DNA of 64,000 nucleotides, taken from Burkholderia ambifaria (GTDB taxonomy: Bacteria > Pseudomonadota > Gammaproteobacteria > Burkholderiales > Burkholderiaceae). A program made the position numbers and the translations under genes. This document shows positions 1 through 64,000 of the stretch, piece after piece. Within the stretch, counting starts at the first letter, position 1, and every line of letters starts with the position of its first letter. The notes below the pieces were generated by a model, which did no database searches, had not been told where the DNA came from, and saw nothing but the letters and a program-made list of their open reading frames with translations. Where the stretch lies: NCBI RefSeq assembly GCF_001443045.1, contig NZ_LKPJ01000003.1:287935-351934 (forward strand). The letters are read 5' to 3'.

Positions 1-1
1 C

Positions 2-208
2 AACGGCGCGTCGTCGAAGACGCTGCTGAGCGTCGTCGACCCGCAGACCTACGCCGCCCACAACATCGACATCGACGATCCCGAGTGGATCGACGCCCAT
101 GCGCAAAACGATCATCAGATCAGCAAGCTCGTCAGCTACCTCGACCAACCGCAACTCTCGCTGCGCGTCGCCATCGACGCCTTCCGCGAAGCGTTCATCG
201 GAGGCTGA
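2..208 (+). CDS. C-terminal fragment of a T6SS-associated protein, probably TagF (ImpM family)
   Basis: An open frame enters at the left edge and ends at TGA 206-208. About 68 residues are visible, beginning NGASSKTLLSVVDP and ending AFREAFIGG. It stops 4 bases before the next gene and its last codons supply that gene's GGAGG ribosome-binding site, so the two are co-transcribed. I do not recognise the protein from this tail alone. The TagF call rests on position: in Burkholderia T6SS clusters of this type a tagF-like gene lies between tssM and the OmpA-like gene. TagF is known elsewhere as a post-translational repressor of T6SS assembly. The N-terminal part is outside the window, so the identity is tentative. 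Confidence 0.4.
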   Translation, partial: NGASSKTLLSVVDPQTYAAHNIDIDDPEWIDAHAQNDHQISKLVSYLDQPQLSLRVAIDAFREAFIGG

Positions 209-212
209 CGGG

Positions 213-1166
213 ATGCAACGCACGATTCACGTCCGCCGCCGCGCACGCTTGTCGCCCTTCGTTGCAGTCCTCGTCGCCGCCGGCCTCGTCGCTAGCGGCG
301 CGGCCTGCGCACAGAACACGGGCGGCGCGACCGTCACGCCGGTCGGCAACGGCACGGTCGCGGCCGCCGCCCTGCCCGCGAACACGAACCCCGGCACCGC
401 GCCGGCCACGGCGTCCGGCACGGTCGTGCACGGCACGGCCGGCACGATCACGCCGCCGCCCGCGAACGCGACGCCCGGCCAGGTGGTGGTCGGCGGCAAG
501 GTGCCCGACGAGGCGACCAAGGCCGCCGTGCTACAGAAGCTGCGCGACACCTACGGCGCGGCGAACGTGGTCGACCAGATCGAGGTCGGCGATGTCGCGA
601 CGCCGCCGAACTGGAGCGCGAACGTGCAGAAGCTGCTCGGCGCGCAGCTCAAGCAGATCAGCAAGGGCCAGTTGAAGATCAACGGCACGCAGATCGAGAT
701 GAAGGGCGAGGTGCACAACGAAGCGCAGCGCCAGCAGCTCGCGAGCGACATGGCGAACACGCTGAATCCGACGTACACGATCAAGAACGGGCTGCGCGTG
801 TCGGCATCCGAGCAGGGCGTGCTCGACCAGACGCTCGCTAACCGGACGATCGAGTTCGAGACGGGCAGCGCGACGCTCACGCCGCAAGGCAAGCAGATTC
901 TCGACCAGATGGCGGCCGCGTTGTCGAAGATGCAGAACCGCACGGTCGACATCATCGGCCACACCGACAACTCGGGGAACCGGACGTCGAACATCGCGCT
1001 GAGCCAGGCACGCGCGGATGCGGTGAAGGGTTACCTGATCACGAAGAGCATTCTGCCGCAGCAGATGACGACGACGGGTGTCGGGCCGGATCAGCCGATC
1101 GCGCCGAACGACACGGCGGATGGGCGCGCGCGGAATCGACGGATCGAGTTCCGGGTGGGGCAGTAA
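213..1166 (+). CDS. tagN: OmpA-family T6SS-associated protein, TagN type
   Basis: A 317-residue exported protein. It has an N-terminal signal peptide (hydrophobic run about residues 14-30 ending in ACA-QN), then a low-complexity Ala/Pro/Thr linker. A central BON-like region follows (GQVVVGGKVPDEATK onward), and then a C-terminal OmpA/Pal peptidoglycan-binding domain with the hallmarks GHTDNSG and RARNRRIEF. Such proteins anchor the T6SS envelope complex to peptidoglycan, which matters here because the TssL in this cluster has no peptidoglycan-binding extension. ATG 213 is chosen because it follows the GGAGG at 200-204 and opens the signal peptide; an upstream in-frame start would overlap the previous gene. 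A terminator follows at once. The cysteine in GAAC is not in a good lipobox, so cleavage by signal peptidase I is more likely. Confidence 0.8.
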   Translation: MQRTIHVRRRARLSPFVAVLVAAGLVASGAACAQNTGGATVTPVGNGTVAAAALPANTNPGTAPATASGTVVHGTAGTITPPPANATPGQVVVGGKVPDEATKAAVLQKLRDTYGAANVVDQIEVGDVATPPNWSANVQKLLGAQLKQISKGQLKINGTQIEMKGEVHNEAQRQQLASDMANTLNPTYTIKNGLRVSASEQGVLDQTLANRTIEFETGSATLTPQGKQILDQMAAALSKMQNRTVDIIGHTDNSGNRTSNIALSQARADAVKGYLITKSILPQQMTTTGVGPDQPIAPNDTADGRARNRRIEFRVGQ

Positions 1167-1206
1167 CGGAGGCGTGCCGCTCCGCGCGGAGCGGCCGGCA
1201 GGCAAC

Positions 1207-1235
1207 GGGCGGCGGCAGTCATGCGCCGCCCTTTT
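1207..1235 (+). terminator. Rho-independent terminator after the tagF-tagN pair
   Basis: Stem GGGCGGCG (1207-1214) pairs with CGCCGCCC (1224-1231), with a 9-base loop and then TTTT. It lies between the convergent tagN-type gene and tssA. Confidence 0.75.
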
Positions 1236-1239
1236 GCGT

Positions 1240-2361
1240 TTACGACTGCTCGTCGGGCCTCACCCCGAGCAGCTCGCGGATATGCGACAGCGACCCGTCG
1301 TCCTTCACGACGCTCTCGAGCCACTTGTGCAGCGGCATGTCGGCCCATTCGGCGGCCTTGTCCGCGAGATACGCGACCGGGCTGTGCGGCTCGGTCTGGC
1401 GGAAGTAACGTGCGACCGCACGCAGCTGGTCGACGGCCTGCGCACGGTTCTGGATGCCGGCGATCATGTGCGTCACCGGCGGACGCGGAGCGGTCTGCGA
1501 CTGCACTTGGGTCTCCTCGGTGTGGAACGTGTCGCCGAAGCTCGGCTCGATGCGCTCGGGCTGGGCCTGCGGTGCCGACGGCGCATGCGGCGCGCTGCCC
1601 GTATAGCCCTGCTCGCGCGCAAAGCGCTCGGCGAGCCGGTACACGGTCTCGAACGCGTCACGCGTCTGCCGGAAGCTCGGCGCCGAATCGCCCGCGCGTT
1701 CGACGAGCCGTTCCTCGAACGCGTCGAGCGCAAACTCGAACACCTTCAGGTTCGCGAGCAGCGCCGTGTAGAACGCGATCGGCGTCACGCGCCGCGACGC
1801 ATCGATCTGCTCGACCGACGGCTTGCCGCGCGCGATGTCGTCCGCGTGTTCGGGGTCGCGCTTCACGGCCTGCGCCACATGCTGCGCGACTTCCCAGTCG
1901 AGCGTGGTGAACGCGTTCGACGCGCCTTCCGTCACGGGAATGCCGCGCAGCAGCTCGGCCGTGCGACCGGACAGCCATGCGACGTTGCCGAGCCGGTATT
2001 CGACGTCGTCGCCTTCGGGCAGCGGATGCACGGTGTCCCAGTAGTCGCGGCACAGGCCTTCCAGCAGCGCATAGCCTTCGGTGAGGCCGATGATGCCGTC
2101 CTCGAGCGCGAGCGCCTCGGTCAGCCACACGGCGAGCCGCAGGTCCTTGGTGCGCGTGCGCAGCAGTTCGCCCGCGTGATCGACGACGAAGCCCCAGTCG
2201 GCCTCCTTGATCTCGGTCACCCACTCGCCCTGGTCGAGCGTCGGATCGTCATAGCGCCGCGCGTCCTGGATCGCGTCGAATTCGTTCGAGAACAGCAGGT
2301 CGTCGCCGCTGGGTGATGCATCGCTGATCGGCGTCAGCAGCTCGGGGAGATTGATCGGCAT
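1240..2361 (-). CDS. tssA: Type VI secretion protein TssA (ImpA N-terminal family)
   Basis: A 373-residue cytoplasmic T6SS component. TssA proteins organise baseplate and sheath assembly and cap the growing tail. The first 130 residues show the ImpA N-terminal pattern: PINLPELLTPISDASPSGDD, then the conserved stretch around DWGFVVDHAGELL and CRDYWDTVHPLPEGDD. The remainder is a linker rich in Pro/Gln/Glu and a C-terminal helical part ending in HKWLESVVKDDGSL. It is the last gene of the long minus-strand tss operon, 39 bases downstream of tssH. The C-terminus fits the shorter TssA class without a large VasJ-type extension. Confidence 0.92.
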   Translation of the reverse strand: MPINLPELLTPISDASPSGDDLLFSNEFDAIQDARRYDDPTLDQGEWVTEIKEADWGFVVDHAGELLRTRTKDLRLAVWLTEALALEDGIIGLTEGYALLEGLCRDYWDTVHPLPEGDDVEYRLGNVAWLSGRTAELLRGIPVTEGASNAFTTLDWEVAQHVAQAVKRDPEHADDIARGKPSVEQIDASRRVTPIAFYTALLANLKVFEFALDAFEERLVERAGDSAPSFRQTRDAFETVYRLAERFAREQGYTGSAPHAPSAPQAQPERIEPSFGDTFHTEETQVQSQTAPRPPVTHMIAGIQNRAQAVDQLRAVARYFRQTEPHSPVAYLADKAAEWADMPLHKWLESVVKDDGSLSHIRELLGVRPDEQS

Positions 2362-2400
2362 GGTTCGGTCAGTTCATCAATGCGGGTTGCGCGGCCGCGC

Positions 2401-5070
2401 TCATTCGACGGTGTACGCGAATTCGCCGGCCTCGTCCGCGCGCACCGCGATGCGCGCGATGGCCGCGCCGTCGGCGATCCGCCCGAGCACGTGGCCCGCG
2501 ATCTCCGGCAGCAGCGTGCCGTTCAGGATATGGTCGACGTTGCGGGCGCCCGAATCGACCTCGGTGCAGCGCGCGAGCACCGCATCGACGAGCGATTCGT
2601 CCCATTCGAACGCGGCCTTGTGGTTCGCTTCGATGCGACGGCGGATCCGTTCGAGCTTCAGCTCGATGATCTCGGCCAGCACGTCGTCGGAAATCGGGTA
2701 GTACGGCACGACCTTCATCCGGCCGAGAAACGCCGGCTTGAACGTCTTGTACAACTGCGGACGCAGCGCCTCGGCGAGCGCGTCCGGATCGGGCAGCTCC
2801 TCCGCCGGCTTGTTCAGGCACGCCTGCATCACCGCGGCCGACCCGACGTTCGACGTCAGGATGATCAGCGTGTTGCGGAAGTCGATCTCGCGCCCTTCGG
2901 CGTCGTCCATCGTGCCCTTGTCGAACACCTGGAAGAACATCTCGAGCACGTCCGGGTGCGCCTTCTCGACCTCGTCGAGCAGCACGACGGAATACGGGTT
3001 GCGGCGCACGGCCTCGGTCAGCACGCCACCCTCGCCATAGCCGACGTAGCCCGGCGGCGAACCCTTCAGGCCCGACACGCTGTGCGCTTCCTGGTACTCG
3101 CTCATGTTGATCGTGACCATCTTGCGCTCGCCGCCGTACAGGATGTCGGCCAGCGCGAGCGCCGTCTCGGTCTTGCCGACGCCCGACGGCCCGACGAACA
3201 TGAACACGCCGCGTGGCTTGTTTGGATCCTCGAGGTTCGCGGTCGCGGTACGCACGCGCTGCGCGATCGCGTCCAGCGCATGATCCTGGCCGATCACGCG
3301 TGCAGTGAGCAGCGGCTGCAGGTTCAGCACGGTGTCGATCTCGTCCTTCACCATCCGGCCGAGCGGAATGCCCGTCCACGCGGCGACGATCTCGGCGACC
3401 ACATGGCCGTCGACCTGCAGCGGCACCATCGGCTCGCCGCCCTGCAGCGCATGCAGCGCCGCGACGCGTTCGGCCAGTTTCTCGCGCGTGGCCGGCACGT
3501 CGACCGGCTCGCCGTCTTCCGACGGGCCGCGTGCCTTGTCGAGCGTGTCGCGCAGTTCGGTGATCTCGGCGACGATCGCGCGCTCGGCTTCATAGCGCGC
3601 CTCGTCCTCGGTCAATTGCGCGAGCGCCGTGTCGCGGGCGCCGCACAGCTCGCCGAGTCGCTCGTCGTGCGACGCGCCGCCCGCCGCTTCGCGCTCCAGC
3701 GACGCGATTTCCGCGTCGATGCGCTCGATGCGCTTCTTCGTGTCGTCGATCGCCGCCGGCGTCGCGCTGTGCGCGAGCGCGACCTTCGCGCACGCGGTGT
3801 CGAGCACGCTGATCGCCTTGTCCGGCAGCTGACGGCCGCTGATGTAGCGATGCGACAGGCGTACGGCCTCGGTGATCGCATCGTCGAGGATCCGCACGTT
3901 GAAGTGCTTCTCCATCAGGCCGGACATCCCGCGCAGCATCGCGGCCGCGAGCGGCTCGCTCGGCTCCTCGACCTTCACGACCTGGAAGCGCCGCGCGAGC
4001 GCCGCATCCTTCTCGAAGTACTTCTTGTATTCGCTCCACGTCGTCGCGGCGATCGTGCGCAGCTCGCCGCGCGCGAGCGCCGGCTTCAGCAGGTTTGCCG
4101 CGTCGTTCTGGCCGGCCTGGCCGCCCGCGCCGATGATGGTGTGCGCCTCGTCGATGAACAGGATGATCGGATGCGCGCTCTTCTTCACCTCGTCGATCAC
4201 GCTCTTCAGGCGGTTCTCGAACTCGCCCTTCACGCTCGCGCCGGCCTGCAGCAGGCCCATGTCGAGCACGTGCAGCGCGACGCCGGAGAGCGGCGGCGGC
4301 ACGTCGTCGGCCGCGATCCGCAGCGCGAGGCCCTCGACGACCGCCGTTTTGCCGACGCCGGCCTCGCCGGTCATGATCGGGTTGTTCTGGCGGCGGCGCA
4401 TCAGGATGTCGATCGCCTGGCGGATCTCCGCTTCGCGGCCGATCACCGGGTCGATCTTGCCGTCGCGTGCGCGCTGCGTGAGGTTGGTCGTGTACGTGTC
4501 GAGCGCGGGCGTCTTCGACGGGCCGGCCGCGGGCGCGGCGCCGTCAGCGGCCGACGCAACGTCGTCGCCTTCCACCTCCGCCTGGCGCGGCTCGGCCTCG
4601 CTCGAGCCGGCCATGATCTCGTCGAACTTGTGCTTCAGGTCCGTCACGTTCATTTCCGCGAACTGCGACGACATGCGCTGCGCGAACTGCGCGAGATCGG
4701 GTGCGGTCAGCAGCGCGAGCAGCAGGTGCCCCGAGCGGATGCGGCCGAGCTGCGAATCGAGCGATGCGATCAGCCACGCCTGTTCGAACAGCGCGATCAA
4801 GTGCACGGAGAACACCGGCGTGCGCGTATTGCCCGTCTTCAGGCGCGTGAGTTCGCGCTCGAGATCGGCACGCAGCGCATGCGGATCGACGCGGCTGGCG
4901 CGCAGCGCGAGCGGCAGGTCGCCCGTCGCTTCGTCCAGCAGCGCAAGGAACAAGTGCTCCAGATCGACCTCGTAATGGCCGCGCGCCAGGCACGCGCTCG
5001 CCGCCCGCTCGGTCGCGTGCCGACACAGCGGGTTCAGTTTCGTGATCAGGGTCTTCAGGGGCGTGCTCAT
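2401..5070 (-). CDS. tssH: Type VI secretion ATPase TssH (ClpV), AAA+ chaperone
   Basis: An 889-residue Hsp100-class AAA+ ATPase that recognises contracted TssB/TssC sheaths and disassembles them for reuse. The N-domain (residues 1-150) carries the ClpV sheath-binding helix region. The first Walker A is GEAGVGKT at 235-242, with the Walker B region ILFIDEAHTIIGAGG. A middle coiled-coil region follows (about 460-560). The second AAA+ domain has GPSGVGKT near 627-634 and VVLLDEVEKAHPD, and the C-terminus has a D2-small domain. The start at 5070 (MSTPLKTLITKLNP) is the first methionine after the tssG stop codon and gives the usual ClpV length. It sits between tssG and tssA in the operon. Confidence 0.96.
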   Translation of the reverse strand: MSTPLKTLITKLNPLCRHATERAASACLARGHYEVDLEHLFLALLDEATGDLPLALRASRVDPHALRADLERELTRLKTGNTRTPVFSVHLIALFEQAWLIASLDSQLGRIRSGHLLLALLTAPDLAQFAQRMSSQFAEMNVTDLKHKFDEIMAGSSEAEPRQAEVEGDDVASAADGAAPAAGPSKTPALDTYTTNLTQRARDGKIDPVIGREAEIRQAIDILMRRRQNNPIMTGEAGVGKTAVVEGLALRIAADDVPPPLSGVALHVLDMGLLQAGASVKGEFENRLKSVIDEVKKSAHPIILFIDEAHTIIGAGGQAGQNDAANLLKPALARGELRTIAATTWSEYKKYFEKDAALARRFQVVKVEEPSEPLAAAMLRGMSGLMEKHFNVRILDDAITEAVRLSHRYISGRQLPDKAISVLDTACAKVALAHSATPAAIDDTKKRIERIDAEIASLEREAAGGASHDERLGELCGARDTALAQLTEDEARYEAERAIVAEITELRDTLDKARGPSEDGEPVDVPATREKLAERVAALHALQGGEPMVPLQVDGHVVAEIVAAWTGIPLGRMVKDEIDTVLNLQPLLTARVIGQDHALDAIAQRVRTATANLEDPNKPRGVFMFVGPSGVGKTETALALADILYGGERKMVTINMSEYQEAHSVSGLKGSPPGYVGYGEGGVLTEAVRRNPYSVVLLDEVEKAHPDVLEMFFQVFDKGTMDDAEGREIDFRNTLIILTSNVGSAAVMQACLNKPAEELPDPDALAEALRPQLYKTFKPAFLGRMKVVPYYPISDDVLAEIIELKLERIRRRIEANHKAAFEWDESLVDAVLARCTEVDSGARNVDHILNGTLLPEIAGHVLGRIADGAAIARIAVRADEAGEFAYTVE

Positions 5071-5114
5071 GGCGTCGATCTCAGGTTCGATTGCGTCTTT
5101 GTTGTCGTTCGGAA

Positions 5115-6215
5115 TCAGTGAATCACATGCAGTTCGTAGCGTGCATCCGACCGGTCGTCGACCGCGTCGCGTGTGCAAAGGAACGCGTCCCAGCCGAGCC
5201 GCGAGCCCGCGCCGAGCACGCTCGCGCCGACCTCGATGCGCTTCAGCACGAGCTTCACCTCGTATTCGAGCGTGACGCCGGCGAGCAGCGTCAGCATCCG
5301 CTCGAGCGCGACGGCCTGCGCGCCGCCGGGCAGGAACGCCTCGTAGTCGCGCTTGGACAGCGGGCCGACGACGATCCGCGCGCGCATGTCGCGCTGCCAC
5401 ACCCGTTCGCCGACGAGCGCCGTCGCGCCGAGCACCGCGTTGACCTCGCCGAGCACGCTGAGCTGGTCAGGCGGCACGTCGTACCACTTGCCGACGAACT
5501 GGTCGATCTTCACCGGCACGCGGAAGTAATCGGACAGCGTGCGCTGCAGGTACGCGGCCGACATCGGCCGGTGCCGCGCGGCGAGCGCGTAGCCGGCGAC
5601 GGCCTCGTCGAGCACGCCGCCCGCGCCGGCCGCGAGGCTGTCGCGGACCTCGTCGCTCGGCACCCCGGCGATCGCGAGCAGCAGCGGCAGGTAGCGCTCG
5701 TCGCGATCGAGTTCGTAATGGAACGGCAGCCGGTATTTTTTCCACGCCGCGTAGAACAGCGCGGTCGCGCGGTTCGAGAACACGTCGAAGAACGCGCGGG
5801 CCGCGTGGTCGCGCTTCAGGTGCTCGCGCGCGACGATCTGCTCGGTGTAGTGCAGCGGCAGCGCGCCCTGCCCGCCAAGCAGCCCGAAGAACGCGGGCGT
5901 CAGCTCGACGTGGCCGAGCTCGCCGGCCGCGAGCGCGGCGCCGCGCTCCTCGCCCGAATCGAGCAGCGTGCCGCCATCGTCGAACGAGCGGGCGCCTTCG
6001 ATCTCGCTCGGCGGGAAGCCGAGCGACAGCGTGTTGCGGAATTCGATGCGCTGCGCGACGACGTCACCCTGCCGCCAAGCGCCCGGCGCATCTGACGCCT
6101 GCCGCGCGAACAGCCCTTCGAGCACGCGCACCGCCTGGAAGAACTCGAAGCGGTGCGGCTCGTCGAGCAGCGCGTCGACTACGCCAGGATCGATTCGCCG
6201 GTTCGGGGCTTGCAT
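5115..6215 (-). CDS. tssG: Type VI secretion baseplate protein TssG
   Basis: A 366-residue baseplate wedge protein that works with TssF, TssE and TssK. Family landmarks are HRFEFFQAVRVLEG near the N-terminus, RIEFRNTLSLGFPPSEIE, and LTPAFFGLLGGQGALPLHYTE. Start 6215 (MQAPNRRIDPGVV) is chosen because it gives the family length. It overlaps the 3' end of tssF by 37 bases, a common tssF-tssG arrangement that couples translation of wedge partners. Confidence 0.94.
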   Translation of the reverse strand: MQAPNRRIDPGVVDALLDEPHRFEFFQAVRVLEGLFARQASDAPGAWRQGDVVAQRIEFRNTLSLGFPPSEIEGARSFDDGGTLLDSGEERGAALAAGELGHVELTPAFFGLLGGQGALPLHYTEQIVAREHLKRDHAARAFFDVFSNRATALFYAAWKKYRLPFHYELDRDERYLPLLLAIAGVPSDEVRDSLAAGAGGVLDEAVAGYALAARHRPMSAAYLQRTLSDYFRVPVKIDQFVGKWYDVPPDQLSVLGEVNAVLGATALVGERVWQRDMRARIVVGPLSKRDYEAFLPGGAQAVALERMLTLLAGVTLEYEVKLVLKRIEVGASVLGAGSRLGWDAFLCTRDAVDDRSDARYELHVIH

Positions 6216-8014
6216 CGGATAATCTCCTCGCCGGTGCGCTTCGACACGACGACTAGTTGAACGAAACTGTTGAGGTGGACATACAGCCCGAAGAAGCTGT
6301 CGAGCACGCGCACGAACGACGCGAGGCTCGCGCCGACGAAGTGTTCCTCGTCGATCGTCAGGCGGATCTCGATGCCGCGCACGAAGGTCGCGAACGGCTT
6401 GCCGGGCAGCCACTGCACGGCGCCGCGCTGCTCGACGCCGGTCAGCCCGTCGATCTGACGCATCGACACGGCGGTGCGCCGCAGGTCGTACAGCGTCAGC
6501 ATTTCCTTGAGCGGCGCGAGCCCGTGCGCGACCAGCGACACGTGGTTCAGCGCGAGGTGCGACACGAGCCGCCAGTGCGCGGCACGGCCGCGCTCGAAAC
6601 GCACGCTCTGCGTCGGGCGCCGCAAGAGCGAGATGCCGCTCGTCTGCGCGCCGCCTTCCTGGAACAGGTCGCCGCCTTCGAGGCCGAACGCGAGCATCGA
6701 CGGCAGGTCGCGGTTCGTGCAGGTGAGATCGAGGCTCAGCGTGTCGGTCTGCGGCGACGTTGGCTCGAAGTCGATGTCGACGATCGAGATCTCGGTTTCG
6801 TAGCCGGGGCTCTTCTGCGCGACCCAGTCGTTGCGGCGCGCAAACCAGTAATGACCGATCCGTGCCGACTCGCCGTGATGCAGCGAATAGAACGGCCGGA
6901 ACTCGATCACCGACTCTTCATGCGCCTGCTGCCGGACGAGCTTCACCGAATCGATCGAGTACACCTCGTACGCGAACGCGCGGCGCGCTTCGGCGATCAC
7001 CGGGTACGACACGGCGCGGTGCGTGATGCGAATCGGCTCGCCGTGCTGGCGGAACAGGTTGACGATCGGCGTGCAGAACAGCCGGAAGTGGCTCGCCGTC
7101 AGCAGTTCGAGCAGCCGCGCGACGTGCGAATCGCTGCGCACGTCCTGCAGCACGAGATGCAGCGTCGCGCGCTGGCAGCGGCCCGTCGCGCGTGCGATCG
7201 CCGCGATGTCGAAGTCGACGAAATCGAACTTGTCGGAGAACGCAAAGTATTCGGTGAGCAGGCGATACGCGGGGTGCGACTTCGCCGGATAGTCGATCAG
7301 CGCGTCGTCCTCGTCGAAGCCGGCGTGCGCGATCGGTAGCTTGCGCAACGCGGTCCAGCGGCCGTTGCGTTCGGGCTCGACATACGCGCCGAGCACGTTG
7401 ACGAACAGGCAGTCGGTCAGCGCGGCGACGAACGACTGTTCGCCGTGCAGGTGCGCGCGCAGCGTCGGCAGCTTCAGTGCGCCGAGATCGAGCTGCGCGG
7501 CGAGCGACTCGAATGTGATCGAGATCACGCCCGTCGCGTTGGACGGCAGCACTGTCGCGCTCGGCGCGAGCGCGACCGGCGTGTAGCGCGCTTCCGAAAT
7601 GCGGATCGGCGCGAGCGTCACGTCATAGGCGGTGCGAAACCGGCACTGCACGCCACGGATCGGACGGCTCTTCAGTTCAGTGCCACGATCGATCACGACC
7701 GGTTCGGTCTGCTGGCCGGGCGAAGCTGGCGTGAACTGCGCGATCGAGCACGACGGGAACGGCCGCAGGTAGTGCGGATACAGCACTTCCAGCAGCGCTT
7801 CGGTGAATTCCGGGTAATCGTCGTCGAGCTTCTTGTTGATCCGCGCGCCGAGCAGCGCGAACGACTCGATCATCCGCTCGACGTGCGGATCCTCGCAGTG
7901 CTCGCCGGACAACGCGAGCCGCGCGGCGATCTTCGGATAGCGTTCGGCGAAATCTCGCGAATAGCGCCGCAAAAACGATAATTCGCGCTCGTAATACGGC
8001 AGCAATTCTTCCAT
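6179..8014 (-). CDS. tssF: Type VI secretion baseplate protein TssF
   Basis: A 611-residue protein of the VasA/ImpG family, a structural subunit of the T6SS baseplate wedge. The N-terminus MEELLPYYERELSFLRRYSR and the following region with EDPHVERMIESFALLGARI are characteristic. The central LYPHYLRPFPSCSIAQF and the C-terminal QLVVVSKRTGEEIIRC are also family features. It lies downstream of tssE in the operon and overlaps tssG by 37 bases. Confidence 0.95.
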   Translation of the reverse strand: MEELLPYYERELSFLRRYSRDFAERYPKIAARLALSGEHCEDPHVERMIESFALLGARINKKLDDDYPEFTEALLEVLYPHYLRPFPSCSIAQFTPASPGQQTEPVVIDRGTELKSRPIRGVQCRFRTAYDVTLAPIRISEARYTPVALAPSATVLPSNATGVISITFESLAAQLDLGALKLPTLRAHLHGEQSFVAALTDCLFVNVLGAYVEPERNGRWTALRKLPIAHAGFDEDDALIDYPAKSHPAYRLLTEYFAFSDKFDFVDFDIAAIARATGRCQRATLHLVLQDVRSDSHVARLLELLTASHFRLFCTPIVNLFRQHGEPIRITHRAVSYPVIAEARRAFAYEVYSIDSVKLVRQQAHEESVIEFRPFYSLHHGESARIGHYWFARRNDWVAQKSPGYETEISIVDIDFEPTSPQTDTLSLDLTCTNRDLPSMLAFGLEGGDLFQEGGAQTSGISLLRRPTQSVRFERGRAAHWRLVSHLALNHVSLVAHGLAPLKEMLTLYDLRRTAVSMRQIDGLTGVEQRGAVQWLPGKPFATFVRGIEIRLTIDEEHFVGASLASFVRVLDSFFGLYVHLNSFVQLVVVSKRTGEEIIRCKPRTGESILA

Positions 8015-8091
8015 CGACGACCCCGAACCTCAATATTTCCTGCCGGACCCTGATCCACCACCGGGCGGTCCGGCCCGCTCGGCGGCTTGAT

Positions 8092-8577
8092 TTACAGCAT
8101 TCTTGCAGCGCGTGCGCGCGTGACTGAATACTGCAGCGTCGACGGCTGCAGCATCGCGTCGAAACTGACCGGCTCCTCGGCCGGATGCACGACGAGCAGC
8201 GCCTGGATTGCGAAGTAAAGCGCGTTGGTCGACTGCTCGTTCAGCTCGAACGTCACCTGCACCTGCTGCAGTCGCGGCTCGTGGCGCGCGATGGCCTGCT
8301 GGATCGACTTGCAGATGAACGCGCGATCGTAGTGACTCGCGAGGCTCAGCCCCGCGAAATCGTTCAGCCCGTAGGTCAGCACCGACTTCTGGCATTCCGG
8401 CAGTGCGGCCAGCTCGATTTCGGTGTGCGCGATACGGGTATTGAGGATCGCCTCGACGTCGCGGGCGACCGTGTTCTTGAGCTCGTCCAGCGACAGTTGC
8501 CGCATCGCGGCCGAGGCCGGCAGGTGCGGTTCATCGTCGAACAGCTTGTCGAGAAAACTGGGTTCGAATCGTTTCAT
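8092..8577 (-). CDS. tssE: Type VI secretion baseplate protein TssE (gp25-like)
   Basis: A 161-residue homologue of phage T4 gp25, a lysozyme-like-fold baseplate subunit that nucleates sheath polymerisation. The gp25-type core is visible as ARDVEAILNTR, the start of the core helix-turn, followed by SVLTYGLNDFAGLS and the C-terminal strand region. Start 8577 (MKRFEPSFLDKLFDDEPH) matches the family N-terminus. Upstream reading in the same frame would run back into the hcp gene. It is followed by tssF after a 77-base gap. Confidence 0.92.
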   Translation of the reverse strand: MKRFEPSFLDKLFDDEPHLPASAAMRQLSLDELKNTVARDVEAILNTRIAHTEIELAALPECQKSVLTYGLNDFAGLSLASHYDRAFICKSIQQAIARHEPRLQQVQVTFELNEQSTNALYFAIQALLVVHPAEEPVSFDAMLQPSTLQYSVTRARAARML

Positions 8578-8639
8578 CGGCCGGCGTACACAGCGAAAAC
8601 GGCAACGGGACGCGACGCGCCCCGTTGCCGCAACCGACG

Positions 8640-9143
8640 TTAGACCGCGTAGGTCTTGTCGTTCTTCGTCAGGCTCCAGGCGCCCTGCGTGTTGCCGCCC
8701 TGGTTGCCGCCGATCTTCTGCTGGGTCTGCTTCCACTGCACGGCCGCGTACTTCAGCGAGAACGTCTCGAGCGGCAGACCTTCTTCGCGGACGCTCGGCG
8801 CGATGCTCGAGATGATCACGTACTTGAGCTTCACTTCCAGGTACTGCACGCGCTTGCCTTCACCGTCTGCGCGCGAGAAATGGACCGTCACTTCATCGAA
8901 CGTGGTGCCGCCCGAAGCGTGTTGGTACAGCAGCGGGCTCGACGAATCGATTTCCTTCGTGAAAATCATGTCGCCGTGCTCGCAGCGCGTCATCGTGTGA
9001 CCGCCTGCGGTCGATGCGGTTGCCGAACGCGGTTGAACGATCGAGTGATCCCACGATTTCAGCTCGATCCAGCCCTGGTGGTCCTTGTCCGCGGACTCGC
9101 CCTTCACCGCGGGACTACCAAACTGCAAGTGCATATGTAACAT
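8640..9143 (-). CDS. hcp: Hcp (TssD), inner tube protein
   Basis: A 167-residue Hcp that forms the hexameric rings of the inner tube expelled during sheath contraction. Recognisable blocks are KDHQGWIELKSWDHS, CEHGDMIFTKEIDSSSP and YLEVKLKYVIISSI. Start 9143 (MLHMHLQFGS) is preferred. A second methionine at 9134 is possible and would remove three residues. It stands between tssC and tssE. As the most heavily needed subunit it may be expressed above the rest of the operon, though no separate promoter is obvious. Confidence 0.95.
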   Translation of the reverse strand: MLHMHLQFGSPAVKGESADKDHQGWIELKSWDHSIVQPRSATASTAGGHTMTRCEHGDMIFTKEIDSSSPLLYQHASGGTTFDEVTVHFSRADGEGKRVQYLEVKLKYVIISSIAPSVREEGLPLETFSLKYAAVQWKQTQQKIGGNQGGNTQGAWSLTKNDKTYAV

Positions 9144-9213
9144 GGCCCTTCGACTCCCCAAAGAGGTGGTTTTAACGTCCTACCCAGGCGGCCCGCCCGG
9201 GCGATTTGCTCGC

Positions 9214-10704
9214 TTATGAATTTGCCGGTTTGGGCAGATCAGCGACAAGTCGCAGAGAAATCGAGAGTTCGTCGAGCTGAAAGTGCGGGCGCAGGAACGC
9301 GACCGAACGATACGAGCCCGGCTTGCCCGGAATCTCCGACACTTGTATGGATGCCTCGCGCAGCGGGAATTGCGCTTTCTGTTCCTGCGATGCGTTGTCG
9401 TCGAGCAGGACGTACTGCGAAATCCACCGGTTGAGGAAAGTCTCCACGTTCTGCGCCGATGCGAAGCTGCCGATCTTGTCCCGCATCATCGCCTTCAGGT
9501 AGTGCGCCACGCGCGATACCGAGAAGATGTACTGAAGCTGGGCGGACAGGACGGCGTTCGCATTCGCGCTGTCGGTGCTGTATTTTTTCGGTTTCTGCAC
9601 CGATTGCGCGGCGAAGAACGCAGCGTAATCCGAGTTCTTGCAATGGACGAGCGGGATGAAGCCGAGGTCGCTCAGCTCCTTCTCGCGGCGATCGGTGATC
9701 GCGATTTCGGTCGGGCACTTCAGCGCGACTTCACCGTCGTCGGTCTTGAACGTGTGGGTCGGCAAATCCTCGACGAGGCCGCCGCCTTCGACGCCGCGAA
9801 TCGCCGCGCACCAGCCGAAGTCGTCGAACGCAGCTGTCAGGCGTGCCGCGAAGGCCCACGCCGCGTTGCACCACAGGTACTTGTCGTGCTCGGTGCCGTC
9901 GACATCCTCGACGAAGTTGAAGTTCTCCGCGGTCTGGCCGTCCTTCGGATTGAACGGCAGGCGGCCGAGGAAACGCGGCAGCGTGAGGCCGACGTAGCGC
10001 GAATCTTCGGCGTCGCGGAACGACTTCCACTTCGCATATTCGACCGTGTCGAACACCTTGCCGAGGTCGCGCGGCTTGCCGAGGTCGGAGAACGACTCGA
10101 GGCCGAGCAGCTCCGGCGACGCCGACGCGATGAACGGCGCATGCGCGGCCGCCGCGACGTGCGACATCTGCTCGATGAAGTACATGTCTTCCGGTTGGCG
10201 CGAGATCTCGTAATCGCCGATCAGCGCCCCGAACGGCGAGCCGCCGAACGTGCCGAACTCTTCTTCGTAGACCTTCTTGAACAGCGCGCTCTGGTCGAAC
10301 TCGCTCGCGCCCTTGAAGTCGCGCACGAGGTCGCGCTTCGGTGCGTGCAGCGCCTTGATCTTGATCGTCTGGCCGGTGTTGCTTTCCTTGACCAGGTAGT
10401 CCATCCCGCGCCATGTGCTTTCGAGGCGCTGGAATTCCGGCGCGTGCATCACCGCGGACAGCTGCGTGGAGATCAGGCGGTCGAGTTCCGCGACGCGCGC
10501 GTCGATCGTCGCCGACAGGTTGTCCGACACGATCACCGTGCCGTCGAGCACCTGGTGCACGAGCTCGCCGATCAGGTCTTTCGCGCGCGCATGCTCGGAA
10601 TCGGATTTCGCGACCTTGCTCTTCTCGACGATGTCGTCGAGCAGCGAAGTCCCGGCGGCGTATTCCGCGCCGCTCGCTTGGGCCGCAGCCGTTTGCTGGT
10701 TCAT
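9214..10704 (-). CDS. tssC: Type VI secretion sheath large subunit TssC (VipB)
   Basis: A 496-residue contractile sheath protein that assembles with TssB around the Hcp tube. Characteristic segments include HAPEFQRLESTWRGMDYLV, KVYEEEFGTFGGSPFGALIG, the RFLGRLPFNPKDG block, and ISVSRVAHYLKAMMRDKIGS near the C-terminus (its first residues read IFSVSR). It ends in LVADLPKPANS. It begins 15 bases after the tssB stop, consistent with stoichiometric coupled production. Confidence 0.96.
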   Translation of the reverse strand: MNQQTAAAQASGAEYAAGTSLLDDIVEKSKVAKSDSEHARAKDLIGELVHQVLDGTVIVSDNLSATIDARVAELDRLISTQLSAVMHAPEFQRLESTWRGMDYLVKESNTGQTIKIKALHAPKRDLVRDFKGASEFDQSALFKKVYEEEFGTFGGSPFGALIGDYEISRQPEDMYFIEQMSHVAAAAHAPFIASASPELLGLESFSDLGKPRDLGKVFDTVEYAKWKSFRDAEDSRYVGLTLPRFLGRLPFNPKDGQTAENFNFVEDVDGTEHDKYLWCNAAWAFAARLTAAFDDFGWCAAIRGVEGGGLVEDLPTHTFKTDDGEVALKCPTEIAITDRREKELSDLGFIPLVHCKNSDYAAFFAAQSVQKPKKYSTDSANANAVLSAQLQYIFSVSRVAHYLKAMMRDKIGSFASAQNVETFLNRWISQYVLLDDNASQEQKAQFPLREASIQVSEIPGKPGSYRSVAFLRPHFQLDELSISLRLVADLPKPANS

Positions 10705-10719
10705 CTCAACACTCCGTCG

Positions 10720-11235
10720 TCATTCGCCGTCTTTGTCGCCGCCCGTGCCCTTCGCGAGCTCCTGCAGCTGCTGCGTGTTCTTCAGCACTTCCGACAGCAG
10801 ATCCTCGAGCTTGTCGTTGCCGGCGAGCTTGTTGCGCAGGTCGGCGAGCTTCGAGCGCGCCTCGAGCAGGCGGCGCAGCGGCTCGACCTGCTCGACGACT
10901 TCGTCCGGGCTGAAATCCGACAGCGAACGGAACTTCAGGTCGACCGCGAACTTGCCGCCTTCCGGGCTCAGGCGGTTTTCCACCTGAAACGCGGCGCGCG
11001 GCTCGATCGCCTTCATCACGTCGTCGAAGTTGTCACGGTCGATGTTGACGAACTTGCGGTCGCGCAGCTTCGGCTGCTCGACTTCCGACTGGCCCGCCAG
11101 ATCGCCGACGACCCCGACGACGAACGGCAGTTCCTTCACCTCGATCGCATCGCCCTTCTCGACCTCGTAGGTCAGCTGGACGCGCGGCGGCCGTATCTTC
11201 TGCAAGCTTTTCTGAATGCTTTCTTTCTTGGCCAT
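10720..11235 (-). CDS. tssB: Type VI secretion sheath small subunit TssB (VipA)
   Basis: A 171-residue small sheath subunit. The N-terminus MAKKESIQKSLQKIRPPRVQ, the block PFVVGVVGDLAGQSE and the DFSPDEVVEQVEPLRRLLEAR region are diagnostic. The C-terminal helix contains the usual ClpV-recognition element of VipA-type proteins (LVELLSEVLKN-like; here KLEDLLSEVLKN). It is the first structural gene of the minus-strand operon after the TPR lipoprotein gene, 44 bases away. Confidence 0.96.
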   Translation of the reverse strand: MAKKESIQKSLQKIRPPRVQLTYEVEKGDAIEVKELPFVVGVVGDLAGQSEVEQPKLRDRKFVNIDRDNFDDVMKAIEPRAAFQVENRLSPEGGKFAVDLKFRSLSDFSPDEVVEQVEPLRRLLEARSKLADLRNKLAGNDKLEDLLSEVLKNTQQLQELAKGTGGDKDGE

Positions 11236-11279
11236 CTCGACGGCTCCCAGGTTAGTTGTGGTTATCGCGTCAGTTTCGG

Positions 11280-11912
11280 TCAGCGCAGGGCACTGAACGG
11301 ATCGGCGCCACCCTTTTGCGGCGCGACGGGCGGCGTCGGCGCGGTGGTTGCAGCCGCCGCTGCCTCGGCGGCCGGTGCGGCACCCGCCTTCGGACGATGA
11401 ATCACGCGGCGCGTCGTGCGCGTCTTCGCGCCCCGTTGCTCCGGCGGGAACAGCGCCGATTCGCCGAGCGTATCGCGCAGCTGCTTCGCGAGCGCCTGCG
11501 CGTCCGACTTCGCGTCGCCGGCCAGCGACGAATCCTGGCGCAGCTCGCCGAGCGACTGCGTCGCGATCCGCAGGCCCGCGACGGCAAGCACGCTCTTCGC
11601 CTGGCGGTCGGTCGCGTCGCGCTGCAGTGCTTCCTGCGCGGCGACGATCGCCTGGCCATAGTGGTTCTGTGCAAACTGGATCTGCGCGATGCGCGACCAC
11701 GGTTCCTCGCGCGTCGGATCCGACTTCGCGAGTTGCTGGTACAGGCCGAGCGCCTTGTCCTGATCACCCGATTTCGCAACGGCGTCCGCATCGGCCAGCG
11801 ACTTGTTGAACACCTCGGCAGTCGGCGGCGCCGGCGGCTGGCTCGCACAACCGGCGATCACGCCGCAAGCCAGCACTACCCCAGAAAGTTTTGCGAAGAG
11901 ACGGTCTTTCAT
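11280..11912 (-). CDS. TPR-containing lipoprotein of the T6SS cluster
   Basis: A 210-residue predicted lipoprotein. The N-terminus MKDRLFAKLSGVVLACGVIAGC ends in a good lipobox (VIAG-C), then a TPR-like region (residues 30-110; KALGLYQQLAKSDPTREEPW and NHYGQAIVAAQEALQRDATD). The tail is rich in Ala/Pro/Lys/Arg. ATG 11912 is chosen over an upstream GTG at 11924 because GGTGG lies at the right distance. It heads the tss minus-strand operon. The role is not known to me. Its location suggests a periplasmic accessory to the envelope complex or to assembly control. Confidence 0.75.
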   Translation of the reverse strand: MKDRLFAKLSGVVLACGVIAGCASQPPAPPTAEVFNKSLADADAVAKSGDQDKALGLYQQLAKSDPTREEPWSRIAQIQFAQNHYGQAIVAAQEALQRDATDRQAKSVLAVAGLRIATQSLGELRQDSSLAGDAKSDAQALAKQLRDTLGESALFPPEQRGAKTRTTRRVIHRPKAGAAPAAEAAAAATTAPTPPVAPQKGGADPFSALR

Positions 11913-12289
11913 CGTTATATCCACCGGCGCGTGAGTATTAAAATCATTGAGAATCTGGTTCTTTTGCTTTGCAAGAAGCGCGCGGGTATAGTACCGATCA
12001 ATTTTTCATAATTCAATCGCTGCGTGCAGAGTAATTCCTTTTAAAACCGTGCGCTACCCCCTCGAAACGCCTCTGGCAGCAGCCCGACGGCGGCTTTTCC
12101 ATCGGCCGGAATGCGCAAGTTTTACTTGCTCTGCAGCGCATCGCCCGGATGACGGAAAAAATTTCCGAAGGCGCGATGCATCGCAGTGTGCTTAATAGTT
12201 GAACGGCAGATAAGCCGGGCATTCGCGGCGAACGCGGAAAGGCCCGGTAGTTTTGACAGGGGAGTTAAAGGCGGCACGCCGGAAATACG
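11913..12289. promoter_or_regulatory. Divergent T6SS promoter region
   Basis: A 377-base stretch without a convincing gene between the two divergent T6SS operons (lipoprotein-tssB... on minus, tssJ-K-L on plus). It is more A/T-rich than its surroundings, especially 11935-12040. I could not identify a confident -35/-10 pair or a sigma-54 GG-N10-GC element. Both T6SS transcription units must start here or be read from further away. Confidence 0.55.
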
Positions 12290-12901
12290 ATGAGATCGTC
12301 CATGATTCGCTATGCGCTGCCGCTGATCGCCTGCGCGCTCCTGGCCGGATGCGCGGCCGCCCCGCTGCTCGGTTCCGCCGCGGGCGCCGTGATGCAGGCT
12401 GCCGGCATCGGCAAGCCCGAACTGCCGGATGCCCAGAAGCCGCCGCGCAATATCGGGCTCACGCTCGCCGCCGCGCCCAATCTCAACGCCGCGAACGATC
12501 ACAAGCCGCTCGCATTAGTAGTAAGGCTCTACGCGCTAAAGGATCCGACTTCGTTCCAGCAGGCGCCGTTCGATGCGTTCACCGATCCGACCAAGGAAAA
12601 GGCAGCGCTGGGCGCCGATCTGCTCAACGTGCGTGAAATCACGCTGATTCCGGGCCAGCGCTATACAGCGACCGAAAAGGTATCGCGCGAAGCGCAGGCA
12701 TTCGGCATCGTCGCTCTGTTTCGTGATCCCGCAATCCAGCGATGGAAACTGACGTTCGATCCGGCAAAGTCGGAGAAATCCGGCATAATCATCGGCCTGC
12801 ATAATTGCGCGATGACGGTCACCGATGGCTCCGTCATCGCACCGCAACAAGGTGCGCCTTCGCAACCGCTGAATATGCTTTCGTCGGTCACCTGCGGTTA
12901 A
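12290..12901 (+). CDS. tssJ: Type VI secretion lipoprotein TssJ
   Basis: A 203-residue outer-membrane lipoprotein that anchors the TssJ-TssL-TssM envelope complex through its contact with TssM. The signal peptide ends in a lipobox (ALLAG-C). The mature part shows the TssJ core: residues around PLALVVRLYALKDPTSFQQAPFDAF (read in two parts, PLALVVRLYALK and FQQAPFDAFTD) and ALGADLLNVREITLIPGQ. An alternative ATG at 12302 would shorten the signal peptide by four residues. It is first in the + strand operon and is followed by tssK. Confidence 0.9.
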   Translation: MRSSMIRYALPLIACALLAGCAAAPLLGSAAGAVMQAAGIGKPELPDAQKPPRNIGLTLAAAPNLNAANDHKPLALVVRLYALKDPTSFQQAPFDAFTDPTKEKAALGADLLNVREITLIPGQRYTATEKVSREAQAFGIVALFRDPAIQRWKLTFDPAKSEKSGIIIGLHNCAMTVTDGSVIAPQQGAPSQPLNMLSSVTCG

Positions 12902-13004
12902 ACATGACGCACGAGTGTCAATTAACAAGAGTTAACAAATTGGCGATTTAATTCGGGCATGAACAAATCGATTACATCGCAACGCCACATTAACCGGATT
13001 TGAC

Positions 13005-14351
13005 ATGAGCTATTCGGCCAAGGTGCTTTGGGGGGAAGGGCTGTTCCTCCGGCCTCAACACTTTCAGCGGCAGGACGCCTACCACGAGGCGCGCCTGTTC
13101 GAATCCATCCAGGCGATCCAGCCGTACAACTGGGGCGTGCGCTCGGTGCGCATCGACCGCGATGCGCTCGGCAGCAACGTGCTGCGCGTAGCCGAACTCG
13201 CACTCGTGTTCCAGGACGGCGCACTGTATGCCGCGCCGCAGGCCGACGACCTGCCGCCGCCGATCGCGCTCGACACGCTGCCCGACGGCATCAACGAATT
13301 CGTGTTCTACCTCGCGCTGCACCCGCTGCGCGAGAACGGCACCAACTACAGCGACGATCCGGCCGCCGGCTTCATGACGCGTTTCGTCAGCGAGCAGACG
13401 AGTGTCGCCGACAACTTCACCGACGCCGCCGAAGCCGACATCACGTTCCTGAAGACGCAGGTCAAGCTGATCGCGCACAGCGAGCCGCGCGACCAGCTGC
13501 TGTCGGTGCCGCTCGTGCGCGTGCGCCGCACCGCGACGTCCGGCTTCGAGATCGACGACAGCTTCGTGCCGCCGTGCCTCGCGATCGACGCGTCGCCGAT
13601 CCTGCACCAGCGGCTGCGCCAGCTCGTCGACGCGCTGCAGGCGAAGGTCAACGCGCTGTACGGCTTTCATCGCGAGCCGTCGAAGAACATCATCGAGTTC
13701 CGCTCGGGCGACATCGCATCGTTCTGGCTGCTGCACACCGCGAACGCCGCGTTTGCGACGCTCGCTCACCTGCACCAGCATGCGGCGCTGCATCCCGAGC
13801 GGTTGTTCCAGGAACTGCTGCGCCTCGCGGGCCAGCTGATGACGTTCTCGAAGGGCTATACGCTCGCCGACCTGCCCGTGTATCGCCACGACGATCCGGG
13901 CCCGAGCTTCGCGCGTCTCGACCTGATGCTGCGCGAGCTGCTCGACACCGTGATCTCGACGCGCTACTTCGCGATCACGCTCGACGAGGTGCGTCCGTCG
14001 TTCCACCTCGGCCGCCTCGATTCGGGCAAGATCGACGACAAGACCGAGTTCTATCTGGCCGTGTCCGCGGACATGCCCAACGTCGAGCTCATCGATGCGG
14101 TGCCGGCCCGCTTCAAGGTCGGTGCGCCCGACGATGTCGACAAGCTCGTGCTGTCGGCCATGCCCGGCGTGCGGCTGTCGTACATGCCGCAGGTGCCGCC
14201 CGCGATTCCGGTGCGGCCCGGCGCGTGCTATTTCCAGCTCGATTCGCGCGGTGCGCTGTACGAGCGCATGCTGCAGGCCCAGTCCGCGATGATCTATGCA
14301 CCGACTGGCATCAATGACCTGAAATTCGAACTGATCGCGGTCACATCATGA
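13005..14351 (+). CDS. tssK: Type VI secretion baseplate protein TssK
   Basis: A 448-residue trimeric adaptor joining the baseplate to the inner-membrane complex. The N-terminus reads MSYSAKVLWGEGLFLRPQHF, followed by RQDAYHEARLFESIQAIQPY, both nearly invariant in TssK. The C-terminal block contains LSYMPQVPPAIPVRPGACYF. It ends in an ATGA overlap with tssL, so the two are translationally coupled. The membrane complex (TssL) thus shares an operon with its baseplate receptor. Confidence 0.96.
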   Translation: MSYSAKVLWGEGLFLRPQHFQRQDAYHEARLFESIQAIQPYNWGVRSVRIDRDALGSNVLRVAELALVFQDGALYAAPQADDLPPPIALDTLPDGINEFVFYLALHPLRENGTNYSDDPAAGFMTRFVSEQTSVADNFTDAAEADITFLKTQVKLIAHSEPRDQLLSVPLVRVRRTATSGFEIDDSFVPPCLAIDASPILHQRLRQLVDALQAKVNALYGFHREPSKNIIEFRSGDIASFWLLHTANAAFATLAHLHQHAALHPERLFQELLRLAGQLMTFSKGYTLADLPVYRHDDPGPSFARLDLMLRELLDTVISTRYFAITLDEVRPSFHLGRLDSGKIDDKTEFYLAVSADMPNVELIDAVPARFKVGAPDDVDKLVLSAMPGVRLSYMPQVPPAIPVRPGACYFQLDSRGALYERMLQAQSAMIYAPTGINDLKFELIAVTS

Positions 14352-15130
14352 GCTACGCGCCCTCCCTGTTCGGCGACAACACGCCGGCCCCGTTGCAGAC
14401 CCCGGCGTCGACCGACGCCGCGTTCCAGGCCCGTTCGCTGCTCGATCTGCTGTACGACGGGTTCTTCATGCTGTTCCTGCTCAAGAACGGCCGCGAGCCG
14501 GACAGCGCGGGCGAGTTCAGCACGAAGATCCAGGAATTCCTGTCGGATTTCGAGCGCGGCGCGAAGAAGCTCAACATTCCCGCCGAGGACGTGTACGGCG
14601 CGAAGTTCGCGTACTGCGCCGCCGTCGACGAGATGGTGCTGTCATCGCAGTTCAAGATCCGGACCGACTGGGAACGCCGGCCGCTGCAACTCGTGCTGTT
14701 CGGCGAGCAGCTCGCGGGGGAGAAGTTCTTTCAGTATCTCGAGGAATGTCGGGCACAGGGCGCGGCGCGACTGCAGTCGCTCGAGGTGTTTCATATGTGC
14801 CTGCTGCTCGGGTTCCAGGGCAAGTATCTGCTCGAAGGGCCGGAGAAGCTGGCTTACCTCACCGCGCGGCTGGGCGACGAGATCGCGCATATGAAGGGCA
14901 AGCGCGCACCGTTCGCGCCGCACTGGCCGCTGCCGGATCAGATCGCACATCGGTTGAAGCGCGAGGTGCCGGTTTGGGCGATCGGGGCGGTGTTCGCGCT
15001 CGTCGCGCTGCTGGGGTACCTCGGGCTCAATACGTATCTGAAGGACAAGACGCTGCAGGCGCTGGCGCCTTATTCGCAGGTCATCAAAGTGGGCCCGGAG
15101 TCGGCTAATTTGACGATTTCGTTGCCTTGA
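14348..15130 (+). CDS. tssL: Type VI secretion inner-membrane protein TssL (DotU/IcmH family)
   Basis: A 260-residue protein with a cytoplasmic DotU-type domain (ARSLLDLLYDGFFMLFLLKN, VYGAKFAYCAAVDEMVLSS, LLLGFQGKYLL). A single C-terminal membrane span follows (about residues 213-232, IGAVFALVALLGYLGLNTYL). It forms the hook that receives TssK and binds TssM. It lacks the C-terminal OmpA-like extension of evolved TssL proteins. The OmpA-like protein at 213-1166 probably supplies peptidoglycan binding. The start overlaps the tssK stop (ATGA). Confidence 0.95.
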   Translation: MSYAPSLFGDNTPAPLQTPASTDAAFQARSLLDLLYDGFFMLFLLKNGREPDSAGEFSTKIQEFLSDFERGAKKLNIPAEDVYGAKFAYCAAVDEMVLSSQFKIRTDWERRPLQLVLFGEQLAGEKFFQYLEECRAQGAARLQSLEVFHMCLLLGFQGKYLLEGPEKLAYLTARLGDEIAHMKGKRAPFAPHWPLPDQIAHRLKREVPVWAIGAVFALVALLGYLGLNTYLKDKTLQALAPYSQVIKVGPESANLTISLP

Positions 15131-15166
15131 CGGGCGGGCTTCGTTCGACGCTGCTGCTTCATGAAA

Positions 15167-15189
15167 AAAGGACCGCCTGGCGGTCCTTT
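15167..15189. terminator. Bidirectional rho-independent terminator after tssL
   Basis: Stem AAAGGACCGC (15167-15176) with GCGGTCCTTT (15180-15189) and a three-base loop. It is flanked by A on one side and T on the other. It serves tssJKL and the convergent small gene at 15216. Confidence 0.85.
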
Positions 15190-15215
15190 CTTACTGTGGC
15201 GCGTGGCGCGCGTCG

Positions 15216-15539
15216 TCAGAGCAGAATGAATTCTTCGTTGTCGACGTAGAACACGAATGCGTCGAACAGTTGCGCGACGCTCGGTTCGTCGACCTGATCA
15301 TGCGCGTTGATCACGATGTCCTCGATCGTCGTGCTATTCAGCGTGACGCGCCAGCCCGGTTGCGGTGCTGTGGCGGGCGGCGTATCGGCTTCGGCTTGCT
15401 CGGCGTCTTCGATGAATGCGCCCTCTGTATCGAGCGTCCACGGCATCGGCGGCAGACAGAGCCAACCGGAGAAATCGCCGGGGTGTTCGAGAATGTGTTT
15501 CAGCGACGCTGCAGTCGCGACGGTGGTCAACATGGGCAT
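15216..15539 (-). CDS. Hypothetical acidic protein
   Basis: About 107 residues from ATG 15539. A second ATG lies at 15533, and a TTG at 15593 would add 18 residues. The protein is acidic and rich in Trp/Phe, with LEHPGDFSGWLCLPPMPW and the C-terminal LFDAFVFYVDNEEFILL. I do not recognise a family. It has no signal peptide. It lies just outside the T6SS cluster and converges on tssL across a shared terminator. A T6SS-related role, for example as an immunity-like protein, cannot be excluded but nothing shows it. Confidence 0.5.
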   Translation of the reverse strand: MPMLTTVATAASLKHILEHPGDFSGWLCLPPMPWTLDTEGAFIEDAEQAEADTPPATAPQPGWRVTLNSTTIEDIVINAHDQVDEPSVAQLFDAFVFYVDNEEFILL

Positions 15540-16090
15540 TGCGGTTGCATGGCTTGGTGAATACGGTGCGGAGATCGTGACGTCACGATTCAAGCCGTGA
15601 TTATGCCAACTCCCGGACCGTAAGATTGGCCGGCGTTCGTTGTCGGCCGATCCGCATGATCGCGCAACGTCTCATTTGCGGTCTTTGGCGTTCCACGAAC
15701 GCCGGCGTACGCTTAGGTCGTGAGCCCGCCATCGGCACCGAGGCGGCATGCGGTATGCGATATGCACGTATCCGTTGATCGGCCGGTTGCTGCGATTGCC
15801 CTGCTGGACCCACAACGTGACCGGCTGCGCGATCCGCTTTTAAAGGAATATTTTCAAGCGTGTTCCGGACAGGCCGGGAGAACGGTTCAAACGCTCGTTC
15901 GGCATGTACGAGCCATGTCGTCACGCTGCACCGCTCACCCTGCGCCCACTGAAATCGATTGCAATCAGGGCCAATTCGACTTCCGGCGCGGCCCGGTTGC
16001 GAGTAGTGTCTACGTGCCCGTATTCCGGCCCAGCCCGGGCACGACCGATACCCGGCGCTCGATTACCACACTGAACACTGGAGATCTGCG
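15540..16090. other. Intergenic stretch upstream of the solute-binding protein gene
   Basis: A 551-base region with no gene I can support. The short open frames on both strands show no family pattern and have poor start context. It must hold the promoter of the gene at 16091, but I see no convincing consensus pair. Confidence 0.4.
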
Positions 16091-16891
16091 ATGAAACGTT
16101 CGAAGTTCCTGCTGTCGGGCCTGCTGCTCGCGTCGGCCCTCGGCTTCACGGCCGTCGCCGCCCACGCGGACGATCTGCTCGATTCGGTGAAGAAAGCCGG
16201 CGTGCTGCGCGTCGGGCTCGAAGGCACGTATCCGCCGTTCAACTCGCGCGGCACGTCGGGTCAGCTCGAGGGTTTCGACGTCGACGTCGCGAATGCGGTT
16301 GCCGGCAAGCTCGGCGTGAAGACGCAGTTCGTGCCGACCGAATGGAGCGGCATCATCGCGGGCCTGCAGGCCGGCAAATTCGACGTAATCGTCAACCAGG
16401 TCACGATCACGCCGCAGCGCAAGGAAGCGCTCGACTTCAGCGAACCGTACACGTACTCGGCCGCGCAGCTGATCCAGCGCAAGGACGACACGCGCAACTT
16501 CAAGTCGCTCGAGGATTTCAAGGGCAAGAAACTCGGCGTGACGCTCGGCACCAACTACGACCAGATGGCGCGCAGCGTGCCGGGCATCGAGGTGCAGACG
16601 TATCCGGGCGCGCCGGAGAAGCTGCGCGACCTTGCCGCCGGCCGGATCGAGGCGACGCTCGATGACCGCCTGATGCTGCCGTACATGATCAAGACGTCGA
16701 ACCTGCCGCTGCGCTCGGGTGCGGTGCTGAACGGCGGCAAGCAGGAGATGGCGATCCCGTTCCGCAAGGGCAATCCGAAGTTCGAGAAGGCCATCAACGA
16801 CGCGCTGGACTCGCTGCGCAAGGACGGCACGTTGAAGAAGATCTCGATGCACTGGTTCGGCAGCGACGTGACGGTGCCGGTCGCGCAGTAA
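16091..16891 (+). CDS. Periplasmic amino-acid (cystine-like) ABC transporter substrate-binding protein
   Basis: A 266-residue family-3 solute-binding protein. The signal peptide is residues 1-26 (cleavage after AHA). The mature protein has the usual opening LRVGLEGTYPPFNSRG, then LEGFDVDVANAVAGKLG, FDVIVNQVTITPQRKEALDF, the hinge strand KKLGVTLGTNYDQM, and a C-terminal helix ending in MHWFGSDVTVPVAQ. This pattern is closest to cystine/FliY-type binding proteins. No permease or ATPase gene is adjacent, so it is an orphan that presumably feeds a transporter encoded elsewhere. Confidence 0.88.
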   Translation: MKRSKFLLSGLLLASALGFTAVAAHADDLLDSVKKAGVLRVGLEGTYPPFNSRGTSGQLEGFDVDVANAVAGKLGVKTQFVPTEWSGIIAGLQAGKFDVIVNQVTITPQRKEALDFSEPYTYSAAQLIQRKDDTRNFKSLEDFKGKKLGVTLGTNYDQMARSVPGIEVQTYPGAPEKLRDLAAGRIEATLDDRLMLPYMIKTSNLPLRSGAVLNGGKQEMAIPFRKGNPKFEKAINDALDSLRKDGTLKKISMHWFGSDVTVPVAQ

Positions 16892-16972
16892 GCGGTTCGC
16901 CGCACTTTCACCGCGTCACGACCTTCGCTGCGGCGAAGGCGTGACGCGCTTCTGCAGTTCTGTCCCCTTCCT

Positions 16973-17176
16973 TCAAGCCGCTTCGTCGAAGCGCGCAAGC
17001 AGCATCTGGCCGATCGATGTCAGCGCCGGGCGCGCGGCCACCGCATTCACGCGCACCTGCGTATCGTCAACAAGCCGCTTTTCGACGAGCACGGCGAATG
17101 CCGGGTTCGCCAGGTCGACGCTGTCCGGCGCGCGTGCAATGCGCAGCAGCATCGAAAATTCATGTGGACTCAGCAT
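16973..17176 (-). CDS. Small hypothetical protein
   Basis: A 67-residue protein (MLSPHEFSMLLRIARAPDSV ... MLLARFDEAA). It starts at ATG 17176, with an AGGAG and an AGGGA just upstream. Its helical make-up and the ending LTSIGQMLLARFD resemble small winged-helix-like proteins of unknown function found in Burkholderia. No domain can be named with confidence. It converges on the solute-binding protein gene. Confidence 0.5.
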   Translation of the reverse strand: MLSPHEFSMLLRIARAPDSVDLANPAFAVLVEKRLVDDTQVRVNAVAARPALTSIGQMLLARFDEAA

Positions 17177-17590
17177 GGTCCCTGTCTCCTGATCGTCCGC
17201 GATCCAGCTCAATCGGCGTCGATCGTGTTTTCGAATGAAATGGTGCGAGGCCTTGTCGATGCGTTGCCGGAAGCGAGATCCCGGTTGACCGCTGCGCGAC
17301 GCAGGCACGGTGTCGTGGGCGGGTTACGCACGCCCGGATCGCGGCAATGGAGCCGCGACGGGAACGTGCAACCTTAGGGACGCAGCGTGACGCGACTGTG
17401 ACAGTAAAACGGGGGCAAAAGAGCGCGCGTGACAAGCCGCTTCGATCCGTCCGATGCCGATTCGACCGACGACCAAACGCCTCGCGTTTCCCACCGTCAT
17501 CGCGGATCGACCGAATACGGTAAGCCGTCTCCCGCCGCGTTCGCATGACGCATCTAGCGCACGACCACGTTGACCGCGCGCCTGAGCGTC
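17177..17590. other. Intergenic stretch between divergent small genes
   Basis: About 410 bases between the small gene at 16973 (minus) and the LytTR gene (plus). No supported gene. It should contain both promoters, but none can be named. Confidence 0.35.
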
Positions 17591-18001
17591 ATGGTCGATT
17601 CGCCTGATCGGAGTGGACATGCGCCGCGCCGGCAAACGGCACGGCTTGCGACGGGCGGCCGTAATTCGCGGACCGGTGGCGCCTCGCGTCGATGGCTGAC
17701 TGTGAGTGTGGAAGATGCGACGCGACTCGTATCGGTCGACGATGTGCCGTATTTCCAAGCGTCGGAGATGTACACGGAAATCGTCACGTCCGGCGAACGG
17801 CTCGTGATTCGTACGCCGTTGAAGGCGCTGACGCAGCGGCTCGATCCGAAGCGATTCGCGCAGGTGCATCGCGGCGTGATCGTTGTGTACGCAGCGAACG
17901 ATCGTGTCGAGCACGATTTGCCGGGAAGGCTGCGGATTCGCGTGCGTGGGCAGCAGGAGATGCTGCCGGTCAGTTGCGCGCATGCGGGGTTACTCAGGTA
18001 G
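17591..18001 (+). CDS. LytTR-domain DNA-binding protein without a receiver domain
   Basis: A 136-residue protein. After a basic, poorly conserved N-terminal stretch (residues 1-35) comes a LytTR domain. It shows VSVDDVPYFQASEMYTEIVT, then RLVIRTPLKALTQRLDPKRF and the near-universal HRGVIVVYAAND element (HRS.iVn in most members). It ends shortly after the last strand. LytTR domains bind direct repeats in promoters and usually follow a response-regulator receiver. That is missing here, so any control must come from elsewhere. ATG 17591 is used; an upstream TTG at 17570 is possible. It is the last chromosomal gene before the island boundary. Confidence 0.65.
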   Translation: MVDSPDRSGHAPRRQTARLATGGRNSRTGGASRRWLTVSVEDATRLVSVDDVPYFQASEMYTEIVTSGERLVIRTPLKALTQRLDPKRFAQVHRGVIVVYAANDRVEHDLPGRLRIRVRGQQEMLPVSCAHAGLLR

Positions 18002-18190
18002 ATGTGATGCTATCCACCCCCTTTGCGCAGAACGCTCGCAATGTCGCTGCCGCCATGCCGTTTCGGCCACACCGATACGACAAATGCTGCCTGGTGCCTA
18101 GCCGTTACTTCCAAGGCACGCGCACATTGGCGTCATGATGGCCGGCCACCCAAACGGGTTACATGGCGGCCGCATGAAGGCGAAATCGAA

Positions 18191-18223
18191 AAGGGGTTAC
18201 GAGACGAAATCTCGTAACCCCTT
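18191..18223 (-). terminator. Terminator displaced from tRNA-Thr by island insertion
   Basis: A perfect 14-bp stem (18191-18204 with 18210-18223, loop CGAAA). On the minus strand it is followed by TTTTCG. It lies 8 bases beyond the partial tRNA 3' end at 18232, just where a terminator for the minus-strand tRNA would have been before insertion. Confidence 0.7.
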
Positions 18224-18231
18224 GTCAGATA

Positions 18232-18254
18232 TGGTGCGGCTGCAGCACTCGAAT
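18232..18254 (-). repeat. Left attachment-site remnant (att) of the island
   Basis: TGGTGCGGCTGCAGCACTCG and the following AAT match the 3' end of tRNA-Thr at 42466-42489 (TGGTGCCGGCTGCAGGACTC...). There is one missing base and one or two mismatches. It is not an intact tRNA: the sequence beyond it cannot fold into a D or anticodon arm. Confidence 0.65.
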
Positions 18255-18306
18255 CTAGCCGCAAAACCATTGCTACATATGGGTTTCAACAATTTCCATC
18301 CAAAAA

Positions 18307-18327
18307 GTACCAACATCGGTACCAACA
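18307..18327 (+). repeat. Iterated GTACCAACA sites near the left island end
   Basis: GTACCAACA at 18307-18315 and again at 18319-18327, 12 bases apart. A closely related GATACCAAC series stands beside the integrase at the other end. They may be arm-type integrase sites. Confidence 0.35.
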
Positions 18328-18399
18328 AACCTGCTGGCTGCAGGCGTACGACGGCGGACTGAGCTAATCGCTGCATGGTTCCGCCCGCCGCCGAACATA

Positions 18400-20715
18400 C
18401 TAGCTCGTGCCTGATACATCTTTCAAGCGGACGCCCTTGTAAAACACGTAATGTCGCTCTTCCACTCGCGTATAGACAGCCGCGAGTTTCGCTCCAAATT
18501 CGCGAGAACCTAGCTTTTCATAGCCGGGATTTGCCGCGACCCAAGCAAAGTAGTCGTCTAGGAGCGACTTGTGCTGCGATCGCACATCGTCTGCCATAGT
18601 GCGTTCCTCGCGCCACACCTCAAAACTGTCCGCCCGCACACGCTGCTCACTGCCTGCCCGGCGCACTTTGTCTGGCGGCTGCAAGCCGTTCTCAAGATAG
18701 TCGCGCAACCCCACCAGCAGCAGATTGAGGATTCCCGGTAACTGATGCAGCAGCGTCTCCTTCAGATCCGGATCGATTTCATTCTCCGAAAATGTTCGTG
18801 TGAACGGCACGACCGTGATGCGACGCCACAGCGCGGCATCGTCCGCGTTGATCCCCGGCATCTCGTTTGCGATCATGACCAGCGTAAATACGGGCATGAA
18901 CTCGACATCCTCGACATAAAGCGTCCGCGCCGCCACCCGATCCCCGCCCGTCAACTGCTTGACCAGCCCCCCGTTGAGCTTGTGCTTCTTGGTCGGTTCG
19001 TTCACGGTTACAAACCGCTTTCTTTCCAGTTTCACAATCGATGGCGTTGGTCCATCATTCATCGTGCCTTGCACCATGAGCGCTGCGACACCAAGAGTGC
19101 TGGCTAGGCTTCCGAAGATTGCATTCAGCACCTCGACCGTGACAGATTTCCCGTTGCGTCCCGCGCCAAGGAAAATCACAAAAAGATGCTCTTTCGGCTT
19201 ACCCAGCAGCATGCGCCCGCACAAACGCAGGAAGAATCCGATCAGATTGCGGTCGCACTCGAATATCTCGTCAAGAAACGACTCAAACCTCGGGGCACGC
19301 GCTTCAGGGTCAAAAATAACCGCGCTGTTGTTAGGCGCGATCGGTTTGAAGCGGGCCGGAACAAGCTCCCCGCTTAGCAGATTTAGCACACCGTTGGCGA
19401 CGGGAAAGTAGGGATAGTCCGTCGCCTGCAATGCGTCGGACGCCTCAAGCATGAACTCGAGCGCAGCACGACCCAGCAAATCAAGCGATCGGCCATCTCC
19501 TGAATGTTTCGAAACGGCAGTCACCACCGCTAGGTTGCTATCGGTGCCGTGCGCCTTCTGGATCAAGCGATGACAATATGATTCGACAATCGTCCTGAAC
19601 GCAAACGGATCCAGCGCTTCGTAGTGGTCCCCGACCCATCGCAACGCTTGCAGCGTCTGTTTTTCACCGTGCCCCCTGCGCACGACAGTGATATCCGGGT
19701 ACATCTTGCTAGCCAGTAAGCGGCCAAGGTAACGCTCGCCCATCACTTCCTTGGGACCCACTGCCACGCGCCTCCGAAAGCCAGGGTTTGACCAGCCACG
19801 CTCCGCTGCCAGGAAGAAAATCGAATTCGGCGACGCCGACGATCCCGCATCGAAGGAATTCCACGCGACCTGCATGCGCTGCTCATCATAATTGCTTGCC
19901 CGACGCGACCACTCGTCCACCAGCTTGAAGCCGTCGAAGCCAAGGGGAGATGCGGCACCCAGCACCTTGATCCATGTGTCAAACGGCACCGGATCGATGT
20001 ACTGCAAGGCTTCGCGCAGGTCCGCGAGGCGCTGGTGCTTGTCGTCATCGGTCACGACCTTCACGCCCAGTGAGCGCGCCACAGGAATTCGCGCCTGCAG
20101 TGACGCGGCGATCAGATCAACGTCGAACGCAGCGGCCAGTCCGGCAACGTCATACAAACGCTCCGGCTCACACCGCAACAGCTTGACCTCGGTTCCATGT
20201 TTGCGATTGATGAAGCCCGGCAAGCGTATCGCCTGCGTCACATTCGCAAAGCAAACGTCGCCCCCGAAACGGTGCGCGAGCGCGACAGCCATCCTGTTGA
20301 ACGTGTCGTTGGCAACCGGCTGCTTAAAAATCCAGATCACGTGCTGGCGACCACCCGAAGTATTCACCACAATCGACGGCCCAAACAACGATCTCTGCCA
20401 GCGTGAAGGATCCACATCGTAATCAAGATCGACACCGACGGCCCACGAGCCCGTCACGCTACTTTTGGCGAAACCCTCACCATTGGTCATTCCGACAAGC
20501 ATGAATGCTTCCCAGCCGTCGGCCTTCGACGCAGCGAAGTGCTTCTGTTGCTCCGTGAGCGTTCCCCACGTGCTCTCGACCTTGAGCACGCTCTTCCCGT
20601 CCTCGCCACGCAACATCCACTTGATCGTGAACGGCTGGTCCTCGCCATGTACCGCCCGGCATACCACCAGTGCCTCATGAAAGGACGCATCTTTGCCTAG
20701 TTCAATCTTGCTCAT
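18400..20715 (-). CDS. Island replication protein: RepB/AEP-type primase fused to an SF3 (D5-like) helicase
   Basis: A 771-residue P4-alpha-like replicase. The N-terminal region shows an archaeo-eukaryotic/RepB primase pattern: acidic DLDYD about residues 96-100, SGGRQHVIW about 120-128, and RLPGFINRK. A PriCT-2-like segment follows (YIDPVPFDTWIKVLGAASPL, then DEWSRRASNYDEQR). Next come a D5_N region and a superfamily-3 helicase with Walker A GAGRNGKS near residue 517, KRFVTVNEP, and the sensor-like LVMIANEMPGI. ATG 20715 is chosen because AGGACTAGAG precedes it; the open frame upstream has only a TTG. It lies downstream of the AlpA-type gene and next to a repeat-rich candidate origin, as in P4-type elements. 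Such proteins replicate the excised element. Confidence 0.88.
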   Translation of the reverse strand: MSKIELGKDASFHEALVVCRAVHGEDQPFTIKWMLRGEDGKSVLKVESTWGTLTEQQKHFAASKADGWEAFMLVGMTNGEGFAKSSVTGSWAVGVDLDYDVDPSRWQRSLFGPSIVVNTSGGRQHVIWIFKQPVANDTFNRMAVALAHRFGGDVCFANVTQAIRLPGFINRKHGTEVKLLRCEPERLYDVAGLAAAFDVDLIAASLQARIPVARSLGVKVVTDDDKHQRLADLREALQYIDPVPFDTWIKVLGAASPLGFDGFKLVDEWSRRASNYDEQRMQVAWNSFDAGSSASPNSIFFLAAERGWSNPGFRRRVAVGPKEVMGERYLGRLLASKMYPDITVVRRGHGEKQTLQALRWVGDHYEALDPFAFRTIVESYCHRLIQKAHGTDSNLAVVTAVSKHSGDGRSLDLLGRAALEFMLEASDALQATDYPYFPVANGVLNLLSGELVPARFKPIAPNNSAVIFDPEARAPRFESFLDEIFECDRNLIGFFLRLCGRMLLGKPKEHLFVIFLGAGRNGKSVTVEVLNAIFGSLASTLGVAALMVQGTMNDGPTPSIVKLERKRFVTVNEPTKKHKLNGGLVKQLTGGDRVAARTLYVEDVEFMPVFTLVMIANEMPGINADDAALWRRITVVPFTRTFSENEIDPDLKETLLHQLPGILNLLLVGLRDYLENGLQPPDKVRRAGSEQRVRADSFEVWREERTMADDVRSQHKSLLDDYFAWVAANPGYEKLGSREFGAKLAAVYTRVEERHYVFYKGVRLKDVSGTS

Positions 20716-20733
20716 CTCTAGTCCTAGTTGATA

Positions 20734-20896
20734 GGCGTGAGCGATGTGAACATCACTGCTGTTACTTTTTTTTTTGCTTTTCAAAACTCGAAAACAATAA
20801 AAAAGTGACTCACATCGCTCACGCCGAAGTCATGATTTTTTTGCTGGGAAAGAGGCGCGCGGCCGCCACTCCAGCAAACGGGAGTGATGTGAGTGA
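20734..20896. other. Candidate island replication origin or operator region
   Basis: A perfect 16-bp inverted repeat, GGCGTGAGCGATGTGA (20734-20749) and TCACATCGCTCACGCC (20810-20825), flanks a 60-base A/T-rich core with long T and A runs (20765-20804). A further related copy, GTGATGTGAGTGA, is at 20884-20896, and GTGA-ACA-TCAC at 20746-20756. The layout of iterons around an A/T-rich core beside the primase gene suits an origin. An AlpA operator is the other possibility. Confidence 0.5.
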
Positions 20897-20897
20897 T

Positions 20898-21101
20898 TTA
20901 CTGGGCTTCGCTCTCCTTGATGCGATCCTGAATCCAGGCTTGTACTTGGACCTCGGAAAAGAGAGTCTTCCGACCACACTTGATGATGCGCGGGAAGGTC
21001 GGATCGGAAGTGATCCGCTCGTACACGGCAGAACGGCTGAGACAAACCTGTCGGCAAAGCTCGATCAGGTCAATGAGACGATCGATGGTCATGGATGCCA
21101 T
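20898..21101 (-). CDS. AlpA-family excisionase/transcriptional regulator
   Basis: A 67-residue MerR-like/AlpA winged-helix protein (CRQVCLSRSAVYERITSDPTF, then PRIIKCGRKTLFSEVQVQAW). In P4-like elements AlpA activates integrase expression or assists excision. Start ATG 21101 (MASMTIDRLID); ATG 21092 is an alternative. It is upstream of the primase and reads towards the candidate origin. I infer that it sets the excision or replication state of the island. Confidence 0.82.
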   Translation of the reverse strand: MASMTIDRLIDLIELCRQVCLSRSAVYERITSDPTFPRIIKCGRKTLFSEVQVQAWIQDRIKESEAQ

Positions 21102-21433
21102 CCTCAACTTCAAGCAGTTATGTCTTGAATGTCGAAGACGAGGGAAGACGGTCATACGAGATGCCAACCGTCCGGCCTTTAGGAAGGCCCACCAGCGTAA
21201 AGACAAATCGGCTGGTTACCCGGTGCAGTGGGTGCGCTGCGCGTCCTCTACGGTCGTGTTCGCCGAGTGGGAAAACAACCCGCCGGTGATCTCGCGACTA
21301 GCTCAGTCAAACTCTCGCACGAAAGGCTAGTGGGTCACCAACTGCTTCTCGTCCTATGTAACCGGCTGGAAGTGTTGCCAGTATGCACGAAAATCCACGC
21401 GGACACCACGTTGTTCCACCGTTGTACCAAGCC
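21102..21433. other. Intergenic stretch between alpA and the GTPase gene
   Basis: About 330 bases between divergent genes. No gene is supported. It should contain the promoter of alpA-primase on the minus strand. The plus-strand promoter candidate is listed separately. Confidence 0.35.
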
Positions 21434-21462
21434 TTGACGATGTCTGATTTATAAGAGATACT
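21434..21462 (+). promoter_or_regulatory. Candidate sigma-70 promoter for the GTPase-nuclease cassette
   Basis: TTGACG (21434-21439), a 17-base spacer, and GATACT (21457-21462). It lies 38 bases before the start codon of the GTPase-like gene. The surrounding sequence is more A/T-rich than the genes on either side. Confidence 0.45.
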
Positions 21463-21499
21463 TCGCACCGGAACACCCCAGGAACAACGGAGACGAGCC

Positions 21500-23740
21500 A
21501 TGCCGGATACCTTCTATACAGCGAGCCTTAGCCGGACACAGGGCCGGAGCACTTGGGCTATCATTTTCCGGCATCCGAAGCGCACCGACCCGACGACTGG
21601 GAAGACGGGGCTTCGGGTGAGGCAGAGCCTGAAGACTGAGGATGAACAGGAGGCGGCAAAGCTCCGGGACGATATGAATGCCCTGCTTTCCAGCCCGCAC
21701 CTCTGGGACCTCGGAGCGCGCGAGCAGGCGGCCGCCACGCTCGACCCCCGCGTGATTGACGTCTTCTACTATAAGCTCGAAGGCGGCGAGACCGATTTCC
21801 TCGGCTTGCGTGAGACGACTATCGCTTTACCCTCAGCGCAATCGAGCGAATATCGCCGGGCACTTCTGCTCGGCACCACCGGAGCCGGAAAGACGACGCT
21901 GCTGCGTCAAATCATCGGCACCGATCCGACGCGCGAGCGCTTCCCCTCCACTTCCACAGCGAAAACTACTGTTCACGAGACGGAGATCGTCCTAAGCGAA
22001 GGGGCGTTCCGGGCTGTGGTGACATTCTTCCCGATGGAGGACGTTCGCGAACATCTGAAGGAATGCGCGTCAGCGGCAGTCCTCGCCGCCTACCGCGGTG
22101 AGTCCGACGGCGAGCAAATGCGCCGCCTTCTGACCCACGTGAACCAGCGCTTCCGCTTCAACTATGTGCTAGGCAACGGGCTGGTGAAGGAGGTCAGTGA
22201 CTTCGATGACGAACCCGAGGCTGAAGGAACTTCAGACAGCGGAGAGTTGCTCAAGCAGACGAACGCGGTTCTGGCACAGACGCTCGTTGCGCTCAAAGAT
22301 ATCGCGGTCCGGCATGGCGACGAACTGCGACAGGAGCTGAACGCGACAGAGGAGAAAGACCAACGTGTTATCGACGAGCTGTTCGAGGAGGAGTTGGACA
22401 ATCGGACCCGCGACGACGAGGCCTTTCAGCAAGTTGTGGACGCACTGATAGATGAGATCGAGGAGCGCTTCGCGCTGCTCGCCGAGGGAAAGCTTCAGAA
22501 GACCAAGGTCGGCTGGCCATTGAGCTGGACTTGGGAAACAGAAGACCGTGACGCCTTCATCCGCACACTGGCTCGCTTTTCCTCCAACTACGCACCACTC
22601 TTCGGCACGCTGCTAACACCGCTGGTCAACGGCGTTCGTGTCGCCGGACCATTTAAGCCGACGTGGAGCAACGACGTGCCTAAGCTCGTGCTGCTCGACG
22701 GCGAAGGTCTTGGCCACACGCCGCGCTCTATGTCCACGATTTCGACGTCGCTCGCGAAGCGCATCGAGATTGCCGACGCTGTGATCCTCGTCGACAACGC
22801 GACCCAACCGATGTTGGCCGCGCCGGTGTCGGCAATGAAAGAGCTGGTGTCTTCGGGCGCCGCGCCCAAGCTGATCTTCGCCTTCACGCACTTCGATCGG
22901 GTTGAGGGCGACAATCTACCGACTCCCGCAGCGCGGGTACATCACGTCCTCGCCTCCGCAGAGAACGTGCTCGCCTCTATCGGCGAGGATCTCGGGCCGT
23001 TTGCAGAGCGCGCGCTGCGAGCTCGACTGACAAGCGCGCGAGTATTCCTTTCCAGCATCGACGCAAAACTCGATGGTGTGACCACCGACGGACAGCGAAC
23101 TATCAAGCAGATCGACAAACTGCTGGAAATGGTGGACGGCATCGTGGCGCGGCCGAGACCAGCCGACTCGCGTCCCGTCTATGACCGTATGAACCTCGCC
23201 CTCGCGGTAGAACGTGCCGCCGAGATGTTCCGAAACGCTTGGCGGCCCCGGCTCGGCCTGACCGTCAAACAGGGGGTCGAGAAAGAACACTGGACGCGGG
23301 TCAAAGCGCTTAGCCGTCGCCTCGCGACTGGCATCGGGGATGAGTACGACAACTTGAGGCCGGTGGCAGATTTGAAGCTGCAACTCCAGCAGCGCCTCTA
23401 TGTCCTCCTTCAAAACCCCGACTCCTGGTCGGGGCCGGTGCCGAGTGACGATGATAAGCAGCATCTTTACGATGCGATCGCAGAAGAACTAAGCCGCAAG
23501 CTGGTCGAGCTTGCCTCCCGACGCGTCCGCACCGAACGCCAGTCGGAGTGGCGTACCGCGTTCGACGAATCTGGACCGCGCTCGACCTTCCGGCGCGCCG
23601 AGCTAATAGCCGGGCAAATCTACGATCGCGCCGCGCCGATCCCCGACATTGCTGCCTCGCCGGATCGTAACGCGTTCATGCAGGAGGTTGCTGAATCAAC
23701 ACGCGAGGCCGCCGAAGCCGTCGGCGCAAAGCTCCTATAA
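21500..23740 (+). CDS. Large P-loop GTPase-like protein, putative defence component
   Basis: A 746-residue protein of no family I can name. Residues 1-65 (WAIIFRHPKRTDPTTGKTG and then RVRQSL.TEDE) resemble the arm-type DNA-binding fold at the start of tyrosine integrases. A Walker A, GTTGAGKTT, is at 125-133. TSTAKTT at 151-157 could be switch I. LLDGEGLG at 398-405 fits a DxxG (G3) motif after a hydrophobic strand. IFAFTHFD at 459-466 stands where NKxD (G4) is expected, with THFD in its place. About 240 residues, many charged and coiled-coil-like (about 245-335), separate the P-loop from G3, far more than in a small GTPase. Asp in THFD favours guanine binding, but this is inference. It has an upstream GGAG ribosome-binding site. 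A nuclease gene follows 158 bases downstream. Confidence 0.7.
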   Translation: MPDTFYTASLSRTQGRSTWAIIFRHPKRTDPTTGKTGLRVRQSLKTEDEQEAAKLRDDMNALLSSPHLWDLGAREQAAATLDPRVIDVFYYKLEGGETDFLGLRETTIALPSAQSSEYRRALLLGTTGAGKTTLLRQIIGTDPTRERFPSTSTAKTTVHETEIVLSEGAFRAVVTFFPMEDVREHLKECASAAVLAAYRGESDGEQMRRLLTHVNQRFRFNYVLGNGLVKEVSDFDDEPEAEGTSDSGELLKQTNAVLAQTLVALKDIAVRHGDELRQELNATEEKDQRVIDELFEEELDNRTRDDEAFQQVVDALIDEIEERFALLAEGKLQKTKVGWPLSWTWETEDRDAFIRTLARFSSNYAPLFGTLLTPLVNGVRVAGPFKPTWSNDVPKLVLLDGEGLGHTPRSMSTISTSLAKRIEIADAVILVDNATQPMLAAPVSAMKELVSSGAAPKLIFAFTHFDRVEGDNLPTPAARVHHVLASAENVLASIGEDLGPFAERALRARLTSARVFLSSIDAKLDGVTTDGQRTIKQIDKLLEMVDGIVARPRPADSRPVYDRMNLALAVERAAEMFRNAWRPRLGLTVKQGVEKEHWTRVKALSRRLATGIGDEYDNLRPVADLKLQLQQRLYVLLQNPDSWSGPVPSDDDKQHLYDAIAEELSRKLVELASRRVRTERQSEWRTAFDESGPRSTFRRAELIAGQIYDRAAPIPDIAASPDRNAFMQEVAESTREAAEAVGAKLL

Positions 23741-23898
23741 ACGCGAGAGGCGGCATCACCGCGGCGAAGCGGCTGCTTGCAGAGTCCCGCCGTCGTTTCT
23801 AACACTGCAGCGCTACAAAGCTCACAGTTAAGCGCGTCTCGGTCCGCCCATGGTGGGCAGCGTACGCGCCAAAATTCGCGCACTCACGAGAGGAGCCC

Positions 23899-25473
23899 AT
23901 GGACGAACGCGTCGCACGAGTTAAGACATCGCAGGAAGCCCGCCAACTTGCGGAAAATGCACGGGAGAGGGGACGGCCAGACTTGGCGGCCCAAGCGCTG
24001 GAGCGCGCTAGAGAACTCAAGGCCATCGAGGAAGGTTACACAAGCCCGGCGCAACAAGCTATCGCCACGGCGCTCTATGCTTACGAAGAAGAGCAGAGCC
24101 GGCTTAAGGGGCGCCCTTTCCGCGCAAATCGTACTCACCAGATGCTAGTCAAGCACGGAGCGCTGGGCGCGGCGGAACGCATGGTGCTGCACCGACAACC
24201 CTCCAAGGGCTACGAGGTACTTGACGGGGCCGGGCTGCGAGAGCTGAGTTTTGAAGCCATCATCGACCGCTTTCCTGACGAGTTCTCCGCCGTCGCCGTG
24301 GAAGCCGCACGCGCACGACTAAATGGCGAGCCCCTGCCCCGCTCGTTGCTAATCGCCTCATCGTCAAACAACTCCGAGGATGAGTCGAACGACGATATCC
24401 TCGTGCCGGCCGTGCCGGATGGAGAGGCGCTGACCTTTCTGAATGGCTTCCGCAACCCTGACAACTGGTTCTTGGCAAGCTGGCTACCGCGCTACCGCGA
24501 GGTAGTTCTGACCATCGCACGATCCCTGTCCGATGACCGCCCGCAAGATCTGTTCGACATCTTTTGGAAACGCGCCGACAACTCCATCGCCCACGCCGGG
24601 CAAGGCATGCTGAGACACGACATAGTGGATGGAATGCGCGAGGAATTAGTCCAAGTCATTCGCGACATTCACGAGGATGGCAGCCCCGCGAACTTCAAAC
24701 GTATCGTGGAACGCTTTGAAGGCTGGAAGACCGAGAGTCGCATTAGTATGGTGCCACGTCTGCTGATCGCGCGCGCCTTCGCCGGCATACATCCGGACCG
24801 GTACCACACCACAGTGGATGCAAGCAGCCAGAACCAAGCGCTTAGATGGTTCGTCGAGCATACGGGCTTCGTCATGCCGAGCTCCACCGATTGGGCAACG
24901 CGGGCGCAAGTTCTGACGACCCACTTGGACCAAGCCAATATATTCGACGGCGATACCTTGGCCCGCAATATCTTCCCTTGGTTCGTCGTGGATCAGTTGC
25001 GCGGCCGCACTGCGCCCAGCAGCGTTCCACCCGGACACTCGCCGCGCCCAAACACCGCTTTTGCAGACCTCCCGCCGGCTCAGCGCACTATCGCGCTGCG
25101 ACACAACACCATTCAGACGATCTTGTTTGCTCAGTTGACTGCGCAATATGGCGAGGATCGAGTCTGGACCGAATACCCCACTGGAACCGGTGGCTATGCC
25201 GACGCCATCGCCCGGCAACCGGATGGTCGGTGTCATCTATACGAAATCAAGATTGCAGACACCGCCGCCGAGGTAGTGCGACAAGCCATGGGGCAATTGT
25301 TGGAATACGGCTTCCGAGCGGGCGGCTTGGAGCCAGCGAAACTGTATGCGGTCGGAGAACCGGTACTGGACGACGTCACCCGGCGCTTCGTGACACGACT
25401 GCGCGACGACTTCAAGCTGGACATTGACTACTTACAGGTCGTACTGCCTGGCGAGCCAGAAGCCTCACCGTAA
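23899..25473 (+). CDS. PD-(D/E)XK nuclease-domain protein, partner of the GTPase-like protein
   Basis: A 524-residue protein. Residues 1-100 are a helical region (ENARERGRPDLAAQALERAR; AYEEEQSRLKGR; NRTHQMLVKHGALGAAERMV) like the N-termini of some HNH and modification-dependent restriction proteins. The middle (about 190-370; FVEHTGFVMPSSTDW, ARNIFPWFVVDQLRG) resembles accessory regions beside McrB-type enzymes. The C-terminus has a PD-(D/E)XK core: E425 (VWTEYP), D435 (YADAIA), E449 and K451 (YEIKIA), and Q462 with the helix AMGQLLEYGF. GAGAGGAGCCC precedes the ATG. I infer that it cleaves DNA under control of the neighbouring GTPase-like protein, as McrC does with McrB, though the two proteins are not recognisable McrBC. 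Confidence 0.72.
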   Translation: MDERVARVKTSQEARQLAENARERGRPDLAAQALERARELKAIEEGYTSPAQQAIATALYAYEEEQSRLKGRPFRANRTHQMLVKHGALGAAERMVLHRQPSKGYEVLDGAGLRELSFEAIIDRFPDEFSAVAVEAARARLNGEPLPRSLLIASSSNNSEDESNDDILVPAVPDGEALTFLNGFRNPDNWFLASWLPRYREVVLTIARSLSDDRPQDLFDIFWKRADNSIAHAGQGMLRHDIVDGMREELVQVIRDIHEDGSPANFKRIVERFEGWKTESRISMVPRLLIARAFAGIHPDRYHTTVDASSQNQALRWFVEHTGFVMPSSTDWATRAQVLTTHLDQANIFDGDTLARNIFPWFVVDQLRGRTAPSSVPPGHSPRPNTAFADLPPAQRTIALRHNTIQTILFAQLTAQYGEDRVWTEYPTGTGGYADAIARQPDGRCHLYEIKIADTAAEVVRQAMGQLLEYGFRAGGLEPAKLYAVGEPVLDDVTRRFVTRLRDDFKLDIDYLQVVLPGEPEASP

Positions 25474-25818
25474 CGCATCAAAGTCTGCGGTCGTTGCGTC
25501 GCGGCGGAGCGCAGGGTTGCCGACGTTCGGCCTAACCGACGACCGTTGAACATGAAAGCCGCGCGACGGTCGACTACCCACGGTTGCATTTGGCTAATAG
25601 CTATCGCAGCATACGCGGCGCTCGAAACTGGCCAGATCTACGTGTCGCTGGCTGTTGCATAACGGTACGACGCCGTAGCGGAAATTCGGGCGACCCTATT
25701 GCAACAACGAACCGACCAGCATCGGCCACCTCGTCTCGCGGCACATTCACAAGCTTTGTCGATGTTTGACAATCCTTGATACCATCGCCCGAATATCTCA
25801 AAAAGACACGGCGCGCCG
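25474..25818. other. Intergenic stretch between the two defence modules
   Basis: 345 bases with no supported gene. TTGACA occurs near 25765 upstream of the ParD-like gene. The best downstream -10-like hexamer is at a poor spacing (18-19 bases to CGAATA/GAATAT), so a promoter is only possible. Confidence 0.35.
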
Positions 25819-26013
25819 ATGAATGTAAATCTGACCCCCAATCTCGAAGCAATGGTGAAAGCCAAGGTCGCTAGCGGCCTCTACAACAACGCCAGCGAAG
25901 TTGTCCGGGAGGCGCTGAGGTTGATGGCTGCCCGTGACCAACGGAACCTCCCGCCGAATATCGATGCGAGTAGCGGCACGGTCCATGCCCCGAGCGATCC
26001 CGGCTCCGACTGA
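25819..26013 (+). CDS. ParD/CopG-type ribbon-helix-helix protein, no toxin partner
   Basis: A 64-residue protein. It opens with the RHH strand and helices of ParD antitoxins (MNVNLTPNLEAMVKAKVASG, then YNNASEVVREALRLMAAR) and ends in a Pro/Ser/Asp-rich tail (residues 45-64). In a ParDE pair a ParE toxin gene would follow at once or overlap. Instead, 98 bases without a ParE-like frame separate it from the SNF2 helicase gene. RHH proteins of this kind repress their own operon. I infer that it regulates the downstream restriction operon, in the manner of a restriction-modification control protein, or that it is the remains of a toxin-antitoxin pair. Confidence 0.75.
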   Translation: MNVNLTPNLEAMVKAKVASGLYNNASEVVREALRLMAARDQRNLPPNIDASSGTVHAPSDPGSD

Positions 26014-26111
26014 CGGCCCCCCACCTCGAATACGCCATACATGGCCCAGGTTCGGGCTTGGGTCTGCTCGGAGCATCGGGTATAACGGCATCCAAAATAG
26101 CTTTCCACACA

Positions 26112-28958
26112 ATGACAACCGCATCGAGCCCATCGGCATTCACCCCACATCAAAGTAGCTTTTTTGCGCACCGCCTCACACTTGACGGCATTGGCGACGA
26201 TGCGATCACACAATCGCTCTCTACCGCGCGCGTCGATATGAACCCGCATCAGGTTGATGCGGCTCTCTTCGCGTTATCGTCGCCGCTGTCAAAAGGCGTC
26301 GTACTTGCCGACGAAGTGGGCCTTGGCAAGACGATAGAAGCTAGCCTAGTGATTGCCCAGCGGTGGGCTGAGCGGCGGCGAAAAATCCTTTTGATCGTGC
26401 CCGCCTCCTTGCGGAAGCAATGGAGTCAGGAGCTATCCGATAAATTCTCACTGCCGTCAACGATCATCGAAAGCAAGAGTTATAACCTTGCGAAAAAGAA
26501 CGGTAACGCGCGCCCCTTCGATCTGCCCGATACAGTCCTGATCACCTCTTACGAGTTTGCGGCAACAAAGGCGGAAGACGTTGCGCGTGTTCAATGGGAC
26601 CTCGTCGTCTATGACGAAGCGCACCGGCTTCGCAACGTCTACAAGCAAGGGACCGGACTGCGCGCCAAACGCCTCCGCGAGGCAACCGCGCCATACTTTA
26701 AGATCCTACTCACGGCAACGCCGCTCCAAAATTCCCTGATGGAACTGTTTGGCCTCGTCTCCGTGATCGATGAGCATTTCTTCGGAGACGAGAAGAGCTT
26801 TCGCGCGTCCTACGTGGGAGCCAGTTCATCAAACAACGCGTTCCTATTCCTGCGCAAGCGTCTTGAAGCGGTGTGCAAACGAACGCTGCGTCGCCAAGTG
26901 CAGCAGGCTGGTTTGATCAAGTACACGGCGCGATGCCCGCTGACGCTCTCTTTCGAACCCTCGGACGACGAGGCGCGTCTCTACGAGGGCGTATCGGCAT
27001 ACCTTCAACGTCCCGGCACAATCGCATTTGGAGACCGGCCCAATGCGCTTGTTACGCTCGTAGTCCGGAAGATCCTCGGTTCCTCCACGTTTGCACTCTC
27101 CGAAACACTTGCCAAGATCATCGAACGGTTGCGTGACAAACAGCGCCCATCCATTGAAGCGCTCGTCGACTACGATGCAATCGACAATACGGTTGAAGAA
27201 TTCGACGACGAAGAAAGCGGGGACGACGAAATCGATCCGGCCAAGCTCGCCGCCGAAATCGCAGAGTTGGAGGAATTTCGTGCTCTTGCGCTCTCAATCG
27301 GCGAGAATGCCAAAGGCGGCATGCTCGTCAATTCGCTTCCTGCTGCGCTGGACACAATCGAATCCAAGAAAGGGCTTCGCAAGGCCGTCATCTTCACAGA
27401 ATCGGTCCGCACGCAACGCTATCTCGCTGACCTTCTGACGGCAAACGGCTACGGTGATCAAATCGCCCTGCTCAACGGTCAAAACAATGATCCAGCCAGC
27501 GCGGCCATTTACCGCGACTGGCTGGCCCGTCACAAGGATTCGGACGCGATTTCGGGATCGAAGACAGCTGATATGAAGGCGGCAATTGTCGAGGCATTCC
27601 GCGACGACAAGTCGATCCTCATTGCAACTGAGTCGGGGGCCGAAGGTATCAACCTGCAGTTCTGCTCGCTTCTCATCAACTTCGATCTGCCATGGAATCC
27701 GCAGCGCGTGGAACAACGTATCGGGCGCTGCCACAGATATGGGCAGAAGATCGATGTCACCGTCGTCAACTTCCTGAATCTGAAGAATCGTGCCGAGCAG
27801 CGCGTTTTCGATTTGCTCGATAAGAAATTCCGGCTGTTCGATGGCGTATTCGGCGCTAGCGACGAGGTTCTTGGCGCAATCGAGCGCGGAGTCGATATCG
27901 AGCGCCGCATCTTGGAAATCGTGCAGGCGGCACGCAATGAAGAAGAGATCAATACTGCATTCGACCAACTGCAGTCTGACCTGCAGGCGCAGATCAGCGA
28001 ACAGGTGCTCGACGCCCGTAAACGGCTCCTCGAAAACGTCGATGAGAAAGTGACGCGTCAACTGAAAACGCGCAATGGCGAGATCCAGAAGCATCTTTCT
28101 GATTTTGATCGCGATCTCTTACGTATTGCGCGTGCCGAGTTGCCCGAAGCAGATTTCCATACTGATGATGAGCGTCGGTTCAATTATCGCGGACATACTT
28201 ACACTACAGAGTGGCCCATTGCAGACGAGCGCGGCTGGCAATTCTTCCGTTTGACGGAAGGCACCCTTGCGCAGCAAGTGATCGCCGACGCGAAAAAGCG
28301 CGAGTTCAACGAGATCAGCCACGTTCGCTTTGATCTATCGGCATACCCGGGCGTCCTTGCAGATGTGAATCCGCTACGCAGCCGAAGCGGATGGCTGCGT
28401 GTCGCCAAGCTTCGGGTGAACACCGCCGCACTCAATCGCGAATATCTGGTTCTGTCGGTTACAGCCGACGACGGCGAAGCGCCGCATCCCGAAACGATCG
28501 AACGGCTCCTGTCGGTTCCGGCGCGGGTCACCGGCGCAGCTGCCGATGCGCCGCCGCTTACTGACCTCGACGGAATCGAGGCCTCGCGCAAAGGTGATCT
28601 TCTTGCGCTGGCGGAGGAGCAAAACAATGCCTGGCTCGAGGAAGAAAGCGAGAAACTTGACGCCTATGCAGAAGACCTCGAACGAGCATTCGAGACTGAC
28701 GTGAAGGCTATGGATATGGAAATCAAGGCTGCCAAAAAAGCCCTACGAGGCTCCAATCTGGCAATGAGCGAAAAGCTCGCGGAAAAGCGCCGTATCAGCG
28801 CGCAGGAAGGAAAACGGGACAAAATGAAAGCTGCATTTTTTGATCGTAAGGCGGAAATTCGCGCGGAAGTGGAATCACTGCTCGACAAGATTCAGGAGAA
28901 TCTGAAGGTTTCTCCTCAGTTGACCCCACTGTTCACGATCCGGTGGGAGGTCGCATGA
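26112..28958 (+). CDS. SNF2-family DNA helicase/translocase of a restriction-modification operon
   Basis: A 948-residue SNF2/RapA-like ATPase. The N-terminal Q/HQ motif is VDMNPHQVDAALFAL. Motif I is DEVGLGKT (67-74), motif II is DEAH (168-171), and motif III is LLTATPLQN. The C-terminal helicase domain has ATESGAEGINLQFCSLLINFD (quoted as ATESGAEGINLQF and LLINFDLPWNPQRVEQRIGR) and motif VI QRIGRCHRYGQ. The last 300 residues are charged and coiled-coil-rich (EEQNNAWLEEESEKLDAYAE). ATG 26112 is chosen as the first one near the SNF2 N-terminus. The stop overlaps the methyltransferase start (ATGA), with GGGAGG placed for the next gene. Similar helicases accompany methyltransferases in several phage-defence loci. 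Here it probably tracks or remodels DNA for the Mod/Res pair. Confidence 0.88.
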   Translation: MTTASSPSAFTPHQSSFFAHRLTLDGIGDDAITQSLSTARVDMNPHQVDAALFALSSPLSKGVVLADEVGLGKTIEASLVIAQRWAERRRKILLIVPASLRKQWSQELSDKFSLPSTIIESKSYNLAKKNGNARPFDLPDTVLITSYEFAATKAEDVARVQWDLVVYDEAHRLRNVYKQGTGLRAKRLREATAPYFKILLTATPLQNSLMELFGLVSVIDEHFFGDEKSFRASYVGASSSNNAFLFLRKRLEAVCKRTLRRQVQQAGLIKYTARCPLTLSFEPSDDEARLYEGVSAYLQRPGTIAFGDRPNALVTLVVRKILGSSTFALSETLAKIIERLRDKQRPSIEALVDYDAIDNTVEEFDDEESGDDEIDPAKLAAEIAELEEFRALALSIGENAKGGMLVNSLPAALDTIESKKGLRKAVIFTESVRTQRYLADLLTANGYGDQIALLNGQNNDPASAAIYRDWLARHKDSDAISGSKTADMKAAIVEAFRDDKSILIATESGAEGINLQFCSLLINFDLPWNPQRVEQRIGRCHRYGQKIDVTVVNFLNLKNRAEQRVFDLLDKKFRLFDGVFGASDEVLGAIERGVDIERRILEIVQAARNEEEINTAFDQLQSDLQAQISEQVLDARKRLLENVDEKVTRQLKTRNGEIQKHLSDFDRDLLRIARAELPEADFHTDDERRFNYRGHTYTTEWPIADERGWQFFRLTEGTLAQQVIADAKKREFNEISHVRFDLSAYPGVLADVNPLRSRSGWLRVAKLRVNTAALNREYLVLSVTADDGEAPHPETIERLLSVPARVTGAAADAPPLTDLDGIEASRKGDLLALAEEQNNAWLEEESEKLDAYAEDLERAFETDVKAMDMEIKAAKKALRGSNLAMSEKLAEKRRISAQEGKRDKMKAAFFDRKAEIRAEVESLLDKIQENLKVSPQLTPLFTIRWEVA

Positions 28959-30625
28959 ATAGCAAAAACAAACTCGAACTTAATTGGATCGGGAAAGATC
29001 AGCGCACCCATCTTGAACCACGCATTTTAATTGAGGACGCCGACAAGTCCTATCACGCAGGGCAGCGAATAAATTCCGATGACATTTTTGACAATCGCCT
29101 GATTTTTGGTGACAACCTTCTAGCATTGAAGGCGCTTGAATCGGAGTTCACGGGTCGCATCAAATGCGTCTTTATTGACCCCCCGTACAACACTGGCAGC
29201 GCATTTGAGCATTATGACGACGGCGTAGAACACTCGATCTGGCTTACGTTGATTCGAGATCGACTCGAGATTATTCGTCGCCTGCTCGCTCCGGATGGCT
29301 CGCTTTGGATTGCTATTGACGACAATGAAGGACACTACTTGAAAGTTCTCTGTGACGAGATTTTCGGTCGTGCGGCCTTTGTTTCTTCCATGGTTTGGGA
29401 GAATTTTTACGGACGCAGCAATGCCGCCGCAATCTCACCAGCGCATAACTACATTCTCCTTTACTCGCCCATGGGTCAAGATTGGAAGAAGGTGCGCAAC
29501 CTGCTACCAAGAGGCGAGGAGAGCGCGAGCAAGTACAAAAATCTGGACAATGACCCACGTGGTCCATGGCGGCTCGGACCGATCTTTGCCGCTGGCGAAC
29601 GTCATGAAGGATTGATGTATACGATTAGCACGCCGTCCGGAAGGAAAGTCAGTCCGCCCAAGGGAAGCCATTGGAGAATGCTGGAAGATCAGTTCTGGAA
29701 GATGGTCGACGAGGGCCGCATCGTCTTCGGCGAGAAAGGCGATAATAATCCAGCCGTAAAACTATTTCTTTCTGAAGTGCAGAGCGGCCTAGTACCACGT
29801 ACGTGGTGGCCTCATGCCGAAGTCGGCCATTCGCAGGAGGCGAAGAGGGAGATACAGGCCTTATTTCCAACTGAAATACCATTTGACACGCCAAAACCCG
29901 AACGGCTCCTGTGCCAGATTTTGACCATCGCAACGAATCCGGGGGATATCGTTCTAGATTCGTTTGCCGGCTCAGGTACGACCGGCGCAGTGGCGCACAA
30001 GATGGGGCGTAAGTGGATCATGATCGAATTGGGACCTCATTGTGACACGTACGTCGCGCCCCGAATGAGGAAGATCATTGATGGCGAAGATGAAGGAGGT
30101 GTCACGAACCTCGTCGGCTGGAAAGGCGGCGGCGGATTTAGATATTTTCGGCTAGCGCCGTCACTGCTAGAAAAGGATAAGTGGGGTAATTGGGTAATTC
30201 AAGCTGACTACAATTCAGCAATGCTGGCAGAGGCTGTTTGCAAGTTAATGGGCTTCACTTATTCGCCAAGCGAGCAACATTATTGGATGCATGGCTATTC
30301 GTCTGAACGAGACTTCGTCTACGTCACCACGCAAAGTTTGACGCATGATCAGTTGCGCGCATTGTCAGAAGACGTCGGCGACGAACGGAGTTTGCTTGTT
30401 TGCTGCAAGGCGTTTCATGCAAAATCCGACATATTTTCAAACTTGACGATCAGAAAAATACCGCTGGCCGTACTTCGCAAGTGTGAATGGGGAAAGGATG
30501 ATTACAGCTTAACCGTTCAGAATTTGCCGGAAGCAAAGGCGGAGCCGAGTGATGCTCAATCAGCGCCTGCTCCCGATAGCCGGTTGCCAAAAGCACAAGC
30601 AGACCTGTTTGCGGAAAAGGAATAA
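28955..30625 (+). CDS. Type III restriction-modification N6-adenine DNA methyltransferase (Mod)
   Basis: A 556-residue beta-class amino-methyltransferase. The catalytic motif IV DPPYNTG at 75-81 comes before the SAM-binding motif I region FAGSGTTGA near 334-342, the order usual for type III Mod subunits. RLIFGDNLLALKALES precedes the catalytic motif, and the region between the motifs holds the target-recognition part. It should methylate adenine in one strand of an asymmetric site and provide specificity for Res. The gene overlaps the helicase gene (ATGA) and lies 8 bases before the res start. It is visibly richer in A/T at third codon positions than the core genes, which supports foreign origin. 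Confidence 0.92.
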   Translation: MNSKNKLELNWIGKDQRTHLEPRILIEDADKSYHAGQRINSDDIFDNRLIFGDNLLALKALESEFTGRIKCVFIDPPYNTGSAFEHYDDGVEHSIWLTLIRDRLEIIRRLLAPDGSLWIAIDDNEGHYLKVLCDEIFGRAAFVSSMVWENFYGRSNAAAISPAHNYILLYSPMGQDWKKVRNLLPRGEESASKYKNLDNDPRGPWRLGPIFAAGERHEGLMYTISTPSGRKVSPPKGSHWRMLEDQFWKMVDEGRIVFGEKGDNNPAVKLFLSEVQSGLVPRTWWPHAEVGHSQEAKREIQALFPTEIPFDTPKPERLLCQILTIATNPGDIVLDSFAGSGTTGAVAHKMGRKWIMIELGPHCDTYVAPRMRKIIDGEDEGGVTNLVGWKGGGGFRYFRLAPSLLEKDKWGNWVIQADYNSAMLAEAVCKLMGFTYSPSEQHYWMHGYSSERDFVYVTTQSLTHDQLRALSEDVGDERSLLVCCKAFHAKSDIFSNLTIRKIPLAVLRKCEWGKDDYSLTVQNLPEAKAEPSDAQSAPAPDSRLPKAQADLFAEKE

Positions 30626-30633
30626 TTCGAACA

Positions 30634-33360
30634 ATGAATCGTGAACTGCACAGCGTTACTCAGAGACTGTCGCTGCGGAAACCCCAGGCAGACTCCCTTG
30701 AAATCCTTGCGGATGTCCTTGGGCGCATCTCGCTAAGAACGGATATCGATAACGGTCAGGCCCTCGCCGCGATCAAGGAAAAATGGTCTTCGTTCGAAGA
30801 TTTTGAGCGTGAATTCCCATCGCTTTGCTTCGCGCTCGCAACCGGTGTCGGCAAGACACGCCTAATGGGTGCATTCATTGCCTACCTTTACCTCACGGGT
30901 CGCAGCCGTCATTTCTTCGTTCTTGCGCCGAATACGACGATCTATAACAAGCTGATCAACGATTTCACGCCCGGTCATCCGAAATATGTGTTCAAGGGGA
31001 TCGCTGAGTTTGCGACGAATCCACCGCTGATCATTACTGGTGATAACTACGAAAGCGGTCGCGGCGTCCGACTTCCCGATGGTCGTGCATCCGATTTGTT
31101 TGGCAGCGACGTGCACATCAACATCTTCAATATTGACAAGATCAATAAGGAAGAGGGGCCGCGCGGCACTCCGAAGATGAAGAAATTGCAGGAGACCATC
31201 GGCGAGAGTTACTACGACTATCTCTCCGGGCTCGATGATCTGGTGGTCGTTATGGACGAAGCGCACCGCTATCGCGCCAGCGCGGGCTCGAAGGCTATCG
31301 ATGGCCTCAAACCGATTCTCGGTCTTGAGCTAACCGCGACGCCTAAAACCGTCGGGGCTCGCTCCGCCGCCTTTCGCAACGTCATCTACAGATACGGTCT
31401 TGGTGAGGCAATGGCGGACGGCTTCGTTAAAGAACCTGCCGTTGCGACGCGGAAGGATTTCGATCCGAAGTCCGTCGCGGAAGAACGGCTTGAACAGATC
31501 AAGCTGGAAGATGCCGTTCACAACCACGATCATGTCGCCGTGGAACTGGATCGTTATCATCGCGTGACCGGACGCCCGAAGGTACATCCGTTCATTCTTG
31601 TCGTCGCGCAAGACACGGATCACGCCCGCCGCCTGCGCACATACATCGAGTCTGAAGACTTCTTCCGGGGACGGTTCAAGGACAAGGTGGCCGAAGTCCA
31701 TTCCGCATTGCGCGGCGAAGAGAGTGAAGAAGCGACCCAGCGCCTCGTTTCGCTGGAACAGGATGGGCGCACCGAAATCGTCATTCACGTCAACAAGCTG
31801 AAGGAAGGCTGGGACGTTACCAATCTCTACACGATTGTTCCGCTCCGCGCCTCCGCTTCGGACATCCTGACGGAGCAGACGCTTGGTCGCGGCCTTCGCC
31901 TGCCATACGGTGAGCGCGTGACGCATAGCGACGACGAAGACTTCGCTGCGGTGGACCGCCTCACTGTAATCGCCCATGACCGTTTCGACGAGATCATTCA
32001 AAAAGCGCGCGAGCCCGGCTCGATTGTCATGAAGCATATTGAGATCGGCGAGGGATGCGACGTTTCCTCAGACGGCGCAACTCTCGTAACCGCTCCGTCG
32101 ATTGCCGAAATCATGATCACGGGTTCCAGCCCTTCCCTGCCGGGACTAGATGAGCCACCCACCGTTCCGGTGATCACCCTACAGACGCCGGAGGAAACGC
32201 GGACCGCAGAGGTCACGCTTGAGGTCATCCGGAAATTCGAAAGAAAGCTCGGCAGCGCCGATGAACTACGTTCGGCGGACGTGCAGCGCCAGATTGCTGA
32301 CGCAGTTCGAGAGATTGTCCGCCCGGCGCAAAGTACGCTGGAGGGCATCATTCCAGCTCCGCGCGTTGAGGAGATCGTAGCGGCCGTCACGCAGACGGTC
32401 GCCGAACGCACAATGTCGATTCCGCAGATCCTCGTCCTGCCGAAGCGACAAACCACGTTCGAGTTCGCCGATTTCGATCTGAAGGACCTGTCGACGATCA
32501 ATGTCCGCCCCATAGATGACGGCCTGATCATTCAGACGCTGCGAACCGAGGCGCGCACATATCTCGCGAAATCCGTTGATGACCCCCGCGAAGAACGTCT
32601 GGAAGATTACCTTGTCCGGTTCCTGATCGAGCGCAACGAGATCGACTACGACGCCCATGCGGATCTGCTCTACAAACTCGCCGGGCAAGTTGTGGATCGC
32701 ATCAACTCGTATCTAGAGACTCGAGCGGAAGTCGAGAACGTTCTCTTACGCAACGGGCGTCAGCTCGCGGAATTCATCTTCGCCCAGATGATGCAAAACT
32801 ATGTCGAAACACCGCTCGGAGTTGACGATTATGAAGTCCGCGTAACACGCGGTTTTTCCCTTCTTCAACCTCAGGCTTTCAACGTTGTGCCGGGCCAAAA
32901 GGTCCGCGATTTCCGACAAGTAGTGACTCCGATGTCCGACACGAAGCGGCAGGTTTTCGGCGGCTTCAAAAAATGCTGCTACTCACTCCAAAAATTCGAC
33001 TCCGATCCGGAGCGCCGCTTCGCCGTTCTTGTCGATGCCGATCCGGTCGTTGAAAAGTGGCTCAAACCCGGTCGAGCACAGTTTCAGATTGAGTATCGCT
33101 CCGGGGACAACTATGAGCCGGACTTCGTGATTGAAACTGATACCGCGATGGTGATATGCGAGGTGAAGAACCGGGACGAACTTACAGATCCCGTCGTTCT
33201 TGCCAAGGCAAAAGCTGCCGTGAAATGGTGCCGCGCCGCCACGCAGCACGCGGAGGAATCGAGGACAAAACCGTGGACTTATGTCCTCATCGGCGATGAT
33301 CAGATTATCGGTAGCGCCACCCTATCAGGGTTGATGGCGCGTTTTTCACGCAGCGTGTAG
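30634..33360 (+). CDS. Type III restriction endonuclease subunit (Res), DEAD helicase-nuclease
   Basis: A 908-residue SF2 ATPase with a C-terminal nuclease. Walker A ATGVGKT is at 69-75 and MDEAHRYRA at 207-215. LELTATP follows, then motif V/VI features (LKEGWDVTNLYTIVPLR; TEQTLGRGLRLPYG). The nuclease is of PD-(D/E)XK type: NYEPDFVIETD, then CEVKNRDE. Res translocates or diffuses along DNA after ATP hydrolysis and cuts when two sites are met. Gene order SNF2 helicase, Mod, Res with tiny gaps indicates one transcript. A strong terminator follows 5 bases after the stop codon. Confidence 0.93.
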   Translation: MNRELHSVTQRLSLRKPQADSLEILADVLGRISLRTDIDNGQALAAIKEKWSSFEDFEREFPSLCFALATGVGKTRLMGAFIAYLYLTGRSRHFFVLAPNTTIYNKLINDFTPGHPKYVFKGIAEFATNPPLIITGDNYESGRGVRLPDGRASDLFGSDVHINIFNIDKINKEEGPRGTPKMKKLQETIGESYYDYLSGLDDLVVVMDEAHRYRASAGSKAIDGLKPILGLELTATPKTVGARSAAFRNVIYRYGLGEAMADGFVKEPAVATRKDFDPKSVAEERLEQIKLEDAVHNHDHVAVELDRYHRVTGRPKVHPFILVVAQDTDHARRLRTYIESEDFFRGRFKDKVAEVHSALRGEESEEATQRLVSLEQDGRTEIVIHVNKLKEGWDVTNLYTIVPLRASASDILTEQTLGRGLRLPYGERVTHSDDEDFAAVDRLTVIAHDRFDEIIQKAREPGSIVMKHIEIGEGCDVSSDGATLVTAPSIAEIMITGSSPSLPGLDEPPTVPVITLQTPEETRTAEVTLEVIRKFERKLGSADELRSADVQRQIADAVREIVRPAQSTLEGIIPAPRVEEIVAAVTQTVAERTMSIPQILVLPKRQTTFEFADFDLKDLSTINVRPIDDGLIIQTLRTEARTYLAKSVDDPREERLEDYLVRFLIERNEIDYDAHADLLYKLAGQVVDRINSYLETRAEVENVLLRNGRQLAEFIFAQMMQNYVETPLGVDDYEVRVTRGFSLLQPQAFNVVPGQKVRDFRQVVTPMSDTKRQVFGGFKKCCYSLQKFDSDPERRFAVLVDADPVVEKWLKPGRAQFQIEYRSGDNYEPDFVIETDTAMVICEVKNRDELTDPVVLAKAKAAVKWCRAATQHAEESRTKPWTYVLIGDDQIIGSATLSGLMARFSRSV

Positions 33361-33365
33361 TTATA

Positions 33366-33390
33366 CGGACCGGTGATGCCGGTCCGTTTT
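33366..33390. terminator. Rho-independent terminator between res and the convergent GHKL gene
   Basis: CGGACCGG (33366-33373) pairs with CCGGTCCG (33379-33386) with loop TGATG, then TTTT. It lies within 30 bases that separate the stop codons of two convergent genes, so it probably acts on both. Confidence 0.85.
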
Positions 33391-35226
33391 CTATCCCTTC
33401 AAATCGAATTGAAGAACCTCCTCAAAGACCTTGTTTCTGGCCTTCGCATCCTTTATAAGCGCCGAGGCCGGCATTACGTATAGGTGCAGCGGAATTTCAT
33501 TTTTCGAACCAATCAAGAAATCGTTATATACGACTCGCTCAGTTAACGAGAAAACGTCCTTGAAGCCCGTCTGCTTCATGTCCCTATAAAATTCATAATC
33601 GATCTCAACGATCGAGAACGCAAAAACTTCTCGCACCGTTGGAATTCGATCAGCAAGCTCACTAGCATACAACCTGCACTGCATTAGTGCCTTATTGTTT
33701 TCGAAAATATCCGCACCGGGCTTTTTAAACTCGATGATGACCAGTTTGTTAGGGTGGTTTTCATTGTCTTTCGAAAAGAAAGCTGCAACATCTGGTCGTC
33801 GCTGCTGCTTTGCCTCGATGGCTTCCCCAACCTCTTGGATGATCGTAGCTAGTGCCTGTTCACTATAAATACTGGAATACGACAAAAATTTATCATCGAC
33901 CAACCAGACATTATTTTCCCGAATCTCCGATCCATCACTTCTTTTTGGGAGAATAGCGTTATGGATCGCATCTTCCGCGCTATCCGATGGCATGTTCGCT
34001 AACGAGTCAATAACCAACGCCCGATGAACGATGAACCTAGCTAAATCTTCACTCGCAAGGTGTGAAACATCATCCCAAGAGACGGGTTTCCCGCTCTCCA
34101 GAGCTTCGACCACTTGATCTTCTTTTCTGGCCTGCTGAGCCCTGTAGGTTTTTACCACCTCATCAGCATCTAGCAGAGCAGCGTTGCCATCCAGCGAATC
34201 GATTTTTATAAATGGATAGTACCTTTTGAGCTTCTCGATATTATCCGTCTTGAATTGCTCAATATCACCTTCCGCAGACTCATCAATCATTGCCAAGCAT
34301 TCTTCATGAATGCGCGGCATTAGCTTCTCACGACTGATGGGAGAAACCATGTCGACATCATTATCCGTCCTCGGAAGCTCCAATCGTTGCCGCTCAATAT
34401 TGGAGCGCTTATTAAAGTAGTCCGACGTGACAAAAATCAGATGCCTGCATACGTCGAACCTCTTACTGATAACGTATTCTTCGATGCAAAGCTCATCAGC
34501 ACATAGCATGGCGAAAATACCTTTTCTGGGAGGTTCATCCCTGAAAAGATAGCAATTAAATTTTTCACCCTGAAATTCAAACTCCCTAGTCAACTCCGCC
34601 TTGATGCTATCTCCTGAGAATATATAGACATCATCGAACGGCTGCCTTGAATTGTGAGTGAACTTTAAGGTTATGCTGTGCCCCGCCTGATGCTTGAGGA
34701 AGAGCAGAAGGTGCAGATCATCGCAAATCGAACTAATCAGCTTGGTTACCTGAGTGTTGATCCTGTCCTTCAGGTCCCGCAAGGTGATGCTGGTACTTGC
34801 AGCGCCAATCATCGGCGATTTCTTAACATCCTCAAGTTTGAAATCCGGGGTATAAGTGAACGCAACCAGCTCAGTCGGAAGCTGACTGGAAATTTCAACC
34901 TTATTAGCATATTTAAGGAATGCCAGTCGCCCGACACCTTTTCCGCCAATATCGTCTTTGTGGCTGGTACAGATTTCGTCGAAGAAGTTCAGATTTTCAG
35001 TCGTGAAGCCTTCACCATCATCAACTATGGTGATCTGCTCCAGAACCCTTCTTTCCTCACTACCCGGAGTCAACTCCTGTTGCCTCTCTGAGAAGTGGAG
35101 ATCGACGGACACGATTTTTCCGCCAGCGTGAATAGAATTCGTGACCGCCTCACGAATCACGTCACGAGCGGTAACCCCACCTCTGTAGTGCTCGGCAATA
35201 AATTTTCGAAGATTGATTCGCGCCAT
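33391..35226 (-). CDS. GHKL-type ATPase fused to a PD-(D/E)XK-like domain
   Basis: A 611-residue protein. Its N-terminal third is a Bergerat-fold ATPase: N-box REAVTNSIHAGG (residues 25-36), G1 box DDGEGF (69-74), and G2 box GGKGVGRLAF (94-103). Such folds occur in Hsp90, MutL, MORC and histidine kinases. No kinase or MutL transducer sequence is obvious. Near residues 478-500 RPDVAAFF is followed by LVIIEFKKP, a D...ExK pattern typical of PD-(D/E)XK nucleases, so the C-terminus may cut nucleic acid. It converges on the helicase-Mod-Res operon and has no partner of its own on this strand. Codon use is clearly A/T-rich. Helicase, methylase and GHKL ATPase genes are known to cluster in defence islands, and I infer such a role. 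Confidence 0.78.
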   Translation of the reverse strand: MARINLRKFIAEHYRGGVTARDVIREAVTNSIHAGGKIVSVDLHFSERQQELTPGSEERRVLEQITIVDDGEGFTTENLNFFDEICTSHKDDIGGKGVGRLAFLKYANKVEISSQLPTELVAFTYTPDFKLEDVKKSPMIGAASTSITLRDLKDRINTQVTKLISSICDDLHLLLFLKHQAGHSITLKFTHNSRQPFDDVYIFSGDSIKAELTREFEFQGEKFNCYLFRDEPPRKGIFAMLCADELCIEEYVISKRFDVCRHLIFVTSDYFNKRSNIERQRLELPRTDNDVDMVSPISREKLMPRIHEECLAMIDESAEGDIEQFKTDNIEKLKRYYPFIKIDSLDGNAALLDADEVVKTYRAQQARKEDQVVEALESGKPVSWDDVSHLASEDLARFIVHRALVIDSLANMPSDSAEDAIHNAILPKRSDGSEIRENNVWLVDDKFLSYSSIYSEQALATIIQEVGEAIEAKQQRRPDVAAFFSKDNENHPNKLVIIEFKKPGADIFENNKALMQCRLYASELADRIPTVREVFAFSIVEIDYEFYRDMKQTGFKDVFSLTERVVYNDFLIGSKNEIPLHLYVMPASALIKDAKARNKVFEEVLQFDLKG

Positions 35227-35432
35227 CTTTGCAATGTATCGCTGAGCTATCCATGAACAGGTAGAGCTTACAGCGGCTTCCCCTATGGCTGAAGATTTTT
35301 CAGCGCAACTCTTTCGTTTGCGCTTCGGCGTGTACGCTCCTCGCTAGCGCGCTCACGGTCAAGTTCAGATCATAGCCTACGAAGGCCCTGCAACGCGTGC
35401 GATCACAACCGTTCCGATAGTGGCAAGGAATA

Positions 35433-36008
35433 TTAGCCATCGGTGCGCGAACAATATCTATGGACCGTTACACGGTCAATCCCGAACTCACGAGCAAGCT
35501 GGCTTCGGTTCTCTCCAGCCTCGAAACGCTGCCTTAAGGAGGCTTGCTGCTCGGCCGCAAGTTTAGGCTTGCGCCCCCGATATTTGCCGCCCTCCGCGCG
35601 AGCGCGGGCAATCCCTTCTCGCTGACGCGCGACCCTGATACCGTTCTCGAACTCGGCGAACGCCGCGAACATCGTCAGCGCCAGCTTGCCCGCCGGCGTG
35701 CCGGTGTCGAATTGTTGTTGAAGGATCACCAACCGCACGCCCCGCGCATCCAGCGCACTGATGGTCGAGAGCACGTCGACCGTGCTGCGGCCGAGGCGAT
35801 CGAGCGCATAGACCGCGAGGGTATCGCCGTCCCGTAGATATTGGGTGCATGCGGCCCAGCCGCTGCGACTGTCGGCGGCAGTCGTGCCGCTGGTCGCCTC
35901 GTCGGCGAACTCCTTTTCAACTATGTAGCCAGCGGCGGCGATAGCCTGGCGCTGATTCTCGACCGACTGCGCGGCCGTGGATACCCTCAGATAGGCTACG
36001 ACGCTCAT
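35433..36008 (-). CDS. Serine recombinase (resolvase/invertase family)
   Basis: A 191-residue small serine recombinase. The catalytic-serine motif is YLRVST (S10), then ALDRLGRSTVDVL, the region FDTGTPAGKLALTMFAAFAE, and a C-terminal helix-turn-helix (QLAREFGIDRVTVHRYC). It could resolve or invert segments of the island or of a former transposon. ATG 36008 is chosen: GGGAGGG precedes it, and it overlaps the stop codon of the gene upstream (ATGA). It is last in a chain of four overlapping genes. Confidence 0.9.
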   Translation of the reverse strand: MSVVAYLRVSTAAQSVENQRQAIAAAGYIVEKEFADEATSGTTAADSRSGWAACTQYLRDGDTLAVYALDRLGRSTVDVLSTISALDARGVRLVILQQQFDTGTPAGKLALTMFAAFAEFENGIRVARQREGIARARAEGGKYRGRKPKLAAEQQASLRQRFEAGENRSQLAREFGIDRVTVHRYCSRTDG

Positions 36009-36634
36009 ACGGTGCCCTCCCTTGATGTCGTTTCCGAAGCGTTCACAAAAACCGGGAAACAGATATACCCGTCCCGGTTCAGGACATGCTTTCCGGGATA
36101 CAGTGCGGTCGCCGCGAATCCACCCGCGAACCACTGCTGGAAGCGGTCGAAGACCTCTGTTCGCCATAGCGCGAGCCGGTCAGGATAGACGACGACATAC
36201 TCCGGCATAACCAGATCGCACACATAGCCGCCGGATCGCCAGCGTGGGGCCGAGTCGAATTCGACATTCCAGTCGTGATACCGGCCGACCGTGACAAAAA
36301 CACCGACGCCCATGACCGAAACGGAGAACGACAGTACCGGGTTCAGGTTGCCAAAGCGCACTTCCATGCTTGTACGGGTCCGCCTGACTACCGTGATCGC
36401 GCCGAGGATTCCGTCGAGCCGATTCGCCCACGCAAGGAACGTCCGGCGACACTGAACGTACAGCACCTGCTCTCGTCGAACTTCGGAAGCCTTGCCCTCG
36501 AAACGGGAACGCTTGACGTGCTTTCGCAGGCGGCGCGCCGATGACTTCGTGTAGCGGGAGCGCGTCTCCCGGTACCGACGCGCCATCATTTGGTCAAGAA
36601 ACCGAACTGTTCGAGAATTCGTCATGGGCCTCAT
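36005..36634 (-). CDS. Hypothetical island protein (second to last of a four-gene operon)
   Basis: A 209-residue, strongly basic protein at its N-terminus (RRYRETRSRYTKSSARRLRK), with a predicted beta-rich remainder (SFSVSVMGVGVFVTVGRY). No recognised domain, signal peptide or catalytic motif. ATG 36634 overlaps the stop of the upstream gene (ATGA), and its own stop overlaps the recombinase start in the same way. The tight coupling suggests a joint function or a shared past as one mobile unit. Binding of nucleic acid by the basic region is speculation. Confidence 0.65.
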   Translation of the reverse strand: MRPMTNSRTVRFLDQMMARRYRETRSRYTKSSARRLRKHVKRSRFEGKASEVRREQVLYVQCRRTFLAWANRLDGILGAITVVRRTRTSMEVRFGNLNPVLSFSVSVMGVGVFVTVGRYHDWNVEFDSAPRWRSGGYVCDLVMPEYVVVYPDRLALWRTEVFDRFQQWFAGGFAATALYPGKHVLNRDGYICFPVFVNASETTSREGTV

Positions 36635-37050
36635 GTATCGCACACTCCGGGCAGAGGTTTGTCGGAGCGCCCCGTGCCGTCGGGCACGTAATCCGCCGTG
36701 TAACGCCGGCATTCGATCGACAGCCCGTGGACGTGCAACAGCATTTCACCCAGTTCAACGAGTAGTCGGCCCAGCGCTGCCGCGTGTGTAGCGCCGACCT
36801 CGCCGCCTTCGATCTGCCGCGCCGTGCTGGCCTGAAGCAGGCCGATTGCCGAAAACCCACCATGCACGATCTGCAACGCAAGCTCGGCGGACTCCGCGAG
36901 ATTCACGAGCAAATCGGGATCGGTCTCCGCGTAATCGGGCTCGCCGGACGCCGTAACGGCCAAGGACGGCAGTTGCCGCAATAGGTCTCGGAGTGGTCGC
37001 CGAATCAGGTCCATAGAGGCTGCGGCAGGCGATACAGGAAAGCTTCCCAT
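36631..37050 (-). CDS. Hypothetical island protein, helical (third to last of the operon)
   Basis: A 139-residue protein (MGSFPVSPAAASMDLIRRPL ... YVPDGTGRSDKPLPGVCDT). It is mainly alpha-helical, with AESAELALQIVHGGFSAIGL and GRLLVELGEMLLHVHGL. I do not recognise the family. Similar small proteins sit in accessory regions of Burkholderia and Pseudomonas. ATG 37050 overlaps the stop codon of the gene upstream (TGATG). Confidence 0.62.
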   Translation of the reverse strand: MGSFPVSPAAASMDLIRRPLRDLLRQLPSLAVTASGEPDYAETDPDLLVNLAESAELALQIVHGGFSAIGLLQASTARQIEGGEVGATHAAALGRLLVELGEMLLHVHGLSIECRRYTADYVPDGTGRSDKPLPGVCDT

Positions 37051-37388
37051 CAGTATTCCTCTGGAAAAAGGAGCGTCGTTACGCTGCGATCCGCCTCGGT
37101 GATCACCCACACGCGCCTTCCCCCAATGTCGTAAGTCGACAGGATGCGCGTGCCGTGCTGAACCGCAAGGCAGTTCGCCCGCGCGTCCTCGGGCGGTACC
37201 ATGCCCCAGTCGCCGCACATGTGACGCTTGAGATATTGGTCGGCGGCGATGCCGTGGTGTTCGAGATGGGTCAGTACGCCTCGCGTTGCGACGATCTTGC
37301 CAAGCCTGAAAAGCGGCAGTGCAGGCTGTAGCGCACTCCGGCTTGACGATCGGTAGAGCAGGTTTTCGTCCGGGTTTGAGCAGGTCAT
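37050..37388 (-). CDS. Hypothetical island protein, first gene of the overlapping operon
   Basis: A 112-residue protein (RSALQPALPLFRLGKIVATR, then HLEHHGIAADQYLKRHMCGD and the final ITEADRSVTTLLFPEEY). The pattern resembles small 'plasmid-related' proteins common on integrative elements, of unknown biochemical role. It starts three further genes that follow by overlaps. A terminator at 37448-37474 isolates it from the gene upstream, so its promoter must lie in 37389-37447. Confidence 0.65.
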   Translation of the reverse strand: MTCSNPDENLLYRSSSRSALQPALPLFRLGKIVATRGVLTHLEHHGIAADQYLKRHMCGDWGMVPPEDARANCLAVQHGTRILSTYDIGGRRVWVITEADRSVTTLLFPEEY

Positions 37389-37447
37389 GAGATTTCTCTA
37401 GTGAAGTGAACGACGATCCGTCACGGCAACCGACTCCAGAAATGCAA

Positions 37448-37474
37448 AAAGCCAGAGCGCGATGCTCTGGCTTT
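37448..37474 (-). terminator. Rho-independent terminator downstream of the DUF2628 gene
   Basis: AAAGCCAGAGC (37448-37458) pairs with GCTCTGGCTTT (37464-37474) over loop GCGAT. On the minus strand it runs on into TTTTTGC. It separates two minus-strand units. Confidence 0.8.
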
Positions 37475-37573
37475 GGCGGCAGGACGTTGGTCGAGCCGTA
37501 ACAGCGTCGATGGGATGGCGCAGTGCGCCGGGTATCAAGGAGTCTGTCTATCCGTCATGCTGCGGCGCGCCCG

Positions 37574-38104
37574 TCACCACCATTCCCTCCGGTCCAGGAC
37601 AGTCTTCCGGTAGTAATCGACGTTCGCGCATTGTTTGAACATGACGGCCGACACGATCCAGAGGAAGTTGTCGACGGGCACGTTCAGCGCGTCACCGGCC
37701 ATGCCGAGAAGGACATCGATCACCAGCGCGAGGAGCGATAGCGTGATGGCCTTGCGCCACATGCCAAGGTACAGGTAGTAGAACGGCCCGAACACGAACG
37801 CCCAGATGTTCGAGGTAATCAGCCGTTTCTCCTTGCCGGTGAGCTGCTTCGCCTCCGGCCAGCGCCACCAACGCGTGCGCTCGCCGCCCGCCTTCTCGAT
37901 GGCGGCAAAGCGCCGCCGCCACTTGTCCGATAGTCCAGCCAAATTGTCGGTGGCCCGTGCTGGTGCCAAAAACTCCGGTCGTGTCGGCGGGTTTGCCGGC
38001 GTAACGGCCAGCGTCGCAGCGGGTACGGCGGCCGGCTTGCCGCAACCGCTACAGAAAGCGGCGCTCGCACCAAGCTGCGTCCCGCATTGCTCACAAAATG
38101 CCAT
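37574..38104 (-). CDS. Zinc-ribbon DUF2628 membrane protein
   Basis: A 176-residue protein. The N-terminal zinc ribbon has two CxxC pairs (C5-C8 and C18-C21), followed by a Pro/Ala linker. A DUF2628 module follows, with KRLITSNIWAFVFGPFYYLY, YLGMWRKAITLSLLALVIDV and a further hydrophobic stretch to residue 158. Two or three membrane spans are likely. GGAGACC precedes the ATG. It lies 71 bases downstream of the lipoprotein gene on the same strand and probably belongs to one transcript with it. The biochemical function of DUF2628 is not established. Confidence 0.8.
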   Translation of the reverse strand: MAFCEQCGTQLGASAAFCSGCGKPAAVPAATLAVTPANPPTRPEFLAPARATDNLAGLSDKWRRRFAAIEKAGGERTRWWRWPEAKQLTGKEKRLITSNIWAFVFGPFYYLYLGMWRKAITLSLLALVIDVLLGMAGDALNVPVDNFLWIVSAVMFKQCANVDYYRKTVLDRREWW

Positions 38105-38175
38105 GAAGGTGGTCTCCTAATTGATCGTGACACGCCGCCGGATGGCAGCGCATCAGTCAGATGGGCGTGTGCGGG

Positions 38176-39738
38176 TTAGCGACCGAGCGCGAGGCGGCAG
38201 GTGCGGGTCTTCTCGCCGTGCCAGTTCGTCAATGCGCCATCAGCCTGAAGCGCCGGCTGCTCCGTCGTACCGCCAAACCGACCTGTAAAGGCGGTGGTCC
38301 ACGCGTGCCGGGCGTCGGCATACTGCCCGGTGCCGTCCAACTGCACCGTCAGATCGGCTGCAACCGTACCGGTGAGATCCTCACGGTAGGAATGCTCGCC
38401 GTGCGACTGACGGACGAGCTGCGCCTGTCCGTTGTGGATGGTGAGCGTGACTCGATGGGACCAGGCATCCGGGTCGGGCACCGAACCCGAGCCACTGTAG
38501 GGACCGCATTGATAGGTGCCGTGCCAGTCGCCTTCAAGGTCCGCGAGTACCAGCGCCCGGCTCACCGGCTGCGGCACGGGCGTCGTCGTTGTCGCCAATG
38601 TCGGCGTCTGCGCTGGCGCGGTTGCTGGCGGCGGCGACACTCTGGCTGTTGCCTCCTGCCGGGCGCGTCGCGCGCTCGCCCGGAGCTGTTGCGCCTGCGT
38701 GTTGGCGGGATCGAGTAGCAGGATGGCTTCGGCGGTCGCAATGGCATCGCTGTACTGCGCGTGACGGTACTCGTCCTGCGTCTTCCGCAGCAGTAGTTGC
38801 AGTTTGGTGGCCTGACCGGTGCCGGCATCGGCCTGCGTCGGCGACACCTCGCTCGCACCAGTCGCAGGGACGCTTGACGCTGCCTCCGATGGCACTGGCT
38901 GCGATGGGGCCGGCGCCGACGCTGCGACCGCTGTCGCGCTCGCCTCGCTAGCCGCGTCGCCAGCCGCAGCGCTGGACGCATCTTCGACCGCGCTGGCTAT
39001 CGGGGCTGGCGCGCTCGTTGCCGGCGCCGAGCCGGCAATGGTCGCCGGAGCCTGAACGCTGACCACGTCATCCGAATGCGAACCGCCACCCCGGAACAGC
39101 GACAGGACGAGCAGGTTGAGGCGATGGAAGATGCTTTGCGTCCCGCCTGCCTCCCCGCTTTCGGCCGGCTGGCCCGAGTCAGCAACAGGCGAACTGGCCT
39201 GTAACGCGGCAGCCGTGGCATCGTCGATGGGGGTGAACTGATCGTAGGTCGACGGGTCTCGTGGATTGGGCGGCGACGTGTTCAGATGCCAGCCTTGCTC
39301 GCTTTGAACAAACACCCGGTCGCCGGTGCCCTGATAGCTGCGTGGGACAGGCGCCTGCTCCTGGCTGATTACTGCGGCAAGAGGAAACGCACCGTAAAAG
39401 CAGGGGTCGCTCACGTCGCCCATCGTGACGGCTGCGATGTGCCGGGCATCCCCCTCGGTCACGTTCGCACCGTGCCCAGTCAGCTCGCCCGGATCTTTCA
39501 GGGTCAGGACGAAGGAATACGACACTTCATAGCCGTCCGGGTTCGATGCGCCGTCGATGCGGCGGACACCGCCGAGTGTCCAGAGCGGGCACTCCCCGTA
39601 CCGCTGCTGCAGCGCGGTTTTGACGTCATTCAGATCCGGCTTCGAATGGTCTTCGTGATTGCACCCGCCCAGTAGGGCGCCGACAGCGAAAACCGGCGTG
39701 ATCAGGCAAAGGCTTCTTCTTGATTGTTTGGCGTGCAT
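38176..39738 (-). CDS. Large predicted lipoprotein
   Basis: A 520-residue protein with a lipoprotein signal (ITPVFAVGALLGGC; lipobox LLGG-C at about residue 26). Residues 27-190 form a folded region (DVKTALQQRYGECPLW, HIAAVTMGDVSDPCFYGAF). A long Ala/Ser/Pro-rich spacer follows (about 215-310), then a TPR-like helix pair (LQLLLRKTQDEYRHAQYSDA). The C-terminal domain is beta-rich with two cysteines (WHGTYQCGPYSGSGS, and RTCRLALGR at the end). No named family is recognised. It may work with the adjacent zinc-ribbon membrane protein. Confidence 0.7.
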   Translation of the reverse strand: MHAKQSRRSLCLITPVFAVGALLGGCNHEDHSKPDLNDVKTALQQRYGECPLWTLGGVRRIDGASNPDGYEVSYSFVLTLKDPGELTGHGANVTEGDARHIAAVTMGDVSDPCFYGAFPLAAVISQEQAPVPRSYQGTGDRVFVQSEQGWHLNTSPPNPRDPSTYDQFTPIDDATAAALQASSPVADSGQPAESGEAGGTQSIFHRLNLLVLSLFRGGGSHSDDVVSVQAPATIAGSAPATSAPAPIASAVEDASSAAAGDAASEASATAVAASAPAPSQPVPSEAASSVPATGASEVSPTQADAGTGQATKLQLLLRKTQDEYRHAQYSDAIATAEAILLLDPANTQAQQLRASARRARQEATARVSPPPATAPAQTPTLATTTTPVPQPVSRALVLADLEGDWHGTYQCGPYSGSGSVPDPDAWSHRVTLTIHNGQAQLVRQSHGEHSYREDLTGTVAADLTVQLDGTGQYADARHAWTTAFTGRFGGTTEQPALQADGALTNWHGEKTRTCRLALGR

Positions 39739-40004
39739 GTTCTTGTGTCTGGTTGTGCGCCACTCCGATTACTGCTCCGACCGGAATGGCCATCGCCGGC
39801 TACCGGGCATATCGCCGGTACCGGCTCGATCTGTTCCTGCCATCAGCCGACGCGCGTCGCTTCGCCGATGCCGATTCCCCGCGGCCATAACTCTTCGAGC
39901 GGCATTCCATTTCGGAATTGTCACTCATAGTGCGGGTAATCATAGAGCGTGTCCCTGAACCGGTCAAACCCATACGCTAGGGGTTCTTTCATTACGAAAC
40001 CCCG

Positions 40005-40271
40005 ATGGATTACGATCCCCTTGCGCTGTTCGGAAAGCGCCTCATTGAACTTCGCAAGCGGCGCAACTGGTCGCAGGAGCGACTTGCTCTCGAAAGCGGC
40101 CTTGCCCGCTCGTATCTGGGCGGGGTCGAACGGGGCAAGCGCAACATCGCGCTCATCAACATCTGCGTGCTGGCGCATACGCTTGGCGTGCCGCCGTCGG
40201 CGCTGCTCGAATTCAGCGAGCCGGTGACTACTAAGGAACCGGCCGCTGAAACGACGCCTGACGGCAGCTAA
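40005..40271 (+). CDS. XRE-family transcriptional regulator
   Basis: An 88-residue Cro/C1-type helix-turn-helix protein. The five-helix core is clear (FGKRLIELRKRRNWSQERLA, then LESGLARSYLGGVERGKRN and ILINICVLAHTLG-like INICVLAHTLGVPPSALL). It resembles control (C) proteins of restriction systems in size and in the RSYLGGVERGKRN recognition-helix region. It is divergent from the lipoprotein gene and convergent with the gene at 40308. Its targets are not visible. Autoregulation and control of the 39738 promoter are plausible. Confidence 0.85.
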   Translation: MDYDPLALFGKRLIELRKRRNWSQERLALESGLARSYLGGVERGKRNIALINICVLAHTLGVPPSALLEFSEPVTTKEPAAETTPDGS

Positions 40272-40307
40272 GCCGTTCGGACCGACCGACTGATGTACCG
40301 GCTTCGG

Positions 40308-40817
40308 TTACTTGCCGGTCCCTGCTTTGCCGTTCATGGCGTGGATGCCGATCACCCAATGACCGGCGATGTTCTTGAAGTTGGTGCGGACGCGGTCGGC
40401 GGGTTTACACGACGACGAAGGGTCGAGCGCGTACTCGATAGTTGTGCCCGAGGCGTGGCTCGCCTTCGCGCGGTGAAAGAGGATGTGTCGGCCGACCTCC
40501 ATATCGTCGTTGTAGTCGACCAGGATCAGCGCGACGTCAGGGATATCCGATACACGGGAAACCTCCTTGTACACGGTCGCGACGAGCCCCAGCTGCGCCA
40601 TGAGCGCAGCAATATGCGTCTCGCCGAGGTAGTACGGCCCCCGCGCTGGGTGCTTCGTCTTGGCGATGGCGATCTCGCGAACCTCCTCAATCGTCTTGCC
40701 CGAGAGCATCGCGGCACACGCGAAGACATCATCGAAATCGTTGGTCTGCGCCACGAACGGGAACGCAGGCGTGAAGGTCGTCGGAGTGCTCTCGACTGCG
40801 GTTGGAAGGACAGGCAT
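40308..40817 (-). CDS. Hypothetical protein, possible cysteine-peptidase (C39-like) fold
   Basis: A 169-residue protein with no signal peptide. TNDFDDVFACAAMLSG places Cys34 at the start of a helix, as in papain-like or C39 peptidases. Later come VALILVDYND, EVGRHILFHRA with a candidate histidine, and GHWVIGIHAM. These features suggest a peptidase-like fold, but the order of catalytic residues is not certain, so the function is unassigned. It lies between the XRE gene and the integrase gene. Confidence 0.55.
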   Translation of the reverse strand: MPVLPTAVESTPTTFTPAFPFVAQTNDFDDVFACAAMLSGKTIEEVREIAIAKTKHPARGPYYLGETHIAALMAQLGLVATVYKEVSRVSDIPDVALILVDYNDDMEVGRHILFHRAKASHASGTTIEYALDPSSSCKPADRVRTNFKNIAGHWVIGIHAMNGKAGTGK

Positions 40818-41077
40818 GAATCAGCTCCTGAAAATGCGATAAAGAAGCGCGCAGCAACGCCTGCCTGGCGGCATCGGACAATTCGGGGCAAATCAAAGGA
40901 GAAAAGTGAGGCGAAAATCCGGCAAATTTCCTGCGGATTCGCTCAGGCATGCGCTGCGGCGCGAGCGGCGAGCCGAAAACCGGTTTTTGGTCGGTTTTTC
41001 AGCCGTATCGTCATTTTATCAGGGTCAAATCACACCCTCAACGGCGATTTAACTTTGGTCAGGCACGCGAAAATCGA

Positions 41078-42304
41078 CTAATTGCCGGGCCAACTCCGGC
41101 GAAAATCGCTGAGCACGACCTCTTTTCCGTTGGCCGCAATATCAAGATAATCGGACCAGACCTGCATCATCTGCCTCCGCTCGGCCAAGTACAGCGCGCG
41201 GTTATACGCGGCCCGCACTTTGTTCCGCTCGGCATGAGCGAGTTGCCGTTCAATCCAGTCGGGGTGAAATCCCATTTCATTCAGAATGGTCGATGCCGTC
41301 GCACGAAACCCATGGCCGGTCGCGCGTGAGTGGTAGCCCAGCCGGTATAGCGCGTAGAGCAACGTATTCTCGCTGATCCACTTGTTGCGACGCCCGTTGC
41401 CCGAGGGAAACACGAGTTCTGAACCACCGCCGACGGCTTGCAACTGGCGAAGCAACGCAACTGCTTGCCTCGACAGCGGAACAATGTGTTCCTCCCGCAT
41501 TTTCATACGCTCCGCTGGGATTCGCCATTCGCCCAGTTCCAAGTTGAACTCGGCCCAGCTGGCTGCGCGTAGCTCGCCTGTCCGAACGAAAGTGTGAACC
41601 ATCAACTGAAGCCCCAACCTAGTTTGAGGATCACCGTCGTACCCAGCAAGCTTGGCCAAAAATTCCGGCAATTCGTCGTGCGCCAGCGCGGCGTGATGCT
41701 TTCGCTCCGGCGTCTTCAACGCACCCCGCAACTCGGCCGCCGGGTTGGTAGCAATCCGCCCCGTCGCAACCGCATATCGAAAGACCGCATTGCAGCGCTG
41801 CAAAACCCGCCCCGCGATCTCCAATGCCCCGCGCTTCTCGATCACACGCAACGCCATCAGTAAGTCAGGGGCGCTGATCAAGCCGATGGGGCGATCACCC
41901 AGCTTCGGAAAAATATCGGCCTCAAGCGAATTCATGATCTTTTTGGCGTGGGATTCAGTCCACGCCGATCGCTTCGTCTTGTGCCACTCGCGCGCAATGA
42001 GTTCGAACGTCGTCGCCTGCTCCTCGGATTTGCGCAGGACGGTCTGCTTTCGTTCGCCAACAGGATCGATTCCCTGCTTGATAAGCTTCTTTGCCTCGTC
42101 GCGCATCTGCCTCGCCTCGGCTAACGAGACTTGCGGATATACGCCGAGCGCGAAGATTTTCTGTTTGCCGTACAGGCGATAGGCGAGCCGCCAGTATTTT
42201 CCGCCGTTGGGCGTAACGTGCAGGTACATGCCGCCGCCGTCAGCAAGTTTGTAGGGCTTGTCGGTAGGCTTGAGGTTCCGAACCGCAGTATCTGTAAGGG
42301 GCAT
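41078..42304 (-). CDS. int: P4-type tyrosine integrase of the island
   Basis: A 408-residue tyrosine recombinase of the P4/bacteriophage island class. The N-terminal arm-binding DUF4102-like domain is residues 1-90 (MPLTDTAVRNLKPTDKPYKL, then ADGGGMYLHVTPNGGKYWRL). The core SAM-like domain follows, then the catalytic domain with Arg near 240 (VRTGELRAASW), the HxxR element GHGFRAT near 332, and the Tyr nucleophile near 366 (AAYNRALYL). ATG 42304 is chosen because it gives the exact N-terminus of the family; the longer frame has no homology. It lies 160 bases from tRNA-Thr and is transcribed away from it. It integrates the island into the tRNA 3' end and, with AlpA, excises it. Confidence 0.95.
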   Translation of the reverse strand: MPLTDTAVRNLKPTDKPYKLADGGGMYLHVTPNGGKYWRLAYRLYGKQKIFALGVYPQVSLAEARQMRDEAKKLIKQGIDPVGERKQTVLRKSEEQATTFELIAREWHKTKRSAWTESHAKKIMNSLEADIFPKLGDRPIGLISAPDLLMALRVIEKRGALEIAGRVLQRCNAVFRYAVATGRIATNPAAELRGALKTPERKHHAALAHDELPEFLAKLAGYDGDPQTRLGLQLMVHTFVRTGELRAASWAEFNLELGEWRIPAERMKMREEHIVPLSRQAVALLRQLQAVGGGSELVFPSGNGRRNKWISENTLLYALYRLGYHSRATGHGFRATASTILNEMGFHPDWIERQLAHAERNKVRAAYNRALYLAERRQMMQVWSDYLDIAANGKEVVLSDFRRSWPGN

Positions 42305-42310
42305 ATGTCT

Positions 42311-42364
42311 GATACCAACATTTTGAGTGTCGATACCAACCAATATACCATCACCGATACCAGC
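42311..42364 (+). repeat. Iterated GATACCAAC/GC sites beside the integrase start
   Basis: GATACCAACA at 42311-42320, GATACCAAC at 42332-42340 and GATACCAGC at 42356-42364. They stand immediately upstream of int, near the attachment site. Similar GTACCAACA sites stand near the left end. Candidate arm-type sites or int autoregulatory operators. Confidence 0.4.
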
Positions 42365-42399
42365 AATCAGTGCACGACCATGGACGCGAAAAAACAAAA

Positions 42400-42430
42400 A
42401 ACCCCGCAAAATCAACGATCTTACGGGGTT
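42400..42430 (-). terminator. Terminator for tRNA-Thr, supplied by the island
   Basis: AACCCCG (42400-42406) pairs with CGGGGTT (42424-42430). On the minus strand it is followed by TTTTTGTTTTTT. It lies 36 bases downstream of the tRNA on the island side of the attachment site. Confidence 0.8.
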
Positions 42431-42465
42431 TTCTGGTCACCGCTGGACATCAGCGGATGGATGTT

Positions 42466-42541
<76 letters not shown>

Positions 42542-42560
42542 GTAAGCGCGAGATTCTACC

Positions 42561-43082
42561 TCATTTCACGATCTTGAGGCGAGGCCTGCTGCTGCCTTTC
42601 GACCCATCTCCATCGGTTTTCGGCGGTTCGTCGGCACCTTCGGACGGTTCTTCATTCGCACCGCGCTCGGCGACCGGCGTCAGCACGGCAGGCGACTCGT
42701 CACGCCGGGCCTCGTCGGCCTGCGCGGCATCGTCTTCGAACGCGCCCGAATCCTCGCCCTCACCCGCCACCACATCGACCTGGAACGCCATCCCTTGCCC
42801 GTTCTCCCGCGCATAAATCGCGAGCACGTTGGCCACCGGAATCTCGATCTTGTGCGCCTTGCCCGAAAACCGGGCGGTGAACTCGATCCACTCGTTACCC
42901 ATCTGCAGCTGGCTCGTCGCCTCGAAGCTGATGTTGAGCACGATCTCGCCGTCACGCACGAACTGACGCGGCACGCGCGTCGAGTTGTCGACCCTCACCG
43001 CAATATGCGGCGTGTAACCGTTATCGGTGCACCACTCGTACAGCGCGCGCAGCAGATAAGGCTTCGTTGAAATCTCTTGCAT
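42561..43082 (-). CDS. sspB: ClpXP protease specificity-enhancing factor SspB
   Basis: A 173-residue adaptor that delivers ssrA-tagged proteins to ClpXP. The N-terminal substrate-binding domain is clear (KPYLLRALYEWCTDNGYTPH, VRDGEIVLNISFEAT, and AVANVLAIYARENGQGM-like VANVLAIYARENG). A long acidic linker (about 115-160) leads to the short ClpX-binding tail RPRLKIVK. The start MQEISTKPYL at 43082 matches the family. It is second in the sspA-sspB operon. Confidence 0.95.
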   Translation of the reverse strand: MQEISTKPYLLRALYEWCTDNGYTPHIAVRVDNSTRVPRQFVRDGEIVLNISFEATSQLQMGNEWIEFTARFSGKAHKIEIPVANVLAIYARENGQGMAFQVDVVAGEGEDSGAFEDDAAQADEARRDESPAVLTPVAERGANEEPSEGADEPPKTDGDGSKGSSRPRLKIVK

Positions 43083-43151
43083 CACAATCCTCGAACCCGG
43101 AGCGGGCACGCGGCAAGCCGCGCCGCCCGCTCCGTCATGCCCTCATTGCAT

Positions 43152-43763
43152 TCAACGACGCATGACCTTTTCGGACGGCGTCAGTGCTTCGATATAGGCC
43201 GGACGGCTGAAGATCCGCTCGGCATACTTCATCAGCGGCGCAGCGTTCTTCGACAGCTCGATGCCGTAGTGATCCAGACGCCACAGCAGCGGCGCGATCG
43301 CGACGTCGAGCATCGAGAACTCCTCGCCGAGCATGTACTTGTTCTTCACGAAGATCGGCGCGAGCTGCGTCAGGCGATCGCGGATCGCGAGGCGTGCCTT
43401 CTCGTGGTTCTTCTCCGCTGCCTTGCCCTTCTCGTTTTCGAGCGTGCTGACGTGAACGAACAGCTCCTTCTCGAAGTTGAGCAGGAACAGGCGTGCACGT
43501 GCGCGCTGCACCGGGTCGGCCGGCATCAGTTGCGGGTGCGGGAAGCGCTCGTCGATGTATTCGTTGATGATGTTCGATTCGTACAGGATCAGGTCGCGCT
43601 CGACCAGAATCGGCACCTGACCGTACGGGTTCATCACCGAGATGTCTTCCGGCTTGTTGAACAGGTCGACGTCACGGATCTCGAAATCCATGCCCTTCTC
43701 GAACAGCACCAGCCGGCAACGCTGGGAGAACGGGCAAGTTGTGCCGGAATACAGAACCATCAT
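43152..43763 (-). CDS. sspA: Stringent starvation protein A, glutathione-S-transferase fold
   Basis: A 203-residue RNA-polymerase-associated protein with GST fold. The thioredoxin-like half is residues 1-80 (YSGTTCPFSQRCRLVLFEKG, NPYGQVPILVERDLILYESN), followed by an all-helical C-terminal half with MLDVAIAPLLWRLDHYGI. In enterobacteria SspA alters promoter use under nutrient stress. It is upstream of sspB by 69 bases. Confidence 0.94.
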   Translation of the reverse strand: MMVLYSGTTCPFSQRCRLVLFEKGMDFEIRDVDLFNKPEDISVMNPYGQVPILVERDLILYESNIINEYIDERFPHPQLMPADPVQRARARLFLLNFEKELFVHVSTLENEKGKAAEKNHEKARLAIRDRLTQLAPIFVKNKYMLGEEFSMLDVAIAPLLWRLDHYGIELSKNAAPLMKYAERIFSRPAYIEALTPSEKVMRR

Positions 43764-43857
43764 ATTTGCGTTTCCTCAAAAAAGCCGAGGGCCGGCACGC
43801 GGCGCAACCCCTTTCACGGGTTCCGCCTTGCGCCGGCCCCACGCCGGTCAGGCGTGT

Positions 43858-44616
43858 TTACTTGATATCTTTCCAGTACGCGGCATTGAGCCGCCAGGAC
43901 AGGAAAGTCAGGACACCGAGAAAGATCAGCACCCACACGCCGAGGCGTTTGCGGGTCTGCTGGGCCGGCTCGGACATCCATGTCATATAGGCCACCAGGT
44001 CGGCCACCGCAGCGTCATAGTCCGGCGGCGACAGCGTCCCCGGCGTGACTTGCTGGAAGCCAACGAGCGTGTGGACCTTCTCGCCCGTCTCCTCGTCCGT
44101 CTTGTCTTCGAATTTGGCAGTGCGCTGCCCCTGCAGTTGCCACAATACATGGGGCATGCCGACGTTCTCGAACACCGCGTTGTTCCAGCCGGTCGGCCGC
44201 GTATCGTCGCGGTAGAAACTCCGCAGATACGTGTACAGCCAGTCGCGGCCGCGCGCCCGCTCCTCGACCGACAGGTCGGGCGGCGTAGTGCCAAGCCAGT
44301 TCTTCGCGTCGTCGGGCCGCATCGCAACGGACATCGTGTTCCCGACCTTGTCGGTCGTGAACAGGAGATTCGTTTCGATCTCCTTCTGGGATATGCCCAG
44401 ATCCGTCAGACGGTTGTAGCGCATCAGGTTCGCGCTGTGGCAGTTCAGGCAATAGTTTACAAACAATTGCGCGCCGTGCTGAAGCGAAACGAGATTTTCC
44501 GTGTTATCGGGCGCCCGGTCGAGCGGAAAATTACCTTCCGCGCGCACGGCCGGCGCCGCCAGCAGCGCAACGGCCGTCGCCCCGATCAGCGCGAGCGTCG
44601 AAAGCAGTTTCTTCAT
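43858..44616 (-). CDS. petC: Cytochrome c1, ubiquinol-cytochrome c reductase
   Basis: A 252-residue subunit of the bc1 complex. It has an N-terminal signal peptide (about 1-26, PAVRA-EG), the haem c site CLNCH (C56, C59, H60), and MRPDDAKNWLGTTPPDLSVE. A C-terminal membrane anchor is at about 224-243 (VWVLIFLGVLTFLSW). It passes electrons from the Rieske centre to soluble cytochrome c. It is the third gene of petA-petB-petC, 21 bases after petB. Confidence 0.96.
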   Translation of the reverse strand: MKKLLSTLALIGATAVALLAAPAVRAEGNFPLDRAPDNTENLVSLQHGAQLFVNYCLNCHSANLMRYNRLTDLGISQKEIETNLLFTTDKVGNTMSVAMRPDDAKNWLGTTPPDLSVEERARGRDWLYTYLRSFYRDDTRPTGWNNAVFENVGMPHVLWQLQGQRTAKFEDKTDEETGEKVHTLVGFQQVTPGTLSPPDYDAAVADLVAYMTWMSEPAQQTRKRLGVWVLIFLGVLTFLSWRLNAAYWKDIK

Positions 44617-44637
44617 GTCGTTCTCTCCTCGCTCACG

Positions 44638-46017
44638 TTAATGGGGCTTGAAGCGCACCCGTTCCGGCGGCTGCTTGAACGTGCCAAGCGGCGTCCAGAC
44701 GGGCATGCCGAGGAAGAACGCGAAGTAGATCAGCGCGCAGCCCTGCGCAATCAGCGTCGCGGCCGGCGATGGCGGCCGTGTGCCGAGGAACGCGAGGGTC
44801 AGGAACGCCGCGACGAAGATCCCGAGGAACACCTTGTGGAACAGCGGCCGGTAGCGGATCGACTTCACCGGGCTGCGGTCGAGCCACGGCAGGAAGAACA
44901 GCGTGATCACCGCCGAGCCCATCACGACGACACCCCAGAACTTCGACTCCGTCAGGAACATGAACACGACGATCGCCGCGGCCAGCACCGGCAGGCCGAC
45001 CTTCCACTTGCCGCGCGCGCGGATCAGCGCGAGCACGCCGAGCAGCGCAATCACGATCATCAACACGATCTTGAACGGGTCGGTGGTCGCACGCAGCATC
45101 GCGTAGAACGCGGTGAAATACCAGACCGGCGCGATCTCCGGCGGCGTCTGCAGCGGGTTCGCCGGGACGAAGTTGTTCGACTCGAGGAAGTAGCCGCCCA
45201 TCTCCGGCGCGAAGAACACGATCAGCGCGAACACCATCAGGAACACGCAGACGCCGAAAAAGTCGTGCACCGAGTAGTACGGGTGGAACGGGATGCCGTC
45301 GAGCGGGATGCCGTTCGCGTCCTTCTTCGCCTTGATTTCGATACCGTCCGGGTTATTTGACCCCACTTCGTGCAGCGCGACGAGGTGCGCGATCACGAGG
45401 CCGACCAGCACGAGCGGAATCGCGATCACGTGAAACGCGAAGAAGCGGTTCAGCGTGACGTCGGAGACGACGTAGTCGCCGCGGATCCACAGCGACAGGT
45501 CCGGGCCGACGAACGGGATCGCAGAGAACAGGTTCACGATCACCTGCGCGCCCCAGAACGACATCTGGCCCCACGGCAGCAGGTAGCCGAAGAACGCCTC
45601 GGCCATCAGGCACAGGAAGATCGCACAACCGAAGATCCACACGAGCTCGCGCGGCTTGCGGTACGACCCGTACATCAGCCCGCGAAACATGTGCAGGTAC
45701 ACGACGACGAAGAACATCGACGCACCGGTCGAGTGCAGGTAGCGGATCAGCCAGCCCCACGGCACCTCGCGCATGATGTACTCGACCGACGCGAACGCAA
45801 GCGTCGAGTCGGGCTTGTAGTTCATCGTCAGGAAGATGCCCGTGACGATCTGGTTGACGAGCACCAGCAGCGCGAGGGAGCCGAAGAAGTACCAGAAGTT
45901 GAAGTTCTTCGGCGCGTAGTACTCGGAAACGTGCTTCTTCCAGGTGGACGTGAGCGGGAAGCGCTGATCGATCCAGCCGGTGAGACCTGTCGTGGAGACT
46001 TCCTTGTTGTCGGCCAT
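44638..46017 (-). CDS. petB: Cytochrome b, ubiquinol-cytochrome c reductase
   Basis: A 459-residue membrane subunit with the quinone sites and two b haems. Recognised segments include WYFFGSLALLVLVNQIVTGI, RYLHSTGASMFFVVVYLHMF, GYLLPWGQMSFWGAQVI and FHVIAIPLVLVGLVIAHLVA, with the haem-ligand histidines. The quinol-oxidation motif PEW appears as PPEIAPVWY. Start 46017 overlaps the petA stop (TGATG). Confidence 0.96.
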   Translation of the reverse strand: MADNKEVSTTGLTGWIDQRFPLTSTWKKHVSEYYAPKNFNFWYFFGSLALLVLVNQIVTGIFLTMNYKPDSTLAFASVEYIMREVPWGWLIRYLHSTGASMFFVVVYLHMFRGLMYGSYRKPRELVWIFGCAIFLCLMAEAFFGYLLPWGQMSFWGAQVIVNLFSAIPFVGPDLSLWIRGDYVVSDVTLNRFFAFHVIAIPLVLVGLVIAHLVALHEVGSNNPDGIEIKAKKDANGIPLDGIPFHPYYSVHDFFGVCVFLMVFALIVFFAPEMGGYFLESNNFVPANPLQTPPEIAPVWYFTAFYAMLRATTDPFKIVLMIVIALLGVLALIRARGKWKVGLPVLAAAIVVFMFLTESKFWGVVVMGSAVITLFFLPWLDRSPVKSIRYRPLFHKVFLGIFVAAFLTLAFLGTRPPSPAATLIAQGCALIYFAFFLGMPVWTPLGTFKQPPERVRFKPH

Positions 46018-46637
46018 CACGCTTCTCCTTTCTCGTCCTTGCCGATCACGAGGGTCGTTGCTGACGTGAACATGTAGGGCGGGATGTCGAGATTCTGAGG
46101 CGCCGGTTTGTTCTTGAACACACGGCCGGCGAGGTCGTAGGTCGAACCATGGCACGGGCAGAGGAAACCGCCCGGCCAGTCGTCCGGCAGGTTCGGCTGC
46201 GGACCCGGCGTGAAGCGTTGGCTTGGCGTGCAGCCGAGGTGCGTACACACGGCCATCACGACGAGAATGTTCTTGCGATCGGCCCGCGAGCGATATTCGT
46301 TCGCGCAATACGCGGGCAACGGCATCGTATAGGGCTTTTCGGAGGTCGGATCGGCCACTTCCTTGTCGGCCTTGACCACGTCGGCCAGCATCGAATCGGT
46401 GCGGTTCAGGATCCAGACCGGCTTGCCGCGCCACGGCACAGTGACCATTTCGCCGGGCTTCAGGCCGCTGATGTCGACCTCGACCGGGGCTCCGGCCGCT
46501 TTCGCTTTCGCGGACGGCGCAAGCGACGCCGCGAAAGGTATGACGGTGGCTACGCCTCCCACGCCACCTGCTACGGATGTCGCAATCAGCCAGGTACGGC
46601 GGCCGCTGTCGACGCGTTTCTCTTCCTTGTCTCGCAT
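46017..46637 (-). CDS. petA: Rieske iron-sulfur protein, ubiquinol-cytochrome c reductase
   Basis: A 206-residue protein. A twin-arginine N-terminus (SGRRTWLIATSVAGG) with one membrane anchor is followed by a flexible Ala-rich hinge. The Rieske domain has CTHLGC (131-136) and CPCHG (160-164) holding the 2Fe-2S cluster. The start at ATG 46637 (MRDKEEKRVDSGRRTW) is chosen for its match to the family N-terminus. ATGs at 46682 and 46715 would add 15 or 26 residues without clear purpose. Export would depend on the Tat system encoded at 49057-50668. Confidence 0.93.
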   Translation of the reverse strand: MRDKEEKRVDSGRRTWLIATSVAGGVGGVATVIPFAASLAPSAKAKAAGAPVEVDISGLKPGEMVTVPWRGKPVWILNRTDSMLADVVKADKEVADPTSEKPYTMPLPAYCANEYRSRADRKNILVVMAVCTHLGCTPSQRFTPGPQPNLPDDWPGGFLCPCHGSTYDLAGRVFKNKPAPQNLDIPPYMFTSATTLVIGKDEKGEA

Positions 46638-46855
46638 CACACGCCCCACTTCTGAGTTGGATTTTCCGTCACGACTTTCCATTCCGCCGCTAGTTTGCTC
46701 GAATGGAGTCGCCATTTACAAGGCCCGGAGATGAAAATCCCTTCGAAGTGATTGATAGTTAAGGGTTATCCCCCACTATCGGAGCGATTAAATCATTTCG
46801 TTTTTAAGCATCCACTACATTGTGAAATTTCGATGCGCTGCCGCAAATCCGTCGG

Positions 46856-47602
46856 TCAGACCGGGTTATGAATATCGATAAAAAGGTGTTCGATATCGAA
46901 TTCTTCGGACAAGTGGCGCCCAAGCGCCTGGATTCCGTAGCGTTCGGTCGCATGGTGCCCTGCCGCAACGAACGCGACGCCGCTCTCGGCCGACGCGTGC
47001 GTGACCGGTTCCGACACCTCGCCGGTCAGGAACACATCGGCGCCGGCGTCGATCGCCGCGTCGAAATAGCTCTGCGCTGCGCCCGTGCACCACGCGATGC
47101 GGCGCAGTTGCATCTCCGGATCGCCGAGCACGAGCGGCGTGCGGCCAAGTGTGCGCCCGACCTTCGCGACGAAGTGCTCGAGGGAGACAGGCATCGGCAG
47201 CGTGGCCATCCAGCCGAGGTCGCCGTCGCCGAAACGCTGTTCGCCGATCAGCCCGAGCTTCTCGCCGAGCTGCGCGTTGTTGCCGAACTCGGGGTGCGCG
47301 TCGAGCGGCAGGTGGAACGCGAACAGATTCAGGTCGTTCGCAAGCAGCAGCTTCAGGCGCTGGTACTTGCGGCCGGTGATCTGCGGCGCCTCGTTGCGCC
47401 AGAAGTAGCCGTGATGGACGAGCACCGCATCCGCCCCCCATTCAAGCGCAGCCTCGAGCAACGCGACCGACGCCGTCACGCCGGTAGCGATCTTCTCGAT
47501 CTTGCGGCGCCCCTCGACCTGCAGGCCGTTCGGGCAATAGTCCTTGAAGCGCGCGGTTTCAAGGGTATTGTTCAAGTACAATTCAAGTTCGATCCGATCC
47601 AT
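46856..47602 (-). CDS. NIF3/YbgI-family metal-binding protein
   Basis: A 248-residue member of the Nif3-like dinuclear metal family (YbgI/YqfO). Conserved pieces are [49 protein letters not shown] with metal-binding histidines, [15 protein letters not shown], and the late [14 protein letters not shown]. It has been called a GTP cyclohydrolase I type 2 homologue, but its function is not settled. It starts only 21 bases from the divergent protease gene. Confidence 0.9.
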
Positions 47603-47623
47603 ATAAACCTCTAATCCATTCAG

Positions 47624-48829
47624 ATGCTTAGACGCTTCTGGCTGTTCTTCGCGCAGGCGGTGACCGTACTGCTCGCGCTGATGTTCATCGTCGTGACGCT
47701 CAAGCCGCAATGGCTGCAACGGCAAGGACAGCTCGGCAAGCAGCTCGCCACGCCGATCGTCGCGCTGCGGGAAGTCGCGCCGGGCATCGGCGGGGCACCG
47801 GCGACCACGTCGTACGCCGAGGCTGCGCAAAAGGCGATGCCCGCCGTCGTCAACGTATTCTCCAGCAAGGATGGCTCGCTGCCGCCCGATCCGCGCGCGA
47901 AAGATCCGCTGTTCCGCTACTTCTTCGGCGACCGCAACGCCCGCAAACAGCAGGACGAACCGGCCGCCAACCTTGGCTCCGGCGTTATCGTGAGCCCGGA
48001 AGGTTACATTCTAACGAACCAGCACGTCGTGGACGGCGCCGACCAGATCGAAGTCGCGCTCGCCGACGGCCGCACGGCCACCGCCAAGGTGATCGGCAGC
48101 GACCCCGAAACCGATCTCGCCGTCCTGAAGATCAACATGACGAACCTGCCGACGATCACGCTCGGCCGTTCGGACCAGTCGCGGGTCGGCGACGTCGTGC
48201 TCGCGATCGGCAACCCGTTCGGCGTCGGCCAGACGGTCACGATGGGGATCATCAGCGCGCTCGGCCGCAATCACCTCGGCATCAATACGTTCGAGAACTT
48301 CATCCAGACCGACGCGCCGATCAATCCCGGCAACTCGGGCGGCGCGCTGGTCGACGTGAACGGCAACCTGCTCGGCATCAACACGGCGATCTATTCGCGC
48401 TCGGGCGGCTCGCTCGGCATCGGCTTCGCGATCCCTGTATCGACCGCGCGCACCGTGCTCGAAAGCATCATCACGACGGGCTCGGTCACGCGCGGCTGGA
48501 TCGGCGTCGAGCCGCAGGACGTCACGCCGGAGATCGCCGAGTCGTTCGGGCTCCAGCAGAAATCAGGCGCGATCGTCGCCGGCGTGCTGCAGGGCGGCCC
48601 GGCCGACAAGGCCGGCATCAAGCCGGGCGACATCCTCGTGAGCGTGAACGGCGATGAAATCACCGATACGACGAAGCTGCTGAACACCGTCGCGCAGATC
48701 AAGCCGGGCACGCCCACCAAGGTGCATGTCGTGCGCAAGGGCAAGGAGTTCGACGTGAACGTCGTGATCGGCAAGCGCCCGCCGCCGCCGAAGCAGACGC
48801 TCGACGAACAGGACAGCGACAGCGAGTGA
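47624..48829 (+). CDS. DegQ/DegS-like periplasmic serine protease with one PDZ domain
   Basis: A 401-residue trypsin-like protease of the HtrA family. A single N-terminal membrane anchor (residues 5-25) suits a DegS-like, inner-membrane-tethered, periplasm-facing enzyme. The catalytic triad is H134 (TNQHVV), D164 (ETDLAVLK) and S238 (PGNSGGAL). A single PDZ domain spans about 290-380 ([39 protein letters not shown]). Many HtrA members have two PDZ domains. No rseA/rseB genes adjoin it, so a DegS role in a sigma-E cascade is not shown. Confidence 0.93.
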
Positions 48830-48885
48830 CGCCCGCCGGGTGGCGCGCCTGCACCGCTTGCAGGCGACAGCAGACGGAAATGAAT

Positions 48886-48912
48886 AAGGGCAGCCTCATC
48901 GGCTGCCCTTTT
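48886..48912 (+). terminator. Rho-independent terminator after the HtrA-like protease
   Basis: AAGGGCAGCC (48886-48895) pairs with GGCTGCCCTT (48901-48910), loop TCATC, then TT. It lies 57 bases past the stop codon. The 227-base gap to the tatC end contains nothing else. Confidence 0.85.
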
Positions 48913-49056
48913 GCTTTGCATCGAAGCGCTTTCGTCGCGGTGAAGCTGCGTTCGCCGTCACCGTCCGCCCCTTTCGATCGATCGCCCTGCGTCAACATTG
49001 CAGTGCGAGCGCATCGGCGGCGGTCACCATGCCTGCCGCCACGCGCCATTCCTTCG

Positions 49057-49839
49057 TCAACTTGCGGCGCCGTTCTCCGCCTCGGGTTCTTCAGTCGGCT
49101 TCGGCACGAAGAATCGCGCGGCAAGCAGGCCGACCTCGAACAGCACGACGAGCGGCAACGCGAGCATCAGCTGCGAAAACACGTCCGGCGGCGTGACGAC
49201 CGCCGCGACGACGAACGCGCCGACGATCACGTACGGCCGCATCTCCTTCAGCTTCTTCAGCGTCAGCACGCCCATCCGGACGAGCAGCACGACGATGATG
49301 GGCACCTCGAACGTGACCCCGAATGCGATGAACATCCCGAGCACGAAGCTCAGGTAGTTGTCGATATCGGTCGACATCTCCGCGCCGAGCGGCGCGTTGT
49401 AGTGCGCCATCACGCGGAAGATCGTCGGGAACACGAGGAAGTACGCGAACGCCATCCCGCACAGGAACAGCACGTAGCTGCTGCCGACGAGCGGCGCGAC
49501 GAGCTTCTTCTCGTGCTGATACAGCCCCGGCGCGACGAACGCCCAGATCTGGTACAGCACGACCGGCAGCGCGATCACGAGCGCGACGAGCATCGTGACC
49601 TTCATCGGCACAAAGAACGAACCGGTGACGTCGGTCACGATCATCCTGCCGCCCTTCGGCAGGTTTTCCATCAGCGGCCGCGCGAGCAGCCGGAAGATGT
49701 CGGGCGCCCAGTACACGAGCCCGAGGAACACGACGATCACGGCCAGCCCTGCGCGAATGATGCGATCGCGAAGCTCGACGAGATGGGAAATGAAGGTTTC
49801 TTCCGGGGCGTCGCCCGGGTTCTGCTGGGGGTCGCTCAC
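49057..49839 (-). CDS. tatC: Sec-independent protein translocase TatC
   Basis: A 260-residue six-span membrane protein, the twin-arginine signal receptor with TatB. Family blocks are FISHLVELRDRIIRAGLAVI near the N-terminus, then MTDVTGSFFVPMKV-like VTGSFFVPMKVTMLVALVIA, YQIWAFVAPGLYQHEKKLV, and GVTFEVPIIVVLLVRMG. It is last of tatA-tatB-tatC and lies 41 bases downstream of tatB. Confidence 0.96.
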   Translation of the reverse strand: MSDPQQNPGDAPEETFISHLVELRDRIIRAGLAVIVVFLGLVYWAPDIFRLLARPLMENLPKGGRMIVTDVTGSFFVPMKVTMLVALVIALPVVLYQIWAFVAPGLYQHEKKLVAPLVGSSYVLFLCGMAFAYFLVFPTIFRVMAHYNAPLGAEMSTDIDNYLSFVLGMFIAFGVTFEVPIIVVLLVRMGVLTLKKLKEMRPYVIVGAFVVAAVVTPPDVFSQLMLALPLVVLFEVGLLAARFFVPKPTEEPEAENGAAS

Positions 49840-49880
49840 ACCGGCCCTCGGTAGGATTGACGAGCGAGCATGCGCTCGGC

Positions 49881-50411
49881 TCAGAAGAAGCGCGTCGGCC
49901 GGCGCAGGCTGGCCGGCTGGTGGCGCGCGACACGCGCGGCGCCCGACTGCACGTGCGTGCGGCGGGTCGTCGCACGCTTGTACCAGACAGGCGTCGCCGC
50001 CTGTTTCACCCGCCAGTTACGACGCTTCGGCGCGAGCGCGGCCGCGCTGCCGCGCCACGACGGCGCCGCGGGTGTGTCGGAGCCATACGTGCCGGCATCG
50101 ACCGAGCCCTCGTTAAGACCGCCGACCGCGGAATTCCACGTGTCGTTCAGGTCCTTCTCGTGCTCGCGCAGGTTGTCGTGAATCGTCGTCTCGACATTGC
50201 GCGCGGCCGTCTCGAAATCGGTCTTCATCGTCCGCAGCGCGTCGAGTTCGATTTCGCGCGAGACCTCGGCCTTCACGTCGTTGATGTACCGCTGCGCGCG
50301 GCCGAACAATGCGCCAGCCGTGCGCGCAACGCGCGGCAGGCGCTCGGGGCCGAGCACCACGAGCGCGACGACGCCGATCAGCGCCATCTTCGAAAGACCG
50401 AGATCCAGCAT
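49881..50411 (-). CDS. tatB: Sec-independent protein translocase TatB
   Basis: A 176-residue protein with an N-terminal hairpin-type membrane span (MLDLGLSKMALIGVVALVVL) and the GPERLPRVARTAGALFGRAQ amphipathic helix of TatB. A charged, extended C-terminal region follows, longer than needed for function and rich in Arg/Ala. It forms the receptor complex with TatC. It lies between tatA and tatC. Confidence 0.94.
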   Translation of the reverse strand: MLDLGLSKMALIGVVALVVLGPERLPRVARTAGALFGRAQRYINDVKAEVSREIELDALRTMKTDFETAARNVETTIHDNLREHEKDLNDTWNSAVGGLNEGSVDAGTYGSDTPAAPSWRGSAAALAPKRRNWRVKQAATPVWYKRATTRRTHVQSGAARVARHQPASLRRPTRFF

Positions 50412-50437
50412 CGCGAATGCCTGTCAGCGTGCCGGCG

Positions 50438-50668
50438 TTATGCCTTGTTCGAGTCGGAACGCGTCGTTTCCTTCGCGTTGACGTCGACCGAATCCGAGCG
50501 CGGCAGTTGCTGCGCGTCCGCCGGCGTCTCGCCTTCCTTCATGCCGTCCTTGAAACCCTTCACGGCGCTGCCGAGGTCATTGCCGATGTTGCGCAGCTTC
50601 TTCGTACCGAAAACCAGCGCGACGATCAGCAGCACGATCAGCCAGTGCCAAATGCTCAATCCACCCAT
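50438..50668 (-). CDS. tatA: Sec-independent protein translocase TatA
   Basis: A 76-residue pore-forming protein. It has a single span [20 protein letters not shown], then the amphipathic helix [20 protein letters not shown] and a charged tail. Start 50668 follows the family; upstream residues in the frame do not belong to TatA. It lies 26 bases before tatB. The first gene of the tat operon is preceded by the HIT gene 93 bases away, which may be co-transcribed. Confidence 0.94.
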
Positions 50669-50761
50669 GATGAAACCTCTCCTCAACCACGCCGCGTCGC
50701 GGCGCAAATCGCCGGCGGCACGCCGGCTTCGACTATCGATGCGGGGAAACGCCCCGCCACG

Positions 50762-51127
50762 TCAACCCATCCGCAGCCACGGGCGCGGGCCGGCCAGGAT
50801 ATGCGCGTGCAGGTGGTAGACCTCCTGCCCGCCGCCCGGGCCCGTGTTGATCACCGTGCGAAAACCGGTTTCGCCGCCCGTGTACGCGACGCCGAGCTGA
50901 TCGGCCAGACGCGCGACGAGCAGCATCAGCCGGCCGAGCATCGGCGCATCGGCCTCGCTCGCCGCCGACAGCGTCGGCAAGTGCCGGCGCGGAATCACGA
51001 GCACGTGCGTCTCGGCCGCCGGGCGGATGTCGTGGAATGCGACGAATTCGTCGTCCTCGTGCACCTTCGTGCTCGGGATCTCGCCCGCCGCGATCTTGCA
51101 GAACAGGCAATTCGGATCGTGACTCAT
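50762..51127 (-). CDS. HIT-family (HinT-like) nucleotide-binding protein
   Basis: A 121-residue histidine-triad hydrolase. CLFCKIAAGEIPS gives the zinc-type cysteines near the N-terminus (C7 and C10), ADDEFVAFHDI-type nucleotide contacts follow, and the triad is HLHAHILAG near residues 107-115. HinT enzymes hydrolyse AMP-lysine or related phosphoramidates. ATG 51127 is preceded by AGGAGCAAC. Confidence 0.93.
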   Translation of the reverse strand: MSHDPNCLFCKIAAGEIPSTKVHEDDEFVAFHDIRPAAETHVLVIPRRHLPTLSAASEADAPMLGRLMLLVARLADQLGVAYTGGETGFRTVINTGPGGGQEVYHLHAHILAGPRPWLRMG

Positions 51128-51156
51128 GTTGCTCCTGCGAAACGCCCGCTCGCCGG

Positions 51157-51549
51157 TCAGAACCAGGCCTGCGGATCGAGCGTCTTGTTGTCGTTCAGGT
51201 ACAGCCAACCCTTGATGATACGGTACAGCGTCCAGATCCATGTGACAAACATGACAACGAATCCCACCGCCACGAACATCAGCGCGAAGCCGATCACGTA
51301 CGCGATCAGCGCGCGCCAGAACGTACGGATCTGCCACTCGAAATGGTCGGCGTACGGCGTGCCGGCCACGTCGCCGCGCTTCACGTAGTTGATGATGATC
51401 GCGATGATGCCGGTGACGCCGCCCGTCAGCCAATGAATCGCGTAGAGGCCGTACAGCACGTGCGTCAGCGTGCGCAAACCGTTCAGTCGCTCGGCGTCCG
51501 CTGCGCTCGGCACCGACGGTGTCGGAAACTGGCTCGGCGTATCGGTCAT
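51157..51549 (-). CDS. DUF4870-like membrane protein
   Basis: A 130-residue protein with three hydrophobic spans (LTHVLYGLYAIHWLTGGVTG, IIAIIINYVKRG, and ALIAYVIGFALMFVAVGFVV). A short Pro-rich N-terminus precedes the spans, and it ends WLYLNDNKTLDPQAWF. It belongs with small DUF4870-type proteins of unknown role that commonly lie between his and tat genes in Burkholderia. Start 51549. Confidence 0.78.
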   Translation of the reverse strand: MTDTPSQFPTPSVPSAADAERLNGLRTLTHVLYGLYAIHWLTGGVTGIIAIIINYVKRGDVAGTPYADHFEWQIRTFWRALIAYVIGFALMFVAVGFVVMFVTWIWTLYRIIKGWLYLNDNKTLDPQAWF

Positions 51550-51620
51550 GATGCTACCCTCGTCAGATGACAATTCTTACAGCTTACCGCACTGTTGCCG
51601 GCGCGGCAGGCCGTCGGCCG

Positions 51621-51986
51621 TCACCCGCCGTTTTCCTCGCGCTCGCGGCGCTTGCGCAGCGCCTTTTCCTCGATGCCCGACAGCCCTTCGCGACGCTCGA
51701 GCTCGGCGATCACGTCGGCCGGGCTCAGGTCGAAATGCGACAGCATCACGAGGCAGTGGAACCACAGATCGGCCACTTCGCCGACCAGCGCCGTCGGCGC
51801 GCCGCCCTGGCGCACGTCCTTCGCGGCCAGCACGACTTCGGTTGCTTCCTCGCCGATCTTCTTCAGCACCGCGTCGTCGCCCTTGTGGAACAGGCGCGAT
51901 ACGTAGGATTGCTCGGGGTCGCCGCCCTTGCGGCTATCGATCACGGCCGCGAGGCGCAGCAGCGTGTCTTCGGTCGATTGCGTCAT
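51621..51986 (-). CDS. hisE: Phosphoribosyl-ATP pyrophosphatase
   Basis: A 121-residue MazG-fold enzyme, the second step of histidine biosynthesis (PR-ATP to PR-AMP plus PPi). The motifs [12 protein letters not shown] and [14 protein letters not shown] carry the metal-binding acidic residues. Here it is separate from HisI, not fused as in enterobacteria. ATG 51986 overlaps the hisI stop (ATGA). Confidence 0.95.
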
Positions 51987-52399
51987 TTGTAGATGTGTTC
52001 GGGATCTTTCAGCACCGGATCGACCGCGACCCAGTCGCCGCTGTCCACGTTGCCTTCGAATTTCTGGAAGAAGCACGAATGCCGGCCGGTGTGGCATGCG
52101 ATGCCCGACACCTGTTCGACCTTCAGCAGCACGACGTCCTCGTCGCAGTCGAGCCGCACCTCGTGCACGTGCTGCACGTGGCCCGACTCCTCGCCCTTGA
52201 ACCACAGGCGCTTGCGCGAGCGCGAATAATAGACCGCGCGCTGCGTCTCGATCGTCTTCGCCAGTGCCTCGCGGTTCATCCACGCGAACATCAGCACGTC
52301 GTTCGTCGACGCTTCCTGCGCGATCACCGGCACGAGGCCGTTGTCGTCCCAGCGGACCTTGTCGAGCCACGCGGGCAGGGATTTCGTTTCCGTATTCAT
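51983..52399 (-). CDS. hisI: Phosphoribosyl-AMP cyclohydrolase
   Basis: A 138-residue zinc/magnesium enzyme, third step of the pathway. It shows [36 protein letters not shown], and the zinc-binding region [13 protein letters not shown] then [11 protein letters not shown]. It overlaps hisF at its start and hisE at its end, so hisF-I-E form a coupled block. Confidence 0.96.
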
Positions 52400-53172
52400 C
52401 ACAGCCTCACCGGGATGCCCTGGTCGGACATGAAGCGCTTCGCCTCGCCGACCGTGTGCTCGCCGTAGTGGAAGATGCTCGCCGCCAGCACCGCGTCGGC
52501 ACGGCCGTCCTTGATGCCGTCGGCCAGGTGCTGCAGCGAGCCGACGCCGCCCGATGCAATCACCGGCACCGGCACCGCATCCGACACGCCGCGCGTGAGC
52601 GCGAGGTCGAAGCCCGACTTCGTGCCGTCGCGGTCCATGCTCGTGAGCAGGATCTCGCCCGCGCCGAGCTCGGCCATCTTGCGCGCCCACTCGATCGCGT
52701 CGAGGCCCGTGTTCTTGCGGCCGCCGTGCGTGAAGACTTCCCAGCGCGGCGCTTCGCCGTCGGCCGACACGCGCTTCGCGTCGATCGCGACGACGATGCA
52801 CTGCGAGCCGTACTTGTCGGCCGCGTCGCGCACGAGTTGCGGGTTCGCGACCGCCGACGAATTCATGCTGACCTTGTCCGCGCCCGCGTTCAGCAGGCGG
52901 CGCACGTCCTCGACGGCGCGCACGCCGCCGCCGACGGTCAGCGGAATGAAGACCTGCGACGCGACGGCTTCGATGATCGGCAGGATCAGGTCGCGCTGGT
53001 CGGAGGTCGCGGTGATGTCGAGGAACGTCAGTTCGTCTGCGCCCTGGTCGTCGTAGCGGCGAGCGATTTCGACGGGGTCGCCGGCATCGCGCAGTTCGAC
53101 GAAGTTGACGCCCTTGACGACACGCCCGGCAGTCACGTCCAGGCAGGGGATGATGCGTTTAGCTAGAGCCAT
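52399..53172 (-). CDS. hisF: Imidazole glycerol phosphate synthase, cyclase subunit
   Basis: A 257-residue TIM barrel that uses ammonia from HisH to form IGP and AICAR. The first catalytic aspartate is D12 ([15 protein letters not shown]) and the second is in VVAIDAKR. The phosphate-binding loops [10 protein letters not shown] and ASGGVGSL are present. It is encoded two genes after hisH, with hisA between. Confidence 0.97.
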
Positions 53173-53223
53173 GATGTTGCGCCAAATGCCGCGATGGGTG
53201 GCCGATTGCGGACGGCCGGGTTC

Positions 53224-53245
53224 GGGCGCCTCGCGCGAGGCGCCC
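53224..53245. repeat. Perfect palindrome in the hisA-hisF gap
   Basis: GGGCGCCTCGCG continued by CGAGGCGCCC forms a near-complete 22-base palindrome centred at 53234/53235. It lies in a 119-base intercistronic gap of the his operon and may stabilise or process the transcript. Confidence 0.6.
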
Positions 53246-53291
53246 GGTCGGGGCCGCCTGCTGGCAGCCCCGGCGAACGGAACGACCGCGC

Positions 53292-54047
53292 TCAGGCGTC
53301 GTCGAGTTCGCCGTTCAGTTCGTCCGCGCGCTTTTGCGCGGCCGCGAAATCGAGATCGCCGGAGTAGATCGCACGGCCGCAGATCACGCCCTCGACGCCG
53401 TCCTCTTCCACTTCGCAGAGGTTCTCGATGTCGGTGAGGTTCGACAGGCCGCCGCTTGCGATCACAGGAATGCCGACCGCCTGCGCGAGCTTCACGGTCG
53501 CCTCGATGTTGATGCCCTGCAGCATCCCGTCGCGGCCGATGTCGGTGTAGACGATCGATTCGACGCCGTAGTCCTCGAACTTGCGCGCGAGATCGATCAC
53601 CTCGTGACCCGTCAGCTTGCTCCAGCCGTCGGTCGCGACCTTGCCGTCCTTCGCATCAAGGCCGACGATGATGCTGCCCGCGAACGCGGTGCAGGCGTCC
53701 TGGAGGAAGCCCGGATCCTTCACGGCCGCCGTGCCGATGATCACGTAGGACAGGCCGGCGTCGAGATACTTCTCGATCGTCTCGAGGCTGCGGATGCCGC
53801 CGCCGAGCTGCACGGGGATTTCGTCGCCGACTTCGTCGAGGATCGCTTCGATCGCCTCGAGATTCTTCGGTTTGCCGGCGAACGCGCCGTTCAGGTCGAC
53901 CAGATGCAGCCGCCGGGCGCCGAGATCGACCCATTTGCGGGCCATCGCCGCCGGGTCCTCGGAGAAAATCGTGGCCTGGTCCATATCGCCCTGTTTGAGG
54001 CGCACACACTGACCGTCTTTGAGATCGATGGCCGGAATCAGCAACAT
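53292..54047 (-). CDS. hisA: ProFAR isomerase (phosphoribosylformimino-AICAR-P isomerase)
   Basis: A 251-residue TIM barrel that catalyses the Amadori rearrangement of ProFAR to PRFAR. The general base D8 is in [15 protein letters not shown], and the general acid aspartate is in [10 protein letters not shown]. Phosphate loops are [11 protein letters not shown] and [11 protein letters not shown]. It lies between hisH and hisF. Confidence 0.97.
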
Positions 54048-54210
54048 AGCAATCGGGTGTCGTCGTGGAAAATGAAAAGAATCCGGCGCGCACCGGCCAA
54101 ACCGGTGCCGCGCCGTCTCGCTAGTTTAGTACAACTCTTTCAGCGCTTAAGCGCGAGAGCCCGGCACGACAGGGTGTTCCGCCCCGTCGACTGTGGCTCG
54201 CGCGCCACGT

Positions 54211-54852
54211 TCACGGCTTCCAGTGTACGAAGTTGCGGTACAGACGCAACCCGACTTCCGCGCTTTTCTCGGGGTGGAATTGGGTCGCGAAGAGATTGTC
54301 CCGCGCGACCGCGGACGTAAACGGCGCGCCGTATGCCGTTTCGCCGACCGTGTGCGCCGGGTTGTCCGGCTTCACGTAATAGCTGTGCACGAAGTAGAAA
54401 TACGCGTCGTCGGGCACGCCGTCCCACAGCGGGTGCGGCTGCGACTGGCGCACGCGGTTCCAGCCCATCTGCGGAACCTTGAAGCGCGAGCCGTCGTCCT
54501 GCAGCTGGCCGTCGAGCTCGAAGCGCACGACCTTGCCGGGCAACAGGCCCAGGCCCTTCGTGTCGCCCTCCGCGCTCCAGTCGAACAGCATCTGCTCGCC
54601 GACGCACACGCCGAGCAGCGGCTTCGTGCGCGATGCCTCGATCACCGCTTCCTGCAGCCCCGATTCGCCGAGGCAGCGCATGCAGTCCGGCATCGCGCCC
54701 TGGCCGGGCAGCACGACGCGGTCGGCCGCGCGAATCGCGGCCGGCGTGTCGACGATCGCCACGTCGGCGGCCGGTTCGGCCTTCTTGAGCGCCTGCGCGA
54801 CCGAGCGCAGGTTGCCCATCCCATAATCCACAATCGCAATCGAAGTTTTCAT
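54211..54852 (-). CDS. hisH: Imidazole glycerol phosphate synthase, glutaminase subunit
   Basis: A 213-residue class I glutamine amidotransferase. The nucleophile is C83 in [10 protein letters not shown], and the His/Glu pair is in [10 protein letters not shown]. The first residues [18 protein letters not shown] are typical. It supplies ammonia to HisF. Its start overlaps the marC-like stop (ATGA), so it is coupled to a membrane-protein gene that has no part in the pathway. Confidence 0.96.
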
Positions 54853-55469
54853 CTCAGTGCAGGCAGTAGCGCCCTCAGTCCATTGACGATGAATTCCACC
54901 GCCAGCGCCGACAGCATCAGACCCATCAGCCGCGTGGCGATGTTGATGCCGGTGCGGCCGATCCAGTTCGCGATCGGCTCGGCGAGCCGCATCGCGACAA
55001 AACACAGAAGAGCCAGGACCGCGCCGATCGCGACCAGCCCCGCTCGTTCATACCAGTGCTGCGAGTTCGCCGCATAGATGATCACCGTGCTGATCGAGCC
55101 GGGGCCCGTGAGCAGCGGAATCGCCAGCGGCACGACCGCGATGTTGTCCTTCAACTCGGCCTCGTGGCGCTCCTCCGGTGTCGATCGCGTGTTGCCGATC
55201 TGCGCGTTCAGCATGTTGATCGCCATCAGCAACATGATGATCCCGCCGCCCACTTCAAGGGAGCCGACCGAAATACCGAAGAAGTTGATGATCTGCTGCC
55301 CGAGCAGCGTCGTCACCGTCATCACGCAGAACACCGACACCGACGCGATCCGGATCGTGCGGCGCCGCTCGCCGTCCGTCTGCTGCGCCGTCAGGCTCAG
55401 GAAGAACGGCACCGCGCCGACCGGGTTGATCAGCGCCAGCAGCGAAATGAACGATTTGAGCAGATCCAT
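54849..55469 (-). CDS. MarC-family integral membrane protein
   Basis: A 206-residue protein with six predicted spans. MarC landmarks are [57 protein letters not shown] and the C-terminal [16 protein letters not shown]. The transport role of the family is not settled. The gene is inserted between hisB and hisH and overlaps hisH, so it must be co-expressed with histidine synthesis. Confidence 0.93.
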
Positions 55470-55530
55470 CGCAAGCCGGCGCGCCGCGCCGAAGCCGTCA
55501 GATTAATCCTGGCGTCCGTCCGTTCGGAAG

Positions 55531-56118
55531 TTAGAGGCTGCCCTTCGTCGACGGAATCTGCCCCGCCGCGCGCTCGTCGAGCTCCACCGCCGCACGCAGC
55601 GCCCGGCCGAAGGCCTTGAACACCGTTTCGAGCTGATGGTGCGCGTTGATCCCGCGCAGGTTGTCGATGTGCAGCGTGACGCCCGCGTGGTTCACGAACC
55701 CGCGGAAGAATTCGATCGACAGGTCGACGTCGAAGGTGCCGATCCGCGCGCGCGTGAACGGCACGTGGAATTCGAGACCCGGCCGGCCCGAGAAGTCGAT
55801 CACGACGCGCGACAGCGCCTCGTCGAGCGGCACGTACGAATGGCCGTAGCGGCGGATGCCCTTCCTGTCGCCGATCGCCTTCGCGACGGCCTGGCCGAGC
55901 GTGATGCCGACGTCCTCGACCGTATGGTGGTCGTCGATATGCGTGTCGCCGTGCGCTTCGACCTCGAGATCGATCAGACCGTGTCGCGCGATCTGATCGA
56001 GCATATGGTCGAGAAACGGCACGCCGGTGGCCAGCTTCTGCCGGCCCGTACCGTCGAGATCGAGCTTCACACGGATCTGCGTTTCGCTGGTATTGCGAAC
56101 GACTTCCGCCACACGCAT
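55531..56118 (-). CDS. hisB: Imidazoleglycerol-phosphate dehydratase
   Basis: A 195-residue mono-functional dehydratase (no phosphatase domain). The metal-binding histidine clusters are [18 protein letters not shown] and [19 protein letters not shown], with [17 protein letters not shown]. The start is at 56118 ([14 protein letters not shown]). It is followed by marC-like and hisH. Confidence 0.97.
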
Positions 56119-56183
56119 GGCAATTCCTTGAATGAGTCTGATGTAAATGGGGATTGATCGTCGCGCGCCGCCGCGCCCTGGGC

Positions 56184-57257
56184 TCAACCGGGCAGCGCGA
56201 TTTTCAAAGCAGCCAGCAGGCGCGCGTTTTCGTCGGGAGAACCGACGGTCAGCCGCACGCATTCGGCCAGCAACGGATGCATTTTACTCACGTTTTTGAC
56301 CAGCACCCGCTCGGTGAGCAGCGCATCGAACACGGCCGCCGCGTCCGGCACGCGCACCAGCAGGAAATTACCGGCGCTCGGGAACACTGTCGTGCCCGGC
56401 AGCGCGGCCACGGCCTGCGCGAGACGCGTGCGTTCCGCGCGCAGTTCGGCCGCCTGTGCGTCGAGCACGTCGAGGTGGTCGAGCAGGAAATCGGCGCTCG
56501 CCTGGGTCAGCACGTTGATGTTGTACGGCGGGCGCACCTTGTCGAACTCGGTCAGCCACGCGGGCAGCCCGGCAAGATAGCCGAGGCGGATCCCCGCGAG
56601 GCCGAGCTTCGACACCGTGCGCATCACGACGACGTTGTCGAACTCGGCGGCGCGCGGCAGCCACGAGCGCTCCGCGAACGGCTGGTACGCCTCGTCGATC
56701 ACGATCAGGCTGTGCCGCGCGGCCGCGATGATCCGCTCGACGTCGGCTTCGTCGTACAGCGTGCCGGTCGGGTTGTTCGGGTACGCGAGATAGACGAGCG
56801 CAGGCCGGTGCTCGGCGATCGCCGCGATCATCGCGTCGGCGTCGAGCGTCAGGTCGGCCTTGAGCGGCACGCCGACGAACTCGAGCTGCGCGAACTTCGC
56901 CGACAGTTCGTACATCACGAAGCCCGGCACCGGCGCGAGCACCTTCGCGCCCGGCTTCGCGCACGCCACCGACATCATGCTGATGATTTCGTCCGAGCCG
57001 TTGCCGAGCAGCACGTCGCATGCGGCCGGCACGCCCATCGCGTGGCGCAGCTTCTCGAGCAGCGCGCCCGGGCGCGGCGCCGGGTAGCGGTTCAGCGCGA
57101 CCTGCGCGAGACGCTCGCCGAGCGCCGCCGCGAGCGGCGCGGGCAGCGAATACGGGTTCTCCATCGCGTCGAGCTTCACGAACCCGCTCGCGTCGGGCAC
57201 CGGGTAGCTCGTCATCGCGAGCACGTCGCGGCGGATGATGTCTTGTGGCGTCGTCAT
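56184..57257 (-). CDS. hisC: Histidinol-phosphate aminotransferase
   Basis: A 357-residue fold-type I PLP enzyme that converts imidazole acetol phosphate to histidinol phosphate. Conserved pieces are [53 protein letters not shown], and the PLP lysine in [14 protein letters not shown]. It is upstream of hisB by 65 bases. Confidence 0.96.
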
Positions 57258-57340
57258 GGTGTCAAGCCGGCGTGCATCGCGCCGGCGTCAAATGGTCGGC
57301 AAGGCGGCGGCTGCCGCCCTGCGCAGGGTCTCCTCATCGA

Positions 57341-57370
57341 CCGGAACCGATGCGTCGGCATCGGCTCCGG
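57341..57370. repeat. Inverted repeat in the hisD-hisC gap
   Basis: CCGGAACCGATGC (57341-57353) pairs with GCATCGGCTCCGG (57358-57370) over a four-base loop, with one mismatch. It lies just past the hisD stop. There is no T run, so it is more likely an RNA-stabilising or processing hairpin than a terminator. Confidence 0.55.
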
Positions 57371-57376
57371 CGCGCG

Positions 57377-58693
57377 TCACCCCTTCATCCGGAGCTCGGC
57401 GCTGCGCGCGTGCGCCTGCAGCCCTTCGCCGTACGCGAGCTCGGAGGCGATCTCGCCGAGCGTCTGCGCACCTTCGGCGCTGACCTCGATCAGGCTCGAG
57501 CGCTTGATGAAGTCGTACACGCCGAGCGGCGACGAGAAGCGCGCGGTGCGCGACGTCGGCAGCACGTGGTTCGGGCCCGCGCAGTAGTCGCCAAGGCTTT
57601 CGCTCGTGTAGCGGCCGAGGAAGATCGCGCCGGCGTGGCGGATCTGCTGGCCCCATTGCTGCGGCTCCAGCGCGGAAATCTCGAGGTGCTCGGGCGCGAT
57701 GTCGTTCGCGATCCGGCACGCTTCGGCCATGTCGCGCACCTTGATCAGCGCGCCGCGGCCTTCGAGCGACGCGCGGATCACGTCCTGGCGCGGCATCGTC
57801 GGCAGCAGCTCGTCGATCGCCTTCTCGACGCGCTCGAGGAACGCGGCATCGGGACACAGCAGGATCGACTGCGCGAGCTCGTCGTGTTCGGCCTGCGAGA
57901 ACAGGTCCATCGCGACCCAGCTCGGATCGGTCGTGCCGTCGCACAGCACCAGGATTTCCGACGGGCCGGCGATCATGTCGATGCCGACCGTGCCGAACAC
58001 GCGGCGCTTCGCCGATGCGACGTATGCATTGCCGGGCCCGCAGATCTTGTCGACGGCCGGCACGGTTTCGGTGCCGTACGCGAGCGCGCCGACCGCCTGC
58101 GCGCCGCCGATCGTGAACACGCGATCGACGCCGCCGAGCAGCGCCGCGGCAAGCACGAGCTCGTTCTTCACGCCGTCCGGCGTCGGCACGACCATCACGA
58201 TCTCGCCGACGCCCGCGACGCGCGCGGGAATCGCGTTCATCAGCACCGACGACGGATAGGCGGCCTTGCCGCCCGGCACGTACAGGCCGACGCGGTCGAG
58301 CGGCGTGACCTTCTGGCCAAGCACCGTGCCGTCGCTTTCCGTGTACTGCCAGCTATGGGTGCCGCACTCGATCTTCTGCTTCTCGTGGTACGCACGCACG
58401 CGCGCGGCAGCGGCTTCGAGCGCCGCGCGCGCCTTCGGCGCGAGACCGTCGAGCGCCGTCTGCAGCGCGTCCTGCGGCAACTCGAGCGCGGCGACGCTCT
58501 TCGCGTCCAGCCGGTCGAAGCGGTTCGTGTACTCGAGCACCGCGGCGTCGCCGCGCGACTTCACGTCGGCGAGAATCTTCGCGACCGACTGCTCGATCGC
58601 TTCGTCCTCGCTCGCCTCGAACGCGAGCACCGCACGCAGCGCGGCGTTGAAGCCGTCGCTCGTCGAATCGAGTTTGCGAATGGTGATGGCCAT
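57377..58693 (-). CDS. hisD: Histidinol dehydrogenase
   Basis: A 438-residue zinc enzyme that catalyses the last two steps, histidinol to histidine with two NAD+. It shows [44 protein letters not shown] and the zinc-binding [11 protein letters not shown]. It is placed between hisG and hisC. Confidence 0.97.
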
Positions 58694-58717
58694 GGGAGTT
58701 CCGTTACGGTGATGCGC

Positions 58718-59371
58718 TCAATTGCCATTCTGCGACGCGCGTTCGAACGCGTCGAGAATCGGCTTGAGCGCCGCGCGCTTCAACTTCAGCGCAGCCTGGT
58801 TCACGACGAGGCGCGACGAGATCGCCATGATCTCCTCGACCTCGACCAGATTGTTCGCCTTCAGCGTGCCGCCCGAGCTGACGAGGTCGACGATCGCGTC
58901 GGCCAGCCCGACCAGCGGCGCCAGCTCCATCGAGCCGTACAGCTTGATCAGGTCGACGTGCACGCCCTTCGCGGCAAAGTGTTCGCGTGCCGTTTCGACG
59001 TACTTGGTCGCGACCCGCAGGCGCGCGCCCTGGCGCACCGCGTTCGCATAGTCGAAGCCGGCCGGCACGGCCACCGACATGCGGCAGCGTGCAATGTTCA
59101 GATCGATCGGCTGGTACAGGCCCGAGCCGCCGTGCTCGACCAGCACGTCCTTGCCCGCCACGCCGAAATCGGCCGCGCCGTATTCGACATAGGTCGGCAC
59201 GTCGCTCGCGCGCACGATGATCACGCGCAGGTTCGGATCGGTCGTCGGCAGGATCAGCTTGCGCGAGGTTTCCGGATCCTCGGCCACCTGCACGCCGGCG
59301 GCTGCCAGCAGCGGCAAGGTTTCCTCGAAAATCCGGCCCTTCGACAGGGCGAGGGTCAGCGGCGCGGTCAT
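58718..59371 (-). CDS. hisG: ATP phosphoribosyltransferase, short form
   Basis: A 217-residue short-form HisG, the first and regulated step of the pathway. [20 protein letters not shown], the [20 protein letters not shown] block and [20 protein letters not shown] are typical. The short form lacks the histidine-binding domain and needs a HisZ partner, which is not in this window. Its start overlaps the murA stop (ATGA). Confidence 0.95.
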
Positions 59372-60630
59372 GCTTGGCTCCCGGAGAGGCGGCGCACGTT
59401 CGCGCCGACGGCGGTCAGTTTGGTTTCCATGCGGTCGTAGCCGCGGTCCAGGTGATAGATGCGGTCGACGAGCGTTTCGCCTTCGGCGCGCAGCCCGGCG
59501 ATCACGAGGCTCGCCGACGCACGCAGGTCGGTCGCCATCACGTTCGCGCCGGACAGCTTGTCGACGCCCGTCACGAGCGCCGTGTTGCCGTCGATCGTGA
59601 TGTTCGCGCCGAGCCGGTTCAGCTCCTGCACGTGCATGAAGCGGTTCTCGAAAATCGTCTCGACGACCTGCGCGGTGCCCGTCGCGACCGAATTGAGGGC
59701 CATGAACTGCGCCTGCATGTCGGTCGGGAACGCCGGGTATTCCGACGTGCGGATCGTCACCGCCGACGGGCGGCGGTCCATCTTCACGCGCAACCAGCTA
59801 TCGCCTTCCTCGATCGACACGCCGGCCTCGCGCAGCTTGTCGATCACCGCGTCGAGGATGTGCGGGCGCACGCCCGTCAACATCACGTCGCCGCCGGCCG
59901 CCGCGACCGCGCACAGGAACGTGCCGGCCTCGATGCGGTCGGGAATCACCGAATGGCGTGCGCCATGCAGCCGCTCGACGCCCTGGATCACGAGGCGGTC
60001 GGTGCCGATGCCGTCGATTTTCGCGCCCATCTCGACCAGCAAGTGTGCAAGATCGCTCACTTCGGGCTCGCGCGCGGCGTTTTCGATCACCGTCTCGCCG
60101 TCGGCGAGCGTCGCGGCCATCAGCAGGTTTTCCGTGCCCGTCACCGTGATCATGTCGGTCACGATGCGCGCACCCTTCAGGCGCTTCGCACGGGCTTCGA
60201 TGAAGCCGTGCTCGATGCTGATCTCGGCGCCCATCGCCTGCAGGCCCTTGATGTGCTGGTCGACCGGGCGTGCGCCGATCGCGCAGCCGCCCGGCAGCGA
60301 CACCTTCGCCTCGCCAAAGCGCGCGAGCAGCGGCCCGAGCACGAGGATCGACGCGCGCATCGTCTTCACGAGCTCGTACGGCGCGACGAGGTTGTCGACG
60401 CGCGACGCGTCGAGCTGCACGCGGCAGCCGTCCGTTTCGCTCTTCACGCCCATCTGGTTCAATACCTTCAGCGTGGTGCGCACGTCCTTCAGGTTCGGCA
60501 CGTTGTCGAGCTCGACCGGCTCGGCGCTGAGCAGCCCCGCACACAGGATCGGCAGCGCGGCATTCTTCGCGCCCGACACGACGATCTCGCCCGACAGCCG
60601 GCGACCGCCTTCGATCACCAGCTTGTCCAT
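59368..60630 (-). CDS. murA: UDP-N-acetylglucosamine 1-carboxyvinyltransferase
   Basis: A 420-residue enzyme of the first committed step of peptidoglycan synthesis. K22 ([11 protein letters not shown]) and the fosfomycin-target C116 ([14 protein letters not shown]) are present, as is the late loop [11 protein letters not shown]. Start ATG 60630 has CAGGGG upstream and gives the E. coli-like length. A GTG at 60717 would add 29 residues that show no similarity to the family. It overlaps hisG. Confidence 0.95.
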
Positions 60631-60730
60631 CCCCTGTCCCTGTGATTCCCCGTTGGCGGCCGGGTGTGCCGTGGCGACGCTCTGGACGGCGTCGCGCTCG
60701 TTGACGGTGACTTGCACTCAGTGGTTCCGG

Positions 60731-60970
60731 TTATGCGTTCTGCCATTCGGCGGGCGTCAGCGTCTTCATGCTGAGCGCGTGAATTTCCTGCTTCATGCGA
60801 TCGCCGAGCGCCGCATAGACGAGCTGGTGCCGCTGGATCGGCCGCTTGCCTTCGAAGGCCGCCGACACGATCGTCGCGAAGAAATGCTGGCCGTCGCCTT
60901 CGACTTCCAGATGAGTGCAGGCGAGACCGCCGGCGATGTATTGCTTGACCTGTTCGGGAGTCGGCAACAT
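60731..60970 (-). CDS. BolA/IbaG-family protein
   Basis: A 79-residue BolA-fold protein (CTHLEVEGDGQHFFATIVS, then FEGKRPIQRHQLVYAALGDR and EIHALSMKTLTP) with the conserved His of the RHQLVY motif. Such proteins pair with monothiol glutaredoxins to sense or deliver Fe-S clusters. IbaG, the acid-resistance homologue, is likewise encoded upstream of murA in enterobacteria, and this favours IbaG over BolA itself. Confidence 0.92.
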   Translation of the reverse strand: MLPTPEQVKQYIAGGLACTHLEVEGDGQHFFATIVSAAFEGKRPIQRHQLVYAALGDRMKQEIHALSMKTLTPAEWQNA

Positions 60971-61021
60971 GAGGGGCTCCTGTCGGCGCGCGCCGCCCGT
61001 GGCGGCCGCTGCCTGTCGATA

Positions 61022-61876
61022 TCAATGACGCAGTTTGTAGCCGGTCGCGAGCAGCCGCATCGCGAAGATCGCGAGCAGCACGAAGAAACCGGTGACGATC
61101 GCGAGGCTCGCGAGCGGGTTGATGTCGGACGCGCCGAAGAACCCGTAACGGAAGCCGTCGATCATGTAGAAAAACGGGTTGAGACGCGAGATCTCGCGCC
61201 ACACGGGCGGCAGCGAGTGCGTCGAATAGAACACGCCGGACAGGAACGTCAGCGGCATGATCAGGAAGTTCTGGAACGCGGCGAGCTGGTCGAACTTCTC
61301 GGCCCAGATCCCGGCGATCAGCCCGAGCGTGCCGAGGATCGCCGAGCCGAGCAGCGCGAACGCGATGATGAACAACGGCGCCGCGAAATGCATCGGGATA
61401 AACCAGATCGTCACGACGAACACGCCCGTGCCGACCGCGAGCCCGCGCACGACGGACGCAAGCACGTATGCGCCGAAGATGTCCCTGTAGGACAGCGGCG
61501 GCAGCAGCACGAACACGAGGTTGCCGGTGATCTTCGACTGGATCAGCGACGATGAGCTGTTCGCGAACGCGTTTTGCAGCACGCTCATCATCACGAGACC
61601 GGGTACGAGAAAGCTCACGTACTCGACGCCCGGATACACCTCGACGCGGCCCGACAGCGCATGCCCGAAGATCGTCAGGTACAGCAGCGCCGTCACGATC
61701 GGCGCGCACACCGTCTGGAACGACACCTTCCAGAAGCGCAGCAGTTCCTTGTAGAACAGCGTTTGAAAACCGCTTCCCGACACTCGCCCGACAGCGCCGG
61801 GCTCTGGAGTTTGGCGGGAACGGGGGGGCTGCGCCCCTCCGAGCGAACGCAGGTCGCGTGGGGGTTGTTGATTCAT
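61022..61876 (-). CDS. ABC-2 type transporter permease
   Basis: A 284-residue permease with six predicted spans after a 40-residue Pro/Gln/Arg-rich cytoplasmic N-terminus. LFYKELLRFWKVSFQTVCAP, FLVPGLVMMSVLQNAFANSS and the region LTFLSGVFYSTHSLPPVWRE fit the NodJ/DrrB-like ABC-2 class. The start overlaps the stop of the ATPase gene upstream (ATGA). Substrate unknown; the location between bolA-murA and mla genes suggests an envelope lipid or polysaccharide precursor. Confidence 0.9.
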   Translation of the reverse strand: MNQQPPRDLRSLGGAQPPRSRQTPEPGAVGRVSGSGFQTLFYKELLRFWKVSFQTVCAPIVTALLYLTIFGHALSGRVEVYPGVEYVSFLVPGLVMMSVLQNAFANSSSSLIQSKITGNLVFVLLPPLSYRDIFGAYVLASVVRGLAVGTGVFVVTIWFIPMHFAAPLFIIAFALLGSAILGTLGLIAGIWAEKFDQLAAFQNFLIMPLTFLSGVFYSTHSLPPVWREISRLNPFFYMIDGFRYGFFGASDINPLASLAIVTGFFVLLAIFAMRLLATGYKLRH

Positions 61877-62799
61877 GCCAGTCCCTCGATCACCTCGGCC
61901 CCGTTCATCACCTGGACGAACACATCCTCGAGATCCGCCTTGCGGACCTCGATCTCGTCGAACGTGCAGCCCGCCGCGCGGCATTGCGCGAGGATACGCT
62001 CGACGTCGTCGTAGTTCGACAGGCGCAGCAGATGCTCGCCCGGCGCGCGCGCGGCCGGATCGGTCTCCAGCCCGCGCAGCTCGGCGGGCAACGCGCCCGT
62101 CGCGAGCCGCAGGTACAGTTGCAGCCCCGCGAAGCGGCGCAGCAGCGCGTCAGTGCGGTCGAGCGCGACGACTTCACCGCGACGCAGCATCGCGATGCGG
62201 TCGCACAGCGACTCGGCTTCCTCGAGGTAATGGGTGGTCAGGACGATCGTGTGGCCCTCGCGATTCAGCCGCGAGATGAATTTCCACAGCGTCTGGCGCA
62301 GTTCGACGTCGACGCCGGCGGTCGGCTCGTCGAGCACGATCACGGGCGGCCGGTGCACGAGCGCCTGCGCGACCAGCACGCGGCGCTTCATCCCGCCCGA
62401 CAGCGCGCGCATGTTCGCGTCGGCCTTCTCTGTGAGGTCGAGATTGGCCATCACTTCATCGATCCAGTCGTCGTTGCGGCGCAGCCCGAAATAGCCGGAC
62501 TGGATCCGCAGCGTCTCGCGAACGGTGAAGAACGGGTCGAACACGAGTTCCTGCGGCACGACGCCGAGCGCGCGGCGCGCGCCGCGGAAGTCCTTGACGA
62601 CGTCGTGGCCGCGCACCGAGATGCTGCCTTCATCGGCCCGGGCGAGCCCGGCGAGGATACTGATGAGCGTGGTCTTGCCTGCGCCGTTCGGGCCGAGCAG
62701 ACCGAAAAACTCGCCTTCCTCGACCGACAGGCTGACGCCCTTGAGCGCCTGAAGCGATTTGTAGCGCTTCTTGACGTGACGGATTTCTATGGCTGACAT
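61873..62799 (-). CDS. ABC transporter ATP-binding protein
   Basis: A 308-residue NodI/DrrA-like ATPase. Walker A GPNGAGKTT at 36-44, signature LSGGMKRRVLVAQAL, Walker B VIVLDEPTAGVD, and the switch histidine in LTTHYLEEAE. A C-terminal extension of about 85 residues (LYLRLATGALPAELRGLETD onward) is usual for the exporter class. It is coupled to the permease by an ATGA overlap. Confidence 0.93.
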   Translation of the reverse strand: MSAIEIRHVKKRYKSLQALKGVSLSVEEGEFFGLLGPNGAGKTTLISILAGLARADEGSISVRGHDVVKDFRGARRALGVVPQELVFDPFFTVRETLRIQSGYFGLRRNDDWIDEVMANLDLTEKADANMRALSGGMKRRVLVAQALVHRPPVIVLDEPTAGVDVELRQTLWKFISRLNREGHTIVLTTHYLEEAESLCDRIAMLRRGEVVALDRTDALLRRFAGLQLYLRLATGALPAELRGLETDPAARAPGEHLLRLSNYDDVERILAQCRAAGCTFDEIEVRKADLEDVFVQVMNGAEVIEGLA

Positions 62800-62991
62800 G
62801 ACTGTGCGCGGCGCAAGGGCCGCGACGCCTATTCTGTGCTTGCTGCGAATGAAAATGGGGGCCGGACGCCGATTGGCGGCCCCGCAAAACGCTTGATTAT
62901 AGGGCAAACCGGCTGGTGGAGCCGGCGCCGGAGGCGCGCGGCCTGAAGCGTGCGCGTGCCGAGTGGCGCGGCAGGCTTCGGTCGGACAGGG

Positions 62992-63267
62992 TCAATGTCG
63001 CCCGGTGCCTTCGATGAGCGCGTCGACGCCGTAGGCGCGCGCGAGGCTGGCGAGCTTCGGGGGAAGATTGAGGATGTCGAGGGTCGCGCCGCGCGCTTTC
63101 GCGGCACGTTGCCATGCGAGCAGCACGGCGAGCGCGGACGAGTCGAACTGCGTCAGCGCCGCGCAATCGACGGCGGTGGCACCCGCGCCGATGCGCGCGA
63201 GACCGTCCGCGAGCGCGGACTTCGCGCTCGCGACGGTCAGCGAGGAGCTGGCTGCGAAGCCGCTCAC
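62992..63267 (-). CDS. mlaB: STAS-domain protein MlaB
   Basis: A 91-residue STAS protein, the cytoplasmic regulator of the MlaFEDB phospholipid importer. The core reads VDCAALTQFDSSALAVLLAW with the conserved Asp-Ser-Ser. It starts with GTG at 63267, which overlaps the stop codon of mlaC (GTGA), the typical translational coupling of the operon. Upstream ATG-type starts in the frame would overlap mlaC widely and are not supported. Confidence 0.88.
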   Translation of the reverse strand: MSGFAASSSLTVASAKSALADGLARIGAGATAVDCAALTQFDSSALAVLLAWQRAAKARGATLDILNLPPKLASLARAYGVDALIEGTGRH

Positions 63268-63896
63268 GACGCCTGCTTGCCGGCGGCAAGTTCCTGGTTG
63301 CGCTGCGTCAGGAACTTGATCAGACCATCCACGCCGCTTTGCTGGATCTTCTCGTTGAACTGCTGCTGGTACGTCTGGATCAGCCACGCGCCGAGCACGT
63401 TCAGGTCATACACCTTCCAGCCGTTGGCCGTCTTGTACAGGCGGTAGTCGATCTGGACCGGCTGGCCGTTGTTCATCGCGACCGTCTTCACGACGACGTC
63501 GGTGTCGGCCGGATCGGCGCGGAACGGCGGGTACTGGATCTGCTGATCCGGCTTCAGTTGCGCGAGCGCGCCCGAATACGTGCGGATCAGCAGCAGCTTG
63601 AACTGCTCCTGAACCTGCTGCTGCTGCTCGGCCGACGCCGTGCGCCAGTTGCGGCCCATCGCGAGCTGCGTCGTGCGGCGGAAATCGGTGTACGGCAGGA
63701 TGTCCTTGTTGACGATCGTAATGATGCGGTTGGTGTCGCCCTGCTTGATCGTCTGCTGCTTGACCTCGTCGAGCACCTGCTGCGTCGCCGTCTTGATCAG
63801 CGACTGCGGGTTCGACTGGTCGACTTGCGCGTGAGCTGCGCTGCCGAACGAGAACAGCGCCGCGAAAACGGGGATCAGGAACAGTTTTTTCATCAT
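63264..63896 (-). CDS. mlaC: Phospholipid-binding protein MlaC
   Basis: A 210-residue periplasmic carrier that shuttles phospholipid from the outer-membrane MlaA complex to MlaFEDB. The signal peptide MMKKLFLIPVFAALFSFGSA is cleaved after AHA. The mature part shows the Ttg2 pattern (FRRTTQLAMGRNWRTASAEQ and RTYSGALAQLK, plus LYKTANGWKVYDLNVLGAWL). A second ATG at 63893 starts one residue later. It is followed by mlaB. Confidence 0.94.
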   Translation of the reverse strand: MMKKLFLIPVFAALFSFGSAAHAQVDQSNPQSLIKTATQQVLDEVKQQTIKQGDTNRIITIVNKDILPYTDFRRTTQLAMGRNWRTASAEQQQQVQEQFKLLLIRTYSGALAQLKPDQQIQYPPFRADPADTDVVVKTVAMNNGQPVQIDYRLYKTANGWKVYDLNVLGAWLIQTYQQQFNEKIQQSGVDGLIKFLTQRNQELAAGKQAS

Positions 63897-63961
63897 AGTG
63901 ACCTGCATGAAGAGTCGATGCAAAGGTTGGAGCCGGTAGCTTACGCGCAAGTTCGCGCGCG

Positions 63962-64000
63962 CTACCGACTGAATCGTTTCGGGCTGTAACGAATGTAAGT
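63962..64000 (-). CDS. Possible C-terminal end of the upstream mla operon gene
   Basis: A minus-strand frame open to the edge would encode TYIRYSPKRFSR before a TAG at 63962-63964. In Burkholderia the gene before mlaC is usually mlaA/vacJ or mlaD. Twelve residues are not enough to tell, and the frame could be chance. Confidence 0.3.
   Translation of the reverse strand, partial: TYIRYSPKRFSR

Follow-up and report, generated by a model that had tools for sequence, protein, structure and literature searches.

A predicted dynamin-like GTPase with conserved operator boxes as a candidate anti-phage cargo gene of mobile elements

Dynamins are mainly known as membrane machines. A precedent for an anti-phage bacterial dynamin is DynA of Bacillus subtilis, which is reported to reduce phage release (PMC8844932), and GTPase-coupled nucleases are known in principle (SspE and McrBC). 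Here we analysed a 64,000-nucleotide stretch of Burkholderia ambifaria DNA (the window), in which a GTPase gene is followed by a nuclease gene, together with 112 other loci that were searched with both proteins. An earlier note on this DNA had taken the two genes for the cassette of an undescribed defence system. The reading we prefer, with a probability of about 0.5, is that the GTPase is a self-repressed, DNA-binding, dynamin-like protein carried as cargo by mobile elements and probably directed against phages, where we infer the autoregulation, the DNA binding and the defence role.

Both open reading frames described in the earlier note are present, with the same coordinates and lengths (21500-23740, 746 aa, and 23899-25473, 524 aa), and DrmD-like and type III-like restriction genes adjoin them. 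The proposed island setting was also recovered, including a P4-type integrase by a tRNA-Thr gene, AlpA, a primase and the neighbouring restriction genes; a 14-mer search of the window found no repeat of the tRNA end elsewhere. The relevant features are as follows.

18400..20784, minus strand: island primase (RepB_primase, PriCT_2, D5_N), context only
20898..21206, minus strand: AlpA-like regulator, context only
21410..21428, no strand: upstream operator pair, GTTGTTCC (21410-21417) and GTTGTACC (21421-21428), 11 bp apart
21434..21462, plus strand: sigma-70-like promoter, TTGACG-17-GATACT, between the operator pairs
21470..21488, no strand: downstream inverted operator pair, GGAACACC (21470-21477) and GGAACAAC (21481-21488), 11 bp apart, immediately 5' of the start codon
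21500..21709, plus strand: N-terminal domain of the GTPase (aa 1-70), with weak similarity to DUF6538 of tyrosine integrases
21500..23740, plus strand: predicted dynamin-like GTPase (P0001), 746 aa (ORF, alignment, predicted structure, Foldseek)
23899..25473, plus strand: PD-(D/E)XK-type nuclease (P0002), 524 aa, a neighbour and not a conserved partner of the GTPase (alignment, Pfam, locus counts)
41078..42415, minus strand: P4-type integrase at the right end of the island, adjoining tRNA-Thr
42466-42541, minus strand: tRNA-Thr beside the P4-type integrase, right end of the island

Predicted fold and distribution of the GTPase

Structural modelling suggests that the 746-aa protein is a bacterial dynamin-like GTPase with a dynamin-type G domain. 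The model comprises an N-terminal domain of three strands and a helix (aa 1-70), a G domain (approximately aa 112-552) and a helical C-terminal part, and all 19 chains retrieved with it by Foldseek at E<=0.001 belong to the dynamin superfamily, in support of the dynamin-like fold, rather than an AAA+ fold, suggested in the earlier note. In the best rows of the structural comparison, the alignment of the predicted G domain and the helices after it covers 212-362 residues at approximately 11-15% identity; helices are predicted at residues 529-740 after the G domain, and the BDLP alignment extends to residue 744 but at 6.7 A. The G1 (GTTGAGKTT, aa 125-133), G3 (DGEGLG, 400-405) and G4-like (THFD, 463-466) motifs noted previously were confirmed, with residues 125-132, D400/G401/G403 and T463-H464-F465-D466 invariant in two overlapping alignments of 21 and 28 homologs. 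Across homologs the G1 to G4 motifs read GTTGAGKT, RFPSTSTxKTT (G2-type), DGxGLGH and THFD, the last having H where K is expected. The very large insert of the earlier note exists; it lies between G1 and G3 and is predicted to consist mostly of helices. For both P0001 and P0002, no Pfam or NCBIfam model reached its cut-off, PADLOC and PHROGs matches were short or weak, and sequence searches of the PDB returned nothing at E<=1. We found no description of the GTPase family in the literature searched.

Different genes lie 3' of the GTPase in different genomes. At five loci (L001-L005) the gene there encodes a SEC-C protein and overlaps the stop codon of the GTPase by 4 bp; a SEC-C protein gene also follows a GTPase remnant at L013, SduA (Shedu) genes follow GTPase relatives at L006 and L010 (E 5e-139 and 1e-159), a gene for a protein of 263-282 aa follows at L009 and L010, and a GIY-YIG-like gene at L039 (E 0.0049, below the cut-off). 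Read by eye, the SEC-C and 263-282 aa proteins are putative nucleases. Such neighbours would be expected of a modular system in which a constant GTPase serves as sensor or platform and the downstream effector, often another nuclease, is swapped, P0002 being the current one. However, Shedu is a stand-alone system, SEC-C relatives occur on 139 plasmid records and no GTPase match was present in the five plasmid SEC-C regions fetched (L065-L069), many GTPases have no same-strand partner, and some neighbours may be mere island gene shuffling. We regard a modular system as possible, if somewhat unlikely. A genome search with the SEC-C protein (393/399 genomes) was not used as a count because the listed matches were nearly all to the short SEC-C motif, and the 282-aa partner was not found on plasmids.

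The GTPase gene occurs on plasmids, phage-derived contigs and islands, sometimes alone and counter-strand among the structural genes of a phage-derived contig, a mobile-element distribution that points to host or lysogen defence. Among 369 genomes searched class-wide, the GTPase was matched in two, namely the window's own and one with a partial match of 215 residues; P0001 had no match in phage records, and Rhodococcus-type GTPases were not found in viral contigs. DISARM, CBASS, Abi and restriction genes lie near the GTPase in several chosen cases. The same carriers would suit a non-defence accessory role (maintaining mobile elements, competing with other elements or adding to lysogen fitness, for example), and enrichment of defence names near plasmid GTPases was not shown, the product names giving 5/8 (L020, L024-L027) versus 3/8 (L089, L092, L095). 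Nevertheless, the lone counter-strand gene and the defence genes nearby argue against such a role, which we consider rather doubtful.

Operator boxes and the N-terminal domain

At 28 of 36 loci, against 0 of 18,000 resamples, the start codon is preceded by two inverted GGAACAAC boxes, with two tandem GTTGTTCC boxes further upstream. The spacing is equal in the two pairs. The 8-bp boxes around the promoter are kept across homologs to approximately 38% identity, and TTGAC or TTAAC lies between the pairs in all 28 loci having both. The candidate promoter of the earlier note thus exists and sits between conserved operator pairs, although on its own it is no more than chance would give (2 promoter-like sites found versus 1.1 +/- 1.0 expected). 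When 398 genomes were searched for the exact operator, a single genome matched, directly 5' of a previously unseen GTPase homolog, and the operator is therefore a practical handle for finding members of the family.

The N-terminal domain is missing in four Rhodococcus GTPase homologs, and operator boxes are absent in 4/4 homologs without this domain. Such linkage suggests that the N-terminal domain may bind DNA in a sequence-specific manner. Compared with DUF6538, it gave an hhalign score of 24.2 (probability 43%), where 100 column shuffles reached at most 16.4, and the DUF6538 profile matched 7 of 16 GTPase members (best E 0.0078), the window's own scoring 14.7 bits against a cut-off of 27. 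Arm-DNA-bind_3 did no better than shuffles, and the structural search with the domain gave no match above noise. The tyrosine-recombinase signature pattern was found in none of eight DUF6538 proteins; by eye, the arrangement of the C-termini was similar in three of four such proteins, the fourth being incomplete.

Viral contigs that lack the GTPase also carry identical boxes next to tyrosine integrases, and tandem boxes lie beside phage integrases, as might be expected if the boxes were bound by some other protein, be it a host regulator or the integrase of a phage or island, and the GTPase had no DNA binding of its own; the N-terminal domain without a structural match would fit this as well. 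However, the boxes accompany the GTPase in phage-derived contigs, on plasmids and in islands and disappear together with the N-terminal domain, and the only further box pair in the window, at 44826, is away from the integrase. Binding by another protein therefore appears unlikely.

Under the self-repression reading preferred here, the N-terminal domain, probably of the integrase arm-binding type, would bind the boxes cooperatively, their spacing of 10 or 11 bp corresponding to one helical turn, and the bound GTPase would loop or cover its own promoter and repress it. If the dynamin-like body assembles on DNA with GTP, this step might be the switch that releases repression and could also serve as the effector, in that invading DNA or its replication is covered or disrupted during infection. 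A replaceable downstream gene may help the GTPase in several genomes. A fuller version, in which a dynamin acquired an arm-binding domain of integrase type with which it binds arm-type site arrays at a spacing of one helical turn, represses itself by looping or a filament, and blocks invading DNA by GTP-driven assembly on DNA rather than on a membrane, with optional and replaceable nuclease partners, is put forward only tentatively.

The GTPase could instead act on membranes like DynA, stabilising them and delaying lysis, with the N-terminal domain being incidental. Its fold relatives are membrane-remodelling dynamins, and DynA is reported to slow phage release in a way that requires GTP binding and hydrolysis (PMC8844932). 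However, no hydrophobic, paddle-like segment was detected in 28 homologs (by hydropathy only, no 19-residue window exceeding 1.42, a measure that leaves room for amphipathic binding), and the linkage of operators with the N-terminal domain points to DNA, making a membrane role very unlikely. Among dynamin relatives the GTPase looks like a soluble one.

The neighbouring nuclease and comparison with known systems

The earlier assignment of P0002 to PD-(D/E)XK-type nucleases holds up. The candidate catalytic residues of the E/D/ExK/Q pattern (E425, D435, E449, K451 and Q466, P0002 numbering) are invariant in 6/6 aligned sequences, and Pfam PDDEXK_9 matches two of the six nucleases, at best with 8.6e-6 on a fragment; the whole proteins reach 15.3 and 23 bits (the latter 8.1e-5), both under the cut-off of 25.5, and P0002 itself has no PDDEXK_9 match. 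A PDB search with the nuclease alignment gave engineered proteins as best matches (0.002) and a Cas4 row at 0.39. P0002 did not match SduA, was not found in viral contigs, and had matches in 5 of 300 genomes of the order, including the window's own, one of the others being strong.

In the window the two genes are adjacent on the same strand, 158 bp apart. Elsewhere, none of the 36 other GTPase loci (29 of which hold at least 1,700 bases downstream) carries a P0002 relative, no GTPase match occurs at any of the nine loci that P0002 matches (three of them, L016, L017 and L019, are short, and two of these three duplicate L029 and L030), and the gene downstream of five full-length, close GTPase relatives is a different one, overlapping them by 4 bp. 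On these neighbourhood counts the two-gene cassette was rejected, as homologs of the two genes never occur together among the other loci searched; the proposed nucleotide-gated nuclease thereby loses its main support, and what remains is the GTPase alone, a family for which the searches gave no description. McrBC membership was also rejected, since the G domain is of the predicted dynamin type with G3 and G4 motifs rather than AAA+, and the pairing is not conserved. That the GTPase acts as a sensor and, in an McrBC-like logic, licenses P0002 to cut foreign DNA is highly improbable: adjacency, intact nuclease residues and the precedents named above would favour it, but the locus counts, the GTPase standing alone in phage-derived contigs and the closest P0002 relative, which overlaps hsdS in an hsdM-hsdS operon, do not. 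The best explanation, at about even odds, is that the GTPase gene, together with its promoter and operators, forms the functional unit, the nuclease being a separate island gene.

Neighbourhood data thus corrected a tempting two-gene "defence system" call. If the preferred reading is true, the dynamin superfamily would reach as far as DNA, through a mobile GTPase of dynamin-like type that combines a front domain of the DNA-binding type with a conserved operator of its own. Like McrBC, the window has a nucleotide-binding protein beside a PD-(D/E)XK nuclease, but McrB is an AAA+ protein whereas the GTPase is predicted to be dynamin-like, and its pairing with the nuclease gene is not kept. Shedu genes follow GTPase relatives at two loci, and neither window gene is a Shedu gene. 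The N-terminal domain weakly resembles DUF6538 N-termini of tyrosine integrases, scoring above the shuffle maximum, and tandem boxes of the same sequence lie beside phage integrases; unlike in those enzymes, it is fused to a GTPase with no recombinase domain, its sites flank a promoter, and structural similarity stays within noise. DynA and the window GTPase both belong to the dynamin superfamily, but DynA is membrane-associated and two-headed, whereas the window protein is single-headed and has no recognisable membrane segment. With SynDLP, the Campylobacter DLP pair, BDLP, IniA and mitofusin/Fzo1, it aligns over the predicted G domain and the helices after it, and it shares the G1-G4 motifs; it differs from these bacterial DLPs and from mitofusin/Fzo1 in its low identity (about 11-15%), in the absence of a hydrophobic membrane segment by hydropathy, and in having an added N-terminal domain, conserved operators and the status of mobile-element cargo.

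Distribution of the GTPase and the nuclease

The earlier note had proposed a cassette of a large GTPase and a neighbouring nuclease. Both open reading frames lie exactly where it had placed them, and the motifs on which it relied are present, namely G1, G3 and a G4-like motif in the GTPase (P0001) and the E/D/ExK/Q arrangement of a PD-(D/E)XK nuclease in P0002.

Features of the window
21500..23740, + strand: P0001, 746-aa dynamin-like GTPase ("the GTPase")
23899..25473, + strand: P0002, 524-aa PD-(D/E)XK-type nuclease
25819-26013: remnant of a ParD-like antitoxin gene (Pfam E 1.7e-6), flanked by the nuclease and DrmD-like genes; of the frames listed in this stretch, none was recognised as a toxin gene
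26106-35226: row of genes 3' of P0002 for a DrmD-like helicase and for a methyltransferase and a restriction subunit, both type III-like, closed by the convergent HATPase gene of the next line
33391-35226: convergent 611-aa HATPase protein, C-terminal part HSDR_N-like (under the cut-off)
41078-42415: P4-type integrase, beside tRNA-Thr; AlpA and a primase are also on this island

Curated Pfam and NCBIfam cut-offs were reached by neither protein, their PADLOC and PHROGs matches were short P-loop-type or very weak, and a phmmer search of the PDB gave no match at E<=1 for either; a search of 50,697 phage records with P0001 likewise gave none.

GTPase loci were collected from genome contigs (13 close relatives with 75-89% identity, among them the remnant L013), plasmids (eight regions from 11 matching records, with H5, H6 and H8 left out) and viral contigs (15). 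A P0002 relative was found in none of these 36 loci, 29 of which have at least 1,700 bases 3' of the GTPase (room for a whole nuclease gene) and seven fewer (L006, L007, L020, L037, L042, L046 and L047), and it was likewise absent from a later genome locus, L114. In the other direction, P0002 matches were present at nine loci (L016, L017, L019, L029, L030, L032, L033, L034 and L072, the first two being shorter stretches of the L029 and L030 loci), and a GTPase match at none of these. Homologues never occurring together was the refuting outcome that the earlier note had named, and it is the one we found in the loci searched: the neighbourhoods of GTPase and P0002 relatives do not coincide there, and the reading as a conserved two-gene nuclease is not supported.

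The gene of the closest P0002 relative (46-47% identity across residues 171-516) sits in an hsdM-hsdS operon, where it shares 4 bp with hsdS. At 8953-12526 of L029 (genome G268), hsdM, hsdS and the P0002-like nuclease gene overlap head to tail and hsdR was not seen among the frames listed, as if the nuclease substituted for the restriction subunit.

Neighbours of the GTPase gene

The genes adjoining the GTPase vary widely. A gene for a 487-490 aa SEC-C protein begins 4 bp inside the GTPase stop in L001-L005 and also lies 3' of the remnant in L013; the Shedu protein SduA occurs in L006 (5e-139) and L010 (1e-159); L009 and L010 have directly 3' a 263-282 aa gene whose product, read by eye, looks nuclease-like; L039 has a GIY-YIG-like gene (E 0.0049, under the cut-off); Agrobacterium S7/73 has, 12 bp 3', a 598-aa gene without a family match; and the Caballeronia locus encodes a phospholipase paired with a cyclase, both of CBASS type. 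Other loci have no same-strand partner. SEC-C protein relatives are present on 139 plasmid records (e.g., E. coli pECSIC9, L068), of which 90 are typed as conjugative, and no GTPase match was found in the five such plasmid regions fetched. The partners are thus replaceable or incidental. In one sub-clade (L006, L007, L011 and L012), a divergent gene for a 614-aa HipA_C protein (Pfam E 8e-42 in L006) adjoins the GTPase upstream.

Defence-family matches were obtained for seven of nine neighbour proteins, which were chosen rather than random: DISARM DrmD, encoded by the divergent neighbour of the L114 GTPase gene, HsdR (L036), one methyltransferase each in L037 and L020, two CBASS proteins (L024) and AbiD (L027). 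The other two, from L035 and L001, had none. By a manual count of product names, a defence or restriction gene is present in five of the eight plasmid regions around the GTPase (L020 and L024-L027) against three of eight control regions from the same plasmids (L089, L092 and L095), so defence enrichment around the GTPase is not demonstrated.

In ten viral-contig loci (L040-L049), several of which are near-identical and hence not independent, the next gene 3' of the GTPase is part of a phage structural module on the opposite strand, with a small same-strand frame intervening in L041. Upstream, L040, L042, L044, L045 and L048 have a tail gene oriented like this structural module, the other five having given overlapping frames. 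Where family names of flanking genes were checked, tail protein phrog_290 and phrog_6367 were found at both L048 and L044, tail terminator phrog_4204 at L048 and a weak head-closure match at L049. In L037, a head and protease protein is encoded upstream on the GTPase strand.

Repeated boxes at the GTPase promoter

Lining up the sequence before the GTPase start codon revealed a putative operator. Among 36 loci scored with at most one mismatch per box (the window, L001-L012, eight plasmid and 15 viral-contig loci), 28, with 25 distinct upstream sequences, have two tandem GTTGTTCC boxes followed 57-73 bp on by two tandem GGAACAAC boxes immediately 5' of the start codon; in 18,000 Markov resamples both pairs never occurred and either pair occurred in eight. 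Spacing is equal in both pairs in all 28 (11 bp in 15 loci, 10 bp in 13), and a -35 element, TTGAC or TTAAC, always lies between the pairs. Outside this element the spacer is divergent, with a mean best identity of 40% (28 pairs from eight representatives; shuffled 37%, maximum 53%). Both pairs are missing from eight loci: four Rhodococcus homologs without any box, L021 (no box, and a gene 42 bp upstream of the GTPase), L023 (one degenerate box), and L024 and L039 (three boxes each).

The same four Rhodococcus homologs, all those examined, lack the N-terminal domain, which in the GTPase (residues 1-65) is predicted to form three strands and a helix. Weak DUF6538 matches were seen in seven of 16 members (best E 0.0078; 14.7 bits for the window GTPase, under the cut-off of 27). 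An hhalign comparison with eight DUF6538 domains gave 43% and a score of 24.2, against at most 16.4 in 100 column shuffles; Arm-DNA-bind_3 did no better than shuffles, and a structural search with the domain gave no match above noise. These sequence comparisons are suggestive of an integrase-type DNA-binding domain. Among the loci whose domain sequences were compared, those with 10-bp spacing share a one-residue gap relative to 11-bp loci, a link that follows clade lines and could be one event.

The exact pattern GTTGTTCC-2/3-GTTGTTCC-35/60-GGAACAAC was found in one of 398 genomes of the phylum, the reversed-pattern control being absent among the matches listed. This single match, L114, lies directly before a gene for a GTPase homolog of 754 aa that was not previously in the set (37% identity in 760 aligned positions). 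Two boxes of the window operator have one mismatch each and were missed, so the pattern gauges specificity, not frequency. Viral contigs yielded 14 stretches, three of them GTPase loci already in the set. Nine of the other 11 (L097, L099, L101-L103, L105, L107, L109 and L110) have GTTGTTCC arrays 50-56 bp from a tyrosine integrase gene; seven of these arrays are at the end of the gene and two at the start, and the integrases form two lineages, 27-28% identical. In one stretch the integrase is about 2.9 kb away, and the last, L108, gave no match for that integrase. These arrays are possibly arm-type sites or int operators. Their presence fits an integrase-type origin of the GTPase N-terminal domain, or, alternatively, binding of the boxes by an integrase.

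Proposed mechanism and known systems

Most likely, the GTPase binds and represses its own promoter. Its N-terminal domain would contact the promoter, repression would occur by DNA looping or covering, and GTP-dependent assembly may be the switch. For the phage-directed step, we favour assembly on invading DNA, in which a partner nuclease would be optional. The rival is membrane action, for which DynA offers a precedent (PMC8844932). In our preferred reading of a self-repressing GTPase, the superfamily is known, and the architecture and regulation, with the putative self-operator, are new. The model for the boxes is provided by the arm sites of lambda integrase, which are likewise tandem and similarly spaced.
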